Assembly (NCBI GenBank): GCA_037176885.1
Contig: JAWWNJ010000196.1
Coordinates: forward strand, 248,001-312,000
DNA length: 64,000 nt
Direction: 5' to 3'
DNA from: Favolaschia claudopus
Lineage: Eukaryota; Basidiomycota; Agaricomycetes; Agaricales; Mycenaceae
The stretch's first letter is position 1, and each line of letters opens with the position of its first letter. The position numbers and the translations under genes were made by a program. The notes under the pieces were generated by a model that searched no databases, was not told the DNA's origin, and saw only the letters and a program-made list of their open reading frames with translations. Of this stretch, positions 1-64,000 are shown piece after piece.

Positions 1-1368
1 ATCGAAGCGTCAATTCCACCGATACGTCTAGCGTTGGATGAAGGGAATCGTCGCGCGGCGATTCGCTTCAACAAGCTGAGTAAAAACAGTCCGATCATTC
101 AAAGGCTACCTGATGTTTGGCGGGGGGATCGTCCCCCAACCTCCCCGCCATCACTCCCAGTCCGGCCACAGGGCTCGACGAGCAAGGTGAACTTGCGCAA
201 GACAACCCAACTCCAGCGAGTGGCACAATCAACATCAGCCGAGGACGAACGCATCTCTCCTTACCTCACGGAACCTTGGCGGCGTACGGCGGTGGATTTC
301 GGGGAACGGCTACGGATCTCAGGAACTGCGGGGGAAGAGAAAGACGAAGCAGCAAAGGCACACAAACGAAAAATAAGTGAATTCAGTTCTTCCCCCGATC
401 ACCTACTAGTGTAATCCGACGGCTCGCAACGCGCTGTGCACCGAGTTCGCAGAACGGGAGCGGGCTTTGTGATTTACCACAAAGACAAAGAAGTCTTCGC
501 AAAAAGCCTTGGCCTGGGCAGCAGGGCTGAGGTCTACGATGCCGAGCTCACAGGACTGTTATTCGGAGCGGCAAAAGCCGTCTCGATAGCAGCCGACGAC
601 CCTCAAATAAAAGAAATTCACTTCTTTGCAGATAACGTGTCCGCAATCAATACCATCTGCGACCCGAAACCACGCCCAGGACAACTTGCCGCGCATGTAT
701 TCCACAAGAGAATATGTGCTTTCCTCGACGCTGACCCAGAGCATAAAGTTGAAATCTCATGGTCCCCCGGACATTGCGATATCGACGGGAACGAGCGAGC
801 GGATGAGCTTGCGAAAGCTGGAGCGGAACTAGCAGCGCCTCCAGGGGGCACACGCTCCCACGCGCTCAGGAAATCGAAGGAGAAAGTGCAGAAGTCGTGG
901 ATGAGGGAGTGGAAGTCGACGCCGAAGACTGGGAGCTATGCTATAGCGAACCGATTCCCCCCCTCACTCAAGCCGACCCCACACTTCAAGGCACTGAAGC
1001 GAGAAGTTTTTGGGCGGGTCACACAGTGCCGCATAGGACACTGTTTTTCAGGCGAGTACTACAGCCGCTTTGTTCCATCCGAGGACGTTGACTGCGCATG
1101 CGGCGAAGCTTTCCAAAGCCGCGAACATATTCTTCGCGAGTGTCCTCAATACGAGGACCAACGGCACATACTCCGGAAAGTCTCAAGGGATATTTCCCTG
1201 CCCGAAATATTGGGTACAAAAGATGGCATCTCCGCACTTGCGCAATTTTTGGAGCTGTCCGGGGCGTTTACAAAAACGGGCAGACTCCGCGCGCCACAAG
1301 CCCTACCAGTCTACGAAGACGAGCCGGAACCCCCGGACGAAGAGTCGGACGAGGGAGAAGCAGGATGA
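1..1368 (+). pseudogene. LINE ORF2 C-terminal part: linker, RNase H, zinc knuckle
   Basis: The reading frame is open from base 1 to 1368 except for one TAA at 412-414, so this is the 3' end of a non-LTR retrotransposon ORF2 whose reverse transcriptase lies off the left edge. The RNase H fold is readable after the stop: SDGS (first Asp), DAELTGLL (Glu), FADN (Asp) and SPGHCDIDGNERADELA (His and last Asp). A C-terminal Cys/His knuckle follows (CACG...HILREC), as is usual after RNase H in fungal Tad1-like LINEs. The protein ends in an acidic tail. RNase H would degrade the RNA strand during reverse transcription. The TAA falls immediately before the first catalytic Asp, so the copy is dead unless read through. 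Family level (LINE with RNase H) is secure; the Tad1 clade is inference. Confidence 0.85.
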
Positions 1369-2028
1369 GCGCGAGGGCCGCGCTCATTGGGTCTCCCAAC
1401 ATTCACCTAGGCCAAGACACCGACATAATCCTCGCAATACACCCACATCGTGTCAGCCCAACCTACCGTATAATTACGTTCGATTCGGATGTCCCGCGTC
1501 ACGCACCCCCGTGTCGATCCGAACTTTGCGTTTTGGTCCCGCGTCACGACGGCCACTGTCGAACGTCTTAAGCGTCACGGTGAGCAAAAATGCGCCCAAA
1601 TCGTGCAAAAAAGAGAAGATTTTGCGGTTTAGAAATTTTTTTCTTCCGAATTTTGCGCCTGGTCACGCAAAATTTTCTGTTTGTCGACTTGTCGAATCGA
1701 TTTCGGGGGGTCACGCGTCACACCCCCTGTCGAATTGAACGTAATTGTACGGTATACCCCTTCATCTTCTTGTAAATTTCCTTTCACTTATGCGCTATGG
1801 CCTATGATTCTATGAATCCGATAATATTCCCGCTACCTAGAGTACAACTCAACCCACTCCTCACACGACTAAACTACACAACCACCGGATTCCCCCATTG
1901 CGCCGACCCCTCCTTTATTTATCGCCTCCGGGCACCGCGTCTTAGTAGTTAGTTTACTTGTTGCGGTATAGAAATGCAGAGACAAATGAAAAATAAAAAA
2001 AATAAAAAAATAAAAAATAAAAAAAGGC
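1369..2028 (+). repeat. LINE 3' untranslated region with A-rich tail
   Basis: This is the 3' UTR of the upstream LINE. It ends in an A-rich tail of repeated TAAAAA units (about 1982-2025), the expected end of an element copied by target-primed reverse transcription. It is interrupted by a small TIR element at 1466-1752. The last ~70 bases before the tail recur in inverted orientation at 2398-2472. Confidence 0.7.
1466..1752. mobile_element. 287-bp TIR element (MITE) in the LINE 3' UTR
   Basis: The termini are inverted: CCGTATAATTACGTTCGATT on the left, and the right end reversed reads CCGTACAATTACGTTCAATT. TA dinucleotides flank both sides, as for Tc1/mariner-type insertion. GTCACGCGTCAC-like motifs lie just inside the ends. 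The same plan is seen at 48866-49365 and, in part, before 54300, so these are diverged members of one family. No coding capacity. Confidence 0.7.
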
Positions 2029-2397
2029 CTTCCACGTGCTGGGCACGTGCTGGGAAAGCATTAATTACGTCATGTCAGACTGGGGGTCCGGGGAGGCCAA
2101 GGGGTTTCGTCGCCACCTTCGGCGGGTACACAGCTTGTCGGGGCTCCGCCCCAAGCCCCGGAGGTTTTCTTTTGCTGGATTCCGTGCCCTCGGCGCCACA
2201 CTGCCGCTCCGAGCTCGGAGTCGCTACGCTCGCGATCCGCGCGCGGCGCCATCGGGAAGGTTCACGCGGCTGAATCTTCAATCCGAGCCTGTGGGAACCG
2301 GCAGCAACATCTCGACAGGCGGCTGCGACATCTCGACAGCGTCCCGTGGTTTTGTGTCAAAGGCACGTTACTTTTCACGTGCTCGGCTCTTTTTTTG
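2029..2397. other. GC-rich segment between two convergent LINE tails
   Basis: The segment lies between the A-rich tail of the left LINE and the opposed tail of the right LINE. It has several CACGTG palindromes and a stretch (around 2130-2160, acacagcttgtcggggctcc) that recurs at about 58476-58500. I see no credible gene. It may be a small retroposed or SINE-like unit or residual target DNA. Confidence 0.4.
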
Positions 2398-2937
2398 TGT
2401 CAGCATTTGTATACCGCAACAAGTAAACTAACTACTAAGACGCGGTGCCCGTGGGGCGATAAATAGAGGGGAGTAGCTCTAGGGAGGAATCGTCCGTAGT
2501 TGGTAGAGTATAGTCTCGGAGTGTAAGGTAAGTAGTGTGAATTACCGGGGTATAGTGGCGGATGCATAGTGCATGGGGCCATAGAGCATAAAGTGGATAA
2601 ACTATCTACAGAGGAAGAAAAGAAAGAAAAGAAGAGAAGATGCCGGGCCACAAGGGCGCGCGGGTGTCGGCGGGGGAGGGAAGTGAATAGCGGGGACGCT
2701 TCTGTCCTGGGGGCATCATCTTGCGGGTGTTCGCCTACCCGCCGTCGTTTTCGTCGTCCGACAACCAAGGGTCAGGCTCGTCTTCAAATGTGGGGAGGTC
2801 CGCCTTTGCAAACGGACGCCCAGTCTTCGTAAAAGCGCCCGAGGCCTCTATGAACTTGGCCAAGGCGTCTACAGTTTTTAACCGGTCAATGATACAAACA
2901 GCTTGTGCGGCGCCAGTGCAAGTTGGGAAGGCTTAAT
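2398..2937 (-). pseudogene. Second LINE 3' end, antisense, 5'-truncated
   Basis: On the minus strand the frame ending at the stop at 2735-2737 encodes about 64 residues that match the end of the LINE at 1-1368. The shared blocks are ALAxFxExSGAFTKTGR, followed by an acidic EDEPxP tail. The UTR continues to about 2398 and ends in an A-rich run (minus strand). Similarity stops near 2937, giving a typical 5'-truncated LINE fragment. It is a diverged relative, not an identical copy. Confidence 0.75.
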
Positions 2938-2940
2938 AAT

Positions 2941-4551
2941 TTGTGGATATCTTCATTTACAAGTTATCTACATACTAGCAAGTTTGAGAGCACACACTCT
3001 GGCTTGCACGATGTGTAGGATTTTTTCTTTGTCTCAATGGTGGGAAAGGCAAATTTGATTTGCCTTTAGCGTGATTGAACAGCGTTCCCTTCACCTTTTA
3101 AACATGTAGTTATACTTAGTTAGTCCTCAGTATGCTCTCAGTACCCTCAGATGGCCCACAATGCGAGCGAACCCATGTTCAGAGTTCGTCTCAGGTTCTG
3201 AGACAAATTGCCAGTGACAATTACCAAATTGGGACCACCATCAAAATCCTCTTCCTCGCGAATTCAGCCAATACCCGTGCTTGTTCTTCATAAAAGAGCG
3301 TGTCATGCATTCATCCGACTATCTCAAGTCTTGCATGTGATGCTGGGAGGCAACCGAGTTCGAAATTATCTTGCAGCAGCACTTTGATGGCATGATTGAC
3401 GGTTGTCTCATTGACACGGGAATCGCACTTTCGAGTCGTTGACCGTAGAGCTCTTGCATCTCTTCTCAGAAAAATCTGAAAGTTTGGGACAGCATACTTA
3501 TGATGTATGCACAGATCTCTAGCTACTCATCTAGGTTGTTCAACAGAATCGTATGCTAAAAATTGCCATGTGAAAATGTTTGTCTCATTGACCGGTGAAA
3601 TACTGTATGCCTTTGCGTGTGCCTAATAATTCGGGCATGGCCAAGTCCCTCGAGGCCTTACGGAGTAGGTGGCGGTGGTCGCCGGACGTGCTCGGCTCCT
3701 TGTGCTTTCATGTATAGAAAAAAAGGACAGAGGCGAGTGGTGCTCGCGAAGCTTCGGATCCCAATGATCCGAAGTTGAGTCAGCGTCAACTGGTCAAGCG
3801 TGCAATTCCAAAGTCTGCCAATTCGGGCTCTTTTCGCGAGATTTTGGTATCATTCGAAGCGCTACGTCTAGGCGAGTATCCCCTGCGAATCTCAGCCTGA
3901 TCTGAGCAGAAATGAACGAATTTGAGCGACTTTCTTCTCGCTCGAAAAACTGTCAGCCACTCCCACTCAGCGCCGCATAATCCCGAACCGAGTCGGTCGC
4001 AATCGGCATCGGCTTGTCCGGAAATCGCAACAAAGACGAATTTATTCTGAGATGAGTTTGTATTCCGGTTGTTAGAAAATTTGAGAGTATATACTTGAAT
4101 CAGAATTGAGCATTATAGCTTTTTCTCAAATTATTCTATGGGATGCCCCATGTTTCAAGTAGCAACTCGATCGATTCAATTTTCTGTGCCAACGATCCCA
4201 AACAAGCGCAATTCAACTTCGAGTCGTGACGGTGATTCTTCCAAGTGCGAGTCCTAGATGTGTCCCATTGTAACAAATAACGTCGCATATAAACTCTTGG
4301 AAGAGAAGTGTGTGGAAGGAGACACAGTTTCACCCTCGACTGTTTCTCTTTCCCATGTCTTTCCACCAATAGTGAATCCCCGCACCCGTTGGAGGCGATC
4401 ATGGCTGGAGTGACCAGGAGTGACTGTTTTGTGTCATATCAAAATACGTGCGTACAATCGCCTTCTTATGACAGAGCTGACCCTCAGCATCAATTACGGC
4501 AAAGACAGCAAAGACAGAATGAGGTTCTTTGGACGTAGCAAAACCTTTGGT
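2941..4551. other. No gene seen
   Basis: The stretch is AT-richer, with many stops in all frames and only short ORFs. The only structure I noticed is a short perfect hairpin around 3754-3776 (cttcggatc/gatccgaag). Confidence 0.5.
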
Positions 4552-4589
4552 GGCCGATGCCGGACAAAATACGGAACACATATGATATC

Positions 4590-4900
4590 ATCACCTGTCA
4601 CAACCCATCCCGATCAATCCCAGCTTGTCCTCAACCGTCACAGCCTATCCTCAAGCATCCCAATGAATCCTTGGCTAGTCACTCCTTGTCCCTCTCCATC
4701 CTCGTTCATCCTCGTCTCAACCCTGCTTATCCTCAAGATGTCCTAGTGACTTCCCGGTGACTGCCGACTTTACTTGTCCATTGTTTGTCACCGCACATCC
4801 TTGGATGTCCCAACTTGTCCTCAATTTGGTCTGTGTTCACTTGTAAGAGCTATCCTGGACAATACTCGAGTATCTCAAACCATCCCAACCCGATCCATCG
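4590..4900. repeat. Left subterminal cluster of degenerate ~10-bp repeats
   Basis: Units such as ccATCCCgat, aaTCCCagct, tgTCCTCAac and taTCCTCAag repeat roughly every 9-12 bases, all on this strand. A similar cluster in the opposite orientation lies at 21600-21830. Such subterminal repeats commonly bind the transposase; that role here is inferred. Confidence 0.65.
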
Positions 4901-5034
4901 TATCAGATTTGATAATAATCACCACCAATGACCTTCAATCTCTGTATATGCCTAGGCCGTTCTTCGTTCAAAGAGATCTCCTTTCCGTGAAACGTCTCTT
5001 GCTCTGTTTCCTCCTCTTCTGTTCTCCTCCCTCG

Positions 5035-6847
5035 ATGGATTCTGACACCAGACTGAATAATCTGCGGGACGCTTACCACTTGTTGAACGACGATGTTCTG
5101 TCGGCTCTGCATGTAATGGTCGGAGATTCCCCTCGTTTGAGCGCTGTGAGAGATCGAGCGCTAGCGCTGGCATCTGCTGCCGAATTGGTTTCTTTGATTT
5201 CTTGATCCTTTAATGGTGGTTCAACCACAACCCAGCACCGCGCCGTCTTCCCTCCCGATGAGTACGCGACCTTGCAGACTTCCATTTCCACCATGGTTTC
5301 CGCACTCGACCTCGCATGCCATCAATCGATGGATCCACCTGATAGCGCGCCACTTGCTGTAGCTCGTTACATTCGCACCGGAAGACGGGGACGCCCGCGA
5401 ATCGAAATTGATCCCCAATTTTTGAGCGCTGCACTCGAACTTCGCGGTCCCACTGGTATAGCTCCTGAACTCGGAGTATCCTCACGCACTGTTCGTCGCT
5501 CAGCGCTGCGCGCTGGATTGGTTCAGCCTGGAGCTCCGGTCTTCCAGTCTCACATTGATGAACACGGTGCGACTCACATAGTTCATACGTCGACAACGCC
5601 CGCTGTCTCCGTCCTTTCAGACTCCGAACTCGATCAATTGGTCGCTTCGACACTCGAAATCTTTCCTCAGTTTGGGCGGCGTATGATACGAGGTCACCTC
5701 AAGTCCCAAGGCTATCGTGTACCCCGTGAACGCATTACTGCTTCATATTTGCGTGTTCATGGTGCTCCCGCCATCTTTGGTGACCGACAGATTAGTCGAA
5801 AGAAATACAGTGTCCCTGGGCCACTCTCCCTCGCGCATTTGGACGGTCAACACGGTAAGATTCTATCTATATCTCTCTGGTTTCATTGCGTAGTTTCATT
5901 CAACGAATTGAACTAGGACTTATTCGCTATAAAATGGTGATTCACTGTATCATAGACGGCTATTCCCGATTCGTTCTCGGTATCCGAGTACACGATAACA
6001 ACCGAGGTGCGAGTGTTCTTCAGTTGCTGCTGGACGTTATCAGTACACACGGCCGCCCGAGCCGTATGCGTGGAGATCACGGTGTGGAGAATATTGAGGT
6101 TACCATATACATGGAGGAAGTGAATGGCACCGGTCGCGGGTCATTCATTTGGGGAAGGTAATGTTCGTGCGAACTCACATTTGATTTATCTCAGACTCAT
6201 TGGTTCACAGGAGTGTTCACAATACCCGAATCGAACGACTGTGGTACGATGTCACTCACGGCTTCGGAAAGAAATGGAAGACTTTCTTCCTCGACCTTGA
6301 GGCCAACCACGGACTTAATCCCACACGCCCGGGACACATCTGGCTCCTTCACCACCTATTTCTCTCTTCCGTCAATCGTGACGCTCAAGATTGGGCAGAG
6401 GCGTGGAACTCACATCAGCTGACGATACGTCGCAAGCGTGAGCGTAGTCCACGCGACATGTTTCTCTTTGGTATGCTTCGTGAGGGTCCACGCGGAATCT
6501 CGTCGTTCCTCAGGCCTGAGGAGGAGGGAATTGAGGACATCAACGAGTATGGTATCGATTGGGAGGTTGGCAACGAGCCAGACCTACTTGCTCACCTTCT
6601 AGAAAATAATCCACATGAACATGTGGTTAGCAACGACCCTTTTGCGTCTGCCAGCACACCTGCAAATCTTTCGGAGGTTCTCTGCGATCCACCGAACTGT
6701 CCCTTCACTCCCGCGCAGCTGCAACTTCTCGATCAGCACTTGTCTGATTCAGTGGATTTATTTTCTCGTAACATGAATGTGCGTCGGCAAGTTTGGGTCA
6801 GAGCTTTGGAGATCGCAGGGGGTATACAGAGGCGAGAGATACGTTAG
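5035..6847 (+). CDS. Integrase-core transposase (DDx34E), four exons
   Basis: Exons 5035-5187, 5236-5854, 5917-6157 and 6211-6847 join in phase into 549 codons with GT-AG introns of 48-62 nt. The N-terminal third holds a GRRGRPR AT-hook-like basic patch and an HTH-like stretch (LGVSSRTVRRSALRAGL). The rve-type catalytic core follows: Asp in LAHLDGQH (residue 254), IDGYSR, Asp in MRGDHGVEN (311) and Glu in NTRIERLWYD (346), so the triad is DDx34E and complete. The C-terminal region keeps HIWLLHHLFL and RSPRDMF motifs that I associate with basidiomycete integrase-core proteins. The role would be cutting and joining transposon ends in the nucleus. No stop or frameshift is seen, so this copy could be functional. 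IS3EU- or Ginger-type membership is inference. Confidence 0.85.
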
Positions 6848-7038
6848 AATGTAGCTTGTGCCAATGTTAAGCTGCATATTTTGCTGAGGTAGCTTTGCTT
6901 CAATTCGATGAACACTTTCGGCGAGCTGTCCGGGAAATTCCGGACGTCTTCTGCATCACGTTACCGCGTGACTATGTTTGTTGACATCAACCTTCCTTGT
7001 CGTCTCCCGTCATCATCCCGACCACGACCTTCAATTGC

Positions 7039-7910
7039 ATGCCTGAGTTCCAGGTGCTGGCGGCGTTTGGCCATCGCGTCAAACAGGCCCTTAAGAAGAT
7101 CTTCCAGAAGCCCAAGAAATGGCCACAAGGTGCGTCATTGTAGCCTTATTTTCGCGCACGGGTCAACGATCTTAGCAGGGTATCTGGTGGTCTTTCCTCG
7201 TACATGGGCAGAAGGCACTGCGAGGAAGCCCCACGAAACATTCTCTATCGACGTTGGCGACTACACCGATTCTCTTGAGCCCATACCTGTCAAGGTTTCC
7301 GAGTACGACGAGGAGAAACTGCCGACGACTGCTCCTGGGCGATACCTCATAGGCCAAAAGCTCGCTCCCGGTCCCGTTCACGTCGCTATTCGCGGGAAAC
7401 ACCTTGCACTCTGTGCTGGTCACGTATGTCTGCCATTGTTTCTTGGTTTTGTTATGGATTACGCTAATAATTGTACTCGTTCAGCATGCTCTCGTCTGCC
7501 GTTTAGGGCTCGAAGGAAGCATTTTGGTCATGACGCGTTCCGACTATGAAGAGGTCACGTCTGTGTGCGTTCCAGGTAACAATCCGAACAAAAGTAAAGC
7601 AGCGCGGCTGCGTTCCTTCCTCGTTCCCGAAAGATTTGTTGAGCCGGGGGCACGCCTCAAAGACGAGGACTTCAAGGTCAATATTTTGGCAGCGGTGGTA
7701 ATGGAGACGCACGCCATCGTTGTTATCGACTACTCTCGTATTGCCCAGATTCATGTGGTGAGCAGCGCACGGAAGTTCGAGAAGGCCGATTTGCGACCTG
7801 GGTCCGAGGTGTGTGTTTCTTTTATATGTGCTAGTGTTTGAATGACATTTTCTTTATCTGAGATGTGGCGCGATAGATTATGGGCAAAGTGGGGTGGCGC
7901 TCCTGATTGG
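7039..7910 (+). pseudogene. 5' part of the transposon's unknown/AT-hook gene, cut by a retroelement
   Basis: Exons 7039-7129, 7176-7423 and 7485-7808 join in phase. A further exon from 7863 (starting MWRDRLWAKWGG) runs into retroelement DNA at about 7910. The encoded part begins with a basic helix (RVKQALKKIFQKPKKWPQ) and continues with a compact domain of unknown type. I do not recognise the family. It lies on the same strand and 190 bp behind the integrase gene. Its continuation is probably the coding DNA from about 12539, on the far side of the insertion, although the middle may be lost. Linking the two halves is inference from position and strand. Confidence 0.55.
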
Positions 7911-9376
7911 GTCTACCCAATATACTCAATTCGGACCTTAAGAGCTGCAACTTATGCGCACTGAGGTATAACTCCTCGCGCTTGAGTATGTCAATTACTT
8001 TCTTTACATGTTCGACATGCTCCTCGAGTGTATTTGAATAGATAATAATGTCATCCAAATACACGTCCATAAAACGCCCGATATAATCGCCGAATAAGTA
8101 ATTCATGAGTGTTTGATAAGTGGCAGGTGCGTTGCAATCTCCTTGTTGAAGAACAAGACTAACCATGTTGCCGTCTGGAGTGCTCATCGCAGAACGGGCG
8201 ACATGTTCAGGTTCAATCCTGATTTGCTCGTAAGCGTCTTGACCATCGATCAAGGATCTGAATTTACAACGCGAGGCGCGCCGCAATATGCCTTCCATGT
8301 CAGGCAATGGTGAGGTCATCTTCTTTGTGTTTGCATTGCGCGCGCGCAAGTCAACGACGACTCGCAGTTTCAACGAGTCACTCTTGAACTTTTGGAATCA
8401 ATAACATCGGCGCAGTGTTACTTGCGCTGGTAATTTGCCAACGGCCGTTCTTCAGGTAAATTCGACGTTTCTCGTCCCATAAATTTCTTAACGCTTCGGG
8501 ACAGCGAGAAGGTCTCCAAGGAAGAACCTTATTCTCATCGATGAGTGGAATTGTATGATTGATTGCACGAAGACGAGGTAAGCCCGTCTCTTCGGCTGAT
8601 TTACATATAGGTTTAGCATATTCCATAAGCTCATCGCGTGCCGCTTGTAGGTTCATCTCATTCAGTTCAACCGCGCCCGAAAAAACCCGAGCGGTAGCGA
8701 TTCCTTCAAGAGGCAACGAGTTAGCGCTTCCGATGCAAACGCGAGCCGGATTCAAGCCTATGCTCACCTTGTGTTGAAACAACCAAGCCGTTCCCAAAAT
8801 CATGTCGTATCCGCTAAGGTTCGCAACGAAAAAACTTCTTTCCTCTGCGATGTCTTGGTAGCTGAATTTCAGTTTCACAGAGTGATTGATTTTCGATCGC
8901 GATCCTTGAACTGCAAGCTGCAAGGTAATTGGATCATCCAATTCCTTCCGCTTGATTTTGAGCTGATCCACAAGAGTTGTCGAAATTAAATCCTCAAGGG
9001 ATCCTGAGTCAACGAGAGCGCGAACCGGCTCGCCGTTCACTCGAACGACAATAACCAAAGGTCGCGCCACAACTCTGTTAGTGAGTTTTGGCGTGGAAGC
9101 GGTGCGTGCGATTCCCTTCACGCTATCCGCTGGAATTTGAACTCCATGGCAGTTCAAAACGAACTCGCCCTCCACGGCAAAGTCAGGTTCGTCGAATAAA
9201 GAACCAAGGTAACTGAACCGATGAGTCGTTTTGTAACCCCGTTTCGAGTCGTTTTCATGGCGTAGATGCTGAATGTGCTTCTTCAGCACCCATCCAACCA
9301 AGTCGAGCCGCGGGTTCAGCAGCATATCCTCTGATATCTGCACCGCAAGCTCTTGATCTCCGAGTGGAATCGACAC
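7905..9376 (-). pseudogene. Gypsy pol fragment: aspartic protease and partial reverse transcriptase
   Basis: The minus-strand frame from 9376 to 8378 encodes a retropepsin-like protease with active-site DSGS (ALVDSGSLEDLI) and the GYDMILG block, then the start of RT ending LLIPK. It then breaks; the RT continues in another frame from about 8380 to 7905 (VVVDLR, YLDDIIIYS catalytic Asp pair, LRSELSILG). The break is a small indel. RT stops after the SELSILG block, where the retained element ends. The upstream overlap with gag (9316-9376) is in a different frame, compatible with gag-pol frameshifting or with decay. No RNase H or integrase is present, so the copy is not autonomous. Confidence 0.85.
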
Positions 9377-10917
9377 TCAGGTAACTCATATTCATCTGGC
9401 TCTTGAGGCACTCGTGCAATCGTGACATGCTCAAAGACAGGTATTTCTCGACTGACGTCTCGAAAATATTGCTGAATTGCATCGGCTAGCAAGTCCTCGA
9501 TGGGAAAGGCGTGAATCGGTAAGATTTGCTGATACTCAAAGCCCAGAAACAGCGCGCGTTGACGCGCATACCATTGAACAAGATGGAACGAGGGATGACG
9601 AATATGATCAACAGGTAAAGGCACTACAACATCCGAGTACGAATCCTCGATGGTAAACGCATCCGTTGTAGGCCTCAGAACCCGAAAACGAACTGATTCT
9701 CTCTTGTCATCGGGCCAGGGAGTCAGTTCATCGCCTGGATAAGGCTGGAAGAATTCTAACAGCGCGGAAACTGTGTTACCAACAATATCCCCGAGCTGTC
9801 GCTCTCGAGGCGATAATTCACGGGTATGTGGTATTCCATACAATTCTAACGCGCGAGCCCATCGTTCAAGACGATCTTCATAGCTATCTCCGGAGTCGGT
9901 GACCAGAATCGGCATGGGTTCATCGTCATCTGAATCGTCGCTCGGGAGTCGGCTAAATTCTTCTAAGTCTGGCATGCTACCATTCGACGAATCGTTGTCG
10001 TCTGGATCGTCAGACTCTTCAACCGAAGAGGCGCTCACTGTCTTCAAACTAGGCAAGTCATCCATCTCTGAATCAGAGTCACTAACGGCTCGAAGCGAAG
10101 GCGGCGAACCGAGCCGTTCACTAACCGTGTCTAATTCAATCTCCGTGAATGCGAAGTCAGACGTGCCAACTGATCCAGAGAATAGATCGTAAGAATCCGT
10201 TTCAGACTCGAGACCCGCAATCTGATTTTTATACCAGCGAATGAAGTCGAATTCTTGGTTCGAAAGAGTCTCTCTTGCCAAAGTAAAGCACGCAGCGACC
10301 AATCGATCGGAAATAACGATGTTCTCGCCATCCGAGTTGACTTCAAATCGCTCTGAGTGCGTAGGATCACTCGCTTCGATCCATTCGTGATCGTCAAGCA
10401 TAGTTTGAACCATGCTAACTTGAGCATCACCCAGGGGTTGAAGGTATCTCTCCTCATTCACGACGTTGTCGGGGTCGAATCCCCGCATGACAGAACGCAG
10501 TTGAGCGTACCAAAACCCAGGCATGAACCCAGGATCACGCAGTAAGTAATCTTCGATGACTACTTCAACATCGCACTCGTTGTCCATGACAAGATACTCG
10601 TTATCAGACGTGCGGTAAACATTGAATCGAACTTCATCGTAGCATTCGTCTGGGGTCCTATTAATTAAATCCCCAGGGTACGGCTGAGCTTCTTGAAGCT
10701 TCATGACCATTTGGAGCGCATGTAGGTCTGGAAGAGTGTGTCGGAAAAATGTAGTTTCGCTTATAACGGATTGACCCGGATTACCGGCTTGACAGGGATG
10801 CCAAGCCGCGGTAAGCCGCTCCGCAGGAGATTGCAAGCCTTGTCGAGCCGTGACAAGCGGCCCAGCTGCCGCATCCCCGGCATAGGACGGCAACGAGTTC
10901 GTCGAGATATTTGGCAT
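9316..10917 (-). CDS. Gag-like protein of the gypsy element, with an internal duplication
   Basis: This is a 533-codon uninterrupted ORF directly upstream of the protease. It contains two copies of a roughly 100-residue module that begins QPYPGD and has the pattern VRFxVxRxT, D..V.V, RxPxF, WYAxxR, xGF. They are separated by a highly acidic Ser/Asp-rich linker (about residues 245-330). I see no CCHC knuckle. Position upstream of protease makes it the structural (Gag-like) protein of the element. The ATG at 10917 is the first in frame. The duplicated module is described under findings. Confidence 0.7.
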   Translation of the reverse strand: MPNISTNSLPSYAGDAAAGPLVTARQGLQSPAERLTAAWHPCQAGNPGQSVISETTFFRHTLPDLHALQMVMKLQEAQPYPGDLINRTPDECYDEVRFNVYRTSDNEYLVMDNECDVEVVIEDYLLRDPGFMPGFWYAQLRSVMRGFDPDNVVNEERYLQPLGDAQVSMVQTMLDDHEWIEASDPTHSERFEVNSDGENIVISDRLVAACFTLARETLSNQEFDFIRWYKNQIAGLESETDSYDLFSGSVGTSDFAFTEIELDTVSERLGSPPSLRAVSDSDSEMDDLPSLKTVSASSVEESDDPDDNDSSNGSMPDLEEFSRLPSDDSDDDEPMPILVTDSGDSYEDRLERWARALELYGIPHTRELSPRERQLGDIVGNTVSALLEFFQPYPGDELTPWPDDKRESVRFRVLRPTTDAFTIEDSYSDVVVPLPVDHIRHPSFHLVQWYARQRALFLGFEYQQILPIHAFPIEDLLADAIQQYFRDVSREIPVFEHVTIARVPQEPDEYELPECRFHSEIKSLRCRYQRICC

Positions 10918-10919
10918 GT

Positions 10920-12062
10920 TCAGTCACCTATTCTCTCGGTCTGGGAGAGAGGTACCGTCCACAGGGCGTCCGTCTCCGGGGGTTTCCGAAGACCGTTTGT
11001 GGCAAATTCACACGGGCTCCACAACTTCGCCTCACAAATAACGGGGTTGCTGCGGACAGGCTCCCACGCCTCTTCTCCCTCAACCACCACCACTATCGAC
11101 CCCAGCCTTCGTACTCAGGTCACCACCACCACCACCGGCTTTTGCTGACGCATAGCGCAACAGTTCAGGTCAACATAACACTCCACTAGTCGGCTCGGCC
11201 ACGTCGTTGTCGCCGCATTCTTCGCGTGGTCGTCTTCAAACTCCCAGCCTGGTGTTCAGGCGGTAAAGTTTGTGTTGAGCTGGATTATGGTGGTGGTGAG
11301 TTTCTGTCCCTTTTTCTTCATTAACTCGCGTCCCGCTTGCATATCGAGGTGCGTGCTTTATGCTTTTACTCTGACGGTCCGAGTCGCTGATCACTGTCCA
11401 TTATAGGATTTGAACTCAGATCGTCGACAACAATCACCCGTACGCCCGTCATCTTTCTTCCTCGTCTAAACTAATTCGCCGTTAGAGCCGCTTCTCTCCC
11501 TCACCTCCACTCTGTTCCGAATAAACTCTCCAGCGCCATCCGCGAAGCGCGCACGGGCCAACGTCAAACTAGTCTGTTGTTTACCGCGCCCCCGCTGTCA
11601 GGAGGGTCCGCTTATGCCGTAAAGTTGTGGAAAGGGAAAGAGTTTCCCACACACCTTTGCCCTCGTATCGCAGCAACGCAACACAGTTTCGCGAATCTTT
11701 TTGAGTCAGACACATCTATCGGTAAGCATGAATTGGCTTGAGAAGTAAGACAATTTAATTCCGACTTCCAATGTGAGCAATAGCGATTGTTGCTTTGGCC
11801 CAAGGCCAACCCATCAAATTTCTAACTCACCCATTTTGGGGTCTTTTGATTCGGTTCAACCTCGCGTATCTGTCATTTACAGTAAAGAATAACACTGTGA
11901 GTTCAAGAAAATGAGAAACGCGTTCTGAGAACCTCGCAGACGCGTCGTGTTTTGACGTTTACGTAATAGCAGGACCCTCCAACCGCGGATCACAGGAAAA
12001 TGACAGACTAAATAATACACCGCAGGAACGAGGACCAATTTGTCTGTTTACAAGAGACTAAC
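10920..12062 (-). repeat. Gypsy 5' UTR and probable LTR
   Basis: About 10980-11110 holds a CAC/ACC-rich leader (ccaccaccaccaccgg) that recurs inverted at 59990-60180. About 11945-12062 (tttgacgtttacgtaatag ... tgtttacaagagacta) recurs at 47347-47455, which suggests an LTR terminus at 12062. The inner LTR border is not clear from one copy. Confidence 0.5.
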
Positions 12063-12538
12063 GTCAAACTCGACTCGGACCAGGGGCCTGCCAGTCACAA
12101 ACAGAAGCTGCGATGAATATTACACTCAATGTAGTAGTATAACCCACAATGCACTGTTTTTTATTGTAATATGGGGTTTTTTATTGTAATATGGGCCGAA
12201 TGGAGGCGTAAGCTCAAATAATCACCGGTAATCACTGGTATGTCCTCAATCCAGTGCATGTCTTAAGAGGGATTGAGACGGCTGGAGAGGTTCATGACTA
12301 CAGTGGTGGCAAATAGAAATTGCCATGGCTTTTTGGCCAAAATCTTGCTGTATACTTCACCGAATGACCTCGAATAAGATGTAGAGATGGGTATGTAATA
12401 CCTCTGTACCTCTTGGAACCCTCAGCAATTTATCAAGCACTGAGAATGCATCAATAATGGATGGTTTCCGATTTTTGCCATATCCGGAAAAACACAATGT
12501 ACCCTCAGCAAAAAAGTGTCATAATAGGATAAAAGTAC
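12063..12538. other. No gene seen; short tandem duplication
   Basis: This is AT-rich DNA between the LTR end and the next coding exon. A unit of about 21 bp (ttttttattgtaatatggg) is duplicated in tandem at 12158-12197. The rest shows no motif I can name. It may be intron plus target DNA of the split gene. Confidence 0.4.
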
Positions 12539-13630
12539 TTGAAAAACAATGAGACAGACGCCGCCCTCGCTTCTTTGGATGAATGGCATGCGTCTGTCCT
12601 TAGCTCTGAGCAGAGAACTCCGATTCTAGATGTTCTCAACACATCTGACTCTTTTGCGTCGGGTCTGGGGCAACACATGGCGAGTGATCTCCTTTTCGAG
12701 CTTGCAGTACATCCAGATATGCCGAGTTTCGACCTCTGCGCAGATGCTGCGTTATACGCGCGGTTTCGGAACCATCTTCCTAATTTCATGCGCACATTTG
12801 TCTCCGCCTCATACCTGGAACGCTGCGGCCTGGCTGCTAACTCCTCGAATCCGTTCATCTTTAACGAACATTCCCACAATAACTTCATCCGAGGTTTCGT
12901 CAAAGTGTATCGCAAGGCGAAGGTTCACGTCCCCGCCAATCTATACAACTCATATCAGTCTCAGGGTCTTCTGGATCCTGACCATATTATTGGTGCGTCG
13001 CCTTGAACTCTATCGTTATTCAAGAAGCCGATATATTACACACAGGAACCCCATATCTTCAGCCTTGGGACCCAGCCGGGTACACCTATAAGGTCGCCCC
13101 TGTTCGGTTTCTTTCAGACAAAAACAACAACAGGTACACTATCATCTGCGCCCAGCCTCCTGAAACTTGGGAGAGCGCTCATACTCAGGTAAGGTTCAAT
13201 TCAAGGGAAAGGTTTTCGCTCATCCTTGCTTAGGAGGCTCCCTTCGATGATGTATCTGATGCGGGCTTTTCGTCTACGTTGGGACCAGCATCGTTTGTGG
13301 AAGTCTTACGCAACAAGCTTGACCCTGAAGAAATTGCTCGTTTGCGACAGGGAAAACGAGGGCGACCTCGCAAGGTATGTTGCGTTATCCCAATCGCTCT
13401 CCTATTGATATGGTTCTCAGCCTCAACGCACTGGGAATCGTGGACGGCCCAAAAATCCTCTCACTTTGAAGGTTAAACGCCGTATCGAAGCCATCCCACT
13501 TTCGCTGCCTAGATACACTTCAACGGTTGATGAAAAGGAGAATGAGCCGCCGGAATCGGATGAGGGTGAAGCGTTGGAGCCTCAGCCTCGCTACCGGACA
13601 CGTAGTACTCGTAGCCGATACCCATTGTAG
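12539..13630 (+). CDS. 3' part of the transposon gene; C-terminal AT-hooks
   Basis: Exons 12539-12992, 13046-13188, 13234-13374 and 13421-13630 join in phase (948 nt). The frame has no ATG at its left edge, so it continues an upstream exon, most likely the gene broken at 7910. The protein has a mostly helical middle of unknown family and then two AT-hooks (GKRGRPRK and NRGRPKN) that span the last intron, ending in a basic RYRTRSTRSRYPL tail. AT-hooks bind the minor groove of AT-rich DNA, so binding transposon or host DNA is a fair inference. No stop occurs within these exons. Confidence 0.65.
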
Positions 13631-13659
13631 TCCAATACTATACCTGAACTGATATTCCG

Positions 13660-14178
13660 AGCGTTCTTCAGTTCGGAGTATTCTGGTTCAAATAATTCTC
13701 ACGGTTTGAACTCAGGCAATTCTACGCCGTCTGTAAAAATTGTTGGAGCTCCCGAAACTTACTACACACATTTTTAACATACTCCTGCCTTCAACTTAAA
13801 TGTTTCTCACTCCAAAATAAATATTACATCTCGCTAGGGAGGTGTTTTGACGGACCACAAAATAAGCGCAAATAAATCTAACAGTCAGCACTCAGGCATT
13901 TCCACACCGTCACACAAAAATGCAGGAGTCCTCAAAATTAGCTACACATACTCTGGAGATGTTTCTCCCTTCAGATTAATTGGTACGGGTTCATCACTAA
14001 ATCATGCATCTCACCACAACGGCATTTGGTCGGACAACAAAATACGGTCAAACAATTCTGACAGTTTGCACTTAGGCATTTCCTCGCCGTTCAAAAAAAA
14101 TGCCAGGGAGTTCAAAGTAGGCTACACACTCTCTAAACATACCTCCCCTCTCAAATTAATTGGCTCTTCCTCATAGCT
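13660..14178 (+). repeat. 180-bp tandem repeat, about 2.9 units, open in one frame
   Basis: Three units start at an equivalent point at 13711, 13891 and 14071 (ctcaggcaat, ctcaggcatt, cttaggcatt), exactly 180 bp apart. Units are roughly 65-75% alike. In the frame of 13847-14176 the second and third units are open and give a 60-residue repeat with shared words SPLKLIG/SPFRLIG and GIS.P..KNA. The first unit is open for 29 codons in register and then stops. The array lies between the convergent ends of the AT-hook gene and the minus-strand ORF. Confidence 0.75.
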
Positions 14179-14395
14179 AATTCTTGAGACATATATTCTC
14201 CGTTCTTCGCTTTGATGTCACAACTTGTCACACAGTTCGAAGATTTCATTCAACTTAGACCACATCCCTTTTCGCTAAAAACACTACCAGATCTGCATTA
14301 CACCTTACTCAGGCAAGTATTAGTTTGCCGACTATTGGGAATCGAAGGCTAATTCAAAAGTTATTCAAAGTGAGTCGTCGTAACAAATGCATGGC

Positions 14396-14821
14396 TCACA
14401 AAAAAGCAGAATACCACTCCTCGAGTTCCACAATCTCATTCTGCGAGAGGGAGCTATACCCCAATACCATGGTATCTTGCTCCAGAATGCTACCCTTGAC
14501 CAACGCGAATGATATATCTTTGAAGGCGTAGACACCATATTTGCCTTTCGGGCCGAACTCTTCAACACTGGTCACATCAAAGACATGATCTTTGAACGTT
14601 GAGGAAAAATACAACGGCATGAGGGCAGAGCAACGATTCACACCTTTCAAACCAACTAAAGTTCTCTCCCCTGATTCATATACTGTCTCCTCACCAAACC
14701 GAGCCAACTCTCCGGCGCTTAGGCTAGGTAGTTGAGCGTCATTGATATTTGCATTGAGGTCGGTATCGGGGGGAGGGAAATAGAATGGCCGTTTCTTTTC
14801 GATTGACCATGGATTCGACAT
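14396..14821 (-). CDS. Small unknown protein, 141 aa
   Basis: A single uninterrupted ORF starts at an ATG (MSNPWSIEKKRPFYFPPP) 99 bp downstream of the end of the 670-codon gene. I do not recognise it. It has no signal peptide or membrane segment and is rich in acidic and aromatic residues, with a C-terminal EIVELEEWYSAFL. It is on the same strand as the two larger minus-strand genes of the putative 17-kb transposon. It could be a short cargo gene or the last exon of a longer one. Confidence 0.55.
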   Translation of the reverse strand: MSNPWSIEKKRPFYFPPPDTDLNANINDAQLPSLSAGELARFGEETVYESGERTLVGLKGVNRCSALMPLYFSSTFKDHVFDVTSVEEFGPKGKYGVYAFKDISFALVKGSILEQDTMVLGYSSLSQNEIVELEEWYSAFL

Positions 14822-14919
14822 GATAGTCGGAAGGAAGGAGACTTTTTATCTTGTGACAATCCGATACGATCTTTGTGACCCAGTTAATTGATATCAAATT
14901 TTCCGCAGGACAAAAGTAT

Positions 14920-17104
14920 TCAACAGTACGTCATAAGCTGCGCCGACAGTGACCTATGTTGTTGAGGCGGTATGTTATATCCTTCAACAATTCTTTTGAC
15001 ATCCGCCTGGTTAATTCCCCCAACCGTGCGCACCTCAGACTGAGCTTCCCGCCAATCGTCCGGAATTTCTTCAACCCGAAAGAAGTGACCAAAAAACTGT
15101 ATAAGCCCATCTTCCTTCTCTCCAAGATCTTGGCTTAACGCCTGACGCTCCGCCGTTGTGCGTTCCCGAAGATATTGCAACAGAACCCGTGCATTGCTTG
15201 CAAATGTGAGATTGTTAGAATAAGTATTAGGTGGTATGCGGGCCCAAGCTGCGACGTCCTGTTGCCAAGTGCCTCGCGAGCCTCAATTCTGTATTCTGCT
15301 CGCTCGCCGCACCACATCCTGTATGATCAAAACCTGCCTGATGTGCAGATATGCCGTGTTATATCCCGCAGATCCCAACTTGACCAGCCGCGAAGCCTCT
15401 GCGATAAAATGTCGATCAAGAAATGTACAGTTGGAGCGAAGCGCCGAGAGGAATTGACTGAAACTCGAGGTAGCGGCTGGAGTATGAGATCGTGTCGTGT
15501 GCCCCGCCAACGCGGGAGTTTGCGTTCGACTGGATGGCAGTACGAAGGGTGTTGGAGATGGAAGATCCGCCCTTGGTTCAACCTCATGTTCAAGGTGCTA
15601 GCATGTTGAATTCAGTGCGAATAACGGTATAAAATAGATAATCGAATACTCTTACCTGGGGAAAGCAATAAAGTACAAAGAAGGAGCGCTCCTGGGAGAT
15701 ATTGAAATGTTCGAATGTGCGAATACTGACACTGTTATGACTGGCGCGTGGCACAAGAGTCGAAGAATTCAGATGATCGCGCAGCAGTCCAAGCGCAAAA
15801 TATCCATTCTCGTACAGATTGAACTCCTTGTTTGTTTCCACCATGGTTTTTGACCACGCAATGCAAAATGGATTCGAGTCGAGGTTGCTACAGACTTGAT
15901 TAAGGTAACCTGACAGCATATTGTTGCCGTCTCGAAGAGCAGTGATCAAGGCAGACATAGAAGGAGTACTGGATCTAAGCGATACACTGGGTTCGAAAAA
16001 GCCCTTGTATGCTGGATGAACTTCTAGTGGAAAGCCAATGTAGACGGCAGCAATGAGTGGACCGACAGGCGACGGCGTGATGGTTCGGCGCATTACAGCC
16101 AAGCTCCCGTTGCCTGGGCGTGGGGGAACCAGAGGGCCAGGCGGTGCCGAAGTCGATGGAGGAACGATGGGTTGGAGAAGCGAAGCAGTGCCAAATAGAG
16201 ACTCGTCGGTATGGTCAAAAGAAGGAGTAAATGGTGGCGCCCCACGAACTGGTCCAGAGTGAGTGGAGGACGCAGAATTCGTACTGCGAGGGGAGGCCGT
16301 ATTTTGGCGTTGCTCCAGCAAGGCCGAACCATTGGCGAAAAAGAAATTCGGACCAAGATCTACATGCGAGGCTGGAATGACCGGAGATTCTGACGGCGGA
16401 TACGCATGAGGGAGGGTATGGGAATTGGGAGAAGAGACATCAGCTGGCGCAAATCCGAGTCCAAAATCGCCCGCGGAAGAACCCTCTGTCGCCAGAATTG
16501 TGCGTCGAAGTGGAGTATGATAGATAGCCTGGGGAGAGTGAACATGGGAATGGTTTGAAACCTGAGTGGTACTAGGAGGAGTTGATGAACGCTGAATACT
16601 TGAACTGGATCGATCGTCCGTAGCTCCCAAGCGCGGAGTCGGGGAGCTGGACAAAATCCAATCCTCAATAGACTGGTCGAACGCTTCTAGAAGCTGCTGT
16701 GCATACGCCTCTGCTGATTCGCTACTAGTAATCCCAGAATTGTTGATCATTGCTGGAAGATTTTCGCTATGCTCCAACGGGGGATACCGGAATTCACTGA
16801 ACACACAAGCAATTTAGTAGGATCGAGGAGTGGAAAAAACTACGCGCCTCAAATCCCTCATATCGTTTAATTGTTGCGGTCCATGATTGCCTGCACGAGC
16901 ACCTAAAGAAATCGGTCTCAGCATGCGAGTGCTCAGTGCTCAGATTGACGCAAGCAATAACTAACCAGCCTCCTCAGAGATTTGATTGAAAGCTGTCGGA
17001 GGAAGCTCATGCTGGGGACGTGCTCGTCGCTCAAATTCCAACGCAACATCAGCCGGGGGGTTGTCGGCCTGCTGTCGTCTGAGACGTGTCCAAGGTGGAT
17101 TCAT
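14920..17104 (-). pseudogene. 670-codon unknown transposon gene with one in-frame stop
   Basis: Exons 17104-16966, 16902-16848, 16796-15656 and 15597-14920 join in phase to 2,013 nt. Intron 2 would use a GC-AG pair (AG|GCGCGT); the others are GT-AG. Residues of roughly 100-270 are Ser/Pro/Thr-rich. Conserved-looking parts flank this (HGPQQLNDMRDL near the N-terminus; the stretch around ITALRDGNNMLSGYL; and the C-terminal 200 residues). A single TGA at 15283-15285 interrupts an otherwise open last exon, 121 codons before the natural stop. I cannot name the family. It sits 109 bp downstream of the HECT-like gene and probably belongs to the same element. Confidence 0.6.
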
Positions 17105-17212
17105 GCTCAGCAGTCGACGCAATTCACTCCGTATTTATTCAGGTGGAGACATTCGCTTAAAGGCAAGCGACCATGTGCTCGGTATTGAATTTAATAGCCG
17201 CAAGAGTTATCT

Positions 17213-20200
17213 CTACACGCCAGTATACTGCTGTCTACTAGCCAAAAGCTGCCCATGAAAGAATCGCCCAAATTCTGTGTCGCATCCGGCCTCTGGAGTC
17301 TCGCACAGAAGCAGCAAGCGCAGTCTTGCGTTGTTCGAGATAGAGAAGGTTTGGAAGCAAGCGCGGAAGAATACTGAAACGTCGGGGCCGTAGTCTTCGA
17401 TCCCGGTTGCCTCGTCCGTACGGGGAAACTCCTCGTTCCAATCTTGAGTAATCAGGCACTAAAGAAATGTCGTCAGTATGTAGGGAGAGAAGAGAAGAGA
17501 AGAAATGGGTTGAATACTTTGATTTTCCAACTAGGATCGATGGGAACTGCGGCGTAACCAGTGAGGACTGAGAGGAAGAGTTTGGCGCGAAGCAAGGGGT
17601 CGTTCGCGCTGCTTTTATACTCATCATCAATCAACGCGTCGTAAATGTTGCCCGGCAAGGCGGGATGGCCGGGCTCTGTGAGATAATGAGTAATAAATTG
17701 TTTGAGGAGTACGACGGTTTCAGCGTTATCGCCCCACGGATCATCAGTTGGGTTGACTTGGCTGAACTCTATATGCGACAGTAATTCCGCTATGCCTTTG
17801 ATTTGAGAGTTGAATGCAGCGACAATCAGCTCCTTGCACGGTGTAGCAAACCACTAATAACGACTCTCAACGTTGAGATATCTCAAGGAAGACGGGAAAG
17901 ACAGACCTCAAGGATGTGATGCGCTCGGTCTTGTCCACCGAAGGCGTCGATGGACAAATTGAAGCCATACTCGACGTTGAGATAATCCGGGTGATGAGTG
18001 ATGTCCGCAGTTCCGAGAGTGAGAGAGCTAATTACGGTGCCAAGAACTCCGTCTTGTTCCTGCTGAGATCGCTTTGCAGCGATCATTGTAGGCTGAATGA
18101 CCGGTGAGTTCAAATCAATGAATGATTGACTTGACGACTTACATCCATTTCAGATATATTCAGTAAGAACTGGAATTCAACACAATTCGCCGACTGAGAT
18201 GCGTACATCGGCTGATTCAATGGAACTGAGTGGAGAGTTCTAACTATTGCAAGGGAGCTGGTGGTCATAAACGGCGTCAAGAAGTCGAGGTCAAACTTTG
18301 AGGCCGTTTGACGGCCGTCAAAGATGGTAGAGAAAAGGAAAGGAGAGGCGCGGATAGGCGCCCCAATGAAAAGAAAATGGAGGAGAAAGATGAACCCCGT
18401 CGCACGCAACATGCAAGAACGGGCAGGGATTGCAGTACGGGAGGGATGTAGACGAAGAGTGAGATGGAGTTCACGTTCCATCCAATACATGCCGTCAGAA
18501 AGAAGAATCTGCACGGCACGTACCACTGTTTCATTGCGGGGGCCTTTTCCAACAGCTGCGTTCATCGGCTCGTCGCCGATAATGCTAATAGTTGTTAAGA
18601 TTCAAAGATAAGCACAAAAATCACGACTCACATTGAGACCTGAAGTCCGAGAAATGCACTTCCCTCTCCCATCGTCCCCGTGATAGTTGGACGAGGGGCA
18701 CTGAATTGCTCATGTATGATCTCCTTAAATTTAAGGCCGGTTGGTCGTCCACCAAAAACCCAAAGAGAGGCACTGGGAGTTGATTGGTTGCATAAAAAGG
18801 GTGACGTGGGAGGAAAGGACGGACTGGAAACGATTAATCATGTAGTCAGTTGATGTCGGCATGTCGTGTACCATAGCCGCTTGCAGCGGCTCGAGCACGT
18901 TAATTGATCTCAACAACAACAACAATGATGTCGTTGGCAAGATCTTCGTCAGCGAGCATGCTCTCATTCCACTCCCCATACGGGTTTACTTCGCGGTTGA
19001 GAATGAATTGACGAGAAAGTAATGCGAAGACACGAGCACAATAAACCCCGCGCCCAAGACCACAAAGAGCCGCGGCGATCAACGAGCGTGCGGCATCATC
19101 CACAGTGTGAGCTCGGATGTGAACATGGTCGTCCATGGCAAAAGCCAACGTGATATAAGACTGCCATGCTTTGAGTGCATGCGGTCCAGAGCCGGGCATA
19201 TGCGGAAGTGTGAGATCGAGGGCCCCGGAGTCGCCCAGAAATGAGCGGGACTTGCAAAGAAAAGAAAATTGAACGACAGCCAAAAACAAAACAAAAGAGT
19301 AGATAAGCTCTTACCTTGGTGTTGGCTGGAGTGAGTTCCATGCTCGACATCAAGAGTGGCCCAGCCAAAAATGGTTGAATGGTAGACACCGGGACCGTTA
19401 GAGTCGACGCATTCTGGGAGAACAGAGATTATCAGGGATTGAATTTGGATATAGAAGTATAGCAGACCTCTTGCCACTGTTGACGATGAACAGCACGAGT
19501 GACAATCTACGAAAAGAGGTGAGCAAAACTCAAGAGCATAACTCAGTTGTTTCAGGACATACAGGAGTCGAACGTGAAGCGGGAAGTTCACCGCCGCGGT
19601 CAGTTCTAAATGTCGAAGGGATAGGTTCGTCGTCGTCCTGAGACCAGTGAGAAATTGAAGTGCGAATATTTGGGGCTTACCTGATCCATAAGGTCCTCCG
19701 GCACGGGAAACTAATCTCAGTCGGCGACTGTAAAAGAACGTTCATAAACAGAACTCACCTCTTCATCGCTGTCGGATGAAGCGAATAAATCGGTAGAATG
19801 ATTCAGGGACAGAGCAGTCGTTGGCTGCGACGATGGGCAACTGGGACTACATTTGGGTTCGGGATCTTCGCTGAGAGATGCAATAATTGTATGGAGCACT
19901 CGACGACCGAAGCACGGATGGACAAGAACGTGATGAGGGAGGCGATCTCGAGGCTCAAACAACGGGTCGAGAGGAGCGTACAGGTTTCGGTTTCGCGGTG
20001 CTAAAGGGAAAGTTTTTGTTAGAATCAATTGGACGAGAATAAACTACTACGTACCAATCAAAATACAAGGTCCTTCGGCGAGATGATTGGGGGTGTAGCT
20101 GAATGGCGTGCTCGAAATTGCTTGTAAGGTGAACGTAAACCTAGTGAGCGACTTAGGATCCTGGACCCAAGTACGGGTGCCGGACGTAAAAAGAGTTATA

Positions 20201-21470
20201 TCATATCAATATTCAATTCAGATTGCGATGAATAGAGCCCAACAACGCACCGTCCTTTTGGACCGAGGAGAATCCACGCCGTCGTATTGGGTGTCTTGAT
20301 CGCTGGCTCAGGCTGGCACGGAAGGAAGGCAATGTTAAATGAACGGCAGTGGTCCTCGAAGCCATCATCAATGGCTTCGAATATCGGCCCAGATGTGCTC
20401 ACGTCCACAGTGAAGACGAGATTGGCGCGTTTCAAGACATTTTGAACGAGCTCAAGCTCAGCACCATTCTTCCAGGTATATCGAGGTGAGAGATCTAGCG
20501 CATTGCTGTGATCAGAACTCTCGAGCTGAGACGAAGGTTGAGTTAATTCATTATGAATTAAAGACGACGACGTTACTCACCACCTTGGGTAGAATGCAAA
20601 CAGTGATGCTTACTGTAGTGGATACCGCAACCGAGGAAGAAGCAAAGTCGGCCAGTGGCACTGCCGCGCTATCGGAATATGGGCGGGGAGGGCCAGATTT
20701 TCGTTTGCGCGGACTAAGATTTGAACTCGAAGTGGAAGTGCTGCCGGAGGCTCTTTCTGGGTGAAGTGTGCGCTGAATGGAGGCACGGCGATCAGCTTGA
20801 ACAGAAGCGGCGATAGAGGACGATGACGGCCGGGTCTGTTGAGCCGTGGCTGCCGAAGATTCACGAGTATGTTGAACAGAAATTGCAGCGGGACGAGCTA
20901 GACCAGCGAAAGCGGTGACGGGACGATGAGGCGCCGGAGCAGAAGTCGAAGTAGTTGAGACAGGAGCAGGGAGTGGTGTCGTATTGGTACTGTGAAACAT
21001 TGCTTCGAACATTCAGATATGACATGTTTGAAGCTTACCCTTCAATTGAGAGACGGGCATGAGCACCCCGAGGGAGTCGACAGAGACAGACCATACGCAT
21101 ATTCCATGACGTTTCCGGCTAAAGATTAGCTATTAGTAGTCAGATCTCGGTTTTGCACGAGCACTCACAGAGAGAAAACTGCTGCACAAACCATTCTCCG
21201 TCCCTCCACGCGCAAACGAGATGTTCGAGGGTGAAATTTTGACGAGAGAAAGGTGCGCAGTCCAGGGATGGTCGCAGATAAAGCAAAGAACATCAGCTGA
21301 TTCGAAGTCCTTCATCGACCGAGTCAACAAAACCGCTCGACTTTGACCGAAGTATGACTGACTGAATATTTTGGCGATCCATCGGGATTTTCGGACACAA
21401 AGCCCGTGCAAGCTTGAGGGCAATTGGGGAAGGCACAAGCACCGCGAGAGCCGAAAACGAAGAGACGCAT
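17213..21470 (-). pseudogene. Large multi-exon gene, Cys-rich N-terminus and HECT-like C-terminus
   Basis: Starting at the ATG at 21468-21470, the protein opens with a Cys-rich module: GAC-x4-C-x3-C, then, after an intron, CFICDHPWTAH (CxxC-x6-H). A long Ser/Thr/Pro-rich linker with a PRKRK basic patch (about 20640-20990) follows. Further exons lead to a C-terminal region with GTMGEGSAFLGLQ near 18670, GFIFLLHFLFIGAP, SIDAFGGQDRAHHILE, FLSVLTGYAAVPID, and RACFQTF (Cys codon 17357-17359) placed where HECT ligases carry the thioester Cys. HECT identity is tentative; the lobe order fits. About 13 exons; most join in phase, but near 18900, after a GTT run, the frame shifts by one base with no usable intron, so the copy is probably disabled. 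It would act as an E3 ubiquitin ligase if intact. Confidence 0.6.
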
Positions 21471-21599
21471 TGAGGAAGAGCCGGCGTGAATGCAGCAGCG
21501 CGATGGTGGAGGTACTTAAGAGAGGTGCTCGAAGACTGGCATTGATCCGCCTTACGTCGTCGGCTATCACAACTGGCGGCCCGTGAGGATTGCGTTGGG

Positions 21600-21853
21600 A
21601 CGGACAAGGACAGTCCTGTCCTCAGAAGTATCGCGTTGCGCTTGCTTAATCGTTCATCGGGTCGTCACTGGGACATATCACAGTGACATCCCAACCGATC
21701 CCAGGGACATACCGGGATCTGTTGGGACAACATCAGGATCAGCTGGGATAGGCGGGGATGGGCGAGGATTGATGAGGATGCGCGGGGACAGAGGATGACG
21801 GCTTGGGACTGGTAGTGACAGGTAAAGTAAATTATTTTTGTCCGATGTCGGCC
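21600..21853. repeat. Right subterminal repeat cluster and inverted terminus
   Basis: Units of the type gGGGAtgg, gAGGAtt and tGGGAtc repeat at 9-12 bp spacing, the reverse-complement sense of the left cluster. The cluster closes with ggtagtgacagg and then ttttgtccgatgtcggcc, which mirrors the left end at 4552. Confidence 0.65.
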
Positions 21854-22338
21854 TTCATAAAAACCACGAATAATTTCATTCTGCACAGGCGAATAGGCAA
21901 GCTATGACTTTTTATATCCCAAAAATCTTGAAAAAGTTCAATTTCGTTGTCTACATTTTATTTCGGGTCATTCGGCTCAGAAACGCACGAGAAACACCGC
22001 GTGCAGATCTTTCCATCGCCACTGTATGTACAGACTAATGTTGCATGTCTTGAGTACTTATGTCCACAAGCTGTCAGCAATGTGTCGACTCCATTCCAAC
22101 AATAGACGAGGTCAGTAGACTGATTGTGTACATCTTCGAGTGAGGATGAGCTAGTCATTAACACACGCCTTGATGATTTTATCGATACGTGTCAATCAGC
22201 GATATGTGTGATTTATCAATACGTGTGTTGTTTTCATATGGACCAAGGTGAGAGGCAATCACTTGAGTCATATTGGGTCGGAGCTCTGCGGATGTTCTAT
22301 AAAATTTATCACAACCAAAGATTTTATCCGTAGCAGTC
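21854..22338. other. No gene seen upstream of a small gene
   Basis: Only short ORFs occur. A TATA-like tctataaaattta lies at about 22295, some 45 bp before the ATG at 22339, and could serve the next gene. Confidence 0.35.
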
Positions 22339-23028
22339 ATGCACCCAACCCTTCCCCGGTTTGAGGCCGTCAGCCTTCAGATTCCCGATGATCCCACTGT
22401 CCATGCAGTGCTCGTATATTCTCTTCCAGGACCCGATCGGAAGAAGCTCGTTGGCTTATTCCCCGCAGACAGTCCCGTTTCTGCTCAATGTTGGTCCTCG
22501 CAAAATTCTCAATCTCCTGTTGGGTTTATTGGATACGTGAATGGCGTGGTGGAGAAAATAAAGCTGATACCTCTTCATGTAAGTCATATATCATCTACTA
22601 AACACGAAGTCACCGGCAATGCGCTGCGCATGTAGCGCCTGTCGTCGGTCTCACCCAGAGCACACAGCAAGTTCCTAAGCGCATGACCCTTCCATCATCC
22701 GAATTCATTACATCCTCATCTCGCATCACGAAGATCGTGTGCCATGAGTCCGGTATTTTGTATGTCAACGCTGCCCATCAAATTGTGGTTGCGAAACAGA
22801 GCTCGAAAGACGAAGGCAAAAAAGACTATACGCCAGAAGTATATGAACTGTCACAACTCAACAAGTTCTGTCAAAAAGCCTACCGGGCTCAGGTATCCAG
22901 GTAAAACACCAGTAGATATCTCCCTCCCGCAACGCTTACTTCGAAGTAGTTTTCAAAACGCATGGCGCGCGGCTTTCGGACATGATTATGACAACGAGGA
23001 TGAGCTAACCGATTTGGAGGAAGAATGA
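22339..23028 (+). CDS. Small unknown protein, about three exons
   Basis: The ATG at 22339 opens MHPTLPRFEAVSLQIPDD, which runs about 75 codons to an intron ending near 22635. A second exon runs to about 22912, and a third (from about 22965) ends at TGA 23026-23028 with an acidic tail (DNEDELTDLEEE). The second intron joins in phase with GTAAAA...GAAG; the first needs a weak donor, so that junction is uncertain. I do not recognise the family. The content has no membrane segment. It lies just outside the right end of the 17-kb element and could be a host gene or a relic. Confidence 0.5.
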
Positions 23029-23219
23029 TCAGGCCGAGACGATTGAATTGTGGAACTTGAAGTATCTGGTCACAGTACTGTACCAATGTGTACGGTATCA
23101 ACGTAACGAGTAGCGCGGTCCTAAAAATGTTGCTTACATGAATCGCCCCCGTAATGCGAAATTCGTACTTTGAGCCCAAATATGGAATAAAAGGCAACCC
23201 GTTGCTACGAAGAAACCTA

Positions 23220-23239
23220 TTTTTTTTTTTTTTTTTTTT
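23220..23239 (-). repeat. T20 homopolymer
   Basis: A run of about 20 T. It could be the tail of a minus-strand retroposed sequence, but I cannot identify a body in the following 700 bases (23240-23944), where no gene is visible. Confidence 0.5.
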
Positions 23240-23944
23240 CGTGACGCACCTCGGGACGTTGCCTCCATATAGAGCGGTACCAGTAGCCTGTTTGCGATGC
23301 AGCCGTTGAACGACTAATGGCTAGAGAAAAGATACTGTACCACCCGTCTGAGCAAGGGAATACCGATCTGCGAAATCCGCACTATACCTGGAATTTTTCT
23401 CGGCAGGGGGGCAAAATATTATTATTTGTTTGGCTAGTGATGCGGACATGGATCGGCGTGAAACAGTTGTTGTAGGTCAAGATAAAGCTGCAGAATGTGA
23501 GCCATGAGTCTCCGGAGGCCCCAGTCACCAAAGTCTGACCCAAATGAGAAGAGTTTTCATTATTGATGTTGACGAACAACCAAACATAAATATTTAGCGA
23601 CGTCAAACACGTGCGCATCAGAGTGTGCTAGATCCAGAGATCTGACACCTCTTGCACAGCGTAGAAAGAACCGCTGATAATCAACCCATATGAAAACACA
23701 CGTATTCAACACAAGGGGTGAGCGATCTCTGGATCGTGGAAGTTGATCTTGCCACGTGAGCCAAGTGATTGATGTCGGCCCCGGTTTCGGCATCCAAGGC
23801 AACATTTCGGCAGTTGAGACAAGCCGTCAGGCTGCCGCTTGCCTCCACTCCTCCGCTTCCTCACCGTATCTTCTTATCGTCAGTATGCAACACGGAGCGC
23901 ATCTCTATTGGTTATACCTCACTCTGTACCTCTCTACACGTCGT

Positions 23945-26900
23945 CTAATCAACATCCATTGCATCACTACTGCCAACAGTGTCCGAATCTCGTGTAAGAG
24001 TTGCAAGATCGTCGTCTGTAAAGGCAATCCGGGCAACTTTGGAGCAACGCGGAGTGCCAGGGGGTGATGTTGCTGGGCGTTTCTTAGACTGCGGCTGCGG
24101 TGGGGGTACTCCGAGACGTCGCTCTTCATCCTCTGCAAGAGCAATCTTCGTCTCAAACTCTATGCGTTCTGGCTTCTTGGCGGTGATTTCCCAGTGCGGA
24201 TGGCTGTCGGATAGGTGTGTTGCCATGTTGTACTTCCAGTGCGTCTGCGGACACAAGGCACATGCAATTGGCACATTGGTGGAGGCTTTTGCAGTGGTGG
24301 ACTTTGAAGCAGGCTTGATTTGAAACTCGTACACTTCGCGGCACGTTGATATTGCCTTTCTGCCTCGGATCGAGAGGGCGCAGGCACCATTTGACATGCT
24401 GCCTTCACAAGAACCGCACGGATAAGAAATAGCAACCTGCGAAATTGTGTGAACGGAGGAACAGGGAGTGAAAAAAAAAAAGCAATCACTGCCGCAATTA
24501 AATTTTTTTCTGTGATTCCATGCAGCGACAACATGATATGCTTGCCCATATGGTTCTGGCGTTCCGCGCCGAGTACATCCTTGCCACAGATGAGACATTT
24601 ACGTCGTCCATCTTTTGGGCTTGGTGCAGTTATGGACGGCAAACGATGCGAGATAATTCTTGTTGCGGCGGGTCCATTTTGAGTCAAGTGTTCAACTGAA
24701 TGTACTCCGGGAATAAGTCTTTAAATTTCCACGACGATAAGCCTTGAAGATCACATACCCAAGTCTACAGAAGTCTCATACGGAAACTTGCCGCCCTCTT
24801 TGACGGGGCCATATACCGGGATTTGTAGGCGGATTTCCTCCTATTCAGCGCGTGTTAATAAAGTGGTCTTCATCGTATCCAGTTGAGAGTCAGAAAATAT
24901 CCAAGTACTCTCAACTGCTTCCGCAGCATCTGGTAAAACTCCGGGAGCCAGATCATCCAGCAATGCTCGCGCTGGCATAAGTTCCGGAGTTGAGAGGGGT
25001 AGAACCAGGCGTCCATTGACGCAAATGCCTAGATGCCGTTGGAGCGCAACTGAGTTTGACTTCGCTTGTTTGACTTTTGCTGACTCGAACCTGATAAATC
25101 TTGTGCTCCAAGCCCAGGACAGAGTATTAGACTGGTCGAGAAAGGGGACCAAAGAAAGTATTTGCCCGGAGATCTCGTAGCGGCTATCTGGGAGATTGAG
25201 TTCGGCGATTGGAGCGGCATCGAGGTAAGTGGGAGGATGTGTAGCATGCGACTTGATGACGGTGCAATGAAGAATGGCCAACGCAACTTGTGTTTCGTTC
25301 ACAGCAACCAGGGCGGCAAACAGCCCCTCCAGCTTCAGGAGATGAGCGGTCGCAGTCGTGTCATGGATTTTTGACGGTGCGCGATCCCATTTATCGCCGC
25401 CAATTGAATAACAACGAATGCGCAACAACCGATCATGGCTTTTGGCATGCTCGATGCCGAGTGTGGGGTCCATCAGCGTCCGTAGAATGCTTTTCTTGTG
25501 CGCAGCTTTACGGTCATCATCTGCATCAAGCTTTATCCATACTGAGTGATGTTGGGCTGTGGAGCAAGCCGCCGTTTCTGCTGCAAGAGTTGCGGCACCA
25601 CTGAACCTGAAAATATCTGCCGGCGAGAGACCTGCAGCGTCCGCATCACCGGGCTGGGAACTATCGATGTCCTCATCGATGGACCTGTCAAAGTCCTTGG
25701 ATACTCCTGGATATTTGCCGCCGTTCGGCCTCATTAAATCAACACCTGGTTTGCTGAACAATTCATTGAAGTCGATTTCATATCCGTAGCGCTTCAGGAA
25801 CTCGACTGCTTGGTTTACACCTTCGTCGTAGCATGCCTTGATATCGCATGAGCCGGCTGTGAGATCTCCAAGAAAATTACGGGGAGATAGATGGTCAACA
25901 TCTCGACTGCGTCCCAATGAAAGCCGTTGCGCGAGTTTTTCCAGGTGTGGCCGGCGTCTTGCCGGCGTCTGAATATTTCATCTATGCGAAGCGCGGAACC
26001 AACCCGCCGACGAAACTCGTCAATAGCCATATTTGAGGCGTGCCCACCAGTCATCCTAGTTCTCCCGAAAAGGATTTCCAGGACATCATCGCCTAACAGG
26101 CAAAGGAACACCTTCAGACTCGGATTCAAGACTTTTGAATGCGCAATTTTGAAAATGGCACTTTTCACAAGACACTGTAAGTCCCCGTAAAGCTGGGGCG
26201 GCATGAAAGCAGACCCGTGTTTGAGATATAGAGCGCACGACAAATGTGCAAACTTCACGAGTTGGATGATCTCCTGAGACAACGAGAGGTTGGGGTTGAT
26301 AAAGGGATCAAGCAGAGCATCAAACATTTCGCCGAGGATACATAGTGCGCGGTGAGTGTTAGCTTCTGCTGGAGTAAAGTCGGAAGCGTCGAGGAAGCGT
26401 AGATCGCCAATAAGCGTGAGAAGCTTGACAGTAGACGGTACATGCTGGGCATCCTTGGGATTCAATAGCGCATGTATGCTCTGTCCCGACCAGTCATGGC
26501 CAGATAGACGCTCCAACCATTGCGCCAAGATGTTCTTGTTGACTGAAATGCCATTGGCCAGAATCCCTTCCTTTGAACAGAAGGTTTTACGAACGGCTAC
26601 GAAAGAGATTGACGTTGAAAATCTGATTTGACTCGGAATTGACAATTAAATAAAGCTTACGTTTCCAGCTATGTTTCGGATCGAATTCCATGGTTGCAAA
26701 ATCTTCGCTGGTGAATAAGTTGAGCCCATGGAGTCCGGCAATGTGTGGGTACAGTGCGTCGCCGGGCTTAACTTCTCGGTGCATGCACAGCAAGTAAAGC
26801 GCCGCCTTTCGTTTAGGATCGCCGTCGGATGCGTACGCCGGGATTGGACCGTGTAATATTTCTCCGTAGGGAGAGAGTTTCCAAGCAGCGTTAATCATCT

Positions 26901-27444
26901 GCAAGATCTTGGCATTCTCTTGCCACGAATTTTGCTTGCACGTCGCCATTATAAGAACAGGTTTGGCTCCATAATCTCTCGCTGAATGGCGCGAGATAGC
27001 AGCAACACTAAATTCTTTCCCAACATGGACCCGTCCTTCCCGGGCAGCCTTCGCAGCTGCATGAACAGCGTTTAGGTCCGAGCCCATCTTCAATGTATCA
27101 AGCTCGGTATTCGCGTGCTCGCATAAGCCGGCTATCTCATCTGTTCCGTCCAAATAACACGGTCGTCCGTCTCCCGCAATTTCGTCCTGAGAAAGTGTGT
27201 GCAAGATCCTCCCTTCTTTGTCAACAGAAACGTTTTTGAAGAGGATCTCAATGCTTCTCAGAAGATCCATCATCTTGACCGGGCCAACGGTGATAGAGAG
27301 AGACGTGCTACGGCACAGGTCGGCAATTGTCCACCGAGTGGGGAAAGCGAAAGGGGATCTATGAAGCGCATGCAAGAACGCATCACCCCCGTATTCATAG
27401 GCGAGGATAGCAAGGTCCTTGTGCTTCGAACGGCTTCTAACCAA
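23945..27444 (-). pseudogene. Decayed transposase-like gene with C-terminal zinc fingers
   Basis: Three consecutive minus-strand blocks (27444-26660, 26640-25930 and 25920-24841) and two terminal exons (24700-24480, 24430-23945) form one protein of a family I know as common in Agaricomycetes. Diagnostic parts are FATMEFDPKHSWKR, ALLNPKDAQHVPSTVKLL, FMPPQLYGDLQCLVKS, LLGDDVLEILFGRTRMTGG (compare the E..FG..R motif of RNase H-fold transposases), VDHLSPRNFLGD, and three C-terminal Cys/His clusters (CLICGK...H...H, CGSC...C, CALCPQ...HLSDSH). A frameshift lies in an A5 run (T5 at about 25937-25941), the intron near 26645 joins one base out of phase, and a TAG at 24841-24843 is followed by a further open exon. 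It is broken at several points. The N-terminal part is missing or replaced by repeat sequence. Mobile origin is inference; the family may be P-element/Academ-like. Confidence 0.65.
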
Positions 27445-27545
27445 TTAGGACCTTCGAGAACCCTAGGATGGCTTAGAACCGCTGGCAGTGTGGCTTATAA
27501 CTCACCCTAAGCTAGCTCGAAGACCTTATAAGCCAAGCAGTGTCT
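27430..27545. repeat. Cluster of TTATAA/CTTAGA-type ~10-bp repeats
   Basis: Degenerate units such as gtggcttagaac, gtggcttataact, accttataagcc and gtgtcttaagggg sit immediately before the transposase-like gene. Related units occur at 28590-28830, 56580-56690, 57390-57563 and 60290-60400, suggesting subterminal repeats of one transposon family. Confidence 0.55.
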
Positions 27546-28589
27546 TAAGGGGATTAGAGGTGTCAGGCCATCTAAACAAGTTAATGAAAATGGGAAAACA
27601 TCGGTAGACGCTCGCCCCCGTGTAAATTCATGCATCGTGACATGAAAATTGGCCGCACAGAAAACCGCAAAAACGTTTGAAGTCCAAATGCCGAGATGCC
27701 GAGTAATGACGTCAGCGCTCCACATCCGCAGCACACATAAGTATGCTGCGAACGCCGCTCCTCTCTCTTGTCTCCTCCCACCACCACCACGCCTCGACAT
27801 CGTCGCCGTCAGTACCTCCCCTTCACCGCTCAACGGCCCGCATGCATCTCGTACCCGCCCGGCGCCGCTGCTGCCGCTGCCGGCCGTGCACACGACGTCA
27901 GCAACTCGAGTCCGTATGGCAAAGTTAGCGAGAACTTACGACGAAAGGTGCGTCGATCACAGAGCTTTTCACCCTGTCCCTAATCCCTTCCTCACTAGGC
28001 TTGGTCGCCGCGTTGCAGTCAAGCTGCAGTCGACGTCTGACTGCCCCGAATCCGCCGTCATTACCCCAACGCAACTCCCCCAGAATCCCCCTTCTGCACC
28101 TCCATACATTCATAAATCGTGTAATGCTACCCTTTAGGTGAGCTGTCGACTTATCATATTCTGTTCACATTTTTGATCCACACGTCGTGCAGGCCATCGA
28201 ATGTTCAGATTAATCCCTTAGCGTGGATCACACGACAACGACGATGCGCCGGTATGTTTATCTGTTTTCGCCTTCGCTTTCGCCCTCCTCATCTCTACTT
28301 TTGCCAGCGTCAACCGCCGCCGCAAGCCCAGTCATTTCAAGTGGTTCCAGGCGGGGCTGTTTCAATCCGGATCTCAAGATCACTCGCCGCATGCTCGGTA
28401 TTCATCTCGTTGTGCTTCGCCCCCGCCGCGCTCGTCCGTGTGCCGTGGGAAGTAGCGCAGGTAGTTATACTGTACCACTGTACCACTATTCAGAATGAAA
28501 TAAAACTGTGTTCATCCCTCTTCATGTGTGATGTAGTACTGTCATAAATACAGGATAACTACAGGATACCTATTGTGCAAGCCAGTGGA
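27546..28589. other. GC-rich stretch, no secure gene
   Basis: Short overlapping ORFs occur on both strands around 27570-28140, with His/Pro/Arg-rich translations typical of GC-rich non-coding DNA. It splits two clusters of the same subterminal repeat, so it may be an insertion of about 1 kb. Confidence 0.35.
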
Positions 28590-28830
28590 TCCTAGCGGCT
28601 TCCAAGGTGCTGGAAGGCTCTAATCGCGTAATGGATTAGAGTGGCTTAGAGGTCACCCGAGTGTCTTAGAGGCCATCATGAGGTTTTAACTGTACATTAT
28701 AAGAGACCCCGAGGCTTGGGGCCTTCGAAGACCTTCTAACTACTTCCACGCCGCTATAAGCAATCCAGGATTTTTCCGACAGGACCGCGTCAGGATCTTA
28801 TTAGCTAATCTTATATAAGCCGGGAATCGC
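28590..28830. repeat. Second cluster of CTTAGA/TATAAG repeats with a possible terminus
   Basis: Units gtggcttagaggt, gtgtcttagaggc, gaagaccttctaac and gccgctataagc occur, followed by ggatttttccgacagg at about 28768-28783. A similar tttttccgacatgag ends the cluster at about 60400, and a related sequence (cctgtcgcaaaaatc) precedes the cluster at 56580. That is consistent with element termini. Confidence 0.5.
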
Positions 28831-28954
28831 CGGTTTGTGTTTTCCCCCTTGCATTGTCGGGTTTTAATACTAACTCTACTTCTAAGGTACTCCAAGCTCG
28901 AGTTTCAATCTTTGTGCGCTCTTTCTCAAATTTTCTGAGGCGTTTTGGGCTTAA

Positions 28955-29386
28955 GTTGAATGCATTTTAGAGCTCGGCCGAGAGGCCCGATCTCCACGTG
29001 ATGCAAACGCGCTACCTTTTCCTGCAGCACGTCGTCTTGTTATCAAAGATCTGAGGAGACAGAAAGCTAGTTTCAGGTATTATGATGAGCATTTTCTAAA
29101 GAAATGCGGAAAGACCGCGATTTTTGAGGGAGATATACGCGACGTGAACTCTGCTTATGTAATATTAGCTAATAACATTCTGACGCGGTTGGAGGGGCGC
29201 GGTAACCATAAGACTAAACAGTCATGCTCTTTGTCACAGACGGGCACAAGAAGAGTTGCAGGTGTCGAAGTATTTGTTTCTTGCCAACGATTTAGTACAG
29301 TTACATATTGTTTGAACAGAGCAGGCTTACTAGGTAGCGACATTTCGAGCCCTTTTGGTGTTGTTCCATCGGGCGAGAACCCTTAA
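28955..29386 (+). pseudogene. Open 143-codon fragment of unknown type
   Basis: The frame is open from just after a TAA (28952-28954) to a TAA at 29384-29386, with plausible amino-acid composition (LPFPAARRLVIKDLRRQK, YYDEHFLKKCGKTAIF). It has no upstream ATG and reads like an internal exon. I cannot assign a family. A second short frame with DSRHYLQRLKGVVEHE follows at 29435-29674. Both may be relics of one element. Confidence 0.35.
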
Positions 29387-30076
29387 CAAATCCATGCTTT
29401 ATATACTCCCCGCACCGAGTGCAGAGCACTAGGCGTGACCCGTCAACGGCACTCCCAATTTCCGAGGGGCGTTGATTCTCGACATTATTTACAGCGGTTG
29501 AAAGGGGTTGTTGAACATGAACGCGAAAAGTGGAAGTCGACGCGCCCTCCCAAGAGGTCGACGCGTGCCACGAAGAGTTTTGCGATACATTCCCGTTGTT
29601 ATTCGACAGTGGGGTATGAACAGTATTTACAACATCAGAAGCCTTCCATGTTGAGTGAAGTTTCGAGGATTTGAACGCGTCAGAGCCGGGGAATGGAAGG
29701 CGAAGCTGGCGACGCGCTCTCGCGCGACGCGTACGTGGTTTGTGACAAGTTGTTTAACGATTGATGGAGGTTTGATGAGGCTTGATGGCCTCCGCGGAGC
29801 CGTTGACTCACACCTGCCCGATTTGGGGGATGGGTACCCCGTGGGTATTTTTCCGTCATAACAAGATGATCAAGATCGCACACCTATGGCTGTAATACTG
29901 GGGCATAATTATCTGACACACACCTTGACCTATTTTAGCGATTTCCCGCACAACTTACCGTATTTGATGACTGCCAAGCACCCACCCGTGAGACGCGTTC
30001 CAAAATACACTCAGCTTTCCAAGCTCTCAAAAAATTTTGGCAACCTCCAACAAGAGTGTTCCATCGACCGACACTA

Positions 30077-31174
30077 GGCCTGGGTTAGAAATGATTTGGG
30101 GTCCGTAAACTTTGTAAATTACAAGGGGGGTCGGAGACCCCATAAATTACAGTGTAATTTACCGTAATTTACAGCGCCGCAGGCCCGAAATGTTTTACAT
30201 TCTTTACTGTAAAAAACACCATGTAAAGTTTGTAACGAATGTATTTTTTGGTAAGATTTGCCAGATTTTGGTGGGTGGGCTCCGCTGTCCGCCCGCAAGA
30301 TTGAATGGTTGGTGCGCAGTGCTTCTCAGGAAGGTTTCATAATCCTGGGCATGGTTTTAACCAAGTGCTGAGTTGGAAAGGTGAGCGAGTATTGAGCGAG
30401 TACGTCAAGGGCTGACACATGATCGGACATCAGATGGCGGTGATCAACTCACATAGGGCCGAAAATGCTCGTTCGCATTTCTTAGGAAAAAATTGGTTTG
30501 AATGCTTTGTAAATGCTCTGAAACATGGCCCTGTAGGCCAGCTCTTCCAGGCAAAAATTACCATTCTTTACGCTCAAATCTGAAGGTCTATGGCTGTAAT
30601 AGGGGCGCTCAATTCTTAGCTCGTCGGCTCGTCTCGTCCCAGAAATTATTTAATTGCATGATGAGCTGATGAGCTGCTGATCCCACTCCGCATTTCTCTC
30701 CACTTCCCATCAAATTTGATCCCCTCATCAAAAAATCGACATTTTACGGACGAGACGAGCTGACGAGCTAAGAATTGAGCGCCCCTAATAGTGTAACATT
30801 ATTATTTGTTGCACCGCTACAGGGATTTTGACGCGTTGATACACAGCCAATAGAGTAAGAGGCAGCTTGCAAACTTGGTCTCGGAAAGCTAGTCAATGCT
30901 TATGCCTTTGATCCATTGGAAATCAATTGATCATCAGTTTCGGTCATGGTTGCCGAGGGCTTGGAAAATGGGTACCTGTGTATTTTTCTCTGAAGACGTG
31001 TATAGGTGTGTATATTTTTAAGGGTGTGCATTTTTTGAATTATCCAAGGTGTGTGTATTTGCTGAATAATGTTACAGTATTACCCCCATAAAGGTCCCCT
31101 GTAAAGAATGTAATTTACGCGTAATTTACATGTAATTTTTGTACTGTAAATTACACAATCATTTCTAACCCGGC
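30077..31174. mobile_element. 1.1-kb TIR element with GTAAATTAC subterminal repeats
   Basis: The ends are inverted: ggcctgggttagaaatgatt and, reversed, gccgggttagaaatgatt. ACTA flanks both sides (30073-30076 and 31175-31178), a possible target duplication. GTAATTTAC/GTAAATTAC units repeat just inside each end (30115-30235 and 31095-31160). No transposase is encoded. It contains a 184-bp MITE at 30602-30785. Confidence 0.65.
30602..30785. mobile_element. 184-bp MITE, copy 1
   Basis: Terminal inverted repeats of about 38 bp start GGGGCGCTCAATTCTTAGCT and are nearly perfect. It is flanked by TA, or by TAATA on both sides. A second copy of identical length is at 48624-48807 in the opposite orientation. 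There is no coding capacity. It sits inside the 1.1-kb element at 30077-31174. Confidence 0.85.
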
Positions 31175-31475
31175 ACTAACCGACACCCAGGTTAAAATCT
31201 GTTTTTAAAAAAATACACACCTAGGTTTGATTGAAACACGCTGCTCGACGAAAGTCCGGATAAAAACACGCAGGTGCTCTTGACTAAATAAATCACACAG
31301 CCTGGACTACTCTCTTTTTTACACAAGTGAATGGGATAGAAAAAAAAAACGCACACCTTGGCACTGTGTCAAAAAAAAAACACGCAGGTCCGGACTCGGC
31401 GCGGCATTACAGCATATGTCATGTGACCTGCCAACGACGCGTTTGGTGTCTTCTCACCACCACCACCACAATCAC

Positions 31476-33840
31476 ATGCCTGAAGTCCGCGAGACGGCCT
31501 CCTCCGGCCTAGTTGCCAAACAAGGCATGGAGGTCGCTGTTGAAGCTGGGGCTGACCTCACTGTCAAAGCCATCGCTGCAGACGCGAGCGCAGCAGAAGC
31601 AGAAGCCGACGGAGCCCCAGAACGCGCTAAAGAGGGTCTTGTATACGAACTGGAACCGTGGTCAACAATCGTCCGGGGAAGCGACAACCACCAGACACCC
31701 ATATATCCTGAAGTTCTCGCCCACCGACCTCCTGACACCAACTATCCTCCCATTCCCTATCCACCGTCTCAAGAATCTTGTTTTGTCTAGTTTGGAAGCG
31801 ACACACCGCGCTCTCATTATGAATCTGGGTCATCTCTATTTCATGGCAAGTAAATTCCACCTTAAATCATGTCAATCATGCGGATGGGAGATATATTCTA
31901 GGTATCTTATTTGACCCACACGTCCGTGCAGTGGTATACCCGTCCTCGATGGGACAACGGAATCATGGCGGTTTCAAAAGAGGTGTGTCTTTGTTATCCA
32001 CTCGAACTTCAATCACTATGACCAATGGTTCTCTCTTAGGTTCGCAAATTTCGCGTTGGAATGGCGCTCATTTTCGAGGAATATGTCTTAGCATTCGTCA
32101 CTATGTCACTATCGACCTCTTGTTTCAGGTAAGTCTGATATACTTTTTCTTTCCATTCCTGAAGCTCAAATCGTTATATCCCTCAGCCTATCTGGGAAGA
32201 TTCCATGGCGCGATTCTTGATCCCTCCCAACATCTACACCTCGCCCGCCGATTTTCTCCTCGTTGTTGCGAACTGGATCGTGGAAGAGAATTTTTTGAAA
32301 GGTCGGAAACACATGCTTGCGTGCGAAGCCATTCGTGCAGCGAACAAGATTTGGTACGGTGTTGGTGTGTATACTGTAATGGAACTGTTTTTCATGGCAG
32401 GTGCGTGTTCGTGTTCTTCCCGTTGACGGTATTTTGACACGACCAATCTACAGGTCTTTCGCCGTTCCTCACTGTATGCGAACTCTTTGGGAGTCCGTCT
32501 CGCACGGCCAGATTCCTCTGCGCCTACTATACGTACATTCATGTAGGCGAGACCGGCTTGTGGTATGATGCAGTTTTCATGCGTTCATCTATTTTCCCTG
32601 GCTTACCATCCTTACCTTCCCAGGAAACTGTTGAGCCCTTGTATCCACGACGGTGTCCTCGCACCGACGAAGGAGCAGCGTCTGCGATACGCAGACTGGC
32701 TATATGTGTGGGGAAAGGAGCGTGTCTGGATCTCCGATCGCATGGCGGAACTCATCGATAAGTTTAATGTGAGTTTTGCGCTACTTAGGTGAACTATATT
32801 GCTGAATCGTTCACTTCTCTAGGCCACCCTCGATGCATTCGAGGGAGTAACCGAAGTACGATGCTGGTCCCGTTTGGATGTTCCCTTGCTGGATCCGTTC
32901 GAGCCAACTCTGGTTGCCCCCGCCCTTCACGCTCATCCAACCTGGGGAAATCTCATTTTCGGCGAGTCCGCATGGAGCACTGTCTCCGGGGATGTTGTGA
33001 TGGAGGACGACCCTCTCACAGCGCTCTATCGACACAATGGTTCGATCCAACTTATTTTTTTTTCCATTCGCTTTCCGCTAATATCTCATCGAAGATCTAC
33101 TTCCTAGTGCCTCTCGCCCGACTCACCTTCCCTCTCTACACCACTATCAGCCATTATTTCTCTCTAATATAGACCTCAAGCGTTCACGCCGTTCGACTTT
33201 CACCTTCCATGGTAAGAAGGAGATGTGGTCAGTGCTCAAGATGTATCCACCATCGCTACACTGGAGTAGCAGCCCATCGTCAGTTTGATAAGTTCGATTT
33301 CCGTTTCGATCCTTCTAATCAATCTCCTTCCAGACAACACAAAAAATTCCATCGCATCGATGAGGTAACTGGAGACGCACGGCAATCCATGTTATTCAAA
33401 TCCATCGTCCAAACTACACAAGGAGTGTCCATTGGGCCGCTGGAATATTGCGGAAACGGGCACATGGTCCAAGTGGGAAAGAACGCCTTGTAAACTTTTC
33501 CATTCTCTTTTTCGTTCATTTTGGTTCCGCTTTCTGACCCACCAATTCTAGTCTTGCCGTTTGTAAAGGCGATCCTCGAGTTTCAACCTACCCCGAAGAA
33601 CGTGTTCTCCGCGGGTTGAATTGTATCTCGAGCAAACTCGAGGTCTCGGGCAAGCGAAAGAGAGGGAGGACTGCGAAGGAAAACCGGAAGTTAGATAAGG
33701 CTTTGGGAAAGCGGGTTACGAAAGGGCGGGGAAGCTGGGGGTTGAAGAGCCTGAGGATGTCGAAGTTGAGGAGGTGAAGCCGCCGAAGAGGAGGAGGCTG
33801 AATGCGGACCAGCGGCTTGCGCTTCAAAGTATTCAGTAAC
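31476..33840 (+). pseudogene. Many-exon gene of unknown function, Lys/Arg-rich C-terminus
   Basis: Exons 31476-31712, 31774-31849, 31902-31982, 32040-32128, 32187-32400, 32454-32562, 32624-32768, 32823-33039 and 33173-33211 are all in phase. Further exons (33334-33364, 33423-33489, 33552-33835) no longer join cleanly, and the last needs a one-base shift near 33735 to reach PPKRRRLNADQRLALQ. The N-terminal 75 residues are Ala/Glu-rich. The middle has NLGHLYFMA, PSSMGQRNHGGFKR, HTWGNLIF-type aromatic stretches and SPADFLLVVANWIVEENFL. A basic SGKRKRGRTAKEN stretch near the end recalls the AT-hook tail of the gene at 12.5-13.6 kb. I do not recognise the family. The dense introns and decay at the 3' end suggest a transposon-borne gene that has begun to degrade. 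Confidence 0.55.
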
Positions 33841-35100
33841 TTTTGTTAAACCCTACCCCTAGTATTCAGTAATTTTTGTTTTGTTACAATACATACAAGC
33901 TCAAGCATCTAATTCACAACTCAATAGCTGCAATTTCTGTAATAGTATCTATGCTTGCACAATTTTTCGCCGTCCCGATCGTAACACTGTGACGTTATGT
34001 GACTCCAGTGACAATGTGACCATCTGCGTCTCGCCAACTTGCAGCCAAACCATGGGGGAAGATGGAGTAAGAAGAAAAAGAGGTACAAAACAACTTCTAG
34101 TCATTAATAGATTGTTTTTAGTATCTGAGGGCCTACACACTCACTCTCATTATTTTCTTTCACCAAATTATGGCGAAAATGTCACAGCTGTGACATGTTA
34201 CATAATGTGACACCCCGCGCAGAAAGGCAACAAAATCGCGTTATGGCACAAGTTTTTCCCACTTTAAAATCAGCTGAGCTCCCCAATCACAATCGACTAC
34301 AGTGATCACATTAATTGAACTCAGTAGACCTAGGTACACTAAAGTCTAAGGACGGAAACGGAGGCAAGGGGCTTTGGAATTTCAAATAGTTAATAAACCT
34401 CAAAATATGAAACTAGAACAAAATCTGAGTAAGATTCCACTTCATTGACATTGGGGCTCACAGTGGTTCTTGAGTTAGAGTAGAGGGGGGTACATTATTT
34501 CTTTATCGGGAAATTTGATTGCGCATCGAGCAATCCCAATATAGCAATGCCTTGACCAGCAGCAGTGTTTGACGTGAAGGAGACTCCAGAAGCTCTTCAA
34601 TCTCACTCAAAGTGATTTAATAGTCAATCTGACCACATTCCCGCTAAAAGGTCGCTCAATAGCGGCAGGAGGTAAGGACTTCCAAATACAGTAAACATCC
34701 GCGTGATCAATGATGGGCAAGCAAGATTTCCTTTCCTTTACCTCGAGCATGGTGTAGAACCTCAGATAAGTGCATCAGAGTACTGTAGAATTATACATGC
34801 AAGGTTTCCAAGCCAAAATCCGTTGAATCAAGGGCTGCAAAGCCGTTTGATGGTTGACCAAAAAAGGAATTCCCTAATTGAGAAGGGTGGGGGGTCCGCC
34901 ATTTCGCTGAGAAAAAAACTTCGACCCTTAGTGTAGATTTCGCGGATCGGTTCCCCCTTGAACGGAGGCCCAAAGGTACGATACGAGGATCATCTAGCTT
35001 GTAGAGTAAGTGCGAGTGTCGTTCAAGATCTGGGATAGGATTACCCCAATTCGGAGCCAATGCTCAGAGCCATTGCGATCAACGTGGTATGCCTTGGTGA
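33841..35100. other. No gene seen
   Basis: AT-rich DNA with short ORFs in conflicting frames. A minus-strand 89-codon ORF (34791-35060) has no convincing features. TGTGACA-like words recur around 33985-34215 without clear order. Confidence 0.4.
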
Positions 35101-35913
35101 AGAGAGAGATGTCGCAAAAATATTTTATTTGTTATCGAGCCCGGTCTGACCCGGTCGGTCCCGATATGGCGGTGTCAGGCCATCGGCCTTATCCTAGCCC
35201 GATGCAGCTTGGTCAGTCCGAATCAGGCCCGATCTCGCCCGACAGCCTGACCGCCCTATAACACACGACCGGGCCCTATCGCGAACCCCAACGAACAAAA
35301 CAGAAAAAGATTATTATTTCCTTTCACTCTTACTACCGCCTTTCTATTCACTGCAACTCTCATCTTGTGCTGGTCTTAGTCTTAGTACTGTATTTTACTT
35401 TTGGTATCAAATACTTATGTTCAATCCTAATGTTAGTGGTTTCTACTACTGTAATTAATTTCTACGAGCTGACAGAATTGAACCGACGTGGAGCGGTGTT
35501 AGTCCAGGGGCTCTTACCACTCCCCCACGCGCGCATTGTCAACTTACCCCACCAACTCCAATACATGGGGTCGACTCCACTGCCAAACAACACCAAAGCA
35601 AGTGCATCATCAATGGCACCCACGCTCACCATCTCACTCGCTGCTCACTATGCCTCGTCTCCGCCGCTACGAGTCCGACGTGACGCACGTCTCGGACTTA
35701 CAGTGGCGGCGGGATCTGATGCCACCCCTAAAAATAGAACAACCCGTTTCTGGAACTTTTGATGCAAGTGGAGTCAATTGGGGCCCCATCATTTTTTGGG
35801 GGGTGGCATCAGATGGCGCCGCCACTGTAGAGCCTGAACACCCATCGACTCCCGACCCATCCACACCCACTCGCTGGATCTGCAGTTCCCTTGCACCCGT
35901 ACCCAATGGCGCC

Positions 35914-36050
35914 ATGCCTCGAGCTAGCAAGGCCGCGACGACACCTATTTCATTACATGCTCGGCTCAGAGAATTGGAGAGTGTTGTATGAGAGCTCAGA
36001 GATGAGGTGAAAGGTGTCCGACAGAGTGTAGAAAGGTTCACAGGTGCGTT
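35914..36050 (+). pseudogene. Short coiled-coil ORF with in-frame stop
   Basis: ATG at 35914 gives MPRASKAATTPISLHARL, followed by a heptad-like RELESVV, a TGA, and then ELRDEVKGVRQSVERF in the same frame. This looks like the N-terminus of a small coiled-coil protein with one nonsense change, within the Plavaka-like relic. Function unknown. The surrounding 35290-36990 has several overlapping GC-rich ORFs that I do not trust. Confidence 0.35.
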
Positions 36051-37009
36051 CACTACACTATTCATTACTTCCTCATTTTGAGTAACAATTCCAGACATTG
36101 CTACTGCCTCTCTCGCAAAGATCACGACCTCCGACTCCACCAAAACATTCCCTCCACGAAAGCAGACGCACCATGGTCGACACCGGTGTCAGCACCGATA
36201 CCCTCGAATCGCCCCGTATCTGCTGCAGTTCTCTCCTCGCATCGACACCAAAGAGAGACGAGATTAGCCGGGAGCTCGGAAAGCTCCACGAAGGGTTTTT
36301 TAATGACCTCACCTTGCGCTCCCTCGACCGGGCTGAGCGGGTTGAGCCTCGTACGCCATCGCGACTACCCTTCCCCCAGAAGCCGCATACCCACGGAAGG
36401 TGCGATTCCGCACCTTTCCCTACGCATGCGGCTACTCGGGGTGCATCATCACGCCGCAAATTGACAAAACAACTCTGTTTCATTGGTTTGGAGAAGGTAA
36501 GTAATACTCTATTCGTCGTCGTTGCCCATTTCTGCGTCGCTAACAGTTCCAGCCTCCCTCAACGCGTTCAGAGCTGCTGCCAGACCACCCTCATCTGTTT
36601 CCCCTCTGTCGTTTCCCCCAAGACTCGTTTCATTACTATCGGAAGAGCTCGTCGTCCCACGCTCGGAAGAGCGGCACAACTGGCTTAGAACGGTTCCGCA
36701 AACCGTCGAGGAGGTAACGAAGGTAGCTCTCGTGCACCTTGTACCAATTGATCCCAGTCTGTAGCCCTTTCTTTTTGAGTTCGACATCGATTGACAGGGC
36801 CTACGATTGACAGGGCCTACAAAGTCTGAAAATCGATTCAGAGTTAAATATGATGCTTACAATGACAGCTGAATTGGCGACAACACCGGCCGTGGTGCGC
36901 GTTATATCATGAATATCCTTCATGCATCGTGCAGACTGACCACGCGGCTTGTTTGGTGAAGTATCTCATTTGCTTGAGTCAGAGATACTCACTAATTCAA
37001 GCAATTAGG

Positions 37010-37800
37010 TCGTATGGCACACATACTGTCAAAAAATTCAAAATCTACAACTTCACGATTTTGGCGACAACTTTACATCTTTTGTTGACAACCTTGAAAA
37101 ACAGCTGACTTCTTTGGAATTTGTGACAACTTTTCCAGTCGCAACTTTTGCCAGACACAACAGAACTAGATGACAACTTCAAAATGCACTTTCGACAACT
37201 TCAATTTGCGAAAGGCGGCTTGATTACACCCTATCCCAGAGACGTCTTTTCGGTGGGCAACTTTCAGACGCCATAGCTATGGCAATCACAGATTATTGAT
37301 GCCATGTTCCGGCTAGGCCGGGCCAGCTGTTGGCCTTGAGATTGATTTAATAAATCGCTTATGTACCTACAATGAGGTGCTGCAGATATAGCCATAGAGA
37401 GTGAGTCCAGTACACTGAATGAATTTTAATGAAGTTCACTTCGAGAAAGTAAAGGAGGGACTCGGAGACTGCTCCAATGCCACCGGCCAGGACTTGGATC
37501 AACGGCGGCATGTCCGAATTGATGAACACCTGATGCAATCACGATACCGCCCAGTAAGTTGTGATTCAGGCGGCACGAACTTGTGCTAAGTCATTGAACA
37601 GATTGTGAGCTCTTTCATGATATAATCCGCCTAGTTGTTGATCCAACGCTCGCCTCTGAAAAAAGTTGCCCATCACGAGAGTTGTGGCTCCAAGGAAAGT
37701 TGTCGCTTTCGGCCTGAAGTTGTCGCCTAACCCCAGAGTTGTAGTCAAAACTTGGTAAGAAGTCGAAAATAATATTTGTACAGCTGTGTTTATGTTTCGT
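37010..37800. mobile_element. Non-autonomous element with ACAACTT subterminal repeats, copy 1
   Basis: Starting from tatggcacacatactgtc, GACAACTTT-type words repeat on the + strand at 37045-37205 and as AAGTTGT on the other side at 37660-37755. The left end matches that of the adjacent element at 37812. No coding potential seen. Confidence 0.6.
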
Positions 37801-37811
37801 ACCAGTCCAAG

Positions 37812-38690
37812 GAGTATGGCACATATATTGTGCAAAAAATCAAAATCGACAACTTCATAGATTTGGCATAAGAAAAGCGGCAACTCGATGAATTCCATGA
37901 ATATGTACCGGCAACTTTGGATCGGAGACAACTTGATTACAAAGTCAGCAACATTTTGCATCACAACTTTATGGGGAAGCAACTGAGTTTGGAGACAACT
38001 CCCACATGCAGTATCAGCAACTGCGAAGCAGTTGGGTGCAACCAAGGGCGCGCCGCACGGCAAGCTTCTGCCATCATTCCCGGATCGTCAAGCCGTGATT
38101 TGGAAATGATGTGGTGAATATGTCTAGTTTGAACCCGTCACAGAACCTCAGTATGTTGGTAGGGATGTCCCGGGATATCTCTCTGTCTATCTTTACTATC
38201 TTTGAACCGTAGAAACACCCCTGTATTACGGTTGAAATGAGTTGACTCGCGCCTTAGTCCTCTCTAATAATGATATCTACTCTATCCACCGTCGCACTTC
38301 AATTCTGTGCTGAATATGTCCCGAGGCAAGCCAAAGCAGTTTTCGAAAGTCCAACAAGCAGATAACCTTTTAAGTCACTTCACAACCATTGCACCGGGAG
38401 AATAAAACAACAATGACGCCGGCGAGCGTAGCCGATTGATTGCTCGGGCCGCGCTGATGGGGCGAACGAAGTTGTCGAAGTCGTATTGGGTCTGCCCGCT
38501 GGTTGCCAGAACCTGACCGGCAGAGCTCCAAAGGTTGATACAAATAGACTTGCCTCAAATCCAACTTGTAGCCAGACAATCAATAGAGTTGTAGTAGCAC
38601 ATTGTAAAGTTGTCGACAAATAGTCCAAGTTGTTGACAAAATCAAAAGATGTCGGAATTATTTTTTGCACAATATATCGCCCATAAAGGA
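37812..38690. mobile_element. Non-autonomous element with ACAACTT subterminal repeats, copy 2
   Basis: The left end is atggcacatatattgtgcaa; the right end reversed is atgggcgatatattgtgcaa, so the termini are inverted. ACAACTT words cluster at 37850-38030 and AAGTTGT words at 38585-38640. It lies head-to-tail with copy 1 and was probably inserted, like it, into the Plavaka-like relic. Confidence 0.65.
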
Positions 38691-38699
38691 GGATTGTAA

Positions 38700-39085
38700 G
38701 AATGTCGAAGACATGAAACGCTGCAATCCCAATTGGAACAAGGAGGGACCGAGATATGATGCTTTTATCTTCAATTCAGCTGATTCAGCCTTCAGGCATT
38801 GCATGCACTCGTCTGCGCTCGCTCGTACGGTGCAAATTACCCTCGTCACGCATCGTGGATGTAGCGATCGTGAATCCGATGAAACTCAGCAAGTGGCGGC
38901 CAAAAACAGTGTGGGACGGTTGCTTCGTCTACAAAGAAGGCAAGGAATCTTCATTCCTACTCTTGGACTACGTGATTCGAGGCGCATTACTTGCGCCTGC
39001 ACAAGGTGGCACCGCCCATGCTCACTCTCTTCGATATTTCGTTGGTGTTGATGGGGACATGTTTTTACGCGTACATACTGAACGC
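38700..39085 (+). pseudogene. C-terminal fragment of a Plavaka-like transposase
   Basis: One frame gives EGPRYDAFIFNSADSAF. After a one-base shift around 38790-38810 a second frame gives LRSLVRCKLPSSRIVDVAIV, then WDGCFVYKEGKESSFLLLDY, VIRGALLAP and RYFVGVDGDMFLRV. The order PRYD ... RL..L....., IVRGALL.P and D.DMFLR is what I remember from the C-terminus of Plavaka (EnSpm/CACTA) transposases of basidiomycetes. The catalytic core is missing. Family call is from memory of motif order. Confidence 0.65.
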
Positions 39086-39288
39086 CACGGAGCATGTATG
39101 TTACTAATTTTTTTTATTAAAGCAAGTACCTCCTGGGTCTATCTGATCGCGCCCGACCTGTGCCCGACCGTACCCAATCCCAGTCTGACTGACCTGATAG
39201 CAGCCCGATAGGGCGGGATTGGGCAGTCGGGCCCGATAACAAATTAAATAAATTTGCGACAGAGAGAGAGATTGGTGAATGAAATATG

Positions 39289-42200
39289 CTAGAGATGGAG
39301 ATAAGGACGAACCAGCGAAAGCATGTGGTATTGGCGGATGCGAGTCATTCCCGGAGCAAGCAGTTGATCCATCGTGAGTCGTCGCGAGGGGTCAGGATGC
39401 GGGAAGCGCTCGACGATTTCGCGCATCAGTCCTTGCCAATAACGAGTTGCCAAACGTTTCAGCAGAGTGGTGGCGTCTTCAACATCGTCGCTTTCAAGAG
39501 CATCGGGATCGATCCAGGCGGGCTGTGCACGAGTCTGCGGAAGAGGCGTGGGGATATTCGAGTTCGATGGGCCAGCAGTCGCGTTGGAAATTCGAGCCGC
39601 TGGGAGCAGGGTTGGTGTTTGCGCTTGGTCCTGCATTTGCAGTTGAAGATCCTGCAGCAGCATTGCGACTTTCCCTGGCTTTCTTCCATTGAGCGTATGT
39701 CCTCTTCCACTCTTCTTCACTACTGCTGCTACTGCTGCTACTACTCTCGCTGTCCGACGCTGTCCCGATCAGTCAACGACTCAAATATTCTGAATACTTA
39801 TAAGACGAAATATCAGACTCACAAATCTCGATCGGTGGTGAGGGCGCCTTGGGCTGCTTAGGTTTATGCTGCTTCCGGTGACGCTGAGCCCGGCGAATGG
39901 AAACGTCAGACTCGCTAGCCGCTGAGCAATCGTACTCCCAGCCAGACGCCAGAGAGTCGGTGTTAGTCATATCTTCGCAGAATACACATCCCCACATCAG
40001 CCGAAGGAATTACACGGAGATGAGATGGACAAACTTACCATCGTCTTCTTTATCCGACTTCCAGGTTCTAAAATGCAAGGAAAAGGGAGCAATGAATTAA
40101 CGCCATTATAGTATAGACATCAAATGTTCCTACGTGCGTCCCGACCGACTAGCCCGACTACGAGTGTTCGGGGCAGAAGAAGGCCCAGCAGCGCGTCTCT
40201 GGCAAACAACAAGACCTGAGCATCCCAAACCGAACAGAATAACGAATAGAGATGTGCGTACAGAGGCATAACTCCCATTGACCCCACCACTCTTGATAAA
40301 GTTGCGAATTTTGCGAGCAATAGCAGCACTGGCGTTCTGTGCGCAAGACAAAATAGAATCATAATGTACGTGAGCAGTATCGAGATCATCCAGAATGCGT
40401 GTTACAACCAGTTCATAGAAGCGACCCATTCCAAATTCACCACCGATGAGAACCCGATCTGCGGTCATTTCTCGAGGGTTGGAGGCGTCGCCGAGAGCGT
40501 CCATGAGGAGGAAATGAATCTCGATGACGTTGGGAGGATCCTTCTCGAGGGCGCTAAGCAAAAGACGAAGATTGAGACCGTCGAAGTCTGCCTCCGTTCC
40601 GACCTGATGTACGGTGTGGCGTGAGTTTAGACTCAGAAAGATGAATGAAGCCAGCAATGATCGCACCGGCAAACTAGAATCCTTGGTTCGGAGAATCACC
40701 GCTAGCTCTCTGCATCCTCCGCGTGGATCCCACTCGCTGCGATGATGTTTCATGCGCAAGTGCTGCAAGCAGCGTAGAAGGGCAAGGGAGAGGTCCGATA
40801 GATTATCACGAACAGCTACTTAGGTACGCCGAGCGAGACGCACCTGCCTCGAGTGCGACCGGGAGAGCCATGTAGGCAGAGAGAAGATGCGGTGCTAGAC
40901 CATGAAGCCCACCAGGTCCCACACAAAATGAGCGGTCAAATTCTCCCTCCAGCTCATCGTCACCAATAACTTCGACAATACCAGCGAGACGCTTCCCAAG
41001 ATTGGTCAGCATCAAAAACGGTTGACAAATGTTGGACTCGATGAAAGAGAGGACTTGAGCTGCACTCAGAACGCTCGCCTCCGGTGAAGCTATGAACTGG
41101 ACAAGCAAACGGGCACAAAGCTCGGCAGCTTTGTTTCCGGCAGTGAAACACCCAAAGCTCCCACTGCCTTCTGCCCACTGGAAAGATTGTTCGATCAATA
41201 CCCTCGAAAAATAGACGACTAACGTACATAATTAACCGGTCGAGTGACTTTCGGATCCGGTTGTTGCATGTTGTGAAGGAGCCGCACCATAGTGAGGTGA
41301 GTTTGTGGAACGACTGGCCCGGTTTCCTGCGCGGATATCGTAGGACCAGTGTCGGAGTCGTACTCAACACCGGCAGCGACATCGTCATCCAAAAGACCTG
41401 CGTCGAAATGAGAATCCTCGGGAATTATTCAGCAAACCAAAACATGAACAGTAGGAGTGAAACGGTTGCTTACCTCTGCCTTCTGTTTCCCCTTGCCCTT
41501 GCGATCCTGGAAATGTAGGGATTAATTTACAGAGACGCATGTTTAGGTAGTCACGCAGGAAAGGAACTTACCACTGGTGGTTTCTCCGCTTTTGAGTTCT
41601 GAGAATCACAATCAATAAGTGAACAGAGCGATCGTCAAATAACTTACAGTAGAGGGATCTGGGTCCGGTTGCGCTTTGCCCTTACCCTGAGCATCGACTG
41701 CGTTAGACCAAGATAACAGAATTTGTGATTAAAAACACATACCTTGTCGCCATCGATGTCCATCTTGGTTTCTTCCTCGCCCTCACTCTGCACTTCCTCC
41801 ATCGAGATGTCCTAAATGGAAGAAACATGAGCAGCGGATTATTATGAAACATTCAATGCGTACCGTCTCATCGCTCGACGTGTCGGAATAATCGGAAGGA
41901 AGGTCATGGTCAAGGTCATCGTTGGAGTCATACGACACTCCATGGAAAGGGAGGTTGGGGCCGGCAGGATTCAACGCAATGAAGACGATGCGTTTGTACC
42001 GTGGACCGGAGTTCCGAATGTTGGAGTCGACGAGCGCTCTGGTATGTCTTGAGGGAAGGAACAAAAAGAAAAAGAAAACTTGGGACTCACATTTCGATCG
42101 CACTGAAATCAAGAGGACGCGATAACGGACGAAGAACTCGCGAGATTCCAGCCTTGGGCAGCAGCTTCCCCTTTTTGTCGCGCTGCATTTTGCGAGTGAC

Positions 42201-43503
42201 TCCGAGTAGACGGAAGCCGTGCTCGTTCACTGCTGGTATGTCGGAATAGTTGATCAAAACCTTCGTGCGGATGTCGTGAGGGCTGTCGTCAGAGGATATG
42301 ATGATAATCTTGACGTAGCCTGCGTCTTCATAGTGCACGAGGCTAGCAAACATTTTTGTTAGCGCACCACCATGGCAGGAAAAGGGGACACGCACTCATG
42401 CGCAGCAGGCAAAGGACACTGACCGCGGTTCACGTCCTTTGTCGCAGCCATCAATAAGAAACAGTACTTGGTCAGTTTGGCTGGGGGCGGTTTTGGTGCT
42501 GCAGTACTTGATGATGCTGTGCGTGGTCGAACGTTCCGATCCCGAGAAGGCGAGCGATCATCTCGCTTCTTCCGCTTTTTGGGAGGCCGCGTTCCAAGAG
42601 GATTGAGATCTGCTTCCATCTGAGCCTTCAAATGAGCGTCAGTTCTAATCACGGAACCTCGGTGTGGGGAAGATACCTTTAGAGCAGGAAGAAATGTAGT
42701 GGAGCCAGACGCAGTGCCGGAACTTGACATTCCCATAGCCGCTTTAGTGATCTCTTCACGCGAATAAGCGACGTTGCGGAAAGAGTGAGGACCAGCTGTC
42801 AATTCTGGAAGCGAGCTTCGTCCCCAAGGATTTGAAGGACCAGCATGAGCCGGTTCTGTGGGTCTCGAACCGAACATTGTTCGACTGGTCGAGTTAGCCG
42901 GTTGCTGAGCCTAGACGACGATGAACAGTTTAATAATTCTGATAAGAGCTCATATAATCACAGATGATGCTTACCGGATTGGCAGTAGCTGAGAATGTAA
43001 AGTCGGACGTAGGGAAGGTCGAGGTCGAGGCGGTCTAGATACAATAGATGTCATCAATGGAATTTTAGAATGGAGTGAAGGCAGAATACTTACCGAGGAT
43101 GGCATTGAGAAAGATGTACTAAACGACGAACCCGGTGGGACTGGAGGGACAGGAGATGTGTCCTGATATTGATTAAGTCTTGAGCATTGTCGCGAAGACA
43201 AGACTCACCGAAGCCGCAGAAGGAGGGAAGGACGAGGACGAGGGGGGCGGGGGCTGAGCTGCTGCCTGCAGTGAAGTCGTTAGTCGAACTTATCAATTTA
43301 TTGTCTGCAAAAGAATTCAATGTTACCTTGCGCTCGGGGCGTTCTCGTTCTCGATGCTGCGCACCCCTGCATCCGCAGATGATACATGGGGTCACACCAA
43401 GCAGTGTCCCAGGCTCAACTGGAGCGGGGTAAAACCAGCCACATCCGCTCTGGCACGCACTGTTGTTGCATGCCCCGAGCTCGCTAGGAGACAGGTCTCT
43501 CAT
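39289..43503 (-). pseudogene. Multi-exon gene sharing the Cys-rich N-terminus of the HECT-like gene
   Basis: From the ATG at 43501-43503 the protein starts MRDLSPSELGACNNSACQSG and has GAC-x4-C-x3-C followed by CIICGCRGAQH (CxxC-x6-H). This is the same arrangement as the start of the gene at 21470. A Ser/Pro/Thr-rich linker with RPPKKRKKRDDR follows (42.4-43.2 kb). A conserved-looking block (VHYEDAGYVKIIII, EHGFRLLG) and a long helical region (VGRRQWELWVF; GLHGLAPHLLSAYMALPVAL; LLLSALEKDPPNVIEIHFLL) come next. Exons then become short and acidic/basic (MTNTDSLASGWEYDCSAAS). The last part (39289-39720) sits in a different frame from the exon before it, so a frameshift is likely. I cannot show a HECT domain here. 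Function unknown; the Cys-rich start probably binds zinc. Confidence 0.55.
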
Positions 43504-43615
43504 CCAGTGAGAGACTGCGAAGGAAGTCCAAAGGAAAAGATAGAAAAAAGGGGTGGGACGAGTCGGACTGAATGAATGAAAAAATAACAGAAACAAAGGA
43601 ATGAGCGGGAAAATA

Positions 43616-43800
43616 GAGCCTTTGCGGTAGCTGCTGGCGGCTAATTTTTCTCACGACCCACCAAGCACCGGGTCTCAAGTAAGCCACCCTGAGCAGCTGT
43701 TATGAAGGACATCTCAAGGTGGCTAACTTGGCCCAGTAGCATCAGCAGTCATTGTGTGGCACGAGCCGCCAGTTCGTGTGGCGGCTCACCGCAAAGGCTC
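43616..43800. mobile_element. 185-bp MITE
   Basis: Inverted ends GAGCCTTTGCGGTAGC and, reversed, GAGCCTTTGCGGTGAGC, flanked by TA on both sides (43614-43615 and 43801-43802). It lies about 110 bp upstream of the ATG of the minus-strand gene ending at 43503, so it may affect or displace its promoter. Single copy in this window. Confidence 0.75.
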
Positions 43801-44520
43801 TAATGAGTCAAGAAAGAGAGGAGGTGGCGAAAAGAAGGAACAAGAAGGAACGAAGGGCGAAGAATGGCAGAGCTCACCTCTTTAAAGAACCGAATGAGCG
43901 GACCAGTTCGCGCAAGAATCATGGGGGAGCAGATCCGAATACAATTGAGCTGCAGCCGGAAGCTGCGGCCAACAACGGAATCAAGTAAAAATTGGAAGTC
44001 ATGCGAGCAGAAAGCATTTTCGACCGAAGATCAGGCTAGGGCAGTAGAATCCAGAACCGGAACGAGGGAAGAATTGAGCGAGGTAATCAAAGTCAAATCT
44101 CTTCATTTCAATTGCAATATGGTCTGGAGATGGTCTTGAGGACTGTAGATCGAGCTTGTCGCACTAGCAGCGGGGAGAAGCGTTTTTTTTGTTTTTGTTT
44201 TTGTTGCCTAATTCTTGTCACAGAGCAACCACAAAGCCGAGCCGACGCAGTCCATTAGATCACAGTCCATCCAGAATACCAGAAGAGAGACCACCGGTCA
44301 AGTAACGATTTTCTTTTTGAGCGCTTCAATTATTTGACCACTTGGCCAGTTATAAGTACGTCTCTAGTTTCGCAATATAATATGTTTGAGTGAAGTGCGA
44401 TTTTTTCTTTTTAGAGGACTTGGCCACATATAACTACGACAGTTCATTTTGTTTCGCAATCCATTTGAGTTGAAACTTTTTTCTCAAACGCATTAATTAT
44501 TTGACCTCTTGAGTGCTAAT
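43801..44520. other. No secure gene
   Basis: Short Arg/Glu-rich ORFs on the + strand (43752-44139) look like chance frames in purine-rich DNA. A T/GT-rich run lies at 44185-44210. Confidence 0.35.
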
Positions 44521-44524
44521 AATT

Positions 44525-44760
44525 GCATGGTAGCCAGGTTCTCTGATGGGAGCCAGGTTCTGGGAAAGAACTTCCGGATCTGGCCATGTTAGCCAGGTTC
44601 CCATCAATGTTGACCAGGTTCTAGAGGTTTTGGACTTTTTTTCGCCATTTGACTAGGGAACCTGGTACCAGGTTCCAGGATAAGGTAGCTAGGAAACTGG
44701 TGCCAGTTTCACTAGTAAGATAGCTAGAATCCCATCAAAGGGAGCCAGTTTCTTATATGA
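44525..44760. repeat. Cluster of AGCCAGGTTC repeats in both orientations
   Basis: At least eight copies of a word close to AGCCAGGTTC, or its reverse GAACCTGGT, occur within 230 bp, including a palindromic pair (gaacctggtaccaggttc) at about 44657-44674. The arrangement resembles a transposon subterminal region, but I could not find the other end. Confidence 0.6.
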
Positions 44761-44769
44761 CTTTTTCTA

Positions 44770-45340
44770 TTTCCGACACTCTGCCGAAAAAAATTATAGC
44801 AGTTCACTCTGCCAAGTAATGAATCGTTCATTATATGAGTTGAAGCTAGCTCGTAATAGCTCTCCGAGACATACTACACTTGGAAATCTTAGCTTTGATG
44901 AATGGTTCACTTGGTATACGCTATTCAGTTCAAGTGTATGTTTTGACCTCACTTTCTTTAATCGGGGATTTACTATACAAAGTCTTGGTCGTATGAGATG
45001 TTACACTACTCTAAGACACTCTCCTAGTCTTTTCCTTCGATTCGAGTGCTCGGGCATCCTAATCGGTCACCATCTACTCAAGATATATTCTATACGTATG
45101 ATACGCAGTGCTACTTGGACCTAAACCTCCTAACCTCCGTGTAACGGTGACGTCTAAGTGGATTACGCCTAGACGGTATGTTTTTCTTTTACGTTCCCTG
45201 GCCGAGAAGAGAAACCGAAACCTAACCTAAAGCCCTATCCCTGACCATTCTAACCTAACTTATAATAGATTTATCGACTATCATAAATCTTGTAGAGTCT
45301 GACTTGGTGAGACTACATAGATGCAGAAGAAGCTCACCCT
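44770..45340. other. No gene seen
   Basis: A 101-codon + ORF (44819-45124) has unremarkable composition and no supporting features. Sequence is AT-rich. Confidence 0.35.
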
Positions 45341-45343
45341 TTA

Positions 45344-46401
45344 CAGCAGTTTGCAGATGTAATGACACCACGTCGCATCACATGAGAAGAAAGCACAAAA
45401 ACACGTCTTCTTCTCTCCTTCGTATCTCTCTCGAGTCGTTTCGACGACAAATAGCATGATTTTGGTATGGGAGGACTCGCCGTAATCCGGGCTTCAAAAC
45501 GACTATCTTTTATCGCCGAAACCCTGACTTCATTTTGGCCGACATCCACCTTGCTCGTCATCGTCATCGCCGTCTTGGACGCAATTCTGGAGAGAATGCC
45601 TCGTGTGTAGGCGCGTTTGGAATGCATTTCCAGTCGCTTTCGATCTATATGCATTTGTAGCGCGGATTCCGGTTTGATAACTTATTGTTCTCGTGTCTCT
45701 TCTCTACTTCCACCGTGATCACAGTTTTGTTCTCTGGTTTTGTTCCTTCTCAGGCGCGCGTCACAATTTCCTGCCGTGCCCGTGCGGTGTATAGCACCAG
45801 TGGGGTGCGTCCTCCAAAGGAAAGGACAGTAATTTTTCGCCAGATTTCGCTGTGGCGTATTCTATTTTTTGCTCGTTTGCCACTGGAGTCTGCGTGGCTT
45901 ACTTACTATTATTAGCCACTTTGTACCACATATACAATACTAAGCATGCCAGATGACTATTTTCTGGAGATCTCAAGACTCATTCTGTGTGCATAACGCT
46001 GCTATGCACATGGAGTAAGATCAAATGGTCCCAAGCAAATTATTCTGATAAGTTGTTATGTACACCCGGCAGCCACAATTTAAACTTGCACATATGCCAA
46101 GAGCGACCAAAAATGCCTTCTAAGTGCGCCTACACATGGGCGATTCCGTCCAGAATTACGCCGAGGAGCGCGACAACGTTGGAGAAGCTGGATGTCAAGT
46201 GGATGTCGGCCAAGATCAAAGTCGGAATTTTGCCAATAAAATACCAGCGTCTTAAGGCCCGGATTAAGGCGACCTCATACATACAAGAATAATTGATATT
46301 GGGCAAGAAACGAGCAAGAACGAGGCGATACAAGAAGACGTGTTTTTCGTGCTTTCTTTACATGTGATGCGACGTGGTGTCATTACATCTGCAAACTGCT
46401 G
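45344..46401. mobile_element. 1.06-kb foldback TIR element, copy 1
   Basis: Ends are CAGCAGTTTGCAGATGTAAT inverted, flanked by TA, as in Tc1/mariner insertions. The two halves are diverged inverted copies of each other over some 300 bp: the minus-strand ORF at 45334-45654 and the plus-strand ORF at 45987-46292 share words (SK.AYT, SRI, LDV, ARI.A). The centre is unique. No known transposase. A second, nearly identical copy is at 60738-61785 in reverse orientation. Confidence 0.85.
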
Positions 46402-46595
46402 TAATACATATTCTCTTCCACTCGAGTCATTAGTCAATGGAATGTACAACTCGAATGAACGCACCGAGATACTATAGCTAACGATTTCGGTCTCGTATCG
46501 GATACTCGGCACAAGTTCAACTACCGAAGTCGAGTAAGCCGAAGGCGCAACACGACACTCGTTCGAGCCGTTATAATGTACAGAATAGGTGTAGA

Positions 46596-47087
46596 CAAGG
46601 GGCTACTGAAACCGAGAAAAAACACCTCACGCTGCTTTTTTTGTTAGAGACCCTTCGCCAGGAACCACCCTACCACGTGACGTCCATATATGGAAATTAC
46701 CATCAAAAATAGCTGTTCAGCAGCCAATTTTTGCCTCAGGCCTCGTAGAGCCATCTACACGATGTTTTATGAGTGGGATCTCTCATTTAGAGCTGTAAAA
46801 ACACCACTTGAAATCCCAACACATCTCGGTATTGACGATACCAAATACGGCCAACTTGATTGCCGGTCTCATCCAAATCCGGACAATCCACCAAACAACT
46901 TCCGAATGGCTCCTGAAGGTCAGAGCTCACTGTATACAAGTGGTAGAATTGGTTTCTACTCAACCCGAGCCCTCACAGACCCTTTCAAGCCCAAAACATA
47001 AGAGGTCATTGTTTTTTTTTATCCGGCCCAGCGGCTGACCCACCCTCCCTGCCCGGTGTGCCGGCTTCTCCGGCCCGCACCCCCTTG
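46596..47087 (+). mobile_element. 492-bp hAT-type non-autonomous element, copy 1
   Basis: It is bounded by CAAGGGG and CCCCTTG and by a perfect 8-bp direct repeat GGTGTAGA (46588-46595 and 47088-47095), the signature of hAT transposition. About 90% alike to 57564-58044, which has its own different 8-bp duplication. ORFs inside are not shared between copies. Confidence 0.9.
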
Positions 47088-47129
47088 GGTGTAGAGACTT
47101 GAATTTATACTATAGGCGAGTCACAATAT

Positions 47130-47462
47130 TTTTATTTTGAAGGGAAATCTCATTTTCGCATTCTTTGTGCTAGCTCTCAGCCAGCCGGACTTAGCCGAGC
47201 GAGTTTTGATCTTGGTCATTTCTGCACCTTTTCCCTCGGTTGAAACGCGCAGAGTGGTCGTTGGAAGTCGAAGAATGCGATGGCGCACTCAAATTAGGCA
47301 GGAACGCGCGGTAAAATCGTTTTTGACGCGTCGGGCTGTGACCAAGTTGTGACGTTTACATAATACCCGGGCCCTCCAACCGGCAATCACGGTAAGTTGA
47401 CAGACTACAACACAAGGACCCCCGTGTTGTAGCGTCTGTTTACAAGAGACTAGACGCCGATC
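47130..47462. repeat. Gypsy LTR relic (possible solo LTR)
   Basis: The end of this stretch (gtgacgtttacataatacc ... ctgtttacaagagacta) matches the outer LTR segment of the gypsy element at 11945-12062. No gag or pol is next to it. The left border is unclear. Confidence 0.5.
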
Positions 47463-47505
47463 AGCTTAATTGCACGAGGATCTACCTTCCCCTACTTCTG
47501 ACTTA

Positions 47506-48096
47506 AGGTAGGCGTCAGTCACTTGCAACGAGCGGTCACATGACGTGTCACGTCACGCGTAACGCGGCAAAATTTCGACACGAAAACAAAACCTGCTGGA
47601 TTTAGCTCGATTTCAACGATTCTGAGGTCGAAAAAATTTGGGTCATTATGTAATCATAACTGGAGATAGGAATATGTTTTCTGAGATTTCCCTAGTCACC
47701 ATTGTATGATGCCCCAAGATGTTGCGCACTGCAGCCAATGTTCACGGTTTAGTGTGTATGCTGTTGTGCTGGCGGGTTGCTGGTAATTGATGGGATCCTA
47801 CCCTATATGGTGCGATAATTTTACATAAGCGGCAAATTTCGCCATCATCCCGAACCAAGATGGCTCCAATCGCCGAAAAACTCATTTCTGCATTCAAAAA
47901 AAAATGGGTGGGAAGAATGGTCTACTGCTCCATCCCAAGACAATATTTTTGAATTCTGAGACCAGGGATGTCTTGCATTTGCTCAAATACACCACTTCTA
48001 GGTCCCACTTTTTACCCTAATGTTTTGTGGCCAGAGCTTAATGGCTGTCACACTTTGGTCATGTGACCGCTCGTTGTAAGTGACTGACGCCTACCT
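47506..48096. mobile_element. 591-bp TIR element
   Basis: Inverted ends of about 39 bp with one mismatch begin AGGTAGGCGTCAGTCACTTG and are flanked by TA on both sides (47504-47505, 48097-48098). The interior has no ORF of note. It lies against the LTR relic. Tc1/mariner-type by target choice only. Confidence 0.8.
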
Positions 48097-48623
48097 TACT
48101 TGCAGCAGTCCATAGCAGCCAGTCAGCATCATGATAGCTCAGTGACTTAAGACAATTACAGAGGCGTACGGGTCGGTGGGACGGATACTGACTATCGAAA
48201 ATAAGTGAATGGATGAGCGGCGTGTACTTATGTATGTATAGCGAGAGGAGCTCACTAGTTCAACTCAACGCGACTCATCGTTGAAGCCCTTGCCGTCCGT
48301 CTGTAAGTATATCGGGTGAGAGATTGAACTTACCACTGAGCTTGAATCCAGACTCGATATACGTATCGAGAATGGATAACAAAGCAAGCCAGTAAATGGA
48401 GCGAGTGATTAATTTCAAATTTGAAGAAATGGAGGATAACCCAACGAACGAAACTCACTTTAGATCACGAATGCTCGAGAATAATGAATATCTGAGATGT
48501 CTTCTCAATATTCGAGCAGTAAGCTATTAACAAGCAGAATTTACTCTCAGGCTCCGCGCCGAATTTCATTTGGGCGGCTGGACGTTAATCTAGACAGTGA
48601 TCGACGAAAAAGAAAACAAACTA
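48097..48623. other. No gene seen
   Basis: Spacer between two TIR elements. A 67-codon + ORF spans 48497-48700 but runs into the MITE, so it is not credible. Confidence 0.4.
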
Positions 48624-48807
48624 GGGGCGCTCAATTCTTAGCTCGTCAGCTCGTCGCGTCCGTAAAATATCGATTTCCTGATGAGGGGATCAAAATTTGA
48701 TGGGAAGTGGAGAGAAATGCGGAGTGGATCAGCAGCTCATCAGCTCATCATGCAATTCAATAGTTTCTGGGACGAGACGAGCCGACGAGCTAAGAATTGA
48801 GCGCCCC
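48624..48807. mobile_element. 184-bp MITE, copy 2
   Basis: Same family and length as 30602-30785, in the opposite orientation, with ends GGGGCGCTCAATTCTTAGCT and TA on both sides. Confidence 0.85.
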
Positions 48808-48865
48808 TACTGCGCAATCAACGGTATAAATAATGAAAATATTCTACTTCGCTTGAATTGTAATA

Positions 48866-49365
48866 CTGTACCATTTCATTCAATTCGTATGTCACGCGTC
48901 ACAGGTCCGATTCTTTACGAATATTTTCGTACCTGTCACGGGTCACCGAGACCTTTTTCGAATGTCGAAAAAAAGTCACAAAATCTCTGAAAAATCGTCA
49001 AAAATTCGATTTTTTTCGCCCCCAACCTGTTTTTGCCTCCTAAAAATTGCTCCTGAACATCGTTCAATGGTCAGTGTACAACGTAGTCTCGTTTAGTATA
49101 GCGGCTGGCTTGATTACACCTTTTTTGGCAGTGAAACCATGCAAAACCTTGCAAATTTTGCTCACCCTGTGAATATTTCGGTTTCAGGCTGTTGTTTTTC
49201 ATTCATACTTGCCTCAAATGCTCTAAAAATGCTTGGGGAGGTGAGTGCTGTAATTTGAACAATTTTTTTAGGGTGTCACGGCGCTCCAGGGTGTTTTGAG
49301 AAATCCAAAGTTCGAATATTTGGGTCACGCGTCACAGGCGGGGAGAATTGATCGAAATGGTACAG
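48866..49365. mobile_element. 500-bp TIR element with GTCACGCGTCAC motifs
   Basis: Ends CTGTACCATTTC and its reverse, flanked by TA. GTCACGCGTCAC lies close to each end, plus further GTCAC words. It is related in plan to 1466-1752 and to the fragment ending at 54300. Confidence 0.7.
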
Positions 49366-49860
49366 TAAGTTGGTTCAGTTTATATCTTTTCCTTCTAGTC
49401 AAAAGACATCACGACTCGAACAATCAACTAACTCGACTCAGTCAAGTTGCCCGGGCACGATACTTACTTCTTCAAGGTTGTCATACATAGTGCCACACCC
49501 ATGTAAACCCTATTCTCTAGAAACAACCAAGCCACATACAAGACACGCATAGAATGATCCACAAACAATACAATCCAAGACACGGAAGAGACAACAGCTA
49601 ATAAAAGTGATAAAAACCATAGGGATTTGCCTAATATGGTAAATCATTAATTAGCTAAGTCCTAATAAGGCTAATCACCTGCCTTACGGAGACAGAAGCA
49701 GTCCCAATCAGGCAGGAGAGAATTGATTGATGGAGGCTCATGCGGAAAAATAACGACTCCTTCCTCTTAGTCAGGATTCGTAATGTCCATTACGTACGTT
49801 GTTTTGGACCAAAGCCATCAACAATGGCCATCAAGCGGTGATCGCCACCAGGAGGTGTGC
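49366..49860. other. No gene seen
   Basis: Short ORFs only. The motif caccaggaggtgtg at about 49847-49862 recurs in the copia gag region at about 53428-53442, possibly a small copia remnant. Confidence 0.3.
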
Positions 49861-50104
49861 AATTTCTCCAACCAACATGGGCGGTGTTTTTTTTTTTGTG
49901 TGCTTGCAGTGGGTGTGCATTTCTCTCGCTCTTGCCACGGGTGATTTTTTCTGCTTTCGAAAAGGTTGCGTTATTTTGCTGCAAAAGCGTGACCTGCGTC
50001 AATTTTGAGTTTTCGAAGGTGGGGGTTTGTTTCTTTTTACTATGGTGGTGCGTGTTTTTTTTTTTCAACGCAGTTCCCGTCGCTGTGCTATTCTGAAAGA
50101 GCTA

Positions 50105-50473
50105 CAGTTGCGGCAAAATCAATTTACTTACCAAATAAGGAAATTTGCATCAAAACCGCTCTACCGCACAGCAAAACCACCACAGGCACGCTGAAATGGC
50201 ACAAAGGGCCTGTACTCCTGGAGTTGAGCCGGTCTACGCACAAAAAACAACCGGATTCGTCATGTTTCTCACTGCTTTTGGCTGCACTTTATGAGACAAA
50301 GTTGCTGCTTATCCCGGCGAAACCAATACAAAGACGCCAGTTTTTCTACATCAGGAATACAGGCCAGCAGTTCTTAGTATTCTTATCAACTTACCGCTCG
50401 CAAAAAACGAGCAAAAGGAGCGAATTGACGAGAATTTCCTTATTTAGTAAGTAAATTGATTTTGCCGCAACTG
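50105..50473. mobile_element. 369-bp TIR element
   Basis: Inverted ends of about 40 bp, one mismatch, begin CAGTTGCGGCAAAATCAATT and are flanked by TA (50103-50104, 50474-50475). It is nested in the poly-A/CACAGG region. No coding capacity. Confidence 0.85.
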
Positions 50474-51331
50474 TATGTATGAGTACAGTGGTGTCAATTC
50501 CAGGATGATTTCAAGTGGTGTCAGTTGAAATCTGGCAGCTGTGGATAGAATTCCATGTAAAACCTGAGGTGTGTCTGTTTTCGTGAAATAGCGGTCAACC
50601 TGCGTGAAAATACACCAAGTTGCGCTCAAAATATTTATGCAACAGTATTACAGCCATAATTATGACCTGTTTCTTTTTTTCTTTCAAACACACAGCTTCG
50701 CAACAAAAACGCACAGATGAATTCAAAAAATGCACAACCCTTCCCGACAAAAAAAAAATGCGCAGGTAAAGTTCTACACTAAAACACACAGCCTTGTCGT
50801 GTCTGCACACGGCGCACAGGCTCTTGCAGCAGACACACAAGTCTGTTCGCTGAATGACTAAGGTGATTTGAAGTTCAATTGATCTATCATCACTCCATCA
50901 ATCCATTGATCGCCGGCCAATTCTCACCAAGGATATTTTTTTCAGGTTACATACCTCAGATTGTCTGGATGACTTGCTTTATGGTATCTAATGTTAGGTC
51001 CTGACCCCCATTCATTGACACATTATTTCTGATCAGCATATCTCTGGCTGCCTGTCTTGCAAATTGGCAGGCCGAGATGTATCCACCGTGCCGATGATGT
51101 GATCACTCGATTGATTGTGGTCAACATCTGTAGACACTGGGCATTTTTTTGGGGGGACCACAGATGCTGGGTAACTTGTGTATGACACGAGGTTGTGCAT
51201 TTTTTTGTCGGAATTTATGCTGTGCTAATTTCGGGGGAGTTCCGCATATCTGGTGAGTTTTGTTCGTTGCAACCGGGGGTCTGTAAATCTTTTGGTGAAA
51301 TGGTGTCGACCAGTGTCAAAATTCTCTATGA

Positions 51332-51401
51332 GGAATTATGACCCACTATTACAGCCATACAGCCAGCCATACCTATGGCTGTAATAGTGGGCCATAATTC
51401 C
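51332..51401. repeat. 28-bp inverted repeat, head-to-head element ends
   Basis: ggaattatgacccactatta ... and its reverse pair with one mismatch around a short spacer containing a catac/agccagcc stretch. The arms carry the ctatggctgtaatagtggg motif also seen at 29885 and, split by a MITE, at 30588, so two copies of one terminus meet here. Confidence 0.65.
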
Positions 51402-51760
51402 AAACTCACACTTTTTGACACAGGGGAGCATATTTTTGAGGTTATGGTGCACACCCTGAGCTTGATGAAGTAAAAAATTACACAGCTGACTGTATTTTGA
51501 CTGAAAACTCACATCAATGAAATTTCTTGAAAGTTGTTGCGCAAGTTGTTTCGGTACATCAAAAAAAATACACAACCCCACGGAATGCAAAAACTGCACA
51601 GGTTCTTTACCTCAAAGAAAAAATGCACAGGTAGAGTTCAGCAAATGGTGCACAAGTAGCGCCAAACTCACCCCAATTTATTTACACAACCCAGTCGGTT
51701 CAACTTTTGCACAGGTGCGTTTGGAACAAAATGTTGCACAGGTTCGGCGGATCAAATCGA

Positions 51761-52609
51761 TTTGACAGCGTGGCTCCGTCACATGACGTTCGTTTCTCTT
51801 GCTTCTTCCCACGTCGCTCCGCACTCGTCTTGCCACTTAGCTCGCCGTTTCTCCGCCTACTATGCCCGAAACCCGACGTCTCGGGCAACTCGGGCGCTTG
51901 GTTGAGGTAGACACCTCTATACTTTGGAACCATTACTTGCAGCTTCAGGTACTGCCCTAACCAGAGTGAGTCCCCTATTTTCATTCACCTGTTTCAGTCA
52001 AGTTGATACCGTCCGTTTGCTACAGATGGGATGACCACCCACCTCCCCCTACCATCCCTTCACACCCTAGCACCGAATACGAAGCCGCGCAAGTGCTGGC
52101 TGGTTTGAATAATCCAGTGAATTTCTAGTCTAATCCACCAACTACAAAGCACAAAGCAAATACATACTACCTAGACGTTCAACAAAGACCCTCAATAGAA
52201 ATCAGAATGTGTTCCTGCCTCTCAATCTGAAGCACAGTGCGGCGTAAAGCAAGCCGGGGTCCTGCACAGCCACCCTGGGAATTTTTTACGTTTTCCGCAT
52301 AGAATCTAAAACAGCTGTAAAGATACGGGTAAAATAACCAAGTAGTAAGCGGTTTGAGTACCAAGAACCTCTATATAATCAAGTAAATACCTGAACAACT
52401 TTCCTAAGAGATCTTATTCTTCTTACGACGACTGGGAATATCGACCAGTCCTAAGTTGCGTCTAATCCGAGAAATAAGCGCGCGGCTTTACCACTGAAGA
52501 CTAGCTTGGCTGAATTTAGGAGAGCGCGCGGCTTCTCTTAAGGTTCACACAAGATTTAGGATGAATCTACGTAGATTGATAGAAGTAAGTTAGAGCTGTC
52601 GTTACAGGA
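51761..52609. other. No gene seen
   Basis: Mixed sequence with short ORFs; nothing recognised. Confidence 0.35.
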
Positions 52610-53609
52610 GGTCAAGGGTACGCTCGAAGATATTGCAGTACAGTCTTCCACAGCCTGGGCGCGGGGTCGGGGAACACAACACGCGACAGCAAGTCCTCAT
52701 CTTCCACCTCCTCCACCGTCACCCGACGCGCCGTGGCCATCAAGACGCGATGGACAGGTGCTTCCTCTGCACCTGCCTGACTCGCTGGTGTCGGTTCTTC
52801 CCGAAGTTCGGCGGAACTGTCCCTCCTTTCCTCCTCCAGGCCAATAGCAATTTTCGATCGTATGGCTGGTCTTATTGACGGCCCTGCACCCAGGGTTGGT
52901 GCAGCGACGCTTGGGGGCGGAGGTATTGAGTGCGGTGGATGTGGTGACAACGGTATCGTGCTCAGGCATCCCGGTATTGATCGCGACAGTCTTGATTAGC
53001 GCGAAAGCCTCGTCAAGGTCACCCGCTGAATAAAGGGCGCCTTGAAGACCAAGCCAACGCGGATCATCAGGAAGGGAGCGAATAAGTACGTTCTTCATCG
53101 CTTTATCTTCCACAGTCCCTCCATCATCCTAACACGATTGGCTTTGTTGCGAATGTTGCTCAGGAGCTCGTCAAGACTATCACGCGAAGCGCCGGTGAAC
53201 TTGATGGCAGAATTCGCTTTCGGCAAGCGACAAGGCAGCGTCGCTCTTCTTCGCACATGCAGCCACGACAGAATCCCAGCACTCCTTCGCTGTGCCGTCA
53301 CGCTTGACACCAAGGCCAATTGGGTCGATGATATTGGTAACGACCAGCGACTTCATGACACCGTCGCGATACAAGTATTCATCGCGGGAGGGAGTCCTGG
53401 AGAATATGGGAGTGGGTTCTCGTGGGGTTGCCACCAGGAGGTGTGGTAACGAGGGCGGGTTTCTCGATGGTGCCGTCAAGATAACCGGACAAGCCTTTGC
53501 TTGCCGCATGCTCTTCGATGAGTACTTTGAACGTGGGGAAGTTGGCTTTATTGACTTGTAGCTTCTCTGTAGCCAGGAGAGACGGGAGGTTGATCATTTG
53601 GGACGCCAT
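52610..53609 (-). pseudogene. Ty1/copia gag fragment
   Basis: From the ATG at 53609 (MASQMINLPSLLATEKLQVN) the minus strand encodes a copia-type Gag in three frames joined by small shifts: NFPTFKVLIEEHAASKGLSG, then IIDPIGLGVKRDGTAKECWD, then ASRDSLDELLSNIRNKANRV, then SLPDDPRWLGLQGALYS and a CCHC-like knuckle region (CTNPGCRAVNKTSHTIENC followed by WPGGGKEGQF). That WPGGGKEGQ motif after the knuckle is typical of basidiomycete copia Gag. No protease, integrase or RT follows. The copy is dead. Confidence 0.8.
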
Positions 53610-53941
53610 CGATGCGAGCAGGTATGATCGTAAGATGTGTTAATAGTAAGTGAGCCGTTTGGATATTTATCGTGCTGTTCTTGTTGACTGAGTTCCTCCG
53701 TAATGAAGATTCGCTTCCGGATGATTGGATAAATACAAGGGGGGTTTTAGTGGGTATGTGGCCCATCACACAGAAAATTGGAGTAGGATGATCTCCTAAT
53801 GGCCAGAGTCCCACACATAGGTATTACTAGTGCGTAACGGCATTTCCTCCTGGACTACTTCCCGGTTCTACTGGATTACCCAGTTATCTTGCGGATGTGC
53901 TGAGAATGCTTTGCAGACTTAGTTACATTATTCAAACGCTC

Positions 53942-53969
<28 letters not shown>
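53942..53969 (+). repeat. A28 homopolymer
   Basis: A run of 28 A, possibly the tail of a retroposed + strand sequence; no body recognised upstream (the copia gag is on the other strand). Confidence 0.5.
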
Positions 53970-53972
<3 letters not shown>

Positions 53973-54169
53973 TGACGTGGTGATCACACTCACCTTATTG
54001 TGGTCATTTTTGCCTGTTGTACCGCATCTCGAGGAGATTTTGACCATTTGTCGCAGTCAAATTACCCTCGAGACCAGGAAAAATCCATTACTGCGGATTT
54101 TGTTCTTTTTCTTCGATTCTGCGAGCCTAACAATGGTAGAATGACTCACTAGAATGCTGCAAAAACCCA

Positions 54170-54300
54170 AGCCCATTGCCGGTGAATTTCCGAAATTTTT
54201 TCCCGGTCACGGTCAACCTGACCCATTTCAGAAAACCAAGATTCGGATCGAGCGGTCACAGGTCACAGCCCAGGAGAATTGAGCGAAACTTTACAGTAAA
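54170..54300. mobile_element. Fragment of the GTCAC-motif TIR family
   Basis: The right end gagaattgagcgaaactttacag followed by TA, with gtcacaggtcacag just inside, matches the right end plan of 48866-49365. The matching left end was not found, so it is likely truncated. Confidence 0.45.
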
Positions 54301-54371
54301 TGGCGAGGACAGCGAGTTCGGTGAGTGTAGGCCCGTCTTCCAATGCTGTTTGATGGCGTCGAGGAAGGTGA

Positions 54372-54498
54372 GGCTCCATTCGGTAGCGTCACTTGACTCA
54401 TTTCGGAGCATCTCTCACCCAAATTTTGGCAGGGAATTTTTATGAAGTGCTCCAAAGTGACGCTAAATGCCGCTAAATGACGACACCCGAATGGAGCC
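54372..54498. mobile_element. 127-bp mini TIR element
   Basis: Inverted ends GGCTCCATTCGG, with TGA on each side (54369-54371, 54499-54501). The 3-bp duplication hints at PIF/Harbinger, but TGA is unusual for that group. Confidence 0.55.
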
Positions 54499-54501
54499 TG
54501 A

Positions 54502-55060
54502 GATAGATGTGGCGGCGTGAAATGAGCTCGCAGGCTGCGTCTCCGTGGCTCCCAAAACGCGTCTGATTCGTCTTAGGGAACCGTTTCACGGGCTCGCCGT
54601 TGCGAGCTTAGTTCGGAGGAGGATATCAACTCGGTCGCCCTGCCCGCGCTTCGCAATAGCATTTTCGAATATTGCTCCTGCCAGCGCAACAGTTTTGGCA
54701 CCCCCAAATGATGCATTCTCAACGCGTGTGAGATCGTCAGCGGATGGTCCTTTCCGCCAACCTCTGGGTGAAGGACGCGCTGAACCGCAGCCGCTAACCT
54801 CCTTATTTGCGAAGAGAATTGGTCCCTGGACGCCCAGTGCGCCGTCATTGCTGTGTTTCCGCCCTTGAAACTATTCTGATCTTTGTGCATGCAGCATCCC
54901 GTCCATACCCAAACGGCGAGCAAGCGACGATTCGATTCCCCAGCTCGCGCGTCATTGCATTCACGCAAGCAAGATCACGTGCAGCCCGATCACCTGGGGA
55001 TAAGATAGACCTCATTTGGACCTCATCATACACATCCAATGATCAAAATCACGTTCCCAC
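54502..55060. other. No secure gene
   Basis: Two opposed ORFs over 100 codons (54545-54868 + and 54573-54968 -) overlap each other; neither has a feature I recognise. It could be the eroded body of the mariner element whose C-terminus lies at 55360-55483. Confidence 0.3.
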
Positions 55061-55064
55061 GGTC

Positions 55065-55378
55065 GCAAATATTCGTATTAAGTGCAGTAGGGCAAAATTT
55101 GGGAATCCGGCCCGGCAAAGGCTTTAGAATCGTTCCATAAATGTGCTCAGAAAGCTGCGGTTTGAAGTGAAGGAGGAGATAGATTTTCGGCGCTCGGGGC
55201 GCTTTTGGGGGATGGAAATGATCGCGACAGTAAAAAACTATCTCCTCCCTCAATTTGGAGCCAATATTTCTGAAATTTTGGGAGTGCATTCCCAACATGT
55301 ATTCGAGGATTTTGCCGGGCCAGATTCTGTAATTTCGCCCTACTGCATTTAATACGAATATTTGAGCCCGAACGCTCT
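55065..55378. repeat. Foldback insertion in mariner-like DNA
   Basis: aaatattcgtattaagtgca at about 55068 pairs with its reverse at about 55340-55360, and ggaggagatag at 55172 pairs with ctatctcctcc at 55238. The whole is an imperfect hairpin of about 310 bp at the end of a transposase fragment. Confidence 0.6.
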
Positions 55379-55483
55379 CGGAACCATCGTTTGACCCAGG
55401 CCCAGAAATATTCAATCGGATTCATTTCTGGGTGAAACTTGGGCAAGAAATGGCAGACCATGCCAGGTGTCGCCTTAATAAAC
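55360..55483 (-). pseudogene. C-terminal fragment of a Tc1/mariner-type transposase
   Basis: The minus-strand frame reads ATPGMVCHFLPKFHPEMNPI then EYFWAWVKRWFRERS. The HPEMNPIEYFW motif holds the last acidic catalytic region of DDE_3 transposases. The frame then enters the foldback repeat and loses similarity. Upstream parts were not found. Dead fragment. Confidence 0.75.
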
Positions 55484-55644
55484 TGTCAATTAATCAGTAA
55501 GCTTGTAATCGATAGAGAATCCAAAACACTCCATTTTTGACTTAGACACTTTTGACACTTTTTTACAAGAATTCGACGTTTTTTTTGCGAAGTCCCCACC
55601 TCTCAAATGGCGGGGAGACGGACTGTCAACAAGACACGCGACGG

Positions 55645-56455
55645 GGGGGCCCAGCCGGTCCCGGTGATTGGGGGAGCTTGCTCCCCCTTTTATCCGAGAG
55701 ACCCCCAATGTTGATGCGGCTTGTGCTGAGCAAGTGATGGCTGCTGTCAATCGCACGGCGGCGTCTGGCGGGTTTATAAGCCGATCTCCCGAGTGATACA
55801 GAGCTTTCCCATGTGATCCACAACAGTCCCGGAGTGATACTCGCTGATCCATGATGATGGCAGCACTGTTTCAAGTGATGCCGCGTTCCTTTGAAGGCTG
55901 ATGTGGCTATTGTGCGCTCAATCAACCCTCCCGACTGTTTGGCTGGCATAGAACTCCACCGGCACCAGATATTGAGGTAAACCATGGCATAATTTCGACT
56001 TGAACTTTGCTTTGTCGAAATTGAACCAGAGTTTGATTTGATTTGATTTGAAGTTCTGATATATGCTGTACCTGGCTACGGAAGAGCTATGCAGCAGTAC
56101 GGTAAGGGTTGGTGGGGATCTTGTATAGTAGGTATTAGGAAACGGTAATATAGACCATTGAATGCTGGCTCGCTGCAGTGTTTATTCTCCGTATCATAAA
56201 ATGATGCTGCCCGGATTGAATATTGAATTTGAATCTTTGGGGCTGGTTTTGGGTTTCGAGCCGTTTGGTGCCGCAACTGACTCTTGCTCTTTTTCTCGAT
56301 GATAGATCCAGCGCGTACTAGCAAATTCCATATGTACTACCATTTCCTTCCATTTCTTCCACAAATATCGTACCCATTATATTTTGCCTCCAACCTACTC
56401 AGAATACACACAAGCTCCCCCTCCTGTAGGCCGGGCACCGGCATACACAACCTAC
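55645..56455 (+). mobile_element. Element with GGGGGAGC hairpin end, copy 1
   Basis: It begins with a perfect 18-bp palindrome GGGGGAGCTTGCTCCCCC (55670-55687) followed by ttttatcc, then GAGTGATcc/ac words. It ends near caagctccccctcctgtagg, gccgggcaccggcatacaca acctacgtt. A second copy with the same plan lies at 62215-62880. It contains no gene that I trust. Confidence 0.55.
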
Positions 56456-56566
56456 GTTGTCTGAGTCCTGCGATGGCATCATTTATCACCGGGCCGGCTG
56501 GTCCACGAGCCTAGCAAAAAAGAATGGCTGTGGGTTTTTCGATACTTTCTGATCATGTACCGGGCC

Positions 56567-57563
56567 TGTCGCAAAAATCGAAAGTCTATTATAACTACTT
56601 GTAACGCTATCTTACCTTTATAGCCCGGTTATAAGTAGCTATAACTTCAATCCCGAAGCTTCCTTATAGCCTTATAACCGGGGAGTTTCCCATTGATCAT
56701 GTAGGCAAGATACTATCATTGGGTACATCTACTCGCTATTGCGTAAAGTATCCGGAAATTCAGCAAAAATGGGCGAGAAACAGCATTCAACTATTATATT
56801 GTCCTTCCCAACGTATTTGGACCCCCTCATGGACTCTGCGGGCTCAAGCCGGGTGGTGTGTCAACTGAATTTCTGAAAAAGGAAAATGCGGTTATTTGCC
56901 TGTTTTTCGCTAGTATCAAGAGATAAATACTCAGTCAAGTGCCCAAATCTGTACATCTCAACCCTATCAATAGTGGTATTCTTACATTGGACCTTCATTG
57001 ATCGCCCACAATTTGTGGTGAACCGTTTTCTTCTGACTCAGTCTTACAGACAGATGGGTCCCCACAAATACGCTGAGCATTGTGATCCATGATGAGGCCA
57101 CGGACCCTCAGATGGTAGGTATTAGTAAAGGACCCCTTCCAAAGAGTTTTATTATGCATTTCCCTGGCCTGAACCATTGCAGTCGTGGAGAAATACAACC
57201 AACTTTCCATTTCCGGATACTTTACGCAATAGCGAGTACAGCATGCAATAGCACGATTTGGAGTATTGCTTTTAATGCCGAAATTCGAAAGCCACTGGTG
57301 GCTCGTATCGCTTTGCGCAAACTCTCTAATATGGGGCACAGAAAGCCGAGGGCTTGCGGGGGAAGGGGTTTGGGGCCGATATTGAGACTTGCCATATATA
57401 AATCCTAAACCGCCTATATCGGCTGACAAGCCGATGTAAGCCCATATAAGCCCATAATCCATAAGGGGATTATATCGCATAGGTGGTAACCTTGTAATCA
57501 CGTACAATCCCTCATAATCCGGGCGAGGATTATATTGGATTACTGGGCTTACGCGCAATTACG
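56567..57563. repeat. TATAAC/TAATCC repeat clusters of a transposon family
   Basis: A possible end (cctgtcgcaaaaatc) is followed by ttataactac, gtaacgctat, ggttataagtag units to 56690. A second cluster (ggattatat, cccataatcc, gcccatataag) spans 57390-57563 and is interrupted by the hAT-type element at 57564. A long minus-strand ORF between them is discussed under rejected items. Confidence 0.5.
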
Positions 57564-58044
57564 CAAGGGGGTACTGAAACCGAAAAAAAACACCTCATGC
57601 TGCTTTTTTCGCCTTCGTCGGAACCACCCTACCACGTGACGTCCATATATGGAATTTACCATCAAAAATAGCTGTTCGGCAGGCAATTCTTGCCTCAGGC
57701 CTCGTAGAGCCATCTACACGATGTTTTAGGAGTGAGATCTATCATTTAGAACTATAGAAACACCACTTGAAATTCCAACACATCTCAGTATTGACGTTAC
57801 CAAATACGGCCAACTTGATTGCCGGTCCCATCCAAATCCGGACAATCCACCAAACAGGCTTCCGAATGGCTCCTGAAGGTCAAAACTTGGTGTATACAGT
57901 GGTAGAGTTGGTTTCTACTCAACCTGAGCCCTCACAGACCTATTCAAGCCAAAACATAAGAGGTCATTATTTTTTTTTATCCGGCCCAGCGGCTGACCCA
58001 CCCTCCCTGCCCGGTGTGCCGGCTTCTCCGGCCCGCACCCCTTG
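57564..58044 (+). mobile_element. 481-bp hAT-type non-autonomous element, copy 2
   Basis: Bounded by CAAGGGG and CCCCTTG and by a perfect 8-bp duplication CAATTACG (57556-57563 and 58045-58052). Same family and orientation as 46596-47087. Confidence 0.9.
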
Positions 58045-58165
58045 CAATTACGCACGATAACACGAGGAAGCTCCGACTCCGTCGGCAGAGACCTTGCTTG
58101 CTCAAAATAATGAGTACAGACGTCTGAGAGAAAACTTGCGGCTTGCCCTTCTTTTTTCTGGTATC

Positions 58166-58303
58166 TGCTCACTCGGTGCTTAGTGCTTTGCCAGCAGCTC
58201 GGGCCGGCGGGCCATCCAGTACTTTGAATACTTTCCTTTTTTTGTTGTCGCTATTTGCTCACTCGGTGCTTAGTGCTTTGCCAGCAGCTCGGGCCGGCGG
58301 GCC
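58166..58303 (+). repeat. 48-bp unit duplicated at 90-bp spacing
   Basis: tgctcactcggtgcttagtg and the following bases to cgggccggcgggcc occur identically at 58166-58213 and 58256-58303. Confidence 0.8.
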
Positions 58304-58439
58304 TTCAATGCTCGGTGGTTGCGGAGTATTGTGCCGCTGGGTCGGCTGTGTCGATTTGGTAGCGGGATCAAGTGCTTTGTTGGCATGCCGCGGCCGGGAA
58401 GTCGGAATGATGTTCATCATACAAGCTTTAGCTCCCCAG

Positions 58440-58625
58440 TGGACTCGCTGCGCTCGCAGCGCACCTACGGGGGTCGCACAGCTTGTCGGGGCTCCGCCCA
58501 ACCCCGCGGTGGATTGCTTGAGGGCTCTCCGCGAGTCCGGGACTCGCGCGCCGCGGCGCCGGGGCGTGTGCGTGTGAAAAGTCACGCGGAAATCCACGTG
58601 ACTCTCTTTGGCGTAGTCTCTTTTA
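58440..58625. other. GC-rich segment related to 2095-2275
   Basis: It shares cacagcttgtcggggctccg and a downstream GC-rich, CGCG-containing stretch with the segment between the two LINE tails. No credible ORF. Possibly a small retroposon family. Confidence 0.4.
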
Positions 58626-58730
58626 CTATTTTTTACCCCTGATGTGACCATGACCCCAGAAGTGGGAACTATGCGATTTCCGGCCTCGTCTGGGCTCGTT
58701 TCGTCCCAGGAAAAAGGAGAATACGCATTA

Positions 58731-59031
58731 CAGCTGTTCCGGAATACTTTGGCATGCTCACATTTTTTTGCACGCAACTCGCACATTTGATGGACTGATA
58801 TGATGCACCTTTAAAGGAAAGGATCACCTCGGCTAGCGACGCCTGGCAGCGGCAGCTCAGCGGCTACGCACCGGCTGAGAAGTCCTCGGAAAATGGGCAG
58901 AGATGGCAGAAAGCGTTGAGAACAGCGGCATTCGGCTCAAATCTCCATAAATGGTGCATCATATCACCTCGATCAAAAGTCCGAAAGTGCGCAAAAAAAT
59001 GTGAACATGCCAAGGTATTCCGGAACAGCTG
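58731..59031. mobile_element. 301-bp TIR element with ~85-bp arms
   Basis: Long inverted ends start CAGCTGTTCCGGAATAC and extend, with small differences, to about ggtgcatcatatc on each side; TA flanks both ends (58729-58730, 59032-59033). The centre is short, so it is almost a hairpin. No coding capacity. Confidence 0.8.
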
Positions 59032-59033
59032 TA

Positions 59034-59980
59034 ATACCCAAATGTTCATTTGACATAATCCTGGCCCGCTGTATGCCTAGGAAGGTCTTCAATAAAATGA
59101 AAGGGAGTTTTTGTGACACTTTTGTGACCCTGCTAAACGCCCGCCAAAATCCATGGACACTTCTGGTTCCCTCCTCGGACGTTCATCCTGCTTCACGGCT
59201 TTCTCAAAAATTCTGAAAATCTGATAGAGTATACTAGAGACATATATCTCCTCAAAACTCAGTGCCGGGCAGAAACCCTTCCCTCAACCCGAAGTTATCG
59301 CCTGCCATCAAAACAGTGGTCACTACCGGGGTAAAGATAGTATTATAGATTTGGCCAATGTTTGGAGGGCATGCTGTGCCTCGGATCAATTTGTTACATC
59401 CGATTTGCTGCTTAGGTAATTATGAGGTTGGAGAGACCTTGTCAAGCAAGGTAAACCGGATTCAGGCTACTTATTCACCCAAAATGATCGTAAAAAATCG
59501 TCGATTCATTCAACTACGACATTTCGACACTACGGGTACGGCCACTACACCCACGCGCAACCTTGTAATAAGCAAGATGGCTCACCGAAAGAGAAAACTT
59601 GTGAAGCTAACCAGATATAGAGTAAGAATTTGAACAAATGCAGACGCCATTGACACATACCATGGTATCCATATCCAGTTGAATATCTGTGGTGGTTGGT
59701 TAACAACTTGCTCAGCCCTCTCGTATACGACGACGCACCTCATCTGTTATTTCGCCATAATCAAGAAACCGAAGCCAGACACGCTAAGTCGAAGACAATT
59801 AGATATGTAAAGCAAGGACAAAAAGCCTCGCAACTCACCTGTGGTAAAACTCCGCTCAGCACAGACTAAACCGAAAGACTCTTGGATATTGAGAGGAGAG
59901 GTCTAGAGGGAGACGAGAGGCGAGAGGATGAAAACAATAGCGTGTCGAATGCGATGCCACGCCGCCACGGCGTCGGGAGG
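59034..59980. other. No gene seen
   Basis: Short ORFs only. The + frame at 59358-59633 has no recognisable motif. Confidence 0.35.
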
Positions 59981-59989
59981 GTGGTCCAA

Positions 59990-60180
59990 AATGCTGTTCA
60001 CCGGTTGAGAAGAGCCAACAGCGCCGACGACGGGCTGCGTAGAGAGGTTGGTGTCGATGGTGGTGGTGGTTGAGGGAGAAGAGGCGTGGGAGTGAGTCCG
60101 CAGCACCCCTCGCTATTTGTGAGGTGAGGTTGTGGAGCTCGTGTGAACGTGCCGCAAACGGTCACCGAAAGCTCGCCGTC
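59990..60180 (+). repeat. Gypsy 5' leader fragment
   Basis: Reverse complement of this stretch matches about 10985-11110 (ctccacaac, cctcacaaata, ctcccacgcctcttctccct, caaccaccaccac). It is an isolated piece of a related element in the opposite orientation. Confidence 0.6.
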
Positions 60181-60289
60181 GACTCAAAAGCTCTCGAAGA
60201 AAGTACTAGTACTGCTTTCAAATTGGGGGGCCAACATGCGACATTATGTAGGAGGAGCGGGCGGGAGGCCATGCCGGCCGTCCGGCAGC

Positions 60290-60402
60290 TGGTCGGCCTA
60301 TAAGTGCCTGAAACGGATCAGAAGCGCCTATAATCCCCTGCGGAGCGGCTTGTAATCCATCATAAGTCGATAATCCGCGGCAATCCATTATAAGCGAACT
60401 AG
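60290..60402. repeat. TATAAG/TAATCC cluster with possible terminus
   Basis: Units cctataagtgcc, cctataatcccc, cttgtaatcc, gataatccgcgg and cattataagcg, then tttttccgacatgag at the end. Same family as 27430-28830 and 56580-57563. Confidence 0.5.
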
Positions 60403-60737
60403 CATTTTTCCGACATGAGTTATTTGTCAGCAAGAGGTGAGCCCATATCTCGCGAACAGCTGAACCTTTCTACACCATTCAAGTTGTGAACTCTATCTGT
60501 TTAACAGTCGCTATAACATCACACACACAGATAGTCCCAGAAAAAATGTCCTGGACTTGGAACTTTAGGGTTTCATTGTGTTGCCTTTTATATCACTTAA
60601 TCAATTATTTTTGATTGAATTTGATGGCCGGAAACAGACCATTGGATTACATTACTTACATGCATGCAGCACGTTGAATTGGCCCAGGATCTACTCACAC
60701 GGACAGGATCGAGCTGAATACCCAGGGCTCAGACTTA

Positions 60738-61785
60738 CAGCAGTTTGCAGATGTAATGACACCACGTCGCATCACATGTAAAGAAAGCACGAAAAACACG
60801 TCTTCTTGTATCGCCTCGTTCTTGCTCGTTTCTTGCCCAATATCAATTATTCTTGTATGTATGAGGTCGCCTTAATCCGGGCCTAAGACGCTGGTATTTT
60901 ATTGGCAAAATTCCGACTTTGATCTTGGCCCGACATCCACTTGACATCCAGCTTCTCCAACGTTGTCGCGCTCCTCGGCGTAATTCTGGACGGAATCGCC
61001 CATGTGTAGGCGCACTTAGAAGGCATTTTTGGATCGCTCTTGGCATATGTGCAAGTTTAAATTGTGGCTGCCGGGTATACATAACAACTTATCAGAATAA
61101 TTTGCTTGGGACCATTTGATCTTACTCCATGTGCATAGCAGCGTTATGCACACAGAATGAGTCTTGAGATCTCCAGAAAATAGTCATCTGGCATGCTTAG
61201 TATTGTATATGTGGTACAAAGTGGCTAATAATAGTAAGTAAGCCACGCAGACTCCAGTGGCAAACGAGCAAAAAATAGAATACGCCACAGCGAAATCTGG
61301 CGAAAAATTACTGTCCTTTCCTTTGGAGGACGCACCCCACTGGTGCTATACACCGCACGGCAGGAAATTGTGACGCGCGCCTGAGAAGGAACAAAACCAG
61401 AGAACAAAACTGTGATCACGGTGGAAGTAGAGAAGAGACACGAGAACAATAAGTTATCAAACCGGAATCCGCGCTACAAATGCATATAGATCGAAAGCGA
61501 CTGGAAATGCATTCCAAACGCGCCTACACACGAGGCATTCTCTCCAGAATTGCGTCCAAGACGGCGATGACGATGACGAGCAAGGTGGATGTCGGCCAAA
61601 ATGAAGTCAGGGTTTCGGCGATAAAAGATAGTCGTTTTGAAGCCCGGATTACGGCGAGTCCTCCCATACCAAAATCATGCTATTTGTCGTCGAAACGAGA
61701 GAGATACGAAGGAGAGAAGAAGACGTGTTTTTGTGCTTTCTTCTCATGTGATGCGACGTGGTGTCATTACATCTGCAAACTGCTG
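60738..61785. mobile_element. 1.05-kb foldback TIR element, copy 2
   Basis: Reverse-complement copy of 45344-46401 with small indels (for example, a 5-bp difference near the GTCGTCGAAACGA stretch). Ends CAGCAGTTTGCAGATGTAAT, flanked by TA (60736-60737, 61786-61787). It abuts a hAT transposase fragment. Confidence 0.85.
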
Positions 61786-61787
61786 TA

Positions 61788-62125
61788 ATCGCACCACGAG
61801 TATAACGACAGGAACCATGTCCCACAGATTACGTAGGGCGCCTGATTTTGTTCGAGAGCGTACAAATTGCAGCACTGGCTGGCTAAAGTTCTGCCCATAC
61901 CACAGCAAGATAACCAGCTCGACCAAAGTGCGTATATCATGTATGCCTTCCCAGATATTTTTCTCGAGGTTAGTGTAGGCCAGGGACATCTTGCGATCGC
62001 GTATAAACTGCATAAGCTCGCGGTAGCCGGCGAGATTGACTATGATCTCAGCAGAGGCTTCGGAATAGCATCCATAGCGAGTGTTGCTGGTGTCAGGGAA
62101 ACGAAGTGAGTACCCAATATGTTCG
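61788..62125 (-). pseudogene. hAT-like transposase fragment
   Basis: The minus strand reads LRFPDTSNTRYGCYSEASAE, IIVNLAGYRELMQFIRDRK, YTNLEKNIWEGIHDIRTLVE, LVILLWYGQNFSQPVLQFVR. The block (R/K)FPDxSNTRYxxxxEAAAE ... L.N..K...AL.D..TL.EL..L.LY.Q..S.P is what I remember of agaricomycete hAT-family transposases. Only about 110 residues survive; the reading frame runs into the foldback element at the TA of 61786, so that element probably inserted into this gene. Confidence 0.65.
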
Positions 62126-62214
62126 TGTGCACAGAACTAAACGCCGTGACGATCCTTTGGCACTTCTTATCAGCCCTGTTCACTATGAAGCCAGCCTTGG
62201 TTGAAAATACACCT

Positions 62215-62880
62215 ACGTTAGGTTGAAAATCATCTTTCAACCTACAACATGCTTAGGTTGATTGGGGGAGCTTGCTCCCCCTTTTATCCAGGCTGACAGC
62301 AAATGGGAATGGGGCTGTGCTTGAGCTTGTGATGGCTGCTGTCAATCGCACGGCGCTCCGTCGGCGCCGTGATACGAGCATCTACCGAATGATACGACAT
62401 TCTTCCGAGTGATCCACGGCGGTCTTGAGTGATCGCAGCTGATCCCGAGTGATGGCAGCGTAGGTTCGAGTGATGTGAAGTGTACTCTCCATGTTCAAGC
62501 CCAAATGCCTTGCATCCCACTGAGAAGCCGGTGCCCGCACCACTCCCCCTGGCCCGATTTCATAAATATACTGTTATCCTTATTCCCGAGCTTATGGAAT
62601 TTTCTACATGCCGCCGTCATTGACATTCTTAAATTTTTGCGCACCAGAAACTGAGTCGCTTTTCAAATGGCATCCATGAAAAAATTAGCTTGAATGTCTT
62701 TGGATAATCTTTCACACACAATTTAGGCATCATAATGTTAAGCTAGATTAGAGGCTTCGGTAAATTTAATCTCATTAATCCCACTTCTGCTCAGGTTATC
62801 AGTGTATCCAAGATATGGATATACGCAAGCTCCCCCCACATGTAGGCCGGGAACCGGCATACACAACCTACGTTCGATAT
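62215..62880 (+). mobile_element. Element with GGGGGAGC hairpin end, copy 2
   Basis: Carries the same palindrome GGGGGAGCTTGCTCCCCC (62264-62281) and ttttatcc, GAGTGATCC-type words at 62400-62480, and an end near caagctccccccacatgtag, gccgggaaccggcatacaca acctacgtt (62828-62875). Extra short inverted copies of caaccta/taggttg flank each end. Confidence 0.55.
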
Positions 62881-63220
62881 CAACCTATACCGTAGGTTGT
62901 TCTTCAACCTGGGGGTTTCATCTTTCTTCCCTCGCTATTTTCGACCTCAGAAGCAATACTCCTTTGGATAGATTCTTCCTGTGGGTCTGCTACCTCGCCG
63001 TACATTACCCGCCATAATCACTCGTACTTCTTTCAAAATGTTTTCTATCGTAGACACCACGCGAAGACCATATCTGCTTGTTTACTTGATATCTATGAGA
63101 CTCGGGTGTCGTAGTATTGTACTCAGCTATGCACGGACGGTACATACAGTACATTTACACGCGCGCGCACTTCATATGGCATCAAAGAGTGTATACACTT
63201 CGCGCAAAACTCTAGATATG
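62881..63220. other. No gene seen
   Basis: Spacer with a few palindromes; downstream flank of the minus-strand gene at the right edge. Confidence 0.4.
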
Positions 63221-64000
63221 CTATGATATTGTGATTAGAGGGATCGAGGGAAACGCGTCACGATACACAGTTTCGGGAGCAGAGCTATACCAAATATGAA
63301 GCTCTTGAAGCCGGCATCCGGACTGCGACAAAAATGTTTTGAGATACGGAGTCGGATCGTCTTTGGACCAGGTGAGGAAGACCTCCGGCAGTTCTAAATG
63401 GAGGAGGGCGGGCATGACTAAATGGGATAGAAATCCGGCATCGGTGTCGCTGGACGGCCGAATCACGAAAGTTTCCAGCCATGGTAAAACAATATCCCCC
63501 GGGGCGTATTCATTTTCCTCCTGCGAGTCTTGTGAGCCACCCCATAGGTCCACCGTACAGTGTATCAAGCGAGAGGCATGCCGAAAGATCCACAGGCACT
63601 CCTCTGGATACAGACACCGCAGATTGAGGCAAGTCAGCTGCGACCATGGGAGGGCGATGCTGAGCGACCCGCCATCGTCGAGCGACACTGTGCGCAAGAG
63701 GGGAGCATCACGGAAAATGGAACGAACCGCAGCGGGGTTTCCCGTGGAGAAATGCAGGCTTAGACTGCGGAGGAGCGGCATTGGGGAATTCAATGCGGGC
63801 ATGAAGAACATCCCAGCATGATTGCAGGTGGCTTCGAAGTGCTCCCAACGAGCTTGATGGCGGAATAGAGGGGTGAAAAGGGGTGTTGAAGCGTCGTAGT
63901 CGAAGACGCGGATGGAGAGGGGGTAGGGAGAAGATCTCTCCAGCCATAAAGGCAACAACGACGTGACCGTCTCTTTGGCTTGAAGCCAATCGTCAACAGC
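63221..64000 (-). CDS. F-box/LRR-type protein, C-terminal part
   Basis: The minus-strand frame is open from the window edge to TAG at 63221-63223, about 259 codons, with no stop or intron. The start lies off the right edge. The pattern (WLERSSPYPLSIRVFDYD, then repeats of LxxLxxLxL-type strands such as MPLLRSLSLHF, APLLRTVSLDDG, WSQLTCLNLRC, PALLHLELPEVF) is that of the leucine-rich C-terminal half of the large agaricomycete F-box protein family; the F-box would be upstream. Such proteins are substrate receptors of SCF ubiquitin ligases. It is the only clear non-transposon gene in the window and appears intact as far as it goes. Confidence 0.7.
   Translation of the reverse strand, partial: AVDDWLQAKETVTSLLPLWLERSSPYPLSIRVFDYDASTPLFTPLFRHQARWEHFEATCNHAGMFFMPALNSPMPLLRSLSLHFSTGNPAAVRSIFRDAPLLRTVSLDDGGSLSIALPWSQLTCLNLRCLYPEECLWIFRHASRLIHCTVDLWGGSQDSQEENEYAPGDIVLPWLETFVIRPSSDTDAGFLSHLVMPALLHLELPEVFLTWSKDDPTPYLKTFLSQSGCRLQELHIWYSSAPETVYRDAFPSIPLITIS

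Follow-up and report, generated by a model that had tools for sequence, protein, structure and literature searches.

A mobile element of Favolaschia claudopus with recurrent cargo, including predicted HECT-fold and DNA glycosylase genes

Introduction

Fungal IS3EU transposons of rusts have 6-bp target-site duplications (TSDs), end in TAYGG..CCRTA and carry a TET/JBP gene between the transposase gene and an opposed alpha-kinase gene, according to the sections of PMC12730594 that were consulted. Complete IS3EU elements always have TA..TA termini according to PMC10045372. In the open-licence literature, judged by titles and abstract openings, we found no report of transposons with a HECT, MAPR or glycosylase gene as cargo; papers on the host, Mycena and rva_4 contributed just the genome paper, and the main text of PMC12730594 does not mention HECT, ubiquitin, progesterone, AT-hook, Mycena or Favolaschia.

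Here we analyzed a 64,000-nucleotide stretch of Favolaschia claudopus DNA (“the window”; C196:248001-312000). A first-pass annotation made from the sequence alone had read positions 4552..21853 as a single 17-kb transposon carrying integrase, AT-hook, Cys-rich and HECT-like genes. In our judgment, the element in the window is very probably one member of a group of multi-gene DNA transposons that comprises several families, moved recently in F. claudopus and resembles IS3EU/GingerRoot in the length of its TSD and, judged by the type of integrase, in its transposase. Like the fungal IS3EU elements in the consulted sections of PMC12730594, it is multi-gene with a 6-bp TSD and has a cargo gene opposed to the transposase and a gene for a predicted DNA-modification enzyme in between; as an analogy, this parallel in layout is striking. 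Unlike them, it carries a HECT-fold gene, a MAPR gene and an orphan gene (gene 4) as cargo, to which some copies add a predicted NEIL1-type glycosylase gene (gene 2). This recurring set adds to a fungal transposon type known, from the same sections, with TET/JBP and alpha-kinase genes.

Results

Comparison with genome copies fixed the element at 4546-21859 (17,314 bp). The extent first proposed had captured the element and stopped 6 bp short of the true terminus on each side. It is flanked by its TSD, two copies of AAAACC (4540-4545 and 21860-21865). The left terminus TTTGGTGGCCGATGCCGGACAAAA (4546-4569, + strand) and the right terminus TTTTGTCCGATGTCGGCCTTCATA (21836-21859, + strand) are identical as inverted repeats at 18 of 24 positions, a match reached by none of 400,000 random 24-mer pairs drawn from the window. 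Both ends also contain the inverted GGCCGA..CGGACAAAA termini and the CCTGTCAC word that the first-pass annotation had pointed out. Its further claim, that degenerate repeats cluster in opposite orientation at the two ends, is borne out by counts of YRTCCY, a motif picked after inspection of the sequence. These repeats occupy 4606-4887 on the + strand and 21597-21797 on the − strand. We counted 14 forward and 0 reverse motifs at the left end (4546-4960), against means of 3.3 and 0.2 in 2,000 first-order resamplings, and 2 forward and 10 reverse at the right end (21591-21859), against means of 0.3 and 1.9.

We searched the F. claudopus genome for other copies (264,566,041 bases in 460 contigs; the published assembly is given as 264.58 Mbp in 461 contigs in the part of PMC10905254 consulted). 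All match counts from this genome are lower bounds. Many copies were found by end sequence: allowing up to 2 mismatches, the left-end pattern had at least 67 matches and the right-end pattern at least 82, while the reversed controls had 0. Among the matches listed, 47 of 67 left ends were paired with a same-strand right end 3.3-17.3 kb away, leaving 20/67 left and 35/82 right ends unpaired.

An exact 6-bp TSD was present in 22 of the 24 insertions inspected. These comprised the window, C254, C92 and C137 (4/4) and a sample of 20 taken from 42 further end pairs, of which 18 had the duplication and two (C103 and C166) did not; the copy on C59, which sits at the window's own insertion site, was left out of the count. 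For 12 of the 20 sampled insertions, the flanks were joined and used as queries, and 8 of them matched an empty site across the junction: (i) one match each at 99-100% for C17, C48 and C122, (ii) two matches each for C53 and C19 and (iii) several matches at 92-100%, in repeated DNA, for C75, C139 and C117. The joined flanks of C124, C153, C206 and C90 gave no empty site among the 40 of 870 candidates scored.

Conserved ends that occur in pairs, TSDs of 6 bp, empty sites and near-identical copies at different sites show a transposon, and the window element is a genuine jumping element of F. claudopus. The single-transposon reading is upheld by the paired ends, TSDs, empty sites and co-occurrence of the HECT-like gene (see below). 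A nested insert with retroelement genes could be taken to mean that unrelated repeats came together by chance to form the 17-kb unit; this explanation is ruled out by the paired ends, TSDs and empty sites, is further opposed by the same gene order in dozens of copies, and has a virtually negligible probability. The element was probably active recently: several transposase loci (e.g. C19, C122 and C153) have identical match scores and different TSDs, which suggests recent movement. With its many near-identical copies and empty sites, this genome suits a study of whether cargo of this kind promotes spread and genome growth in Mycenaceae.

The nested insert (4,633 bp; 7916-12548, − strand) is foreign to the element proper, a point missed by the reading of the outer element as one 17-kb unit. 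It encodes a retroviral-type aspartyl protease, recognized by Pfam, and, as read manually, frames resembling a Ty3-type reverse transcriptase, and it is missing from the same-site copy on C59. Without it, the window element would measure ~12.7 kb. A clean LTR insertion was considered for this stretch and rejected because no direct repeats of at least 40 bp were found at its ends and its junction with the C59 sequence showed an overlap of only 1 bp.

The genes of the element form two opposing blocks, as the first-pass annotation had stated, with the transposase and AT-hook genes on the + strand and three genes on the − strand. The transposase gene (5035-6847, + strand; 549 aa) was modeled in four exons (5035-5187, 5236-5854, 5917-6157 and 6211-6847), whose ends are approximate because the exon-joining script over-predicts outside conserved blocks. 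The integrase had been called intact with a DDx34E signature, and we confirmed this: the reading frame is open across the four modeled exons, and the triad is D254/D311/E346, in which 34 residues separate D311 from E346. Its Pfam match is PF24764 (rva_4; E 1.6e-55), with rve below its cut-off. In the genome, the transposase had at least 140 matches, grouped into 64 loci, and at 11 of these (all ≤61% identity) no MAPR or HECT partner was detected among the matches listed.

A DDE integrase-type transposase and a 6-bp TSD are what the consulted portion of PMC10045372 describes for IS3EU/GingerRoot, and our comparison is with that published description. The ends TTTGG..TCATA resemble the TAYGG..CCRTA of fungal IS3EU (PMC12730594, consulted sections), with a single mismatch per side, and differ from it in a left terminus of TT rather than TA. 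In 24 examined pairs the termini were TTTGG.. on the left and ..CATA on the right (the search patterns contained these letters, with up to 2 mismatches); the right terminus fits the TA rule and the left does not. We call the element IS3EU/GingerRoot-like and do not file it as IS3EU because its TT left terminus breaks the TA..TA rule. A 6-bp TSD, which is also the Polinton length according to the portion of PMC10045372 consulted, and an rve-type integrase are likewise what Polintons/Mavericks or other self-replicating integrase elements would show. This alternative is highly improbable: none of the modeled genes was recognized as a polymerase, ATPase or capsid gene, no DNA polymerase B was found in intron-blind Pfam scans of the three − frames (12500-21601) and of selected gene models, and the transposase belongs to rva_4. 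Movement of the IS3EU/GingerRoot-like element by a DDE transposase with a 6-bp stagger is well supported. The transposase would bind the oppositely oriented subterminal repeats and link the TT..TA ends to target strands with a 6-bp offset.

The 47 end pairs contained the transposase in 37 cases, the MAPR gene in 35 and the HECT-like gene in 34; 10 lacked all three and are probably non-autonomous. Clusters in which transposase, MAPR gene, gene 4 and HECT-like gene were all present numbered at least 35, and 27 clusters plus one double cluster had the order left end, transposase, MAPR, gene 4, HECT-like, right end. This order and the strands were the same in families whose transposase matches are ~75-91% identical to that of the window. 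Counts of co-occurrence are not counts of independent events because near-identical copies are included. Comparing the window element with families C92, C254 and C137, we obtained dN/dS ratios of 0.04-0.24 where computable, which are rough and show constraint rather than its exact strength because dS was almost saturated in all comparisons but those of MAPR with C92 and C254. The codons were taken from tblastx blocks produced automatically rather than from curated exons; dS was saturated (output 0) for the transposase compared with C137, and gene 2 was compared only with C92. What is shown for the cargo is thus a recurring order, co-occurrence with the transposase and a low dN/dS.

The HECT-fold gene (17213-21470, − strand) was delimited by gene models and characterized by predicted structure. 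The Cys-rich stretch that had been annotated as a separate gene exists and forms its N-terminus. Structure prediction gave a whole bilobal HECT fold, in a weak model (mean pLDDT 56.5), that is 6-14% identical to HECT structures in the structure alignments listed, and neither Pfam nor PDB sequences gave a HECT match at E up to 10. The HECT label therefore rests on the predicted fold, and the identity first proposed holds at that level and not at the level of sequence. The predicted protein has a conserved Cys-Phe near its C-terminus (C975-F976 of P0009), whose cysteine, kept in at least 90% of 32 aligned rows (from 32 of 52 matches), is a candidate for the catalytic Cys of a HECT C-lobe; unlike HECT E3 ligases, it has the Cys-rich N-terminus and no sequence-level match. 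At least 66 loci carry this gene, 17 of them with no other element feature nearby. It lies convergent and 1.7-11.3 kb downstream at 41 of 64 transposase loci, where ~0.2 would be expected by chance if copies were independent, which they are not. Within matching ends, 34 of the 37 transposase-bearing pairs contain it. Pairs with the same termini and an integrase but no HECT-like gene, which the first-pass annotation had named as evidence for a chance assembly, do exist and are rare (3/37): two, C48 and C52, are 11.04 kb long and retain MAPR and gene 4, and the third, on C21, measures 4.75 kb, has an internal deletion and keeps the transposase.

Three − strand genes had been seen correctly, without recognition of the MAPR nature of one of them. 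This cytochrome-b5-like gene of Dap1/PGRMC type (14309-14821, − strand; last exon from the gene model) matched the PDB sequences 1t0g, 1j03 and 4x8y at E 2e-10 to 7e-8 across the cytochrome-b5-like domain; 1t0g and 1j03 are an Arabidopsis-type steroid-binding/cytochrome-b5-domain protein, and PGRMC1 was among the matches as well. As in MAPR/Dap1/PGRMC1 proteins, the Tyr of its GxYGV motif aligns with that of PGRMC1, a heme ligand. Pfam, searched to an E of 10, gave no match for the spliced MAPR of the C254 copy. MAPR genes were found at at least 54 loci and on the strand opposite the transposase at 49 of 64 transposase loci. Unlike MAPR/Dap1/PGRMC1 genes, all 54 are near other features of this element (0/54 isolated, among the matches listed; the intron-blind search may miss a cellular Dap1). 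Gene 4 (14923-17104, − strand) is an orphan conserved gene with no Pfam match, at least 3 protein homologues and at least 46 genome loci, 3 of which lack another element feature nearby.

Gene 2 (7039-13627, + strand), which is split by the nested insert, had been annotated as an AT-hook gene. Two AT-hook-like motifs are indeed present; the main identity, overlooked at first, is that of a NEIL1/Fpg-type DNA glycosylase, as judged by predicted fold and motifs. The predicted fold combines an N-terminal beta-sandwich with an H2TH domain, as in Fpg/Nei glycosylases (MutM, NEIL1), in which the N-terminal Pro and Glu are catalytic. The window protein begins Met-Pro-Glu-Phe, and in 27 sequences P2 was kept in 26 and E3 in 24; the Met-Pro-Glu, Arg-Gly-Lys and H2TH Gly-x-Gly/His-Pro positions were kept in at least 23 of the 27. 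PDB profile matches up to E 10 were Fpg/NEIL in 21 of 21 cases (best E 0.016). Unlike Fpg/Nei glycosylases, the gene 2 protein P0055 has 549 aa with the AT-hook-like motifs near its C-terminus.

It is a distinct if doubtful possibility that the glycosylase-fold protein instead serves as a DNA-binding scaffold for transposase targeting, using its AT-hooks and H2TH, with the N-terminal Pro-Glu a relic. Such a scaffold would fit the weak Pfam matches of the 27 sequences (H2TH in 5, best E 0.01; Fapy_DNA_glyco in 4, best E 0.14) and an identity to NEIL1 of only 16-18% in the rows listed; the conservation of the three motifs just described argues against it.

Discussion

There are at least two possibilities for the presence of these genes. 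The cargo could be host genes caught by chance, passengers without a role for the element. Copies that lack the HECT-like gene (C48 and C52), the 10 of 47 end pairs without transposase, MAPR or HECT-like gene, and gene 2 matches away from this transposase at 45 of 62 places point that way. We consider passengers improbable, however, given the same order and strands in diverged families, dN/dS no higher than 0.24 across the three families compared (synonymous sites mostly near saturation) and a MAPR gene that stands alone at none of its 54 loci. The second possibility, which we prefer, is that the cargo would serve the element and not the host.

For a serving cargo, our leading guess is defense against silencing, in which the glycosylase would excise marked cytosines and the HECT-like protein would modify host proteins. 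The glycosylase with its AT-hooks would most likely remove bases of the element's DNA that are modified or damaged; it may be the base-excision counterpart of the TET/JBP oxidases in other fungal transposons. The HECT-like protein would most likely modify or remove host silencing proteins or tune the transposase level, and the MAPR protein and gene 4 may assist the element. A more specific proposal is tentative and, taken as a whole, rather unlikely: a fungal IS3EU-like counter-silencing kit, alternative to TET/JBP and with cargo shared between unrelated repeat families, in which a NEIL1-type AT-hook glycosylase would remove methylated or marked bases while a HECT-type ligase and MAPR would disable host factors or change their action. 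Transposons would directly encode base-excision demethylation if methylated or oxidized cytosine is a substrate of the glycosylase. The DNA-repair-type enzyme carried by some copies might aid the element's escape from silencing.

The distribution of gene 2 bears on such sharing. Its matches (at least 121) were grouped into the 62 places mentioned above, 17 of which follow a transposase at a distance of no more than 12 kb; these 17 are spread over 16 contigs, with two in the window's own element; among the matches listed, gene 2 was present at 16 of 64 transposase loci. One of the 45 places away from this transposase (C21:1429869) adjoins other element genes. Two others, on C32 and C12, have helicase-domain matches nearby, and the 9.9 kb read there showed no terminus of this element. 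By analogy, this spread beyond the transposase resembles the way in which different types of transposon share TET/JBP genes. The gene-2 slot of copies C254 and C137 is filled by other open frames, one of which had no Pfam match. In Mycena olivaceomarginata, the entries for gene 4 (P0090) and a HECT-like protein (P0028) each give a contig of 452,500 bases, the sole case of probable linkage in another species.

Probable derivatives and duplications of the element

Ten contigs of the F. claudopus genome (C1, C26, C36, C79, C82, C95, C119, C124, C155 and C206) carry paired element ends with 3.3 to 11.8 kb between them and without the transposase, MAPR and HECT genes. The left end TTTGGTGGCCCATACC is found in these copies, which are probably non-autonomous derivatives. 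Contig C40 (662101-710213) has three right ends at a spacing of ~24 kb, which suggests tandem duplication. On contig C54 (232404-257578), a tandem pair of elements is separated by ~35 bp, each member having all searched features (ends, transposase, MAPR gene, gene 4 and HECT-like gene).

Possible exchange between families, and an insertion within the element

For the MAPR gene (14309-14821), dS was 0.85 against the C92 family and 0.69 against C254, while the other element genes gave far higher values, 1.7 to 2.6. The low MAPR dS therefore suggests gene conversion or exchange between families. The slot between the transposase and MAPR genes is filled by different open frames in C254 (stretch L040, 2500-5900) and C137 (stretch L044, 3100-7400).

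The insert that splits gene 2 (7916-12548) encodes an aspartyl protease (Pfam) and, by our reading of the frames, a putative truncated Ty3-type RT. At this insert we found no direct repeats of at least 40 bp and no clear target duplication. A retroelement that has decayed, or else a complex insertion, may account for it.

Homologues of the gene 2 glycosylase lie near helicase-domain matches at two loci: L089 (C32:1000700-1010600; DEAD, E = 1e-13), with eight equal-scoring copies, and L090 (C12:2417500-2427400; Helicase_C, E = 0.003, below the cut-off), with three. Three more equal-scoring copies, on C169, C293 and C309, each begin at base 22086 of their own contig and may be subtelomeric.

Elsewhere in the window, open frames at 45334-45681 (-) and 61453-61788 (+) have a common protein start in inverted orientation; this pair is a repeat separate from the element. 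Another open frame, at 55147-55485 (-), contains an NPIEYFWA-type motif, which we take to be reminiscent of Tc1/mariner-like transposases.
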